A DNA stretch of 33,827 nt, taken from Alphaproteobacteria bacterium (GTDB lineage Bacteria > Pseudomonadota > Alphaproteobacteria > ATCC43930 > CGMCC-115725). The first letter of the stretch is position 1. Each line of letters begins with the position of its first letter. Position numbers and translations under genes: made by a program. This document shows, piece after piece, positions 1 to 33,827 of this stretch. The notes under the pieces are model-generated. The model had not been told where the DNA came from and searched no databases. It saw nothing but the letters and a program-made list of their open reading frames with translations. Location of the stretch: positions 1 to 33,827 of the forward strand of contig JASIAN010000144.1 in NCBI GenBank assembly GCA_030042035.1, written 5' to 3'.

Positions 1-2
1 GC

Positions 3-398
3 CATCCGACGATCGCAGTCGATACGCATATCTTCCGCGTCGCCAACCGCACCGGCATCGCCCCCGGCAAAACGCCGCGCGATGTCGAAGCCGGCCTCGA
101 ACGGGTGACGCCCGCGGGATACAAGCTCGGCGCGCACCATTGGCTCATTCTGCACGGTCGCTATGTGTGCAAGGCGCGGAAGCCCGACTGCCCGGACTGC
201 GCTGTCGCCGATCTCTGCCGCTATCCGGCGAAAACCCCGCCCGTCGAAATGATCGCCGCCCGCGCCAGCGCTCCCAGACCCGAGCGGTCGTCAAAACGCC
301 CGCGCAGCAAGCCAAGGGGCGGCGCCGAAGCTGCCCCTCACCCGCCCGCAGGCTCGCGCCTTCGGGCACCCTCTCCCCGTGCACGGGGAGAGGGATAA
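3..398 (+). CDS. nth: Endonuclease III, C-terminal part (5' truncated by window edge)
   Basis: Base-excision-repair DNA glycosylase/AP lyase acting on oxidised pyrimidines. The reading frame is open from base 3; the ORF track begins at an internal GTG. Visible features are the block VDTHIFRV with the catalytic Asp, HHWLILHGRY, and a [4Fe-4S] ligand pattern C-x6-C-x2-C-x5-C (CKARKPDCPDCAVADLC). The helix-hairpin-helix and catalytic Lys would lie upstream, outside the window. After the last cluster Cys the protein carries a basic Pro/Arg-rich tail of about 55 residues. The end of that tail is encoded by a palindromic intergenic repeat, and the stop codon comes just after the palindrome, so the tail is probably not an ancestral part of the enzyme. 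The gene converges on the minus-strand amidohydrolase. Confidence 0.93.
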   Translation, partial: HPTIAVDTHIFRVANRTGIAPGKTPRDVEAGLERVTPAGYKLGAHHWLILHGRYVCKARKPDCPDCAVADLCRYPAKTPPVEMIAARASAPRPERSSKRPRSKPRGGAEAAPHPPAGSRLRAPSPRARGEG

Positions 399-462
399 TC
401 GCCGACTATCCAATACGTTCCCTCGCCCCGCTTGCGGGGAGAGGGACAGGGTGAGGGGCGGA
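332..462. repeat. Composite palindromic repeat, likely bidirectional terminator
   Basis: Two GC-rich hairpins lie between convergent genes. The first is a perfect 26-bp palindrome at 369-394 (CCCTCTCCCCGTG and its mirror). The second is a near-copy at 420-445 (CCCTCGCCCCGC.. GCGGGGAGAGGG). Both are enclosed by outer arms GCCCCTCACCC (333-343) and GGGTGAGGGGC (449-459). This nested layout is typical of dispersed mosaic repeats in alphaproteobacterial genomes. Its place between converging nth and the amidohydrolase suggests it ends transcription from both sides; there is no clear T-run, so that role is inferred. Confidence 0.75.
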
Positions 463-467
463 ACCGC

Positions 468-2180
468 TTATGCGTGCTGTGCCTTGTAATAGGTGTTGCG
501 CAGGACGCGGCCAGGCAGGGCGCCGGTGTGGCGGCCCTCCTTCATCAGCATTTCGCCGTTGACAAAAGTCGCGAAGATGCCCTGCGCCGGCTCCTTGATG
601 CGCTTGGCGCCGGTCGGGAAGTCGTGCACGACTTCGAGCGGCAAGGGCTTTACGGTGTCGGGGTCGAAGATCGTCAGGTCGGCGACCTTGCCTGGCTGGA
701 TGAGGCCGCGGTCGTAAAGGCCGAAGATCGACGCCGATTCGAAGGTCAGCCGCCGCACCGCCGTCTCCAGCGACATGATCTGTTTCTCGCGCACCCATTC
801 CGCGAGCAACCGCGTCGAAAAGCCGAAGCCACTCTGGAACTGCACATGCGCGCCGCCGTCCGACAGGCCGATGATCGCGTAGGGATAGGTCAGGATTTTG
901 GCGACCGCATCGTCATCGACATTGATCTCGCCGTGCAGCCATTCGGTGTCGAGGTGCTCCTCGATCGCGAGGTCGAGGAAGCAGTCGATGATGCCCTTCT
1001 GCTGCGCCGCGGCGATCTCACCGAGCGTCTTGCCTTCCATCCAGCGGTTCTGCGGCAGCACGGCATGCTGCACGACCATGTAGTCCCACCACGTGCGCGA
1101 CAGGCCGGGCGGCTGGCCATGTACAAAATCGATCGCCTCTGCGTGCAGCTGTTTGCGGATGTCGGGGTCGGCATAGGCCTTCAGCATCTCTTGCGAAGAT
1201 GACAGGCAGATCGGATGCCATACCGGCAGGCCGCGGAATTCCTGCGTGTTGCGCATCGTGAAATAGTCGGTGATGCGATTGGGCGTGCACATCGGGAAGG
1301 CGCGGATGCCGCGGCCGGCAGTGTCATTGACGCGCGCCATTTGCTGGTGCCACTGGTCGGGACGGCGCGCCGATTGCGTCAGATTGTTGTAGACGACGGT
1401 GCGGCCCGTCGCTTCGCTGAGCCGGCTCATCAGCCCGTCCTTCATCTCGGCGCCGTTGCCACCGCCCGATTGGATGAGGCCGGTGCCCATCTCGCGCAAG
1501 ACGTCGCCGAGCGCGAAGATTTCCTTCTCATCCGCCCACAAGGCCGGGATATGGACACCCTGCGGGTCGTAATGGCCCTGGTTGCGTGAGACAGACAGGC
1601 CGAGCGCGCCGGCCTCGATCGCCTCGCGCACGAGGCCTTGCATCTGCTTGATCTCGTCGTCTGTGGCCGTGCGCTGCTGGCAATCGTCACCCATGACGTA
1701 ATAGCGCACCGCGGTGTGGCCGACGAGGTTGCCGACATTGACCCCGAGGTTGCGGTCGAGTTGGTCGAGGTATTCGGGAAATCTTTCCCAGGTGAATTCC
1801 AAAGTGTCGAGCACCTCCATCGGGATCGCTTCGACATAGGACAGGAATTCCGACAGGCGGCGCTGCTTGGCGCGGTCGCCCTTGTGCACCGGCGCCAGCG
1901 ACAACGAACAATTGCCGAAGATGACCGAGGTGGCGCCGTGATCGCAGCTGTAGGAGCACAAGGGATCCCACGTCACCTGCGCGTCATAATGGCAGTGGTT
2001 ATCGATAAAGCCGGGCGCGACGACGCGGCCCTCGGCGTCGACTTTGCGCGCGGCGGCGGCGCCCGCAAGCCTGCCGATCTCGGCGATCCTGCCGTTCTTC
2101 ACCGCGACATCGCCGCGGAACGCCGGCCCGCCCGAACCATCGACAATCCGCCCGTTGGTGATCAAGAGGTCATAGGCCAT
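468..2180 (-). CDS. D-aminoacylase / N-acyl-D-amino-acid deacylase family amidohydrolase
   Basis: A predicted metal-dependent hydrolase of amidohydrolase family 3, 570 aa. The N-terminus has the family beta-sandwich strand (YDLLITNGRIVDG), then the metal-binding FIDNHCHYDAQ and the GNCSLSLAP block, which in D-aminoacylases supplies the metal-ligand Cys. Later come GHTAVR, a region around LSDGGAHV carrying the catalytic Asp, and a C-terminal sandwich (GKVADLTIFD). The track start lies 21 nt upstream; I prefer ATGGCCTATGAC because AAAGGG lies 9 nt before it. The natural substrate cannot be told: family members deacylate N-acyl-D-amino acids, but many homologues act on other amides. The gene runs alone between two repeats, with the next amidohydrolase upstream on the same strand. 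Confidence 0.88.
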   Translation of the reverse strand: MAYDLLITNGRIVDGSGGPAFRGDVAVKNGRIAEIGRLAGAAAARKVDAEGRVVAPGFIDNHCHYDAQVTWDPLCSYSCDHGATSVIFGNCSLSLAPVHKGDRAKQRRLSEFLSYVEAIPMEVLDTLEFTWERFPEYLDQLDRNLGVNVGNLVGHTAVRYYVMGDDCQQRTATDDEIKQMQGLVREAIEAGALGLSVSRNQGHYDPQGVHIPALWADEKEIFALGDVLREMGTGLIQSGGGNGAEMKDGLMSRLSEATGRTVVYNNLTQSARRPDQWHQQMARVNDTAGRGIRAFPMCTPNRITDYFTMRNTQEFRGLPVWHPICLSSSQEMLKAYADPDIRKQLHAEAIDFVHGQPPGLSRTWWDYMVVQHAVLPQNRWMEGKTLGEIAAAQQKGIIDCFLDLAIEEHLDTEWLHGEINVDDDAVAKILTYPYAIIGLSDGGAHVQFQSGFGFSTRLLAEWVREKQIMSLETAVRRLTFESASIFGLYDRGLIQPGKVADLTIFDPDTVKPLPLEVVHDFPTGAKRIKEPAQGIFATFVNGEMLMKEGRHTGALPGRVLRNTYYKAQHA

Positions 2181-2207
2181 CGCATTCATCCCTTTCTTCA
2201 TCCCGAA

Positions 2208-2283
2208 CGGGATTGCTTCGTCACTTCGCTCCTCGCAATGACACGGGCACTGATGTCATTGCGAGCGAAGCGAAGCAATCCCG
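2208..2283. repeat. Dispersed palindromic repeat (GTCATTGCGAG..GAAGCAATCCCG family), copy 1
   Basis: An inverted repeat with arms CGGGATTGCTTCG..CTCGCAATGAC (2208-2242) and GTCATTGCGAG..GAAGCAATCCCG (2255-2283) can form a long hairpin. The same arms recur at 8811-8895. It sits just upstream of the D-aminoacylase start. Confidence 0.8.
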
Positions 2284-2539
2284 CGCAAACTACGGTGAAA
2301 CCGAGAATTTCTCGGGCTTTCCGAAGATCGTGCACGTGCCTCGCCAATCCGTCCCATCAAACGTCGGCTCGCAAGTCACGGCTACGTTCCGCAGCCCGTA
2401 CTGGGGACGCAACCCCTCCTCGCGAACACATCTCGACACGCGCTTTTGGCTTAGCATCGAGAAGGGTGTGTTACGGCCGAGGCCGTAATGACTTCTGAAA
2501 CCCATTGCTGACGCGAAGACTGGCCATCGCGGTGACCCT
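2284..2539. other. Intergenic stretch with possible eroded coding sequence
   Basis: Together with the adjoining repeat this leaves more than 300 bases without a confident gene. On the minus strand an open frame (2505-2290) contains a protein-like stretch with two Cys (VAVTCEPTFDGTDWRGTCTIF) and ends directly at the palindromic repeat. It has no convincing ribosome binding site, and I recognise no family. It may be a small gene or a remnant; otherwise I see nothing here. Confidence 0.3.
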
Positions 2540-3682
2540 TCAATTGATCAGCCCATAGAATTTGCCGGCGTTTTCGCAGGTGATCTTGTGGATCGCCTCG
2601 GGCGACAGGCCGGCGAACTGCTCCTCGATATATTTGTCCGATTCCGGCCAGACGCCATCGGGATGGGGGTAGTCCGAGCCCCACATCAAGGTCTCGACGC
2701 CGATCTCTTCGACGAGGCGGGCGCCGATGCGGTCAAACTGAAACGTCGCGCGGCATTGCCGGCGCCAGTATTCGCTCGGCTTCATCTTGAGGCCGAGATC
2801 GCGGAAGCGGTCCTCCCACTCGAAATCCATGCGGTCGAGCGCATAAGGCAGCCAGCCGATGCCGCTTTCGCCAAAGCCGATGCGCAAATTCGGGTAACGT
2901 TCCAGCACGTTGGCACCGATCACAGCGGCGATGATGTTGATCAGGTTCATCTGAAAGCCGGCGACGCCAGTGAACTGCGCGGCGCGCCGTGAATTGGCCG
3001 GAGCGCGCTCGCGCACATTGCGCGGGGTCGTCGGAAACGTATGGAAATGCAGCGGCAATTGCACGTCGTTGACAGCGTGCCACAGCGGGTCCCAGCACGG
3101 GTGCCACATCGGCTCCATGTCCCATGAGCAGGAAAGCTCGAGGCCTCTGAGGCCGAGCCTGGCGACGCGATGGATTTCCGCGACCGCCGCATCGATATCG
3201 CCATAAGGCAGGCACGCGAGGCCCACTTGCCGCTCCGGGTATTTGCGGCAGAACCCGACAAGCCAATCGTTGTAGATGCGCAGCATCTCGTTGGCGGCTT
3301 CGTAATCCTGGACACGCGAGGCGACGCCCAGGATGCCGAAGATGATTTCGGCATCGACGCCATCGCGCTCCATGTCGCGGAGGCGCAGGTCGGGGTCGCC
3401 GGGGCGGCGGATGCCCCTCTTGCCATCGGCGAAAAACCCGGTCTCCGCCATCTTGTCGAGCCGGTAGTTCTGCCCCGGCACATATTTGCCGCCGACCGAC
3501 CCGGTGCCGCCGACGAGGCCCATGTTGACGCCCGCTTTCGTGACCCAGTGCGGCCCGTCCGGTCCTTCTTCGACATAAGGCATGCGGTCGCGCAACTCGC
3601 GGCGCGCCTCGGAGACGAACAATTCCGCCGGCAGCCACGGCAGATCGAGATGGCAATCGGCCGAAATCCTGCGGTACTGCAT
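2540..3682 (-). CDS. Amidohydrolase family 2 (ACMSD-like) metal-dependent hydrolase
   Basis: A TIM-barrel hydrolase/decarboxylase-type protein of 380 aa. Visible family marks are the N-terminal SADCHLDLP with the first metal-binding His, PLHFHTFP in mid-protein with another ligand His, RIGFGESGIGWLPYALDR, and the C-terminal MWGSDYPHPDG carrying the catalytic Asp. These fit Amidohydro_2 proteins such as aminocarboxymuconate-semialdehyde decarboxylase and gamma-resorcylate decarboxylase relatives; the exact reaction is unknown. GGAGGGAACG lies directly before ATG, which supports the start. The gene is on the same strand as the D-aminoacylase but about 360 nt away, so the two are probably transcribed separately. 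It diverges from the DUF1835 pseudogene. Confidence 0.85.
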   Translation of the reverse strand: MQYRRISADCHLDLPWLPAELFVSEARRELRDRMPYVEEGPDGPHWVTKAGVNMGLVGGTGSVGGKYVPGQNYRLDKMAETGFFADGKRGIRRPGDPDLRLRDMERDGVDAEIIFGILGVASRVQDYEAANEMLRIYNDWLVGFCRKYPERQVGLACLPYGDIDAAVAEIHRVARLGLRGLELSCSWDMEPMWHPCWDPLWHAVNDVQLPLHFHTFPTTPRNVRERAPANSRRAAQFTGVAGFQMNLINIIAAVIGANVLERYPNLRIGFGESGIGWLPYALDRMDFEWEDRFRDLGLKMKPSEYWRRQCRATFQFDRIGARLVEEIGVETLMWGSDYPHPDGVWPESDKYIEEQFAGLSPEAIHKITCENAGKFYGLIN

Positions 3683-3855
3683 CGTTCCCTCCGCGTCCGT
3701 ACTGCCGCCACTCTACGCCGTTCAGCGCCGCCAAGCACGCGGCAACCCCGCATGCAGCGGGGGCGAGGTATGCAGCCGCTGCACCCGGTGGTCGAAACTT
3801 GACCCCGCGCCGGCTCATCGCAAGCAAGTCGGTTTTCTGCCGGCAACTACTGCGG

Positions 3856-4384
3856 ATGAGTACGCTGCATATCGCGCCTGGCGACTCGGCCGGAGCCTCG
3901 CTTGCTCGGGCGATCAGAGACGCCGGCCGAGAGGATGAGGTCCTGTCGTTTTTGGACGATCTGAGCTGCGGGCCCATCGCCTCGGTCGATCCCGCAGTCC
4001 GCGCTCTGTGGTGGAGTTCGTTTTTACCAGGCGTCGGAAGTCGAAGCCAGCCTGAGAGATTTCTGGGATCGGGTGACGTCCGAGGATAATCGCCTTGTCG
4101 TCTGGTTCAGCCGCCACGCAGCCAGCGAACTGGCATTCTTTCTTGCTTGGAGCGACCCGCTTGGCGACCGCCCCTACCATGTCATCGACGTCACCGGACG
4201 GCGAATCCCGCACAAGGGGCGAAATGGGTCGGTCATGTTGTCCCGACCAGTTCAATCGGTGTCATTGATGCAGCCGGACGCCTTGAGATCGCCTCTGGGC
4301 GTCGTCGCCCTCGTTGAACAAGGGAGGCTGGTTGCCGACGGCGATCCCCGGGAAATGTCAACTCGCGTCAGACTGCCCGGCTGA
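3856..4384 (+). pseudogene. Decayed DUF1835/DUF3658 protein gene (frameshift plus internal deletion)
   Basis: The first frame reads MSTLHIAPGDSAG..DLSCGPIAS..WWSSF, which matches the DUF1835 start. At the T-run near 4020-4026 (TTCGTTTTTACCAG) one extra T throws the frame; removing it gives a smooth continuation, YQASEVEASLRDFWDRV, into the track ORF beginning at 4073 (NRLVVWFSRHAASELAFFLAW). After DALRSPLG the sequence jumps to VVALVEQGRLVADGDP..RVRLPG, which I recognise as the usual extreme C-terminus of the DUF3658 half, so most of that domain is missing. Two independent lesions make a functional product unlikely. The family itself has no well-defined function. The T-run frameshift alone could be a sequencing error, but the deletion could not. 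Confidence 0.75.
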
Positions 4385-4453
4385 TGCAGACGCGCAGTTG
4401 CAGATCGGCAATCGCGTCGCCCTCGCATCAGCGGCAATCGGTGGGCGGCCGCA

Positions 4454-4774
4454 TCAGAAGCCGCGAGCGAGGGCGAGGGAGAAGGTGCCGAAATTGGTGT
4501 GCGGCGGTTCGCGCTGCGCCCCACGCCATGGTTCGCGCGGCGGCGGTTGGTGGCGGTTTGCAGGTTCGGGCGGCGCGGCTGGCTCCGGCGGCGCCACCGT
4601 CGTCTTGAACTTTTCGGAAAACGCGGTTACCAGCCGGCGCAGCGTTTCGATTTCGGTCTGATCAGCCGCCAGTTGTTCGATCTCCTCGGTATGCCGGCGC
4701 AGCATTTCGGCACGGCGACTGTCGACGGCGCGCCGCGCTTCCAGAAGATCGTTTTGCTTCAAAACGCTCCACAT
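4454..4774 (-). CDS. Small coiled-coil protein, MWxxL family, copy A
   Basis: A predicted cytoplasmic protein of 106 aa and unknown function. The first 57 residues form a charged heptad-like helix (MWSVLKQNDLLEARRAVDSR.., EMLRRH, FSEKFK), followed by a Pro-rich, probably disordered tail. The start is well fixed: GGAGGTGA lies 5 nt before ATG, so the longer track start is not used. The N-terminal helix aligns without gaps to the C-terminal helix of the divergent gene ending at 5611, with about one third of residues identical (W2, D9-L10, EML, RH, two Phe). No catalytic motif is visible. Confidence 0.7.
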   Translation of the reverse strand: MWSVLKQNDLLEARRAVDSRRAEMLRRHTEEIEQLAADQTEIETLRRLVTAFSEKFKTTVAPPEPAAPPEPANRHQPPPREPWRGAQREPPHTNFGTFSLALARGF

Positions 4775-4848
4775 CCGCTCACCTCCGCACGGTCGGCCCC
4801 CGCCGATCGGGCTTGTGTCGTCCTGTATTCTAGGAAGCGTCAATCAAT

Positions 4849-4889
4849 ATGTAACCACGTTAACATTCAAATTCGACGGATATTCGAAT
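4849..4889. promoter_or_regulatory. AT-rich divergent promoter region with two palindromes
   Basis: The gap between the two divergent coiled-coil genes is distinctly AT-rich against its surroundings. It holds an imperfect palindrome ATGTAACCACGTTAACAT (4849-4866) and an inverted repeat ATTCGA-N7-TCGAAT (4871-4889). They could be operators for one or both genes. No regulator can be named. Confidence 0.35.
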
Positions 4890-5044
4890 CTGATCGCCGC
4901 GTGGCAAAAATGCCGGATAAATACAACGAGACTATTGTTGCCGCGCGGCACAACGTTTGGTTATTGTCGCCACCGCTTGTCTTGGTCAGCGGGGTGCCGG
5001 CACAGCCGGCAGCGAGGATGCGGGCAGTGGCGGCGTTTGAATGG

Positions 5045-5611
5045 ATGGAGCTGCAGACGTTGACCAGCGACATCGAGGTCGCCCGGTCGCGGCTCGCGGC
5101 GGCGCGCGCCGACAGGGACCATCGGCGCATGCGCGCATTGGAACACGAGATCGCGGCAGCCGAGCGGCGTCGCGCCCGCTTGCTCAGCGTACTGACCGAC
5201 GACCTCGCCGATGCGGGCCAGCCGCCGCAACCGCTTAACCCCAACCCTGACACGCCGGCCGGCGCCGACGCTGACCCGCCGCCCGACGTCAACACGGACG
5301 CACCGCCCGCCGCTGACCACGATGCCGCCGGCGCGCCCGACCTAGCGAGCCCGGAAGGAGGCAATATCGTGTGGGAGCAACTGACGCCCGGCGATCTCGA
5401 GCGTGCCGAGCAGGAACTTGCCAGACGGCGCGAGGAAATGCTGGCGCGGCACGCCGCGGAGCTGAAGTCGCTTGACGACGATCGCGACCGGATCACGAAC
5501 CTTGAGCAGGCGATCGCCGAGTTCATGCGGAATTTCAGCCCGGCCTCAAGCGCCGGCGAGATCGTCCAGCTCGGCGACGAGCGCGAGATGCGGGCACTCG
5601 GCCGCGGCTGA
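5045..5611 (+). CDS. Coiled-coil protein with C-terminal MWxxL-family helix, copy B
   Basis: A frame of 188 aa with unknown function. Residues 1-60 form a basic/acidic coiled coil (SDIEVARSRLAAARADRD.., EHEIAAAERRRARLL). Residues 60-108 are a Pro/Asp/Ala-rich linker. From residue 109 comes a helix homologous to copy A (VWEQLTPGDLERAEQEL.., EMLARH). The start is uncertain: ATG at 5045 has no clear ribosome site, and ATG at 5018 has only GAGG next to it. An internal GTG at 5369, behind GGAGG, matches the N-terminus of copy A exactly. The functional product may therefore be the 80-aa protein 5369-5611, with the upstream part either an N-terminal fusion or a separate small gene whose stop has been lost. 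Confidence 0.6.
   Translation: MELQTLTSDIEVARSRLAAARADRDHRRMRALEHEIAAAERRRARLLSVLTDDLADAGQPPQPLNPNPDTPAGADADPPPDVNTDAPPAADHDAAGAPDLASPEGGNIVWEQLTPGDLERAEQELARRREEMLARHAAELKSLDDDRDRITNLEQAIAEFMRNFSPASSAGEIVQLGDEREMRALGRG
5356..5371 (+). promoter_or_regulatory. Internal ribosome binding site and GTG start
   Basis: GGAGG followed 7 nt later by GTG TGG GAG begins a sequence colinear with the ATG TGG start of the divergent paralogue at 4774. This is the best-supported initiation site in the 4.9-5.6 kb frame. Confidence 0.6.
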
Positions 5612-5629
5612 TCCGGCGTTGTCAGGCAC

Positions 5630-7090
5630 CTAAGTCAGAGGCGCGCCGCCAGCCGCGGCGAAAGCGAGTTCGGGTGTCGGGCGGCCGCGCGGCCGGGCCG
5701 CATCGGATAACGCGCACGGCAGAAACCGACCGCTGCCGCGCTCGGCGACAAGGCGGCCGTCTTCGACGACGACGCGGCCGCGCGACAATACCGTCATCGG
5801 CCAGCCTTTGATGCGGCGACCCTCATAAGGGGTGTAGCCGGCATTGTCGTGCAGGTCTTTGGCGCGCACGGTGACCTCATGCTGCGCATCCCAGATCGCG
5901 ATATCGGCATCGCTGCCGACCGCAATCGTTCCCTTCTGCGGATAAAGCCCGTAAATCTTTGCGTGGTTCGTAGCGGTCAGCGCGACGAAGCGGTTGAGGT
6001 CGATGCGGCCTTGGCCCACCCCTTCGGAAAACAGCAGCGGCGCGCGCAACTCGATGCCGGGAACGCCGTTGGCGGTGTCCTTGAATGTCGTCTTGTCACC
6101 CTTCAGCAGCTTGCCGGTTTCGTCAAAGCGATAAGGCGCGTGATCGGACGAAAACACCTGAAACGTGCCGTTCTGTAGGCCGCGCCACACCGCCTCCTGG
6201 GCTGCCTCGTCGCGCGGCGGCGGCGAGCAGCAGAATTTCGTTCCGGCCAAATCCATTCCGATGTCATCGGCGGTCAGGAACAGGTATTGCGGGCAGGTTT
6301 CGCCGTAGATCTTGAGGCCCTTGGTCTGCGCGTCGCGGATCACCTCGATCGCCTCGCCGGCCGAGACATGCACGATCAGGATCGGCACATCGATGAGCTC
6401 GGCGAGCGCGACGGCGCGGTTGGTCGCCTCGCCCTCGGCGATCCGGGCATGCGCGACCGCATGATAACGTGGCTGCGTCATGCCGCGCTGCAACAGGCGG
6501 TCGGCGAGCCACTGGATCATGTCATGGTTTTCGGCGTGCACCATGACCATCGCGCCCTCGCGTCTCGCGAGCGCCAGGATGTCGAGCATCTGGCGGTCGT
6601 TAAGCCGCAGGAGATCGTAGGTCATGTAGACCTTGAACGAGGTATAGCCGTCGCGGATCAGCGCCGGCAATTCCTGCCCCAGCACCTGCTCGGTCGGATC
6701 GGCGATGATGAGGTGCATGGCATAATCGATGACCGCTTTGGTCGCGGCGGCTGCGCGGTACTGTTCGACGATGGCGCGCAGCGACTGGCCGCGGTGCTGC
6801 GCGGCAAACGGAATGACGGTCGTTGTGCCGCCAAACGCCGCCGAAACCGTGCCGCTGTAAAAATCGTCGGCGGTCATAACGCCGGCCGACGAGCGCTGCT
6901 CGATATGGCAATGACTGTCGATCGCGCCGGGCAGCACGAGCTTGCCGGCGGCGTCGATGTCGCGGGCGCCGGCGCCGAGCTTCTGCCCCAGCGCGACGAT
7001 GACGCCGTTCTCTACGCCGATGTCGCATTGGGCCGTGTCGGCTGCGGTCGCCACTGTGCCGTTGCGGATCACCAGATCGTATTCGGCCAT
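5630..7090 (-). CDS. hydA: D-hydantoinase / dihydropyrimidinase-type cyclic amidohydrolase
   Basis: A predicted cytoplasmic enzyme of 486 aa that opens cyclic diamides (hydantoins, dihydropyrimidines) to N-carbamoyl acids. The binuclear-metal barrel is complete: DSHCHIE near residue 60, the Lys to be carboxylated in TSFKVYMTYD, the His in MVHAEN, the His in IVHVSAGEA, the CPQYLF block, and the catalytic Asp in SSDHAPYRF. The flanking beta-sandwich is present (N-terminal YDLVIRNGTV, C-terminal GSDADIAIWD). AGGGG lies 8 nt before ATG. No racemase, carbamoylase or permease gene accompanies it, so substrate and pathway remain open. The C-terminal tail (PRGRPTPELAFAAAGG) looks disordered. Confidence 0.9.
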   Translation of the reverse strand: MAEYDLVIRNGTVATAADTAQCDIGVENGVIVALGQKLGAGARDIDAAGKLVLPGAIDSHCHIEQRSSAGVMTADDFYSGTVSAAFGGTTTVIPFAAQHRGQSLRAIVEQYRAAAATKAVIDYAMHLIIADPTEQVLGQELPALIRDGYTSFKVYMTYDLLRLNDRQMLDILALARREGAMVMVHAENHDMIQWLADRLLQRGMTQPRYHAVAHARIAEGEATNRAVALAELIDVPILIVHVSAGEAIEVIRDAQTKGLKIYGETCPQYLFLTADDIGMDLAGTKFCCSPPPRDEAAQEAVWRGLQNGTFQVFSSDHAPYRFDETGKLLKGDKTTFKDTANGVPGIELRAPLLFSEGVGQGRIDLNRFVALTATNHAKIYGLYPQKGTIAVGSDADIAIWDAQHEVTVRAKDLHDNAGYTPYEGRRIKGWPMTVLSRGRVVVEDGRLVAERGSGRFLPCALSDAARPRGRPTPELAFAAAGGAPLT

Positions 7091-7242
7091 CGCGCGTCCC
7101 CTTTCACCGAAGCGCCGCTTTGGAACCCGACTCGGTCGCCGATCGCCGCGCCTGCTTGGCGCAATATAGCCGCGCTTCGCTGCGGTCGCAGGTCACGCTG
7201 CCGCTCACCTGGGCCTTGCGCCCGTCGCTGCGGGCGATCGCC

Positions 7243-8274
7243 TCACCGGCCTGACCTGCCGGCCGCGGCACCCGCGATGCCGAAGAGCGCCTCGCGGCAG
7301 ATCACCTCGGCCGGCAGCCCGGTCTGCTTCATGCGGAATTCGGCCTCGGCCGCACGATCCAGCGCAGTGCGCAGGCGCGCTTCGCCCCAGCACTGCAACT
7401 GCCGCCGCCAGCTGTCCTGTTCCTTGAAGAAGATGGGCGGCCGAGCCGTGCGGATCGCCTCGTCGATCGTGCCGCCGGCGGCAACGCGGGCGGCAAGCAG
7501 ATGCAGACGCTGCAGGTGGCGCAACAGGGCGCGGATGACGCTGACCGGCGACTCGCCCTCCTGGAACACGCGGGCGAGCGCGCGGTCGAGCGCCGCGGCA
7601 TCGCCCTCGGCGGCGGCAAGCAGGGCATCGTCGAGCGACAGCGGCGCGCTGTCGGCAATGACGGCACGGGCATCGTCGAGGCTCATCCGACCGCCGTCAC
7701 CGGCATACAGCGTCAGCTTTTCGAGTTCGGCGCGGGTCAGCAGCCGGTCGCCGCCGAGATGGGCGACAAGAAACTCGATCGCGTCGCGGCTCACCGCAAC
7801 GTGGTGTTCGGCGCAGGTTTCGCGGACCACCGCGGCAAGATCGCGCGCCGAGTCGGGATAGCAGCCGATCGACGCAGCGGCGGCTGCGTCGTCGAACGCG
7901 CGGCGCAGCGCCGAGCGGGAAGGCAGTTCGCCGGCTTCGACGACGACCAGCGCGTCACACTTCGGATCGGCGAGGAACCGGGCAAAGAGCGGCGCTAGCG
8001 CATCGCCCGCTTCGCGCACGCGCACGAACCGCTTGCCGCCCGTCAGAGCGATCTGCGCCGCCTCGTCCGCGAGCCGTGCCGGGTCGGCGACGAGCGCCGC
8101 GGCGGTGAGTTCGGCGACCCGAAATGGATCATGCGGATCGGGGCAGATCGTGCGCGCCAAGATTTCGCCGCGCTCGCGCACCAGCCCCGCGTCGGGGCCG
8201 TAAAGCAGGACGGCGCGGATTTCCGCATCGGGGCGCCGCAGGAAGCCCGCGACCCGCGTCGGCGACAGTTTCAT
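7243..8274 (-). CDS. holA: DNA polymerase III subunit delta
   Basis: Clamp-loader subunit that opens the beta sliding clamp; it works with delta', tau/gamma, chi and psi in the replisome. It is 343 aa, the usual size. The N-terminal AAA+-like domain begins MKLSPTRVAGFLRRPD and continues AVLLYGPDAGLVRERGE, the standard HolA signature in which the P-loop is degenerate. The middle (EFLVAHLGGDRLLTRAELEKLTLYAG) and the helical collar domain also match. The ATG overlaps the lptE stop (ATGA), so translation is coupled to lptE. It is the last gene of the leuS-lptE-holA unit. Confidence 0.95.
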   Translation of the reverse strand: MKLSPTRVAGFLRRPDAEIRAVLLYGPDAGLVRERGEILARTICPDPHDPFRVAELTAAALVADPARLADEAAQIALTGGKRFVRVREAGDALAPLFARFLADPKCDALVVVEAGELPSRSALRRAFDDAAAAASIGCYPDSARDLAAVVRETCAEHHVAVSRDAIEFLVAHLGGDRLLTRAELEKLTLYAGDGGRMSLDDARAVIADSAPLSLDDALLAAAEGDAAALDRALARVFQEGESPVSVIRALLRHLQRLHLLAARVAAGGTIDEAIRTARPPIFFKEQDSWRRQLQCWGEARLRTALDRAAEAEFRMKQTGLPAEVICREALFGIAGAAAGRSGR

Positions 8275-8798
8275 GTCTTGGCCGGCGGCGCGGCGGCGCG
8301 GCGCTGGAAGAACACCATCAGCCGGGTCAAAATGTCATCGCGCAATTCATCGACGACGCGGGTTTCCGAATCGCTCTGCGCCACGACATTTGAATAGCCG
8401 TTGGCCAGCAGATTGAACGAATTGTTGAAATGGCTGCTGCCGGCGAGCAGCTGTGAGCCGGTCTTGAGGTCGGCAAGCACGAAATGCGCGTAGACGTCGA
8501 TGCGGCCGAGGGTGCCATAGCCCTGGGTCGTGAGGCCGAGGTTTTGCTTCGAAACCGCGAGCGTCACGCGCAGCACGTAGCGCTGCGGCGTCGGCTCGCC
8601 ACTCGGGTTGAAGGCGGCGCGCAGCACCAACTCGAGGTTCTGGCCGATGCGCTCGGCGATCGGTGCGACCTTGATCGCGCGCAAATCGGCGGCGGCGGGA
8701 CCGCTCTGTGGGTCGGCGTAGAGTGGCGCCCAGCCGCAGCCGGAGGGCGTAAGGACAATCCCGAGGACTCCGACGAGGAGGACGCGGCGGCTGGCCAT
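8271..8798 (-). CDS. lptE: LPS-assembly lipoprotein LptE
   Basis: An outer-membrane lipoprotein of 175 aa that plugs the LptD barrel and helps place lipopolysaccharide in the outer leaflet. The N-terminus (MASRRVLLVGVLGIVL) is a signal peptide ending in a lipobox-like TPSGC, followed by GWAPLY, typical of alphaproteobacterial LptE. The core (RYVLRVTLAVSKQNLGL.., RIDVYAHFVLAD) and the helical end (DELRDDILTRLMVFFQRR) match the family. The track ORF starts 51 codons upstream inside a palindromic repeat; GGAAGA just before ATG at 8798 marks the real start. It overlaps holA by 4 nt. Confidence 0.93.
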   Translation of the reverse strand: MASRRVLLVGVLGIVLTPSGCGWAPLYADPQSGPAAADLRAIKVAPIAERIGQNLELVLRAAFNPSGEPTPQRYVLRVTLAVSKQNLGLTTQGYGTLGRIDVYAHFVLADLKTGSQLLAGSSHFNNSFNLLANGYSNVVAQSDSETRVVDELRDDILTRLMVFFQRRAAAPPAKT

Positions 8799-8810
8799 TC
8801 TTCCGTCTGC

Positions 8811-8895
8811 GTCATTGCGAGGCGCACCGCGCCGAAGCAATCCCGAACGACCGAGGCGAAACGCCGCGGGATTGCCTCGCTTCGCTCGCAATGAC
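8811..8895. repeat. Dispersed palindromic repeat, copy 2, between leuS and lptE
   Basis: Arms GTCATTGCGAG..GAAGCAATCCCG and CGGGATTGCCTCGCTTCGCTCGCAATGAC flank a short centre; the same arms occur at 2208-2283. It fills nearly the whole leuS-lptE gap inside an otherwise tight operon, so its transcript would fold into a strong hairpin that may lower or stabilise the lptE-holA message. A degenerate extra half (GTCATTTCGCTACGCTCGG) follows at 8896. Confidence 0.8.
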
Positions 8896-8904
8896 GTCAT
8901 TTCG

Positions 8905-11472
8905 CTACGCTCGGCCAATGACGACGTTGGCGACGCGGTTTTGCACGACAATAACGTTCTCCGGCGCCTTGCCGGCCAGCATGCGGGCGACCTGCGGCAG
9001 CGCGAGGGCCGCTTCCCTGACCTCGCTGTTGGCCGCGTCGCGCGGCAGGTCGATCGTGCCGCGCAATTTGCCGTTGACCTGCACGGCGATTGTCACCGTT
9101 TCGTCCTGCACGAGCTGCGGATCGGGCTTTGGCCACGGTTCATCGACCAAGAGCGTCGTGTGACCGAGTTCCTGCCACATCTCCTCGGCCAGATGCGGCA
9201 TCATCGGCCCGATCAATCGCGCCGCAACCTCCAGACCCTCGCGCAACGCATCCGCCGCCGCAGGCTCATCGACCGGCATGTCTTCGAGGGCGTTGGTCAG
9301 CTCACGAATGCGGGCGACGGCCCGATTGAAATGGAATTTTTCGAGATCGTCAGTGACGGCTGCGATCGTCTTGTGCGTTGCCCGCCGGACGACAACGATC
9401 TCCGCTGGCACCGCAGGCGGGATCGCGCGGCCAACCGGCGGCAGCGGCACAGCCGGTTCGGACACCAACCGCCACAGCCGGTTGACATAGCGCCACGTGC
9501 CGTCGATGCCCGCGGCGGTCCATTCGAGGTCGCGCTCGGGCGGGCTGTCGGATAAGAGATAAAGCCGCGCCGTATCGGCGCCGTAGGTATCGACGATGGC
9601 ATCGAGATCGACGACGTTCTTTTTCGACTTACTCATCTTTTCCAGGCGGCCGATCGTCACCCGCCGGCCTTCGCCATCGACGAGGCGGCCCGTGGCGTCC
9701 TCCTGCACTTCTTCCGGGAACAGCCATTCGCCATTCTCGCTTTGATAGGTCTGGTGCAGCACCATCCCTTGCGTGAAGAGGCCGGCGAACGGCTCGTCGA
9801 GGTCGATATAGCCGCAGCGCTTCAGCGCGCGAGTGAAGAAGCGCGAATAGAGCAGATGCAGGACGGCGTGCTCGACGCCGCCGATATACTGGTCGACCGG
9901 CATCCAATATTCGGCGGCGGCCCGGTCAAACGCGGTCGCCGCGCGCGCCGAGCAGAAGCGCAAAAAATACCATGACGACTCGAAGAACGTGTCGAACGTG
10001 TCGGTCTCGCGCTCGGCCGCACCGCCGCAGGCGGGACACGCGACGTGCTTCCACGTCGGGTGGCGGGCGAGCGGGTTGCCGGGCGCGTCGAAGCTCACAT
10101 CCTGCGGCAGTTCGACCGGCAATTGCGCCTCCGGCACCGGCACGATGCCGCAGCGCGCGCAATGGATGACCGGGATCGGGCAGCCCCAATAGCGCTGGCG
10201 CGACACGCCCCAGTCGCGCAGCCGGTAGGCGATCGTGCGCTCGCCGCGGCCTGATTGCTCGAGCCGCTCGCCGACCGCTCGCTTCGCCTTAGGCACCGAT
10301 AGGCCGTTCATGAAATCGGAATTGTAGAGGGTGCCGTCATCGACAAAGGCGGTATCGCCGATCTCGAAGGTCGCCGGGTCGGCGCCCGGCGGCAGCACCA
10401 CCGGGATGACCGGCAGAGCGTATTTGCGGGCGAATTCGAGGTCGCGCTGGTCGTGCGCCGGGCACCCGAAAATCGCCCCGGTGCCATATTCCATCAGCAC
10501 GAAATTGGCGACATAGACCGGCACGCGGCGGGCCGGATCGAGCGGATGGACGGCCTCCAACGGCGTCCGATAGCCGCGCTTTTCGGCCGCTTCGATGACT
10601 GCCTCGCTGGTGCCGAGCCGGTCGCATTCGGCGATGAACTCGGCGAGGGCGGGATCGCGTTCGGCCAGCCGCTGGGCGAGCGGATGATGCGGCGACAAGG
10701 CAAGGAACGAGGCGCCGTAGAGCGTATCGGGCCGGGTCGTGAACACCTCGATCGCCTCGTCCCGCCCGGCGACGCCGAACAGCACGCGGGCACCCTCCGA
10801 GCGGCCGATCCATTTCTCCTGCATCAGCCGCACCCGCTCCGGCCAGCGGTCGAGCGTTTCCAACGCTGCGAGCAATTCGTCGCTGAATGCGGTGATGCGC
10901 AGGTTCCATTGCGCCAGGAGGCGCTTTTCGACGAGCGCGCCGGAGCGCCAGCCGCGGCCGTCGATGACCTGCTCGTTGGCGAGCACGGTGTGCTCGACCG
11001 GGTCCCAGTTGACCCACGACTCCTTGCGGTAGGCGAGGCCTGCCTTCAGGAAATCGAGAAACATCTTCTGTTCGTGCCGGTAATATTCGGGGTGGCAGGT
11101 CGCAATTTCGCGCGACCAGTCATAGGCGAACCCCATCCGCTGCAGTTGGCCGCGCATCGTGCTGATATTGTCGCGGGTCCACAGGGCCGGGTGCACGTTG
11201 CCGGCGATCGCCGCGTTCTCGGCCGGCAGGCCGAACGCGTCCCACCCCATTGGATGCAGCACGTTAAAGCCCTGGGCGCGGCGATAGCGTGCGACAAGAT
11301 CGCCCATCGTGTAATTGCGGACATGCCCGACGTGCAATTTGCCGGACGGGTAGGGAAACATTTCGAGGACATAATATTTCGGCCGGGCGGCGGTGTGCGC
11401 CGCGAAGCTGCCGCGCTCGCGCCAGACCCGCTGCCACTTTTGTTCGCTTTCCCGAAAATTGTAACGCGACAT
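8905..11472 (-). CDS. leuS: Leucyl-tRNA synthetase
   Basis: Cytoplasmic class I aminoacyl-tRNA synthetase of 855 aa, normal for bacteria. It contains the HIGH-type motif in [20 protein letters not shown] near residue 45, a CP1 editing insertion with the T-rich [13 protein letters not shown] block near 245, a Zn-type insert (CARCGIVP and CPACGG), the leucine-specific region and the KMSKSKKN loop near 625, then the anticodon-binding helices and the small C-terminal domain ([14 protein letters not shown]). The start [17 protein letters not shown] is the usual one. It lies 34 nt downstream of the DUF3576 lipoprotein gene and upstream of lptE-holA, a standard alphaproteobacterial order. Confidence 0.98.
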
Positions 11473-11506
11473 CGATCGGTCCCGAATGAATGAGCCGGTG
11501 GCGCCG

Positions 11507-12079
11507 TTATTGGCCGTAATGCGCCTCGCGATAGCGCACGGCGTGGATGCGCTGCGCCCGGGTCAAGATCGCAAAATCTATCCCGTCCGGCACCTCGCGC
11601 GCGACCGGCGCCTTCTGCCATGGTCCGCCGGGATTGCGGGTCTCGCGCTCGACCGTCACCGCCAGCGAATCCGAGCGCAAGGCGCGCGACAGGATGAAGA
11701 CGCTGATGCGCAGCCGCTCGTCCGGCTTGCCGGGCGGCGAATACCATTTGGTGACGAGCAGCCCCGTCACCGGATCCTCCGAGCTGATCCCGGCGAACTT
11801 TAGTGCATCATGCGCCGCCTCCCATAACACCGGGTTGACCAGCGTGCCGGTGCGGGGACCCTGGTTCTTGTGCGACGGCAGCTTGGCGAGACCGATCCAG
11901 GTCCACAGCGTCTCGTCGGTCCGGTCGTCTTCGGCCTTTTGAGCGGCAACCTGCGGCTTTGCCGAACTGGCCAGCGTGTCGGCCGGGCCGCCCGCCGCGC
12001 GGTCGCCGCCGCATCCGGCGAGGCCTAACGAAACGCTTGCGACGAGCCCGAGCAATGGGCCGTAATAGCGAACCAACAT
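11507..12079 (-). CDS. DUF3576 family lipoprotein
   Basis: An envelope lipoprotein of 190 aa and unknown function, conserved upstream of leuS in alphaproteobacteria. The signal peptide [23 protein letters not shown] ends in a lipobox LAGC. The DUF3576 core follows: [50 protein letters not shown], ending [14 protein letters not shown]. The track ORF starts 165 codons too early, opposite yggS; AGGA 8 nt before ATG at 12079 fixes the start. It is probably the first gene of the leuS-lptE-holA unit and diverges from yggS over 72 bp, where the promoters should lie. Confidence 0.9.
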
Positions 12080-12151
12080 GGCAATATCCTGTGCGCCCGG
12101 CCGCGCCCGGCCGGAAATCTCACGAAGCCTTGTGCCAGGAATGGAGCGGAG

Positions 12152-12877
12152 ATGGAAGAGGCGGCGTCTGCGCAGTTGATCGGTGCCAATCTCGCGGCGG
12201 TGCAGGGCCGCATCACGGCGGCGGCGCGCGCCGCCGGGCGGCCGGCGGATGCGGTGACGCTGGTCGCGGTTAGCAAGACGCACCCGGCCGCCGCGGTACG
12301 CGCCGCTCTGCTCGCCGGGCAGCGCGTGTTCGGCGAAAACCGGGTGCAGGAAGCGCTCGCCAAATACCCGGCGCTGCGCCGCGAGTATCCCCATCTCGCG
12401 CTGCACCTCATCGGCCCGTTGCAGACCAATAAAGTGCGGGATGCGGTTGCCCAATTCGACGTGATCGAAACCGTCGATCGACCGCATCTTGCCGAAGTCC
12501 TGGCGCGCGAGATGGCGCGGGCCGGCCGCCGGCTGCCGTGCTTCATCGAGGTCAATACCGGCGAGGAACCACAAAAAGCGGGGATCCTGCCGGCGGCCGC
12601 CGACGCGTTTATCGTCCTATGCCGCGATCGCCTCCAACTGCCGATCGAAGGCCTCATGTGCATCCCGCCCGAGCACGAGGAGCCGGCACCCTATTTCGCG
12701 CTGCTGCGCGAGATCGCGCGGCGCAACGGCCTCGAGAAGCTCAGCATGGGGATGAGCGCCGATTTCGAAACCGCGATCCGCTTCGGTGCGACACATGTCC
12801 GGGTCGGCACCGCGATCTTCGGCGCCCGCCGCACCATCCTCCCGATCGCCGTAACGGGCGGACGCGGGCCGTGCTAG
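12152..12877 (+). CDS. yggS: YggS/PROSC family pyridoxal-phosphate homeostasis protein
   Basis: A single-domain fold-type III PLP-binding protein of 241 aa that buffers free PLP and affects amino-acid and vitamin B6 pools; it is not an enzyme with a known substrate. The PLP Lys is in LVAVSKTHP near residue 41. Other family blocks are FGENRVQEA, LHLIGPLQTNK, FIEVNTGEEPQKAG, the LSMGMSADFETAI phosphate-binding region and VRVGTAIFG. GGAGCGGAG before ATG supports the start. The short end after FGARR is not conserved. It diverges from the DUF3576-leuS unit. Confidence 0.95.
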   Translation: MEEAASAQLIGANLAAVQGRITAAARAAGRPADAVTLVAVSKTHPAAAVRAALLAGQRVFGENRVQEALAKYPALRREYPHLALHLIGPLQTNKVRDAVAQFDVIETVDRPHLAEVLAREMARAGRRLPCFIEVNTGEEPQKAGILPAAADAFIVLCRDRLQLPIEGLMCIPPEHEEPAPYFALLREIARRNGLEKLSMGMSADFETAIRFGATHVRVGTAIFGARRTILPIAVTGGRGPC

Positions 12878-12982
12878 GAACCTTCTCCGCGCCCCTGCGC
12901 TTGATCTGGCGCCTTCCCGCATGATCGGGCCCCCGCCCCCCGCTCTCGTCCCCCGCGGGCAACCTCCGCCTCATGTCGCAAA

Positions 12983-13045
12983 GGGGGTCAAAGTTGAACG
13001 CCGATCACCCTCAACCGGGGTCAATCTTCCACACCGGATCACACC
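12983..13045. repeat. Two degenerate direct repeats resembling an IS21-type element end
   Basis: GGGGGTCAAAGTTGAACGCCGATCACCC (12983-13010) is followed 34 bp on by GGGGTCAATCTTCCACACCGGATCACACC (13017-13045). Spaced GGGGTCAA..GCCGAT units resemble the multiple terminal repeats of IS21-family elements. No transposase gene or second end is present, so at most this is a leftover end. The rest of the 12878-13073 gap shows nothing recognisable. Confidence 0.35.
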
Positions 13046-13073
13046 GCATCGCGCAAATCCCTGGGACGTCACC

Positions 13074-13343
13074 TCAGAAAGTCGGATCGAGAACCGCAAC
13101 CGGTCCCTCAGGATCGTAGCGCGGATCGGTAATCCGCTCGGCCCGGACTAGGGTTGCTCGGCCCCACGGCGGGACACGCACGCCAGCGCCCGGCGGAAAG
13201 CGGGTCGCGACGTCGAACGCCTTGGCTGCCGCGTCGCGTGCCGCGGCCTCATCCGGGGCGCGGACGATCGCCATGCCTCGGTGAGAGCTCGCTTCCCAGT
13301 TCGGGTCGAGCACATCGATCGGGCTCAGCTTCCAGAGTGACAT
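13074..13343 (-). CDS. Small hypothetical protein, last gene of the hsp20 operon
   Basis: A protein of 89 aa that I do not recognise. It begins MSLWKLSPIDVLDPNWEASSH and has an alanine-rich helix (APDEAAARDAAAKAFDVA), with no signal peptide or membrane segment. CAGGAG lies 7 nt before ATG, so the longer track start is rejected. It follows the Ddh-like gene by 17 nt, which makes it the sixth and last gene of the minus-strand hsp20 operon. Its size and alternating beta/alpha pattern suggest a small single-domain cytoplasmic protein; no function is proposed. Confidence 0.75.
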   Translation of the reverse strand: MSLWKLSPIDVLDPNWEASSHRGMAIVRAPDEAAARDAAAKAFDVATRFPPGAGVRVPPWGRATLVRAERITDPRYDPEGPVAVLDPTF

Positions 13344-13360
13344 CGCTGGTCTCCTGAAAC

Positions 13361-14260
13361 TCACGCTTCGTGATCGTCTGGGATGTCCTGGCACAGCAGG
13401 CAGGGCGGGATGTCACCGAGCCGGTGGACGCCAGGTCCGAGCAGCGGTAGCGCCCGCGCCGCCGCGACCATGATCTGCGCGGTCACCGCGAACAGGTCGA
13501 AGCGACCTTCGAGCAGAAAGCGCTGATGCGCGTCGCCAGCGGCGAGGCCGAGCCGTTCGAGCACGATGCCATGGCCCTCATGCTCGAGTTCCTTGAGGCT
13601 GCCGACCGGGATCACCAGCGTCTCCTCGCCGAAGAACAGCGGATCGCTCCGCACCGCTTGCGTTGCGGCCTCGATATCGGCGCCAGCGTCCAGTTCAACA
13701 TAGACATAACGCTGCATCCGGGCGCCTTCGGCGCGCAGTTCGGTGCACAGCGCATCCTTGATGCCCGGCAGCGCGCGAGCGGCGAGCGTATGGTGCAGGC
13801 TGACACCCGGACGATCGCGGGTTTCGGTATGGCCCTTTGGGCTCATCACCGCAAAAAGGCCACGAAAGATCGACAGCATCCCCGGGTTCCAGCCTGCCCC
13901 GGTGACCGCCGCGATGCGATGGCGCAGGGCGACCCGGTCGAGCGCCTCGCGATAGGCCGCCCGATCCGGCGGCGGCAGGATCGCGGCCTCGACAATCGGG
14001 ACGCGATGCTGCAAGAGATCGGTCGCGGTGTCGCGGACGAGAGCGGGCGGCAGGCAGATCAGCGCCGCGTCGATGCCGTCGATCTCGCTCGCGTCCATGC
14101 GCGCCGGCGCAACCTGGAGCGGCGGCGGCATCGGCTGGCCGAGGCTCGCCGGGCGCCGCACGACACCTGCCACGGCGAGGTCTTCGCTCGCGGCGATCGC
14201 CTTGCTGCAGGCGAGCCCGACCTTGCCGAGCCCGATAATCGCAAGGCGCTGCCGCTTCAT
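13361..14260 (-). CDS. Diaminopimelate-dehydrogenase-like NAD(P)-binding protein
   Basis: A 299-aa protein with an N-terminal Rossmann fold (RLAIIGLGKVGLACSKAI) and a second domain like meso-diaminopimelate dehydrogenase. The block AVTGAGWNPGMLSIFRGLFA parallels the GWDPGMFS motif of Ddh, and HHTLAARALPGIKDA also fits. The C-terminal region (GRFDLFAVTAQIMVAAARALPLL) matches Ddh-type dimer helices. Ddh makes meso-DAP directly for lysine and peptidoglycan, but the substrate here may differ, since neighbours are stress genes rather than lysine genes. The ATG overlaps the THUMP gene stop (ATGA), so translation is coupled. The longer track start is rejected for that reason. Confidence 0.75.
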   Translation of the reverse strand: MKRQRLAIIGLGKVGLACSKAIAASEDLAVAGVVRRPASLGQPMPPPLQVAPARMDASEIDGIDAALICLPPALVRDTATDLLQHRVPIVEAAILPPPDRAAYREALDRVALRHRIAAVTGAGWNPGMLSIFRGLFAVMSPKGHTETRDRPGVSLHHTLAARALPGIKDALCTELRAEGARMQRYVYVELDAGADIEAATQAVRSDPLFFGEETLVIPVGSLKELEHEGHGIVLERLGLAAGDAHQRFLLEGRFDLFAVTAQIMVAAARALPLLGPGVHRLGDIPPCLLCQDIPDDHEA

Positions 14261-14886
14261 CGCGACTGGCTCAGAAACGGGTATAGCCGCAGATCGTCGC
14301 GGCGCCACAGCGCGATCCCGGCGCGATGGTCGATCGTTTCGATGTGAATGATAAAGTCAGGGTCGTCGAACGCGATGTGGCCCGGCGTTCCAGCGCTGTT
14401 CAGTTCCGCCAGCAGCGCCTCGTCGAGAAAGCGTTCTTCGTTGGGGGTCGAGAGGATGCCCTTCAGACCGCGGCGGTGCAGGCGAATGTGAAACCGCTTT
14501 CCCGCCAGAAGTGGCGCCCAGGGGAGGACCAGTTCGCGAGCCGTCGTCTCGAACTCCTCAACGGTCGCAAAATCGAAGGTCCGCTGTGCCGCGAAGACAT
14601 GTGCGATGAAATTGAGGATGCCGGGCGTCTCGGCAACTGCCGCGCCGAACTCCTGCACGAAGCGGTCCGGGTCGGCGACCGCCATCACCAGAACGTTGAA
14701 ATAGTGCGTGCGATGCAGCCAGCCCCAGCGCCGCAGGACCCGCCGCGCCTGCGGCGCGGTCGCTTCCGGCAGGGTGACGATGACATTCCAGCCCGGCGTG
14801 CCGGCGGGAGGTTTCGCGGGTGGCGACGGGCCTGCCGCAGCGGTCTCAACGCCGATCGCCGGGCCGGCCCCCGGCTCCTGGTTCAT
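14257..14886 (-). CDS. THUMP-domain-like protein, no catalytic domain
   Basis: A predicted RNA-binding protein of 209 aa. Residues about 1-30 are a Pro/Ala-rich lead. The body follows the THUMP pattern: an early strand (WNVIVTLPE), a middle helix-rich part (EEFETTARELVLPWAPLLAG), then FHIRLHRRG and the closing strands DDPDFIIHIETIDHRAGIALW. THUMP domains deliver tRNA to modification enzymes (4-thiouridine synthase, m2G methyltransferases), but no methyltransferase or thiolase domain is attached, so a partner or a non-catalytic role is likely. The start at 14886 overlaps the upstream stop (ATGA); an ATG 6 nt earlier is also possible. It is tightly coupled to both neighbours. Confidence 0.75.
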   Translation of the reverse strand: MNQEPGAGPAIGVETAAAGPSPPAKPPAGTPGWNVIVTLPEATAPQARRVLRRWGWLHRTHYFNVLVMAVADPDRFVQEFGAAVAETPGILNFIAHVFAAQRTFDFATVEEFETTARELVLPWAPLLAGKRFHIRLHRRGLKGILSTPNEERFLDEALLAELNSAGTPGHIAFDDPDFIIHIETIDHRAGIALWRRDDLRLYPFLSQSR

Positions 14887-15386
14887 GCCCATGGCGGCTC
14901 TTCGCCTTCTCCAGACTGGGCCAGCCCGGCAAACACCTGGCGCAGGCTGGCGCGGGTCGTCGGGTGGACCAAATAGGTGCCGGTGCGGCGCGAATAGCGC
15001 AGCAGCGGCGCGGTGTCCTTCGTGCTCTGCTTCAGCAGGCGGCGGATCGCGTCGAAATAGCGGCGCAGGTGGCGCGGGTCGTCGAGTTTCAGCAACCGCG
15101 CAAGCCGCTCCGAGCTTGGCGCCTCGCCATTTTTCTCGTAGGACATTGCCTCCAGCAGGTCGTGCAGTCCCTTCAGCGCGCGGCCAAAGCTGACCTGGCG
15201 AACCAATGTCATGGCCTGGTCGCGATCGAGCACGGCCAGCCCATCGAATGGCGCGCGCTTGGCGGCGCCGAGTCCGGTCGCGCCGCGCGGCGTCGGCTTG
15301 CGGCGGGTCGCCAGATAGGCCAGCAGCTCCTGCCGCAGCGCCGTCGGCATCGCAGCAAGATCAGACGCGCTCAGGACCACCTGCAT
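14883..15386 (-). CDS. Hypothetical helical protein of the hsp20 operon
   Basis: A 167-aa protein that I do not recognise. The N-terminus MQVVLSASDLAAMPTALRQELLAYL is followed by a basic linker (ATRRKPTPRGATG) and then a helical domain (ALKGLHDLLEAMSY, SERLARLLKLDD, YFDAIRRLLKQS). It ends with an acidic tail. There is no signal peptide or membrane span. GGGAGAA precedes ATG. The basic linker and helical body might fit a nucleic-acid or protein adaptor, but no known motif supports a function. It is 30 nt downstream of the BON gene and overlaps the THUMP gene by 4 nt. Confidence 0.75.
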   Translation of the reverse strand: MQVVLSASDLAAMPTALRQELLAYLATRRKPTPRGATGLGAAKRAPFDGLAVLDRDQAMTLVRQVSFGRALKGLHDLLEAMSYEKNGEAPSSERLARLLKLDDPRHLRRYFDAIRRLLKQSTKDTAPLLRYSRRTGTYLVHPTTRASLRQVFAGLAQSGEGEEPPWA

Positions 15387-15416
15387 GGCAGTTTCTCCCG
15401 CCGTTCCCGACCGCGG

Positions 15417-16136
15417 TCACGCGACCGCGATGCGGTTCACGACATTTTCGACGCCGCAGACGTACCACGCGTCATGTTCGGCCATGTCGCGCTCAGACAT
15501 GGTCGGCACGAACCCGTCGAGCGTCACGGTGGCGGTGCGCGTCGTCACCCGGATCTGATCGGGATTGACGAACGGATCCTTCTCCAACGCCACCCGAACG
15601 GCGTCGGTGATCTCGGCGTCGCTGTCGGCCTCGGGCGGGCTGACGCCGAGCCCGTTGACGACATCGCGGCTACCCGGAACCCACCAGGCGAGCACGCCGG
15701 CTAGGCGCTTCTGTCCGAGGCCGACGACGTCGCCGTCGAGCGTGACGACCCCATCCTCGACGCGAATGTCGATCACGCCAGTGGCCGATAAGGGATCGCG
15801 CGCCAGTTCCGGCCGGCCTTTCACCCAGAGGCGAAGACGGCAATTGGCGAGTGCCGGTTCCTCGATCAGCGCGTCGCGCACGAGGTCGGCGATCATGCCG
15901 TCCTCCATCGGCGTTGCCGGCCGGACCCGCAGGCGGTCGATGATCCCTCGCGGCGCGACCAGCGCTGCTGCGCTGCGCAACAGCCGGCGCTTGACCGAGA
16001 CATCCGCCACCTCGCCGTCGATCAGCAGCAAGCCATCCGACAGGGCGAGCACAATCGACGCCTCGTCCAAGGCAATTGTTGTGTCCGTGCGCAATGCGCC
16101 GCGGACGCGCTGCAGCAACTCGGTCTCGGCGGTCAT
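15417..16136 (-). CDS. Triple BON-domain protein (copy 1)
   Basis: A 239-aa protein made of three consecutive BON-type repeats at about residues 1-70, 72-150 and 160-235, each with the alpha-beta pattern ending in a glycine-strand (LLIDGEVADVSVKRRL; VTLDGDVVGLGQKRLAG; VTLDGFVPTMSERDMAE). BON domains bind phospholipid or other ligands in osmotic-shock proteins such as OsmY, but this one has no signal peptide, so it is probably cytoplasmic or peripheral. It is clearly paralogous to the gene at 24373-25095, sharing KRLAGxLAWWxPGxRDV and AEHDAWxVxGVxxVVNR. It follows hsp20 by 58 nt, across a strong hairpin. Confidence 0.85.
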   Translation of the reverse strand: MTAETELLQRVRGALRTDTTIALDEASIVLALSDGLLLIDGEVADVSVKRRLLRSAAALVAPRGIIDRLRVRPATPMEDGMIADLVRDALIEEPALANCRLRLWVKGRPELARDPLSATGVIDIRVEDGVVTLDGDVVGLGQKRLAGVLAWWVPGSRDVVNGLGVSPPEADSDAEITDAVRVALEKDPFVNPDQIRVTTRTATVTLDGFVPTMSERDMAEHDAWYVCGVENVVNRIAVA

Positions 16137-16159
16137 CGTCAGGCCTATCCTGTTTCGTT

Positions 16160-16183
16160 TTGGGGGCGCCGCAGCGCCCCCAA
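16160..16183. terminator. Perfect 10-bp hairpin between hsp20 and the BON gene
   Basis: TTGGGGGCGC-CGCA-GCGCCCCCAA forms a perfect stem with a 4-nt loop in the 58-nt gap downstream of hsp20. On the transcribed minus strand it is followed by A-rich sequence rather than a T-run. It therefore looks like an mRNA-protecting or attenuating intercistronic hairpin rather than a complete terminator, which would leave hsp20 more strongly expressed than the genes after it. Confidence 0.6.
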
Positions 16184-16194
16184 TCTGCGCCCGC

Positions 16195-16752
16195 TCAGGC
16201 GGTCTTGACCTCGATCTTCCGATGCCGCTTTTGCGCCTCAGCCGTCTTCGGCAGCGTGAGGGTCAAGACGCCCTTTGACAGTTCGGAGCTGATCTTGTCG
16301 CGATCGACCGCGGCCGGCAGCGAGAACGAGCGCTGGAACGAACCGAATGACCGCTCGCAGAGGTAGTAGTTACCCTCCTTCTCTTCTTTTTCCTGGCGCT
16401 TTTCGCCCTTGATCGTCAGCATGTCGCCGCTGACGCGGACCTCGACGTCCTTTTCCTCCATGCCGGGCAGCTCGGCGGTGATCTTGTAGGCCGTCTCGTT
16501 CTCGGCCACGTCGATCGCGGGCATCGCGATCGTGAAGGCCCGCTCGATCCGACGCATCGGCTCGAATTCGAACATCCGGCGTGGCGACGGCATCGCAAAG
16601 CCGCCGCCAAAGAACCGATCGAACATGCGCTCCATCTCGTCATGGAAGGAACGCCACAGCTCGGGCGTCCGGGCGGGCGCAGGAGCGGGAACCGGAGCCG
16701 GCGCGGGGGCTGAGGGCTCGGCTTTCTTCACTTCGACGGCAGTATCAGCCAT
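16195..16752 (-). CDS. Small heat-shock protein, Hsp20/alpha-crystallin family
   Basis: An ATP-independent holdase chaperone of 185 aa that binds unfolding proteins as oligomers. It has a Pro/Ala-rich N-terminal arm (about 25-40), an amphipathic RSFHDEMERMFDRFFGG segment near 45, the alpha-crystallin domain at about 75-175 (AIDVAENETAYKITAELPGM.., LTIKGEKRQEKEEKEGNYYLCERSFGSFQRSFSLP), the closing GVLTLTLPK strand and a basic tail. GGAGAGG lies 3 nt before ATG at 16752, so the track start 10 codons earlier is rejected. Two FixK/FNR-like boxes lie upstream. It is the first gene of a six-gene operon. Confidence 0.95.
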   Translation of the reverse strand: MADTAVEVKKAEPSAPAPAPVPAPAPARTPELWRSFHDEMERMFDRFFGGGFAMPSPRRMFEFEPMRRIERAFTIAMPAIDVAENETAYKITAELPGMEEKDVEVRVSGDMLTIKGEKRQEKEEKEGNYYLCERSFGSFQRSFSLPAAVDRDKISSELSKGVLTLTLPKTAEAQKRHRKIEVKTA

Positions 16753-16808
16753 GGTCCTCTCCTTCAGGAAAAGCGGCCGCATAGTTTGTGAGCCTCGGCA
16801 AGGCCGCT

Positions 16809-16822
16809 TTGACCTAGCTCAA
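16809..16822. promoter_or_regulatory. FixK/FNR-like box, promoter-proximal to hsp20
   Basis: TTGACCTAGCTCAA has the TTGA-N6-TCAA half-site geometry of Crp/Fnr-family regulators. Its centre lies about 63 bp before the hsp20 ATG. It is a weaker match than the box at 16873 because the inner AT pairs are missing. Confidence 0.5.
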
Positions 16823-16872
16823 TTCGCACGAAAGACGCTCCTGGCCAGTGGCCAGCGGGAGAGACTGCCGGA

Positions 16873-16886
16873 TTGATGTGGATCAA
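16873..16886. promoter_or_regulatory. FixK/FNR box, perfect consensus
   Basis: TTGATGTGGATCAA fits TTGAT-N4-ATCAA exactly. It lies in the divergent region between hsp20 (minus) and the membrane-protein gene at 16984 (plus), about 97 bp before the latter's ATG and 64 bp (centre to centre) from the weaker box. It could serve either direction, under a FixK2, FnrN or Anr type regulator in response to low oxygen. Confidence 0.75.
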
Positions 16887-16983
16887 GGGAATCCGCCACC
16901 CGGCAAATTATGAATTTCAGGCCGCCGATCTTAAGTGGCTGACCGCGAGGCGCTGAGGCGCGGTCCTATCGTCGCTGAGAGCC

Positions 16984-17427
16984 ATGCCATTGTTGAAATT
17001 GGGAGCTGTGCAAAGCCGTCTCTGGGCCGCGGTCGTGACCGGCGGCGTTGCGTTCGTCCTGTTATCGCTGCTGCTGGTGCCAGGCGATGTTGTGTCGGCT
17101 GCCGGCGTATTTGCGGCGGCCGCCCTTGGTGCCGGTCTTCTCGTGGTCTGGATGGTGCGACGGAAAACGCCGCCGCGCTCCGTCTGGGGCGCCGGTTGCT
17201 TCATCAACGGCTTGTTGAGCACGGCGGTCGCCGTCTCTTTCCACGTTCAAGACGATCTCTGGGCGGGCCGTTCCCGGTATGCGGAAAATCTCGACCGCGC
17301 GATCGGGCCGCTGACCGGTTTCGTCTGGGCACTGGCGGCGCGGATCGGGCTGATTGCCTTGATCATCGCGATCATTCTGTTCGCGCTGAGCTATTGGCTG
17401 CTCGGCCCGCCGCGCCGCAAGGCTTAG
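16984..17427 (+). CDS. Small inner-membrane protein, unknown
   Basis: A 147-aa protein that I do not recognise. Strong hydrophobic segments lie at about 13-34 (LWAAVVTGGVAFVLLSLLLV), 38-58 (AAGVFAAAALGAGLLVVW) and 118-140 (IGLIALIIAIILFALSYWLL). A weaker one near 70-85 (INGLLSTAVAVSF) suggests three to four spans. The loop at 86-115 is polar. The last segment is followed by a positively charged end (PPRRKA). It is the first plus-strand gene after the FixK/FNR boxes and lies 34 nt before the MDR gene, so it probably begins a four-gene unit with the MDR protein and the ABC transporter. Confidence 0.7.
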   Translation: MPLLKLGAVQSRLWAAVVTGGVAFVLLSLLLVPGDVVSAAGVFAAAALGAGLLVVWMVRRKTPPRSVWGAGCFINGLLSTAVAVSFHVQDDLWAGRSRYAENLDRAIGPLTGFVWALAARIGLIALIIAIILFALSYWLLGPPRRKA

Positions 17428-17461
17428 CGGTGGTCTTGCATAGCCTACGGGAGACACGGTG

Positions 17462-18523
17462 ATGCGGATCGATGCGGCAGTCGTAAACGCAGCGCGCGAA
17501 CCCTTCTCGGTCGAGGCGCTGGACCTGGAAGAACCGCGCGATGACGAAGTCTTTGTCCAGGTCATCGCAGCCGGAATGAGCCACGTCGATCTGCTGGCGC
17601 GGGACGGGGACATACCCGTGCCGTTGCCCGCGGTGCTCGGCTGCGAGGGCGTCGGCCGGGTCGAACGCATCGGCGCCAAGGTGATGGGCGTCGCCCCGTT
17701 GGATCGCGTCGTCTTCGCTCGCCCCGGGGGTGGTCCCGACCTGTTTGGCCGCCGGATCTCGCGGTATCGGGAAGTGGAATTCGCGCCGCTCCATCGTTCC
17801 GGCCGGCCGATCGCCGGAAGCGCCTTCGGCCATTGCTGCTTTGCCACCCATGTCCTGACCGCGGAACGGAACCTCATCCGGGTTCCCCACGACGACACGC
17901 CCTTCCCGGTGCTCGCCGCGCTCGGCGGCGACGTGCAGATTGGCGCGGGCGCGGTCATCGACACCCTGCGGCCGCGCCCCGGCAGCAGCATCGCGATTTT
18001 CGGAGCCGGTGCAGCTGGTCTCTCGGCCGTCCTGGCGGCGCGGCTGGCAAGCTGCCACCCGATCATTGCGGTCGATATTAAGGCGAGCCGCCTCGACATG
18101 GCGGAGCAATTGGGCGCCGACCGCACGATCGATCCCGACGGCCTCGACCCTGTCGTCGCCATTCGCGGCATGGCTCCAGGCGGTGTCCAGTTCGCCGTCG
18201 ATACGACCGGCGATCCTTCGCTGATCGGGCAGGCGCTGGAATGCATTGCTTCTGGCGGCCGCTGCGTGCTGGCTGGAGCGGGTCCGCTTGATGCCGAGGT
18301 TGCGGTGAAGTTTCGCCTGCTATTGCAGCCGCGCACTCTCATCGGCAACCCCTCCGGCGCGCGCGACCCCGCGGAGTTCGTGCCGCGGCTGCTTGGGCTT
18401 TACCGGCAGGGGCGCTTCCCGATCGACCGGCTCATCACGGAGTTTCGCTTCGCGGACATCAACACGGCAGCCGACGCTCTGCTGAGCGGCGCCGCCATAA
18501 AACCTGTGCTCGTCATGCCCTGA
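17462..18523 (+). CDS. MDR (alcohol-dehydrogenase-like) oxidoreductase lacking zinc ligands
   Basis: A 353-aa medium-chain dehydrogenase closest in pattern to aryl-alcohol dehydrogenases. It has an N-terminal GroES-like domain and a Rossmann domain (IAIFGAGAAGLSAVLAARL near 180), with the cofactor-selecting Asp in IIAVDIKASRL. The usual zinc ligands are absent: the catalytic Cys motif GxCHTD reads GMSHVD, GHEG reads GCEG, the later GCGxxTGAG reads GGDVQIGAG, and the Cys-rich structural-zinc lobe is missing. It may be a zinc-free quinone-oxidoreductase-like enzyme or a non-enzymatic NAD(P) protein. GGGAG precedes the start; GTG at 17459 is an alternative. It ends 6 nt before the ABC ATPase gene. 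Confidence 0.85.
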   Translation: MRIDAAVVNAAREPFSVEALDLEEPRDDEVFVQVIAAGMSHVDLLARDGDIPVPLPAVLGCEGVGRVERIGAKVMGVAPLDRVVFARPGGGPDLFGRRISRYREVEFAPLHRSGRPIAGSAFGHCCFATHVLTAERNLIRVPHDDTPFPVLAALGGDVQIGAGAVIDTLRPRPGSSIAIFGAGAAGLSAVLAARLASCHPIIAVDIKASRLDMAEQLGADRTIDPDGLDPVVAIRGMAPGGVQFAVDTTGDPSLIGQALECIASGGRCVLAGAGPLDAEVAVKFRLLLQPRTLIGNPSGARDPAEFVPRLLGLYRQGRFPIDRLITEFRFADINTAADALLSGAAIKPVLVMP

Positions 18524-18529
18524 CCGGCG

Positions 18530-19366
18530 ATGGTGAGGGTGGCGTCAAATCCGGGCGGAGCAGACATCGCCGCTATCGCTACGCACGAATTAACGCGGCT
18601 GTTTGATGATGTTGCTGCCGCGGACCGCGTGACGATGACCGTGCGACAGGGCGAGATGTTTGGCCTGATCGGCCCCAACGGCGCCGGCAAAAGCACGCTG
18701 ATCAAGATGTTGACCACGCTGCTGCCTCCCACATCGGGATCGGCCGCGGTCGTTGGCTATGACATCATCCGCCAACCCGGCGAAGTGCGCCGCCACATCG
18801 GCTACGTGCCGCAGCTCCTGTCCGCGGATGGCACGCTGACCGGATACGAAAACATGCTGCTTTCCGCGCGTCTTTACGGCATCCCGCGGACAGAGCGGGC
18901 AGCACGCATCACCCGGGCGCTTGCCCGCATGGGTCTGACGCAGGTCGCCGATCATCTGGTCGGTCATTATTCCGGCGGCATGATCCGCCGCCTCGAGATT
19001 GCGCAAAATCTGCTGCATCGACCCAAGGTGTTGTTCCTCGACGAGCCGACGATCGGGCTCGATCCGGCCGCGCGCGAGACGGTGTGGGAGCACGTCCGCG
19101 ATCTTCGGGATTCGTTCCAGACGACGATCGTCGTCAGCTCGCATCACATGGAAGAAATCGAAGAAATGTGCGACCGCGTCGCGCTGATAGATCGTGGGCG
19201 GCTCGTCATCGTCGGCACTCCAGCCGAACTCAAGTCCCGCGCGGGACCGGGCGCGACGCTCGACGATCTCTTTATCCAGCTCATCGGCGCGGCAGCGGAA
19301 GCTGAAGCAGCAGAGGGTTATGGGGCCGTCAGACGCGCCCGCCGCGCCGCCCGCGAGCATGGCTGA
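18530..19366 (+). CDS. ABC transporter ATP-binding protein (ABC-2 type exporter)
   Basis: Cytoplasmic ATPase subunit of 278 aa that powers the permease encoded next. Walker A GPNGAGKST is near residue 47, the Q-loop is GYVPQ, the signature is YSGGMIRRLEIAQ in place of LSGGQ, Walker B is VLFLDEPT with GLDP following, and the H-loop is VSSHHMEE. The layout matches the DrrA/CcmA type that exports drugs, lipids or polysaccharides; the cargo is unknown. The C-terminal 30 residues are Arg/Ala-rich and overlap the permease start by 47 nt. The start is close behind the MDR stop, which implies one operon. Confidence 0.93.
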   Translation: MVRVASNPGGADIAAIATHELTRLFDDVAAADRVTMTVRQGEMFGLIGPNGAGKSTLIKMLTTLLPPTSGSAAVVGYDIIRQPGEVRRHIGYVPQLLSADGTLTGYENMLLSARLYGIPRTERAARITRALARMGLTQVADHLVGHYSGGMIRRLEIAQNLLHRPKVLFLDEPTIGLDPAARETVWEHVRDLRDSFQTTIVVSSHHMEEIEEMCDRVALIDRGRLVIVGTPAELKSRAGPGATLDDLFIQLIGAAAEAEAAEGYGAVRRARRAAREHG

Positions 19367-20153
19367 AAACCGGCTCGGGCGATTGGCCGATTATGCGACC
19401 CAATGCCTGGCAGTGGCCGCTGCCGAGGTGCAGAAACTCCGCCATGATCCGGTGGAGCTGTTCACCCGCGCGGCGCAGCCGGTGTTATGGCTGGTGCTCT
19501 TCGGCGAAGTGATGGCACAGGTCCGGGGCATCTCGCCGGGAGGGGTGCGATATCTCGATTTTCTGGCGCCCGGCATCCTCGCCCAGAGCGTTCTGTTCGT
19601 AGCGATCTTCTACGGCATTTCGGCGATTTGGGAGCGCGATCTGGGCGTGTTGCAGCGCTACCTGGTAAGCCCGGCTCCGCGGTCGGCACTGGTGATCGGG
19701 AAGGCCTTGTCGGCGAGCGTCAGGGCCTTGTCGCAGGCGCTGATCGTCTATGTGCTGACCCTCGCGCTGGGTGTCGATATCGACCTCGATCCGCGCAGCA
19801 TTCTCGGGGCGGTTGCCGCGATCGCTGTGGGTTCGGCACTCTTCTCGACCTTTTCGCTGATCATCGCCTGCATCGTCAAAACGCGGGAGCGCTTTATGGG
19901 GATCGGCCAGGTGCTGACAATGCCGATCTTTTTCGCCAGCAACGCGATCTACCCTCTGTCGCTGATGCCGGGGTGGCTGCGCGCCGTCTCCCACTTGAAC
20001 CCGCTGACGTATGAAGTCGATGTGCTCCGAGCTCTGATGCTCTCTTCGGGGAGATCGGATTACGGGCTGTTGTTCGACTTTACCGTGCTGTTCGCCGCGA
20101 CCGCGGCGCTGACCGCAATCGCATCGAGGCTTTATGGCCGAATGGGCTACTGA
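19320..20153 (+). CDS. ABC-2 type transporter permease
   Basis: Inner-membrane subunit of 277 aa with about six spans, partner of the preceding ATPase. Typical family parts are the N-terminal cytoplasmic helix (CLAVAAAEVQKLRHDPVELFTR), QPVLWLVLFGEVM, FLAPGILAQSVLF, the conserved ERDLGVLQRYLVSPAPR coupling segment, and NAIYPLSLMPGWLRAVSHLNPLTYEVDVLRALM near the end. GAGGG just before ATG at 19320 fixes a start inside the ATPase gene; the earlier track start is a shadow. It resembles the DrrB/NodJ group. It converges on dnaJ across about 180 bp. Confidence 0.92.
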   Translation: MGPSDAPAAPPASMAENRLGRLADYATQCLAVAAAEVQKLRHDPVELFTRAAQPVLWLVLFGEVMAQVRGISPGGVRYLDFLAPGILAQSVLFVAIFYGISAIWERDLGVLQRYLVSPAPRSALVIGKALSASVRALSQALIVYVLTLALGVDIDLDPRSILGAVAAIAVGSALFSTFSLIIACIVKTRERFMGIGQVLTMPIFFASNAIYPLSLMPGWLRAVSHLNPLTYEVDVLRALMLSSGRSDYGLLFDFTVLFAATAALTAIASRLYGRMGY

Positions 20154-20178
20154 TACAAGTCGCCAGCGTCGCGATGTA

Positions 20179-20232
20179 GAGGAGCGGTTCAGGGTAGCAG
20201 CGTTGCGCCGAACCCGCTGAATGCGGCTCCTC
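20179..20232. terminator. Imperfect stem-loop between convergent ABC and dnaJ units
   Basis: GAGGAGC (20179-20185) pairs with GCTCCTC (20226-20232), and inside them GGTTC pairs with GAACC. It lies in the only gap between the two converging operons, so it may stop both. There is no T-run and the stem is bulged; this is a weak call. The remainder of 20154-20336 shows nothing else. Confidence 0.25.
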
Positions 20233-20336
20233 CGCAAAGGTCGTGCCTGCCGTCGACCGCGCGCCTCGCCACTCACGATTTGCGCTGGATCAACGCGGCC
20301 GCGGCGAGTTCTCCAGCCGCGTTCGACCACCCCGCC

Positions 20337-21449
20337 TCAGCTGCGCTTTGAATTGGTCGTCGTTGTCGGTTGCGCCGCAAGACTCCGCAGCCGCTCATAA
20401 AGCGCCCTTTCTTGCCGATTGAGCTTGGCAGGCACCCTGACCTGGACGCGGACGAACAGATCACCGCGGCCATCGCCACCGAACCGCGGCAGGCCCTTGC
20501 CGCGTAATCGAAGTGTTGCACCTGGCTGGGTTCCTGCAGGCAGCTTCACGGCGGCGCTGCCGTCGAGTGTCGGCACCGTCAAGGTCGTGCCGAGTACCGC
20601 GTCGGGTACAGCGACGATCTCGTCGCGCCAAAGGTCGGCGCCGTTGCGATTGAACCGCGGGTCGCGCGCGGTCTCGACGACGAGCAGAAGGTCGCCCGGC
20701 GGCGCAGCCGGCTCCGCGCTCGCCATGCCGTGCCCGGCGACGCGCAGCATGGTGCCATCCTCGATCCCAGGCGGGATCGTCACGGTCAGGGTTTCGGCCG
20801 CCTCGGCCTGTCCTCGGCCTGCGCAGTTTGGACAAGGACTGTCGATGATGACACCGCGGCCGCCGCAAGCCGGGCAGGGCGTGATCTGCTGGATGGCGAC
20901 GGCACCCCTCAGCTGTTTGCGGATTTCCTTGCCGCTTCCCTTGCATTTCTCACAGCTGCGAGGTTGCGTGCCCGGTTTTGCACCGGTGCCCTTGCAGCTG
21001 GCGCATGATGCGAGCCGCGTCACACGAACCGGCTCGGGGCCGCCGTGCAGCACGCGCTCCAACGGCACCGCGATGATCGTCTCGATATCGGCGCCGCGCC
21101 GCGGCCCGGCGCGCCGGCCGAACAGCCGGTCGAACAAGCCGCCGCCAAATCCGAAGCCGAACACGTCCGGGCCAAAAATATCCCCCAAATCCAAATGGCC
21201 GAACAGGTCTTCCGGCGAAAAGCCGGCGACGCCGGCATGGCCGCCCGCGTCGTAGGCGGCGCGTTTTTGCGGATCGTTGAGAACCGCGTAGGCTTCGGCG
21301 ATTTCCTTGAAGCGCTCCTCGGCGCCGGGCTCCTTGTTGCGGTCGGGATGGTATTTGAGCGCCAGCTGCCGAAAGGCGTCCTTGATCGCCTTCTGGTCGG
21401 CGTCGCGGGCGACGCCCAGCACCTCGTAATAATCGCGCTTCTCGGCCAC
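20337..21449 (-). CDS. dnaJ: DnaJ (Hsp40) type I co-chaperone, accessory copy
   Basis: A 370-aa co-chaperone that stimulates Hsp70 ATPase activity and delivers unfolded clients. The order is classical: J domain 1-70 with the HPD motif (LKYHPDRN), Gly/Phe-rich region ([20 protein letters not shown]), four CxxCxGxG zinc repeats ([32 protein letters not shown]), then two beta substrate domains and a short dimer end. The start is GTG, 26 nt after the Hsp70 stop, so the pair is one transcription unit. Its place inside a stress island suggests a second set besides the general dnaKJ, but the window cannot prove that. Confidence 0.93.
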
Positions 21450-21475
21450 GATGCCGCGCCGGCCACGACGAGATG

Positions 21476-23320
21476 CTAGGGTGTGGTCTCTTTGTACTCG
21501 GCGTCGACGACGCGAGCGCCGCCGGGCGGGCGCGCCTCCCCGCCCGGCGCCGCCTCGGCATGCGGCGCTGCTTTGGCTTGGCTGCCATAGAGAATTTTGC
21601 CGACTTCCTGCAGCGCGCTCTTCAAGGCCTCGGCCTTCTGGCTGGCAGCCGTGGCGTTTTTGGCTGCAACCTCGGTGCGCGCCTCGCGCAGCGCAACCTC
21701 GATGCGTGTCTTCAAGTCGTCGGCAATTCTGTCGCCGTAATCGGCCAGCGTGCGCTCCGCCTGATAGCAGATCGCATCGGCGTTGTTGAGCTGTTCGGCC
21801 GCCTCACGGCGCTTCTTGTCCTCCTCCGCGTATTTCTCGGCCTGTTCGACCATGCGCCGCTTTTCCGCCTCGGGGAGCCGCGTCGAGCCGGTGATGCGGA
21901 TCGACTGCGACCGGCCGCTCGCGGTGTCCTTGGCGGTCACATCGAGGATGCCGTCGGCATCGATATCGAAGCTGACGTCGATCTTCGGAATGCCGCGCGG
22001 AGAGGGCGGCAGGCCGTAGAGGTTGAACCGGCCGAGGCTGATATTGTCGGCGGCCATCGGCCGTTCGCCCTGGAAAACGTCGATCGTGACGCTCGTCTGC
22101 ATGTCGGCGGCCGTCGTGAACAGTTCCGCACGCTTGACCGGGATCGGCGTATTGCGGGCGATCAACGGGGTGGCGACGCCGCCGAGCGTCTCGATGCCGA
22201 GCGTGAGCGGCGTCACATCGACAAGCACGATGTTGCCGATCTCGCCCGCCAACACACCCGCCTGGATCGCGGCTCCCTGCGCGACGCATTCCATCGGGTC
22301 GACGCCAGTTTCGCCCTTTTTGCCGATCAATTCCTCGAAGAAGCTGCGCACACAGGGCATGCGTGTCGGGCCGCCGACAAAGATCAGACGGTCGATCTGA
22401 CCGAATTGCAGGCCGGCATCGCGAAAGGCCTGGGCGACGGGCTCGCGGCAGCGCTCGACCACCGGCCGCACGAGCCTCTCGAGTTCGGCGCGGGTGAATT
22501 CGTAGTCGAGATGCGCCGGCCCTGCCGCGGTGGCGGACAGAAACGGCAGGTTGACGCGCGCCGTCGTCGTGCTCGACAGCTCGATCTTCGCCACTTCGGC
22601 GGCCTCCCGCAGGCGCGCGAGGGCCACGCGATCGCTGCGGATGTCGATGCCTGTCTTGCCGTGGAAGGCCGCCGCCAGATGTTCGACCAGAATGCGGTCC
22701 ATGTCGGTGCCGCCGAGCCGGGTATTGCCGCTCGTCGCCTTGACCTCGAAGACCCCTTTGCCAAATTCCATGATCGTGACGTCGAGCGTGCCGCCGCCGA
22801 AATCGACAACGGCGATTCGCTGTTCCTGGCCGAGGCGGTCGAGGCCGTAGGCGAGCGAGGCTGCGGTCGGCTCGTTGACGAGCCGCGCCGCTTCGAGCCC
22901 GGCGATGTGGCACGCGTCTTTTGTCGCGCTGCGCTGATTGTCGTTGAAATAGGCGGGCACGGTGACGACCGCCTTGTCGACGGGCTCGCCAAGAAACGCT
23001 TCGGCGTCACGCTTGATCTTCTGCAACAAGAGGGCCGACAGCTCCTCGGGCGTGAACTCCTTATCGCGCAGGCGGATCCTTTCGCGCTGCCCCATGCGGC
23101 GCTTGAAGGCCGAGGCGGTGCCTTCGGGATTGATCGCCTGCTGCCGGCGCGCCGGCTCGCCGACGATGATCTGACCGTCCGCCGTGACCGCTACGTAGCT
23201 GGGGAAGGCCTTGCCGCCGAGCGTGATCCCCTCGGCGCTCGGAATGATGACCGGGCGGCCGCCGCGCAGAACGGCAGCCGCGGAATTCGACGTCCCCAGA
23301 TCGATCCCGATGATCGGCAT
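21476..23320 (-). CDS. Hsp70 (DnaK-like) chaperone, probable accessory paralogue
   Basis: A 614-aa ATP-driven chaperone paired with the DnaJ downstream. The nucleotide domain has phosphate loop [14 protein letters not shown], the [12 protein letters not shown] block, [23 protein letters not shown] and the [11 protein letters not shown] segment. The substrate domain follows from about 385 ([15 protein letters not shown]) and a helical lid ends in [11 protein letters not shown]. Several positions depart from housekeeping DnaK: SNSAAAV for the common TNSCVAV, a longer variable region [12 protein letters not shown], and an end unlike the usual EEVKDD type. That points to a stress paralogue. GGAG lies 9 nt before ATG at 23320; the track start 13 codons earlier is rejected. 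Confidence 0.92.
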
Positions 23321-23434
23321 TGTATCAGTCTCCGCGTGATGCCGCAGCGTGGCGGGCAACGCAATCCCATGCCGCCGGTCGATACGATTCCTGCCTCATC
23401 GGGTTCGCAAGCGGCGATGACGCCACTCCGAATT

Positions 23435-23449
23435 CGACACGTTGTGTCG
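23435..23449. promoter_or_regulatory. Perfect palindrome upstream of the Hsp70 gene
   Basis: CGACAC-GTT-GTGTCG lies in the 160-nt gap between archease and the Hsp70 gene, the widest gap in this operon and about 115 nt before the Hsp70 ATG. It may be an operator or short hairpin, giving the chaperone pair its own control. No factor can be assigned. Confidence 0.35.
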
Positions 23450-23480
23450 CCGTGACGGGTCCATTGCGCACCCGCCCCCT

Positions 23481-23903
23481 TCAGACATCGACGATGCACT
23501 CGGCGACCCAAGCGCCGTCGCCGCGCCGATCTACCTTGAGCGCCGTCAACGTCGCCCCTTTCGGCTCGACCGCCGGCATGTGGCGGATGCGATCGACCGG
23601 TTCGCCCCACGCCTGGCCGCGCAGCCGATGGCCCTCGATCGCTACGGAGAAGCGGCCGAACACCAGATGCCGCATGGCCATCTCGTAGATCAGCGCATTG
23701 AGCCAGTCATTCAGCAGAAAGGCGTCGTCGGGGGCCTCGCACGTGACGTCCACCGCCTCTTTGAGCGCGATGCCGGCCGGGTCGGTCACCGCCATCGTCA
23801 GCGCGAGCGCCGCCTGCTCGAAGGCGGAAGCGCGCGTTGGGCCGATGCCGCGTACCCCGATATCGGCGCTGTGGCCAAATAATTCTGCGTGCGGCTCAAC
23901 CAT
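23481..23903 (-). CDS. Archease
   Basis: A 140-aa protein of the archease family, which activates the RNA ligase RtcB by helping its guanylylation and metal loading in tRNA splicing and RNA repair. The family start is visible (FGHSADIGVRGIGPTRASAFEQAALAL..), with the conserved His-x-x-Asp, the TDP turn, DDAFLLNDWLNALIYEM in the middle, and an Asp-containing end AECIVDV. No rtcB is in the window. The start at 23903 begins just before the conserved domain and 22 nt after the upstream stop; its ribosome site is weak, so a longer N-terminus up to 23999 is possible. It lies upstream of the Hsp70 gene. Confidence 0.87.
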   Translation of the reverse strand: MVEPHAELFGHSADIGVRGIGPTRASAFEQAALALTMAVTDPAGIALKEAVDVTCEAPDDAFLLNDWLNALIYEMAMRHLVFGRFSVAIEGHRLRGQAWGEPVDRIRHMPAVEPKGATLTALKVDRRGDGAWVAECIVDV

Positions 23904-23925
23904 TGGCGCAGCCGATCCTTCGTCT

Positions 23926-24348
23926 TCACGCGGCGCGCTCAAGCGGCGCGCCGCTGGGGAGTTTCGCCGGCGGTTCAGCGTCGCCGGTTTCCGCGTCAAG
24001 CCCTGCGGTCAGCAGTCCGCGATCAACCAGCGACGCCAGCACAGCCTCCAGGTAGATCTCCTGGAATGACCCGAAAGCCCGCACGCGCTTCAGTTGGCGC
24101 GCCTGCTCTCGGACGGCAGCCGGAATGTGGGTGGCGATCACCCGGTCGAAATGCGGGTATTTGCTGCGGCACAGATCGATAAGCTTCGGCCCCGCCCCAG
24201 TCGTCCGGGTCAGAAGCGTCACCCCCTCGGCAATGATTTTAGCGTAGCCTGCTGCCGGCGAGTACGCATGCATGGCCGCCGAGCATCTATGGCACGCTGC
24301 AACAACGGCGCTCGGGGCCGGACACGTGGCCCTGCGTTTGTCGGACAT
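23926..24348 (-). CDS. Hypothetical protein of the archease-Hsp70 operon
   Basis: A 140-aa protein that I do not recognise. Near the N-terminus is a Cys/His cluster (CPAPSAVVAACHRC) that could bind a metal. It is followed by an alpha-helical region (YAKIIAEGVTLLTR, DRVIATHIPAAVREQARQLKRV, SFQEIYLEAVLASLVDRGLL) and an acidic, Pro-rich end. There is no membrane span. GAAGGAG lies 6 nt before ATG, a strong start. Its position between the BON gene (24 nt gap) and archease (22 nt gap) shows that it belongs to the operon; the helical part might be a protein-binding module, but nothing visible decides it. Confidence 0.75.
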   Translation of the reverse strand: MSDKRRATCPAPSAVVAACHRCSAAMHAYSPAAGYAKIIAEGVTLLTRTTGAGPKLIDLCRSKYPHFDRVIATHIPAAVREQARQLKRVRAFGSFQEIYLEAVLASLVDRGLLTAGLDAETGDAEPPAKLPSGAPLERAA

Positions 24349-24372
24349 AAACCAACTCCTTCATGTGCGCGC

Positions 24373-25095
24373 TCAGGCGGAAACCCCCAGACGATTAACG
24401 ACGTCGCGCACGCCGAAAACGAACCACGCGTCATGCTCGGCCGCGGCGACGTCCGATGCCGAAGGAACCGTGCCGTCGAGTGTGATGCGCCGGTTCTGCG
24501 CGCCAACGCGAATGTCGGCGGCATGCACGGCTGGATCTCTGTCGAGAACTAAACGGACGGCATTGCAGACCTCGTCGTCGCTGTCCTCCTCGACCGGCCG
24601 CACGTCGAGGTTGTTGGCGACGTCGCGCACCCCGGGAGTCCACCACGCCAGAGCGCCGGCAAGCCGTTTCTGGGTGAGGCTGGGCACCTCGCCGGCGAGC
24701 GTGACGACGCCGCGCGAGACCGTCATGTCGATGCGGCCGACGCTCGTCAGCGGCGAGTGCGCGACCTGAAATTGTCCGGCGATGCGCTGGCGCATTGTGC
24801 ATCCGGCGAGCGCCGGCTCTTCGACGAGCGCCTTGCGAACGAGATCGGCGATCTCGGCATCGGGCAGAAGCTCCGCCGGCCGGACCCGCAATTCGTCGAA
24901 CACCGTTGTCACCTGCGGCACCGTGGCGGCGCGCTCGACCGCCAGCCGCTTCGCGGCGATGTCGCCGACCTCACCCGACAGCAAAAGCTCGCCATTTGCA
25001 AAGGTGAGACCGATGGATTGATGATCGAAATCAATGCGCGGGTCGCGGTGGAGCGCGCGGCGAACACCCGCGAGGATGGCTTCGCTGTCGATCAT
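24373..25095 (-). CDS. Triple BON-domain protein (copy 2)
   Basis: A 240-aa protein with three BON repeats (about 1-72, 74-150, 160-238) and no signal peptide. It is the paralogue of the gene at 15417-16136, with shared blocks ALxEEPALAxCxxR, QKRLAGALAWWTPGVRDV and AEHDAWFVFGVRDVVNRLGV. BON domains are known for ligand or phospholipid binding in stress proteins; how a cytoplasmic triple-BON protein acts is not established. GGAG about 8 nt before ATG at 25095 supports this start over the track's. It lies 52 nt downstream of the DUF2267-CBS gene, second in the operon. Confidence 0.85.
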   Translation of the reverse strand: MIDSEAILAGVRRALHRDPRIDFDHQSIGLTFANGELLLSGEVGDIAAKRLAVERAATVPQVTTVFDELRVRPAELLPDAEIADLVRKALVEEPALAGCTMRQRIAGQFQVAHSPLTSVGRIDMTVSRGVVTLAGEVPSLTQKRLAGALAWWTPGVRDVANNLDVRPVEEDSDDEVCNAVRLVLDRDPAVHAADIRVGAQNRRITLDGTVPSASDVAAAEHDAWFVFGVRDVVNRLGVSA

Positions 25096-25147
25096 GGCAT
25101 GCTCCGGCAGAATAGGAATTGCTGTGCCGCAATCCGCGCTGCCGCGG

Positions 25148-25996
25148 CTATGCCGGACGCTGCGAGATCGCTGCAACGACTTCGCCGGTCAATTGGTGCG
25201 AGGCATGCAGACTAATGTCGCCAAGCGACAGCATCCCAACCATCCGCTTTTGCCGGTTGAGCACCGGCAGGCGATGAATCTGCTTTTTCTCCATCAGATG
25301 CGCCGCTTCGCCGACCTCCTGGTCGTCGAAGCAATAGGTGATGCCCTTTGACATCGCTGCGCTGATGGGCGTGCTGGCGGGGTCGTCGCCGGCCGCAACC
25401 GCGCGGCAGGCGATGTCGCGGTCGGTGATCATGCCGATCAGCCGGTCGTCCTTGCCGACCGGCAAGCAACCGATGTCGAGCTCGCGCATCTTTCGCGCCG
25501 CGTCCTGCAGCGAGATGTCGGGGCCGACCCAGGTCACGTTTTTCGACATGATCTCGCGCACTTTCGGCGGCTCGGCGACCCACAAGTCCCGCAGCTCCTG
25601 GGGCAGGGTGCGCAGCACTTTTTCCTTCTCGCCGGCGTCGAGATGATTGCCGAGCACGGCGAATACGATCTTCGTGACGCGGCGCGCATCGCGCAATTCG
25701 GTGTGATCTTTCAGCTCGGCCGCGACGAGATCGAAAAATTCCTGCTGATGGCGGACCCGGCTCGGCTCCTTCAGGAGATCCCAGCCCTCATAGTACATGC
25801 CACGGATCACCATCGGCAGCTGCGCCCCGAACTGGACCGCGTTTTGCTGCGGCAGCCGGTCGCGCAGCGCATGCAAGACTGCACGCAGCGCGGCAAATGC
25901 CGACTTCTCGTTCGGAAACCCCAAACGGTCGGTTATCTCCTTCAGCCATTCATGGGTCTTCTGGATCGTGCTGTCGAGCACCGGCAGCTTTGGCAT
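25148..25996 (-). CDS. DUF2267 - tandem CBS domain fusion protein
   Basis: A cytoplasmic protein of 282 aa. Residues about 10-140 match DUF2267 (THEWLKEITDRLGFPNEKSA, LPMVIRGMYYEGW), and 145-275 hold two CBS domains (REIMSKNVTWVGPDISLQDAA.., IGMITDRDIACRAVA; second copy AMSKGITYCFDDQEVGEAA.., MVGMLSLGDISLHA). A CBS pair binds adenine nucleotides such as AMP or ATP and acts as an energy sensor, so this protein may report nucleotide state. DUF2267 function is unknown. GGAG lies shortly before ATG. A FixK/FNR-like box stands about 56 bp upstream, and it is the first gene of the six-gene archease-Hsp70-DnaJ operon. Confidence 0.9.
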   Translation of the reverse strand: MPKLPVLDSTIQKTHEWLKEITDRLGFPNEKSAFAALRAVLHALRDRLPQQNAVQFGAQLPMVIRGMYYEGWDLLKEPSRVRHQQEFFDLVAAELKDHTELRDARRVTKIVFAVLGNHLDAGEKEKVLRTLPQELRDLWVAEPPKVREIMSKNVTWVGPDISLQDAARKMRELDIGCLPVGKDDRLIGMITDRDIACRAVAAGDDPASTPISAAMSKGITYCFDDQEVGEAAHLMEKKQIHRLPVLNRQKRMVGMLSLGDISLHASHQLTGEVVAAISQRPA

Positions 25997-26051
25997 GATC
26001 GATCTCCGTGAAACTCGCCGCCGATCTCACCCTCGCCCCTCGCCAGTGTCG

Positions 26052-26065
26052 TTGATCCACGTCAA
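26052..26065. promoter_or_regulatory. FixK/FNR-like box upstream of the DUF2267-CBS operon
   Basis: TTGATCCACGTCAA has the TTGAT-N4-(A/G)TCAA form, one base from the perfect palindrome. Its centre is about 62 bp before the CBS gene ATG, almost the same offset as the promoter-proximal box of hsp20, which suggests a matching activation geometry. Confidence 0.7.
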
Positions 26066-26099
26066 AGGAAGCGGCGAGCTGGCACCGGCGCACGGCAAG

Positions 26100-26395
26100 G
26101 CAAAGGGCACCCTCGGCGTGGCCGTCCGACAGGACGGCCATCCGGTCCTCGAGCTCGTCACGACATCAGAAAGCGGTCCTCGGTCGGCCGCTGCAGCGTA
26201 TAGCCGAGGGCGCCCACGCCGCGGGGGATGATCGAAACCTTGTGCACCGGGTCCATGCCCGGCAGCGCGGTCGCGACGATGGCGTGGCTCATCTCCTGAT
26301 AAGCGACGACTCTCCGTTCGTGCGGGTGATTGATCTGTGTCAAGGCTGCGACGCCTCCGGTGGCGATGCTCGCGCGCCCGCCGCAACACGCTGAC
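26100..26395 (-). pseudogene. FtsH (M41 protease) fragment, frameshifted and catalytically dead
   Basis: On the minus strand the frame reads [53 protein letters not shown], plainly the start of an FtsH peptidase domain. The zinc motif HExGH is changed to QEMSH, losing the first metal His. A frameshift at about 26156-26163 stops the frame; the next frame continues ELEDRMAVLSDGHAEGA, as FtsH does (ELENKMAVLLGGRAAE), and then similarity ends. The AAA+ ATPase and the rest of the protease are gone. It is therefore a short relic, probably of an FtsH once forming part of the same stress cluster. Confidence 0.8.
26330..26343. promoter_or_regulatory. FixK/FNR-like box inside the FtsH relic
   Basis: TTGATCTGTGTCAA keeps the TTGAT-N4-GTCAA form of the box at 26052. 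It lies within the decayed ftsH frame and about 137 bp before the GTG of the EamA-type gene on the plus strand. It may be functional for that gene or a chance match. Confidence 0.45.
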
Positions 26396-26479
26396 GAGCG
26401 GGCCAGGTGGCTTGCGGCGGTCCGAAGACGCCGCGAGCGAACCCTCCTGTCTGATGGTGTCGGTGAGGCTCCGCTCGTT

Positions 26480-27385
26480 GTGCCCTGGCTGATATTCGCG
26501 CTTTCCGGGCCGGTCCTGTGGGCGGTCTCGACGCATATCGACAAATACCTGGTCGAACGCTACTTCCGCCGCGGCAGCATCGCCGTGCTGCTGGTGTTCA
26601 CCGCGCTGATGGGATTTCTGTTTCTGCCTGCGATCCGGCTGTACCAGCCGGTGGCGGTGCCGTCGCTGCCTGACCTCTTGACGATCGCCGGCGCCGGGGT
26701 CCTCTACATGGGAGCGATGTTTTTCTATCTGCAGGCGCTGCGTTCCGAGGAGGCGTCGGTCATCGCGGTCTACTTCCAGGCGACGCCCCTCTTCGGCTAT
26801 GCGCTCGGCTACCTTGTGCTCGGCGAGACCCTCTCCTCGCGCCAGATGTTGGGAGGGTCGCTGATCGTCGCGAGCGTCGCGCTGCTGTCCTACGGCGGAC
26901 GGCGCCGCACCGTGCGGTTCAATGCCCGCACCAGCGCGCTGATGCTGGGTTGCGCGCTGTCCTCGGCGGTCAGCTCAGTCGCCTTCAAGCTGTTCGCCAT
27001 CCAAGACGAGTTCTGGACGACGACGTTCTGGACCTATTTCGGCGAGGTGGCGGTCGGCGCCGTCATTCTGTCGATCGGCCGATACCGTCGGCAGTTTCTC
27101 GCCGTGCTGCGCGCCAGCCCGGTCGGTTTGCTGGCGACGAACGGGGCAAACGAGGCGATCAATCTGGCGGGCGGCGTGGCGGCGCGCTATGCGCTGCTCC
27201 TGGCGCCGCTGGGCCTCGTGCAGGCGGTAACCAGCACGACCGCGCTGTTCGTTTTTGTCTTCGGGGCTGCCTTGTCGGCACTCGCCCCTGCGCTCGCGCG
27301 CGAGGAACTGTCGGCCCGGGCTCTGCTGCAGAAGGGCGCTTGCGTGGCGTTGGCCGCAATCGGCGCGATACTTGCCGGCGGGTAG
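26480..27385 (+). CDS. EamA/DMT-family transporter
   Basis: An inner-membrane protein of 301 aa with about ten spans in two EamA halves. The first half runs from [20 protein letters not shown] to about 140 and includes [36 protein letters not shown] and [26 protein letters not shown]. The second half repeats the pattern after [24 protein letters not shown] proteins export or import metabolites such as amino acids or nucleotide sugars; the substrate is unknown here. The track ORF begins 50 codons earlier in non-hydrophobic sequence opposite the FtsH relic. I prefer GTG at 26480, with GAGG upstream, directly before the first span. Confidence 0.85.
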
Positions 27386-27423
27386 CGCGGCTCGGCCTCA
27401 CTGCGGCGCGGCTGGCGGACCAG

Positions 27424-27804
27424 TCAACCGCTGACCGCAAGCACGGCCGCCTCGGCCGGGATCTGCTCCTCGACACGAAAATCGTGGGTCTCGCGCCGCC
27501 TGGGATGACTGAGGCCCGCAAGACGAACGCCGACGAGCCGAACTTTCGTCGCCAGCGTCACCCTGTCGAAGCAGCCGCGCAGGGCCGCCTCGACCGTGGC
27601 CGCGTCGTCGGTCGGGCGGGCCAAGGTGGTTTGCCGCCGCACCGTTTCGAAATCGGCAAAGCGGATCATCACCCCCACCGTCCGTATCAGAAAATCGCGG
27701 TGCCGCACCTCCGCGAGGAGCGAACGAGCCAGCTCTTCGAGCGCGCCGAGCAGCGCTGCCGGCTCCGCGACGTCCTGCTGAAATGTGCTCCGCAACATCG
27801 TCAA
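27424..27804 (-). pseudogene. DNA polymerase IV (DinB) C-terminal remnant
   Basis: The frame of 126 aa matches only the little-finger domain of Y-family polymerases: STFQQDV at its head, then LARSLLAEVRHRD, IRTVGVMIRFADFETVRRQTTLARPTDDAATV and VRLVGVRLAGL. The palm, fingers and thumb, with all catalytic Asp residues, are missing; a normal DinB has about 350-400 aa. Similarity is lost upstream of about 27800, where sequence of the polysaccharide cluster begins. It could be expressed only as a non-catalytic fragment, and no good ribosome site is visible. It converges on the transporter gene. Confidence 0.8.
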
Positions 27805-27839
27805 CCTATAGTTGCTGAAGTAAATCCCCTGTGTCGACG

Positions 27840-29000
27840 TTATTCAATAAGCGCCATGAGCTTATCTGAGAATACGCGGGCGGGGTCCGGCGGTACGAGC
27901 TGGCGTATCCTGCAGGCCCCAGCCTTGCCGATAGCCTCGGCCTCGGCGCGGCATTCCCAGAAGCGTTCGAGCGCTAGGGCGATGCTCCCTGCCGTAGGCG
28001 CATCGGCGAGAAAGCCGGTCACGCCGTCCTCGACGATCTCGCGGTGCCCCGCTACGTCGGTGGCAACCACCGGCCGCCCGCACAGCATGGCCTCGACCAT
28101 CGCCAAGGGCAGCCCCTCATAGCGCGACGGCATGACCAGCACGTGGTTCTCGGCCCAGATCTGTTCGACGCGCGTAAATCCCGCAAATACCACGCGATCC
28201 GCAATATCCAATTTTTGCGCATGTCGTTCGAGGACTTGTTGCATCGGGCCGGCGCCATATAAATGCAAGCGCCAAGGCCGCCCGCGCCAAATCGGCGAGG
28301 CCAGTGCCTCGAAGAGAAGGTCCTGGCCCTTTTGCCGGGGATAGAGGCGCCCGACGCAGGCAAAGCGCAGCTCCCCATCATCGCCGAGAGGCGGCCAGGG
28401 GAGCGGCCCATCAACCGAAACATTGACCGGGTTCCACACCACCTCAGCGTTTGGCAGATCGCCGCCGATCTGCATTTCGGCAAGCCGGCGATTCGCATCC
28501 GAAACGAAATAGCAACGCTGTGCTGCGGCGAGAGCGGCGCGATACCTCGCCGCGAGGCCATCGGCGTACCATTCGGTGTCCCGGCCCAACTGGACGATCG
28601 TGACGAAGGCCAGGCGCTTGGCGATGCACAATTCGAGCAAGTCGATCGGCGGCAAGCCGCCAGCGCCGTCCGACAATACAACGAACGCCGGTGGCCGCGC
28701 GGCGATCAGCCGTTCGACCTCGTGCAACACTGGGTCTGCGTGCCACGACGCCAGTCGTCGCCAGGGATGCCGGGACCACTCATACCAGACCGGGCGCCGC
28801 CACAACTCCACGCCGCGTTCCTGCAACTCGCGCATCCGCGGATGCAGCGGCCGGAACTCGGTAACGCTGGCCGACACGCGGAAGCCGTGCGCCACGAGAT
28901 CAAGTGCTGTCCGCGCCCACAACTCCTCTGAGCCCGCCCACGGATCGCTGTTCGGGGTGGTGACGAAGATGATTCTTTGGGCAGAAGGCACTGATGTCAT
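27840..29000 (-). CDS. Glycosyltransferase family 4 (GT-B fold)
   Basis: A predicted retaining sugar transferase of 386 aa acting at the cytoplasmic face of the inner membrane in surface-polysaccharide assembly. The N-terminal half opens RIIFVTTPNSDPWAGSEELW; the C-terminal donor half has FACVGRLYPRQKGQDLLFEAL, LHLYGAGP, VVFAGF and the E-x7-E signature in MPSRYEGLPLAMVEAMLCGRPVVATDVAGHREIV. Donor and acceptor are unknown. The start at 29000 leaves 17 nt after the preceding stop; the track ORF begins 45 codons too early. It is the last gene of the minus-strand polysaccharide operon. Confidence 0.9.
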   Translation of the reverse strand: MTSVPSAQRIIFVTTPNSDPWAGSEELWARTALDLVAHGFRVSASVTEFRPLHPRMRELQERGVELWRRPVWYEWSRHPWRRLASWHADPVLHEVERLIAARPPAFVVLSDGAGGLPPIDLLELCIAKRLAFVTIVQLGRDTEWYADGLAARYRAALAAAQRCYFVSDANRRLAEMQIGGDLPNAEVVWNPVNVSVDGPLPWPPLGDDGELRFACVGRLYPRQKGQDLLFEALASPIWRGRPWRLHLYGAGPMQQVLERHAQKLDIADRVVFAGFTRVEQIWAENHVLVMPSRYEGLPLAMVEAMLCGRPVVATDVAGHREIVEDGVTGFLADAPTAGSIALALERFWECRAEAEAIGKAGACRIRQLVPPDPARVFSDKLMALIE

Positions 29001-29017
29001 CGGGGCGGCGCGGGGGA

Positions 29018-29893
29018 TTAAGCGCTTCTGATGCGTTTGCCCAGGCGGTACGCGACGTAACGCAATGCCCCCTCGATCTCCCAAAAAAGATCGCGGTAGG
29101 CGTAACCCCCGGCGAGGGTGCGGCGGAACGTCCAATACCAGTTGCGCAGGTAGATGGGCCGCGTTTCACGGGTGAGGACGAATTTTGCCATGTACGCGCC
29201 GGTGCCCATAGAGTAGTTGCGCCTGAGCGGCGGCACATCCTTGGCTTTCCGCCTGTGGTGATGGGCGATCACCGCCTCCGGCACGTACGCGCCCCACCAG
29301 CCAGCGAAGCTCGCGCGCGCTTGAATTTCCGGGTCCTCGCCCGCCCAGAAACGAGCGCCGGGGCCCCAATCCGGATCGAAGCCCCCGATCTCGTCCAGAA
29401 CGCAGCGCCTGAACGTCATTCCCGCGCCGGGGAATCTGCCAGGTTGAACGAAACTGCGCGCTTCGAGCACGAACGGGTCGCGAGAAGTGTAGATCATGGT
29501 CGGATAATCGGCCGGATCGAAGAGTTCGATGCGGCATCCGACGAAGCCAATTCGAGGGTCGTCAAAGGCGGGCTGGATGCGGTCTATAAAGTCGGGCGCC
29601 AGATAACAATCGTCGTCGGAAAATGCGATAAGCTCTCCTCGGGCGACTGGCAAGGCGCGGTTGAGGCCACGGCCTTTGCCAGGTGTTTCCTCATACAATA
29701 TCGTGGTCGGAGTCGGCGCTTTGGCGGCGTACGCCGCGAGCATCGCACCTGTATCGTCAGTCGATCCATTATCGACGACGATTAGCTCCCAGGCGCAAGA
29801 CGTCTCAATGCGGTCGATATACTCCAAGCATGCCCGAAGCTGCTCGCACCGATTTCTCGTGCAGATAACGAGAGAAATCAACGGGCTTTCCAT
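29018..29893 (-). CDS. Glycosyltransferase family 2 (GT-A fold), first of two
   Basis: An inverting sugar transferase of 291 aa. The GT2 core is plain: LISLVICTRNRCEQLRACLEYI at the start, IVVDNGSTDDTGAM for nucleotide binding, GKGRGLNRALPVARGELIAFSDDDCYLAPDF with the metal-binding acidic triad, then FRRCVLDEIGGFDPDWGPGARFWAGEDPEIQAR, where the catalytic base (ED) is expected. The C-terminus is basic and aromatic and may lie on the membrane. GGGAG 8 nt before ATG at 29893 fixes the start; the longer track ORF is rejected. It lies between another GT2 gene and the GT4 gene. Confidence 0.9.
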   Translation of the reverse strand: MESPLISLVICTRNRCEQLRACLEYIDRIETSCAWELIVVDNGSTDDTGAMLAAYAAKAPTPTTILYEETPGKGRGLNRALPVARGELIAFSDDDCYLAPDFIDRIQPAFDDPRIGFVGCRIELFDPADYPTMIYTSRDPFVLEARSFVQPGRFPGAGMTFRRCVLDEIGGFDPDWGPGARFWAGEDPEIQARASFAGWWGAYVPEAVIAHHHRRKAKDVPPLRRNYSMGTGAYMAKFVLTRETRPIYLRNWYWTFRRTLAGGYAYRDLFWEIEGALRYVAYRLGKRIRSA

Positions 29894-29925
29894 ACCGGCA
29901 GCTCCCGATAACGAACGTCCGCGCA

Positions 29926-30984
29926 TCAGAGCAATTCGCCCGTGAATGTAGCCTCTCCTGTGTTTTCGGTGAGCCCTCCCACGCTCGGGTTGGGCCGCTT
30001 CCATGCGGTCAGACAGCGATATGCCCACTCCCACGCGCGAAGCGCCGCTTGCGCAGCGTCTACAAGCAAAGGCAACGGGTGCAGCAATATTCTCGTCGTC
30101 TTTCTATGCCAAATGGCGTGCGCCAAAAAGATCGCATACTGGAAGGCAAGTCCCTCTGGGATCTGGTCTATCCCGGTTATGCGAGCTGCAACACGAGGGT
30201 CGCCGCCGTAGAACCTATCCCATTCCTTAAGCCGTAGCGCCGATTTCATGAGACTGAAATCCATCGCATCTTTTGACATCGTTCCCGAATGCGGGTACAG
30301 AACCCCGCGATAGAGGTTGATGTCGAGGTACCGCACACAACAACCCGCTTCGATCAGCTTGCAGTGCCAGTCAACGTCAACCGCTTTATAGTCGGGGGAT
30401 ATACCCCCTGTTTTCAACAATGTCCGCCGCCTTACCAAAAGACCCAATCCGCCAACCACCCGGAAGATGTCCAGTTGCGATGGGAGGCCGTTTCCGGCCG
30501 CAAGATTTTTGAAAAACCAAAATCGCGGCTGACCGCCAATGGCCGTCCATACTTCACCGCCGGTTTGAATGGCATCTATCTCCGGATGCTCTTCCGCTGC
30601 GGCCACCAGCTGACGCATCGCATCGGGATAGAAATAATCGTCATCGCTGATAGACTTTATTAAACGACCACGCGCCAGAAGCAGCCCCTTGTTGACCGCG
30701 TGGCCTTCGCTGGAATCAGGCTCGGACACGAAGACGCTTACGATGTCCCGATTGTCGGAAACGACGTCGACCGTGGCATCCGTTGATCCACCATCAATGA
30801 CGATGAGCTCATCCTGATCCGTCAGGAATTCCCTGACATTCGTCAACGTTCTCTTCAGGTGTTCGCCACGATTTCGCGTGATAATAATGTAGCTGACGCG
30901 AATTGGGCTGTTGTCGATCTCGTGCTCCAACTGCCGAGGAGCGAGTCGCGCGTCTTGCCCGGCATCGACGACAATCTGCACCAC
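29926..30984 (-). CDS. Glycosyltransferase family 2, second
   Basis: A sugar transferase of 352 aa with a GT-A domain: VSYIIITRNRGEHLKRTL, LIVIDGGSTDATVDVV, EGHAVNKGLLLARGRLIKSISDDDYFYPDAM (acidic motif), and VVGGLGLLVRRRTLLKTGGISPDYKAVDVDWHCKLIEAG further on. The C-terminal 90 residues are hydrophobic and aromatic (GLAFQYAIFLAHAIWH), perhaps a membrane-contact region. The start is GTG with AAAGGA 8 nt before it. The substrate is unknown. The codon pattern and base composition look more AT-rich here than in the first 27 kb, consistent with transfer of the locus. Confidence 0.88.
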   Translation of the reverse strand: MVQIVVDAGQDARLAPRQLEHEIDNSPIRVSYIIITRNRGEHLKRTLTNVREFLTDQDELIVIDGGSTDATVDVVSDNRDIVSVFVSEPDSSEGHAVNKGLLLARGRLIKSISDDDYFYPDAMRQLVAAAEEHPEIDAIQTGGEVWTAIGGQPRFWFFKNLAAGNGLPSQLDIFRVVGGLGLLVRRRTLLKTGGISPDYKAVDVDWHCKLIEAGCCVRYLDINLYRGVLYPHSGTMSKDAMDFSLMKSALRLKEWDRFYGGDPRVAARITGIDQIPEGLAFQYAIFLAHAIWHRKTTRILLHPLPLLVDAAQAALRAWEWAYRCLTAWKRPNPSVGGLTENTGEATFTGELL

Positions 30985-31020
30985 GCCGACGATCCTTTTC
31001 CGAATTAGGGATGACAGATG

Positions 31021-31947
31021 CTACACGTTACTGTAAGGCGTCTTGAAGTCGAGCACTTGAAATCCCTTGACAAGCTCGGAAATTCCCTCCTCCAAAGTGA
31101 CCGCCGTCTGATAACCCAATCTTCCTATTTTATCATAAGAAACGACGTAGTTGCGCTTGTCGGCATCCTCGCCGATTTCCGCATAATGAACGTAGCAGTC
31201 CACCTGCTTTTGCACGAGATCGCAGACATCGCGCTTGCTGTAATTCATCACGTCCGAACCGACGTTGTAGACCTGCCGGAGCATCTGATCGGCATTATCG
31301 AGGGCGAGGAGGAACGCCCTACCCATGTCGCGCACGTGAATGAAGGTCCGCATGAAATGGGCTTCATAGACGACGAGGTACTGCTGAGTCACTGCCTTGT
31401 AGGTGAAATCGTTCACCAACAGATCGAGGCGCAGCCGTGGCGACAAGCCAAACGCGGTCGCGAACCGGAAGGCTACGGCGGAACAGTGTTCGAGGAGATG
31501 CGCCTCGGCGATGGTCTTCGTTTGCCCATAAAGGCTCAGCGGATTGAGCGGCGTTTCCTCGGTACAGATGTCTTCGACCGCGCCATAATTGCTCCCCGTC
31601 GAGCCGAAGATCACGAGTTGCTGACGCGACAGCGCCTGCGCCAGGTTTCTCGTCCCCGTTACATTAACCTGCTCGGCGAGCACCGGGTCCTTGCGGCACG
31701 CGGGATAACCCACGATCGCGGCCAGATGCGCGACTGCATCTTGTCCACGAACGGCCGCCTTGACATCATCGGGGTTGCGGATATCCCCCTTTATGAATTC
31801 GAAATGAGGCCGTGAAAAGAACGGCAATAGCTGGTCGCCGCCGGCCATAAGATTGTCGAGCACGCGCACGTGATGGCCGGCATCGAGCAGTTGCGGAATG
31901 AGACTCGTACCGACATAGCCGGCACCTCCAGTGACGAGCACTTTCAT
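31021..31947 (-). CDS. NAD-dependent epimerase/dehydratase (extended SDR), nucleotide-sugar type
   Basis: A cytoplasmic enzyme of 308 aa that alters nucleotide sugars. The Rossmann motif is VLVTGGAGYVGTSL at the N-terminus, with DNLMAGG as the cofactor strand, the VAHLAAIVGYPACRKDP block, the active site STGSNYG and the YGQTK (YxxxK) pair, then an RTFIHVRDMGRAFLLALD hinge and VYNVGSD. The pattern is that of UDP-glucose 4-epimerase/dTDP-glucose dehydratase relatives; the precise substrate is not determined. AAAGG precedes ATG. It lies 30 nt after the GDP-fucose-synthase-like gene. Confidence 0.9.
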   Translation of the reverse strand: MKVLVTGGAGYVGTSLIPQLLDAGHHVRVLDNLMAGGDQLLPFFSRPHFEFIKGDIRNPDDVKAAVRGQDAVAHLAAIVGYPACRKDPVLAEQVNVTGTRNLAQALSRQQLVIFGSTGSNYGAVEDICTEETPLNPLSLYGQTKTIAEAHLLEHCSAVAFRFATAFGLSPRLRLDLLVNDFTYKAVTQQYLVVYEAHFMRTFIHVRDMGRAFLLALDNADQMLRQVYNVGSDVMNYSKRDVCDLVQKQVDCYVHYAEIGEDADKRNYVVSYDKIGRLGYQTAVTLEEGISELVKGFQVLDFKTPYSNV

Positions 31948-31977
31948 GGCGATGAACCTTTGCTGTGATCAGGATAA

Positions 31978-32913
31978 TTAAGACGAAGACACTGGCAGCG
32001 CGCTTTCATAATAGGCAACGGTCCGACGGATGGCCTCGGCGTGATCGATAAACCGATAGGTCGGAAAGAGTTTGCGGAAATGAGTGTCGTCAAGAACCTT
32101 CCGCGCCGCGCCATCTTCGTATTGGGTATTGAACCACAACTCGCCTGGATAGGCCACAGCGGTCTTGATCGCCTCGGCGCTCTCGCTAATCGTTGCACCG
32201 CGGTTTTGCGCGATGTTGACGGGATAGACGAGGTCCTCGTCCAGCTCCAAGGCCCGCGACATGATTTCGGCGATGTCATCGACATACCCCCACTCGCGCA
32301 CCGGCCGCCCGCTGCCCCACACTTCGAAACGTTGGTCGCCGCGGCGCTTGGCGGTGATCATGCGGACGATCATGCCGCTGATCGCATGGGTCCGGCTGGT
32401 GTCGAGATGGTCGCCGACACCGAACGCGTTCGGGACCAGAAAGTTCGTCGTGCGGATGCCAAACTGCTCTCGGTAGCAGCGCGCCAGCACGTAAATAAAG
32501 CGTTTGGCGTTCGCGTACGCGAACACCGAATGATGCGGCTCGCCCTTCAGCCAATCCGGCTCATAATGAATATCGGCATCACCGGGATAGGAGCAATTCG
32601 ACAGGGGGTTGACAACATGGGCCTGGGGACAGGCCTCGGCAACCGCGCGATAAAGGTTGATCGCCATTTGCATATTGTCGTGCGCGACCACCGCCGCATT
32701 TTCCATGACGTAATGAATGCTGCCGACATGCGCCGCACAGTTGAACACCGCATCCGGCCGTTCCCGCGCCAAACAACTCTTGATCGACGACAGGTCGGTG
32801 AGATCGACGCCTGTGCGACGCGACATCTGCGCCACGACATGCCCCTTCCGCCGCAACACCGATGTCAGGTTACGCCCCAAAAATCCCTCGCCACCGAGCA
32901 CCACCAGCGCCAT
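31978..32913 (-). CDS. GDP-L-fucose-synthase-like extended SDR (WcaG/Fcl type)
   Basis: A nucleotide-sugar epimerase-reductase of 311 aa. It starts with LVVLGGEGFLGRNL, followed by DLTDLSSIKSCLARERPDAVFNCAAHVGSIHYVMENAA, which parallels the AAKVGGI block of Fcl. The active site is SNCSYPGDADIHYEPDWLKG with YANAK (YxxxK). GSGRPVREWGYVDDIAEIM near 210 matches the family WGSGKPRREFLHVDDLA block. GDP-fucose synthase makes GDP-L-fucose from GDP-4-keto-6-deoxymannose; with no GDP-mannose dehydratase in view, another 6-deoxy or branched sugar is equally possible. It lies 24 nt after the methyltransferase gene. Confidence 0.85.
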   Translation of the reverse strand: MALVVLGGEGFLGRNLTSVLRRKGHVVAQMSRRTGVDLTDLSSIKSCLARERPDAVFNCAAHVGSIHYVMENAAVVAHDNMQMAINLYRAVAEACPQAHVVNPLSNCSYPGDADIHYEPDWLKGEPHHSVFAYANAKRFIYVLARCYREQFGIRTTNFLVPNAFGVGDHLDTSRTHAISGMIVRMITAKRRGDQRFEVWGSGRPVREWGYVDDIAEIMSRALELDEDLVYPVNIAQNRGATISESAEAIKTAVAYPGELWFNTQYEDGAARKVLDDTHFRKLFPTYRFIDHAEAIRRTVAYYESALPVSSS

Positions 32914-32937
32914 CTCTGTTCCCCGTGCGCGGGTCGC

Positions 32938-33636
32938 CTATTTGCGCAACCAATGCCCTTCCGGAGTTTTGATGTATAGCGGCTCTTTTCTTACCAAAAC
33001 CGTAAAGTCCCACAGATCGTAGTCGTGCAGCACCGCCACGTTGGGCGAATACCGCCACATCTTCCTGAGGAATTCCGCCGGATCGCCGTAATAGAGGAAA
33101 TCCTTCTTGCGATCCGGTTCTCGCCAGGCTGATAGCAGGTTAAAGCCAAAGCCTTTTGTCGAAAGACGATCCATCGTGTCAATAATTCTCCAGATTTCCT
33201 CCTCCCAAGCCCGCGGATCGGCCGCGAGTTTGAGGCTCAACGCTCCACTTAGCACGACGAAATCAAATTGCTGGGTGGGGTCAAGCGCGGCTTGAAACCG
33301 CTTTTCGGAGCCCGGATGCAGTCGGCGGGCGCTCAGGATCATGTCCTCACAGATGTCAAAGCCGAAGTAGTTACAGGAGAACCCGTTCGCTTGGAGATAG
33401 GGGAGGAGCGCGCCATAGCCGCAGCCGTAATCGAGCACGCTGAACTCCTCCTTCCCCAACGGGAAGAGGCGGCAAAGTTCGCGAAAACGGATCGTCTGCC
33501 GAGCGGTGTCAGGCCAGTCTACTCCCGCCGGAGTGGGCCCTTCACTAGCGATGAGTCGCGAAAAAAACGTTCGCACAGGCGCGAAGACCGCGGGAATCGC
33601 AGTTGTCGTCATCGGCGGTATAGACTCCTCGGTCAT
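32938..33636 (-). CDS. Class I SAM-dependent methyltransferase
   Basis: A 232-aa methyltransferase, probably of a sugar residue given its neighbours. Motif I is VLDYGCGYGALLPYL near residue 68, the acidic residue after strand 2 is in YFGFDICEDMI, and the motif IV region is FDFVVLSGALS. N-terminal and C-terminal parts (NLLSAWREPDRKKDFLYYGDPAEFLRKMW) resemble a group of polysaccharide-locus methyltransferases, but the acceptor is unknown. The ATG overlaps the preceding stop (ATGA), so translation is coupled; a second ATG 24 nt later is possible. Confidence 0.87.
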   Translation of the reverse strand: MTEESIPPMTTTAIPAVFAPVRTFFSRLIASEGPTPAGVDWPDTARQTIRFRELCRLFPLGKEEFSVLDYGCGYGALLPYLQANGFSCNYFGFDICEDMILSARRLHPGSEKRFQAALDPTQQFDFVVLSGALSLKLAADPRAWEEEIWRIIDTMDRLSTKGFGFNLLSAWREPDRKKDFLYYGDPAEFLRKMWRYSPNVAVLHDYDLWDFTVLVRKEPLYIKTPEGHWLRK

Positions 33637-33827
33637 TGCTCCACCAGCCGGTGCTTCAAGAAATAGCTGCTTTCGGCGAGTTCGGGTCGTGAGACAACCG
33701 CTGCCCTACTCAAAGTCTCGAACGGTTCGCTGTCATGCACCATCTTGCCGATAAAGAATGTGGTGAGCTGGCGAGCGAATTTCGATTTAAACAACAGGAT
33801 GCCGTCATCCGGCGCTGCGGTGACGCC
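33633..33827 (-). CDS. C-terminal end of an unrecognised protein (truncated by window edge)
   Basis: An open minus-strand frame runs in from the window end and gives 64 residues (..DDGILLFKSKFARQLTTFFIGKMVHD..) before TGA. That stop overlaps the methyltransferase ATG. It is too short for the ORF track, but codon usage and the 4-nt overlap support a real gene. The FKxxF..GKxxxD pattern is reminiscent of the end of GNAT/FemAB-type acyltransferases in surface-polysaccharide loci; this is only a suggestion. Confidence 0.6.
   Translation of the reverse strand, partial: GVTAAPDDGILLFKSKFARQLTTFFIGKMVHDSEPFETLSRAAVVSRPELAESSYFLKHRLVEQ

Follow-up and report, generated by a model that had tools for sequence, protein, structure and literature searches.

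A stand-alone protein with a predicted NFLD-THUMP fold, associated with RtcA/RtcB RNA repair genes, in an alphaproteobacterial stress island

Genes of the 13074-16752 stretch

The window (the whole 33,827-nt stretch of alphaproteobacterial DNA that was analysed, contig JASIAN010000144.1) carries six open reading frames between positions 13074 and 16752, all on the minus strand and placed as in the initial annotation. Successive gaps along the stretch are 58, 30, -4, -4 and 17 nt. Both ATGA overlaps described earlier were recovered, at the junctions of the THUMP gene with the 167-aa gene before it and the Ddh gene after it. The former overlap is -4 nt with the THUMP start placed at 14886, and -10 nt from an upstream in-frame ATG at 14892.

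The first gene (16195-16752, minus strand) encodes an Hsp20 small heat-shock protein (PF00011, E=4.6e-27) and the second (15417-16136, minus strand) a protein with three BON domains (PF04972, E=1.1e-28), in agreement with the earlier calls. The three-BON-domain protein is the steadiest neighbour of the THUMP gene among the loci examined, standing next to it in L012, L013, L093 and L094. A perfect 10-bp, G+C-rich hairpin (16160-16183, minus strand; z = -2.8) lies in the 58-nt gap between hsp20 and the BON gene and may partly uncouple hsp20 from the genes downstream. This hairpin would be an attenuator, or a terminator without a U tract. The co-read unit is more safely taken as BON-167aa-THUMP-Ddh-89aa, with hsp20 left out.

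The 167-aa protein (P0003; 14883-15386, minus strand) had no match above noise in Pfam, NCBIfam, PHROGs or PADLOC, and its AF2 model has a pLDDT of 51.8. Homologues are encoded in G001, a genome of the same genus (69% identical; L077 5233-5730), and at the rtcB-archease locus of G030 (31%; L046 1423-1917). A match in G076 contained three in-frame stops and was discarded as spurious. The 89-aa protein (13074-13343, minus strand) likewise belongs to no recognised family. Its orthologues in L012 and L013 (69% and 63% identical, respectively) immediately precede THUMP, and it is also encoded in G001, there without THUMP.

The gene at 13361-14260 (minus strand) encodes a type II meso-diaminopimelate dehydrogenase-like enzyme. 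The earlier Ddh-like call holds over the full length of the protein (residues 2-297) against the solved meso-diaminopimelate dehydrogenase 3wb9 (E=2.1e-54), and DAPDH_C was matched above its cut-off. Since the score against the NCBIfam equivalog TIGR01921 (103.8 bits) falls below the cut-off of 180.6, the protein is described as Ddh-like by homology, with a putative substrate. Ddh was not found at the other THUMP loci examined and is probably a passenger in this operon.

The THUMP protein and its link to RtcA

The remaining gene (14257-14886, minus strand) encodes a stand-alone NFLD-THUMP protein (P0004) of 209 aa, or 211 aa when read from the ATG at 14892. Searches of Pfam, NCBIfam and PDB sequences with this protein gave nothing usable; its THUMP identity was resolved by profile, relatives and fold. 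Structure prediction, which the initial annotation had named as a possible refutation, gave a THUMP-like model (AF2, pLDDT 85.5) in which an NFLD fold is followed by a THUMP fold. The best 24 matches in a Foldseek search of the PDB were all NFLD-THUMP proteins that modify tRNA or rRNA (Trm11, E=1.6e-8; CDAT8; Trm14; ThiI, including its RNA complex; RlmKL). The earlier statement that no catalytic domain is present also holds. Among seven family members scanned, three matched Pfam THUMP (E about 0.001 or weaker) and none passed its cut-off (best score 20.0 bits, cut-off 20.6); P0004 itself gave no match. A basic strand, F-x-x-R-x-H-x-R-G, is conserved in all 15 THUMP members, and these invariant residues would fit binding of a tRNA acceptor stem and 3' ACCA end.

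Several candidate members were set aside. Twenty extra matches in the phylum (profile A2) look ThiI-type, with the model positions inside frames of 480-630 aa, and were not counted. A match in G034 (29%) was spurious and lay inside a 421-aa Rieske-type oxygenase. L021 was left out of the THUMP set; THUMP there is a broken fragment, and the L021 genome is the one without RtcA.

RtcA and THUMP are joined in a single ORF of 566-591 aa in 6 of 32 genomes of the order Geminicoccales. The RtcA part of the fused ORFs scanned scored above cut-off in TIGR03399 and PF01137, and the fused forms make up one clade of the THUMP tree (support 1.000). THUMP is convergent with rtcA in two further genomes (L017/L095 and L093), and in L094 the genes archease-rtcB-BCAM0308-BON-THUMP are collinear. 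Other loci lack such neighbours: THUMP stands beside BCAM0308 and BON instead of Rtc genes in L012 and L013, and has no Rtc neighbour in two gamma genomes (L018, L071).

All 14 genomes checked that have an intact THUMP encode RtcA, and all seven checked for RtcB encode it. As background, RtcA is rare among relatives (6/99); within the order to which the gamma genome G329 belongs it occurs in 42/201. Of the 39 genomes in the window's family, three encode RtcA and precisely those three encode THUMP, a coincidence with a chance of 1/C(39,3) = 1.1e-4 where kinship is not corrected for; this family-level co-occurrence represents few independent events. G001 lacks both THUMP and RtcA. By genomic association (fusion, adjacency and co-occurrence), the THUMP protein is placed with Rtc RNA repair. 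No paper mentioning an RtcA-THUMP link was found in the open-access literature (subscription papers were outside the scope of the search).

The stress island, its FNR/FixK-type boxes and the Rtc genes of the same genome

The operon lies in an island of 13 kb (13051-26078) that holds chaperones and BON proteins. These include a DnaK-type chaperone (21476-23320, minus strand), which is 83% identical over 121 aa to a DnaK fragment that stands beside THUMP/RtcA in L017/L095 and 78% identical to the one in L093, and a DnaJ-type co-chaperone (20337-21449, minus strand; 61% identical to DnaJ of L093). A second three-BON protein, recognised from its translation (24373-25095, minus strand), is a probable paralogue of the 15417-16136 product. 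A DUF2267-CBS protein is encoded at 25148-25996 (minus strand). Copies of the left end of the island (13051-13194; 90% identical) and of its right end (25839-26078; 96% identical) are joined to one another beside rtcA on contig C275. This junction could come from another strain, the bin being 4% contaminated. Loci of this kind mix genes for BCAM0308 (NF040826, lxa_BCAM0308), acetate kinase, CBS proteins, nitroreductase, HPF and FtsH in variable order.

A perfect FNR/FixK-type box, TTGAT-N4-ATCAA, lies upstream of hsp20 (16873-16886) and is the one such box found in the window (0.02 expected). A second box with one mismatch (26052-26065) lies upstream of the DUF2267-CBS gene, and the window's flanks contain none. 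Over 161 kb of these loci, 43 FNR-type boxes were observed and 1.67 were expected; boxes were placed 40-127 nt upstream of rtcA, archease-rtcB, BON-THUMP and 89aa-THUMP genes. The fusion loci and the gamma loci showed no clear enrichment, so oxygen control would not be general. Judged from these motifs, low oxygen probably turns the island on through a regulator of the FNR/FixK type.

Paralogues elsewhere in the same genome were sought by targeted searches. rtcA lies on contig C275, rtcB on contig C39 and the THUMP operon on a third contig. No joint rtcA/rtcB operon was found in the stretches of C275 and C39 that were read; the claim made here is one of functional association and not of an enteric-type rtcBA operon. 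An intact gene for archease, the RtcB cofactor protein, is present in the window (23481-23903, minus strand; PF01951, E=2.3e-33). The archease copy beside rtcB on C39 is a pseudogene lacking residues 35-98, and the window's archease therefore probably serves RtcB in trans.

Proposed role in RNA repair, and alternatives

We consider the THUMP protein to be an accessory subunit that directs the RtcA/RtcB/archease system to tRNA and is placed within a low-oxygen stress island (probability about 0.6). The NFLD-THUMP pair would hold a tRNA by its acceptor stem and 3' ACCA end, in the manner of ThiI, and would deliver the broken molecule, or a damaged 3' end, to RtcA. The THUMP protein may contact RtcA also where the two are separate proteins. 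The cyclase would form the 2',3'-cyclic phosphate, and the RNA could be resealed by RtcB together with archease. An RNA function under stress had been suggested initially; that direction stands, and the attribution of the function to all six genes as a unit does not.

THUMP could instead be an accessory of tRNA or rRNA modification, acting in trans with a thiolase, methylase or deaminase, with the RtcA link reflecting shared stress regulation only. The close structural relatives of the protein are all parts of RNA-modifying enzymes, BCAM0308 contains an NMD3-like segment, and the L012 and L013 loci pair THUMP with BCAM0308 and BON. This reading is nevertheless unlikely: a modification enzyme does not recur as a neighbour at the loci examined, whereas the fusion partner found is RtcA, which none of the THUMP genomes checked lacks. 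Less probable again is a loose, lxa-like low-oxygen island in which genes assort freely and proximity says nothing about joint function. FNR-type boxes throughout, the variable gene order and the joined island ends at a second site fit such an island, which would account for the neighbours but not for RtcA and THUMP being fused in one ORF in a lineage that has neither such an island nor boxes. The tight gaps, the two ATGA overlaps and the perfect box before hsp20 favour one dedicated six-gene pathway of fixed ratio (chaperone, BON, THUMP, Ddh and two unknowns), but this is very improbable, as Hsp20 and Ddh are absent beside THUMP at every other locus examined, G001 retains BON-167aa-89aa without THUMP or Ddh, and hsp20 and BON are set apart by a stable hairpin. 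Conservation of the four-gene core, proposed earlier as a check, does not extend to the whole order in relatives; the pairs BON+THUMP and 89aa+THUMP within it are conserved.

Four known systems come closest. The tRNA 4-thiouridine synthetase ThiI, whose THUMP serves as a molecular ruler that binds the 3' ACCA end of tRNA (PMC4041423), has the same two-domain order and predicted fold, and its RNA complexes 4kr6/4kr7 were matched by Foldseek. Unlike ThiI, the window's protein has no PP-loop or other catalytic domain. The family stands alone or fused to RtcA, and no THUMP protein from the PDB search is RtcA-fused. The rtcBA operons of E. coli and Salmonella act on damaged tRNA and rRNA, and published rtcBA operons are under RtcR, in Salmonella a sigma-54 activator of rsr-yrlBA-rtcBA (PMC5175333, PMC7790460). 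The present genome likewise has both RtcA and RtcB. It differs from those operons in having rtcA and rtcB at unlinked sites, an archease, FNR-type boxes ahead of the genes and a THUMP protein in addition. Archease is followed by rtcB in L046, L047 and L094 and is present in the window, as expected of the RtcB-archease pair (PMC3973293), although the copy beside rtcB in this genome is the pseudogene. The Burkholderia cenocepacia lxa locus (PMC6127331) resembles these loci in its stress genes with FNR-type boxes and in BCAM0308 (a neighbour of THUMP in L012, L013, L093 and L094), which the window itself lacks.

Whether RtcA and RtcB in bacteria naturally act on broken tRNA or on rRNA is debated. 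The fusion of a predicted tRNA-acceptor-binding module with RtcA speaks for tRNA and offers a single protein for testing tRNA as the natural substrate. A pathway driven by broken tRNAs requires RtcA (PMC7790460). As a tentative extension, an undescribed THUMP subunit may confer tRNA specificity on RtcA, by positioning it as a molecular ruler relative to the 3' ACCA end, and the whole RtcA/RtcB/archease/THUMP set may, in some Alphaproteobacteria, be induced by oxygen limitation via FNR/FixK and not RtcR. The boxes of FNR type point to RNA repair as a possible part of a low-oxygen survival programme, a form of regulation unreported in the literature searched.

Plasmid searches for THUMP, P0003 and P0006 gave no match, and a reading of the genes as a defence system was rejected on the lack of PADLOC matches. 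The decisive evidence lies beyond the coordinates of the initial annotation: the fusion and adjacency to RtcA, the window's archease and the boxes of FNR type.

Six genes and the fold of the THUMP protein

All six ORFs assigned to an hsp20-BON-167aa-THUMP-Ddh-89aa operon by the initial annotation were found at their positions (13074-16752), on the minus strand throughout, with gaps of 58, 30, -4, -4 and 17 nt provided that the THUMP gene starts at the second in-frame ATG (14886). Hsp20 and the BON protein, which carries three BON domains, were clearly identified and are general stress proteins. Along its full length, the Ddh-like protein matched type II meso-diaminopimelate dehydrogenases of solved structure (3wb9, E=2.1e-54), and it scored below the NCBIfam equivalog cut-off for this enzyme. 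Database searches with the 167-aa and 89-aa proteins returned no family. A perfect 10-bp G+C-rich hairpin was located inside the 58-nt gap 3' of hsp20; the hsp20 transcript may therefore be partly separate from the downstream genes. As drawn, the operon is a local arrangement: its order did not recur at other THUMP loci, and Hsp20 and Ddh were absent from every one of those compared. Ddh is most likely a passenger.

The product of 14257-14886 had no Pfam match by itself; three of seven relatives scanned gave Pfam THUMP matches with E-values of roughly 0.001 or weaker, slightly under the cut-off. An AlphaFold model built from the relatives' alignment (pLDDT 85.5) comprised a ferredoxin-like N-terminal part and a THUMP-type C-terminal part, and its best 24 PDB matches were all NFLD-THUMP or THUMP proteins, including Trm11, CDAT8, Trm14, TrmN, ThiI, RlmKL and THUMPD1. 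The predicted fold bore out the assignment as a THUMP protein, and the product lacks a catalytic domain. Across 15 family members 22 residues were invariant, among them F134, R137, H139, R141 and G142 of the THUMP strand. In ThiI, the corresponding strand, together with the next helix and a loop, grips the tRNA 3' ACCA end as a molecular ruler (PMC4041423).

A rare family tied by genomic evidence to Rtc RNA repair

True THUMP orthologues are rare. They were detected in 1 of 399 phylum genomes (the window's own), in two relatives of the same family, in the orders of a Geminicoccaceae MAG (6/32 genomes), a Rhodospirillales MAG (3/63) and Methylocaldum (2/201), and in one more gammaproteobacterial MAG. 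The evidence ties this rare family to Rtc RNA repair. RtcA is the RNA 3'-terminal phosphate cyclase. In a first set of eight THUMP-bearing genomes, RtcB was present in all and RtcA in seven, the exception (L021, a Terriglobia MAG) having a broken THUMP fragment. With genomes added later, RtcA was present in 14/14 intact-THUMP genomes where this could be judged, against backgrounds of 6/99 relatives and 42/201 genomes in the order of Methylocaldum. Within the window's family the three RtcA genomes and the three THUMP genomes were the identical set (naive chance 1/9139, kinship ignored). Pairwise identities of THUMP and RtcA were correlated (r = 0.83, 13 genomes), for which shared ancestry alone could be a sufficient explanation. 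The L021 fragment (7949-8989) adjoins a PGA_cap fragment and a hydrolase gene, both also found beside rtcA in L039, the own-genome rtcA locus.

In all six family members from the Geminicoccales order, a single ORF of 566-591 aa encodes N-terminal RtcA and C-terminal THUMP, so that the link is testable on one fusion protein. Elsewhere, THUMP is convergent with rtcA, approximately 15 nt separating the two ORFs, and its neighbours include rpoH, a metallo-beta-lactamase-fold (MBL) protein and DnaK (L017/L095); BON-THUMP is convergent with rtcA, with DnaK, DnaJ and BCAM0308 close by (L093); or the gene order is FtsH-archease-rtcB-BCAM0308-BON-THUMP (L094) or divergent BCAM0308, 89aa-THUMP, BON (L012, L013). 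BON was the most constant neighbour at the loci compared. A genome of the window's genus (G001) keeps the order BON-167aa-89aa, without THUMP, Ddh or RtcA. At L046 (genome G030, 1423-1917), a protein related to the 167-aa one (31% identity) and sharing its C-terminal motif GE-EEP-W is encoded between a DUF2267 gene and rtcB-archease, which adds a further link with RNA repair. An ABC exporter ATPase/permease pair (64-74% identity) lies near the THUMP gene in both the window (18635-20153) and L012 (8054-9680).

RtcA turns the 3'-phosphate ends of RNA into 2',3'-cyclic phosphates, and induction of the Salmonella repair operon by broken-tRNA signalling requires it (PMC7790460); archease helps RtcB (PMC3973293). 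The THUMP module is inferred to anchor RtcA on the acceptor end of a tRNA that may be nicked in the anticodon or damaged at the acceptor end itself. Open-access literature, to which the search was confined, held no mention of THUMP with RtcA and RtcB, nor of 'THUMP domain' with 'RNA repair', and the THUMP/RtcA link is provisionally considered new to the literature.

The stress island and its trace beside rtcA

The island around the THUMP operon (13051-26078) contains an intact archease gene (23481-23903), DnaK and DnaJ similar to those at rtcA-THUMP loci, a second BON protein and a DUF2267-CBS protein. Directly upstream of rtcA on contig C275 within this assembly (L039, 4940-5322), matches to window 25839-26078 (96%) and 13051-13194 (90%) are joined; these are both island ends with the interior missing. 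The simplest reading is a scar, left where a second island copy once lay beside rtcA and was later deleted. With assembly contamination at 4%, a contig from a related strain is a possible alternative source of the joined ends. An archease pseudogene lies directly upstream of rtcB on own-genome contig C39 (L040, 5904-6117), with residues 35-98 gone and a frameshift. A short ORF at 26158-26343 is similar to the central part of an FtsH-type (M41) protease and probably represents a gene remnant at the island's right border. Immediately outside the left end, 13000-13050 holds short repeats (TTGACCCC), which we take to be reminiscent of IS21-like element ends.

FNR/FixK-type boxes

The FNR/FixK consensus is TTGAT-N4-ATCAA. 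A perfect box lies upstream of hsp20 (16873-16886; expected count in the window 0.02). Boxes with at most one mismatch numbered 43 in 161 kb of alphaproteobacterial loci, picked for their stress genes, versus 1.67 in first-order shuffles (about 25-fold); there were none in the window's own flanks and one in the Geminicoccales fusion loci. Palindromes of this type were recorded upstream of stress and RNA-repair genes at L012, L013, L039, L041, L042, L046, L047, L093, L094 and L095. Boxes were positioned 40-127 nt upstream of rtcA (L039), MBL-rtcA (L095), archease-rtcB (L046), FtsH-archease-rtcB (L094), BON-THUMP (L093) and 89aa-THUMP (L012, L013). BCAM0308 corresponds to an NCBIfam equivalog (NF040826) that takes its name from lxa, a Burkholderia cenocepacia locus activated at low oxygen (PMC6127331). 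The terms RtcB, anaerobic, FNR and RNA repair co-occur in one paper, which concerns phage infection under anoxia.
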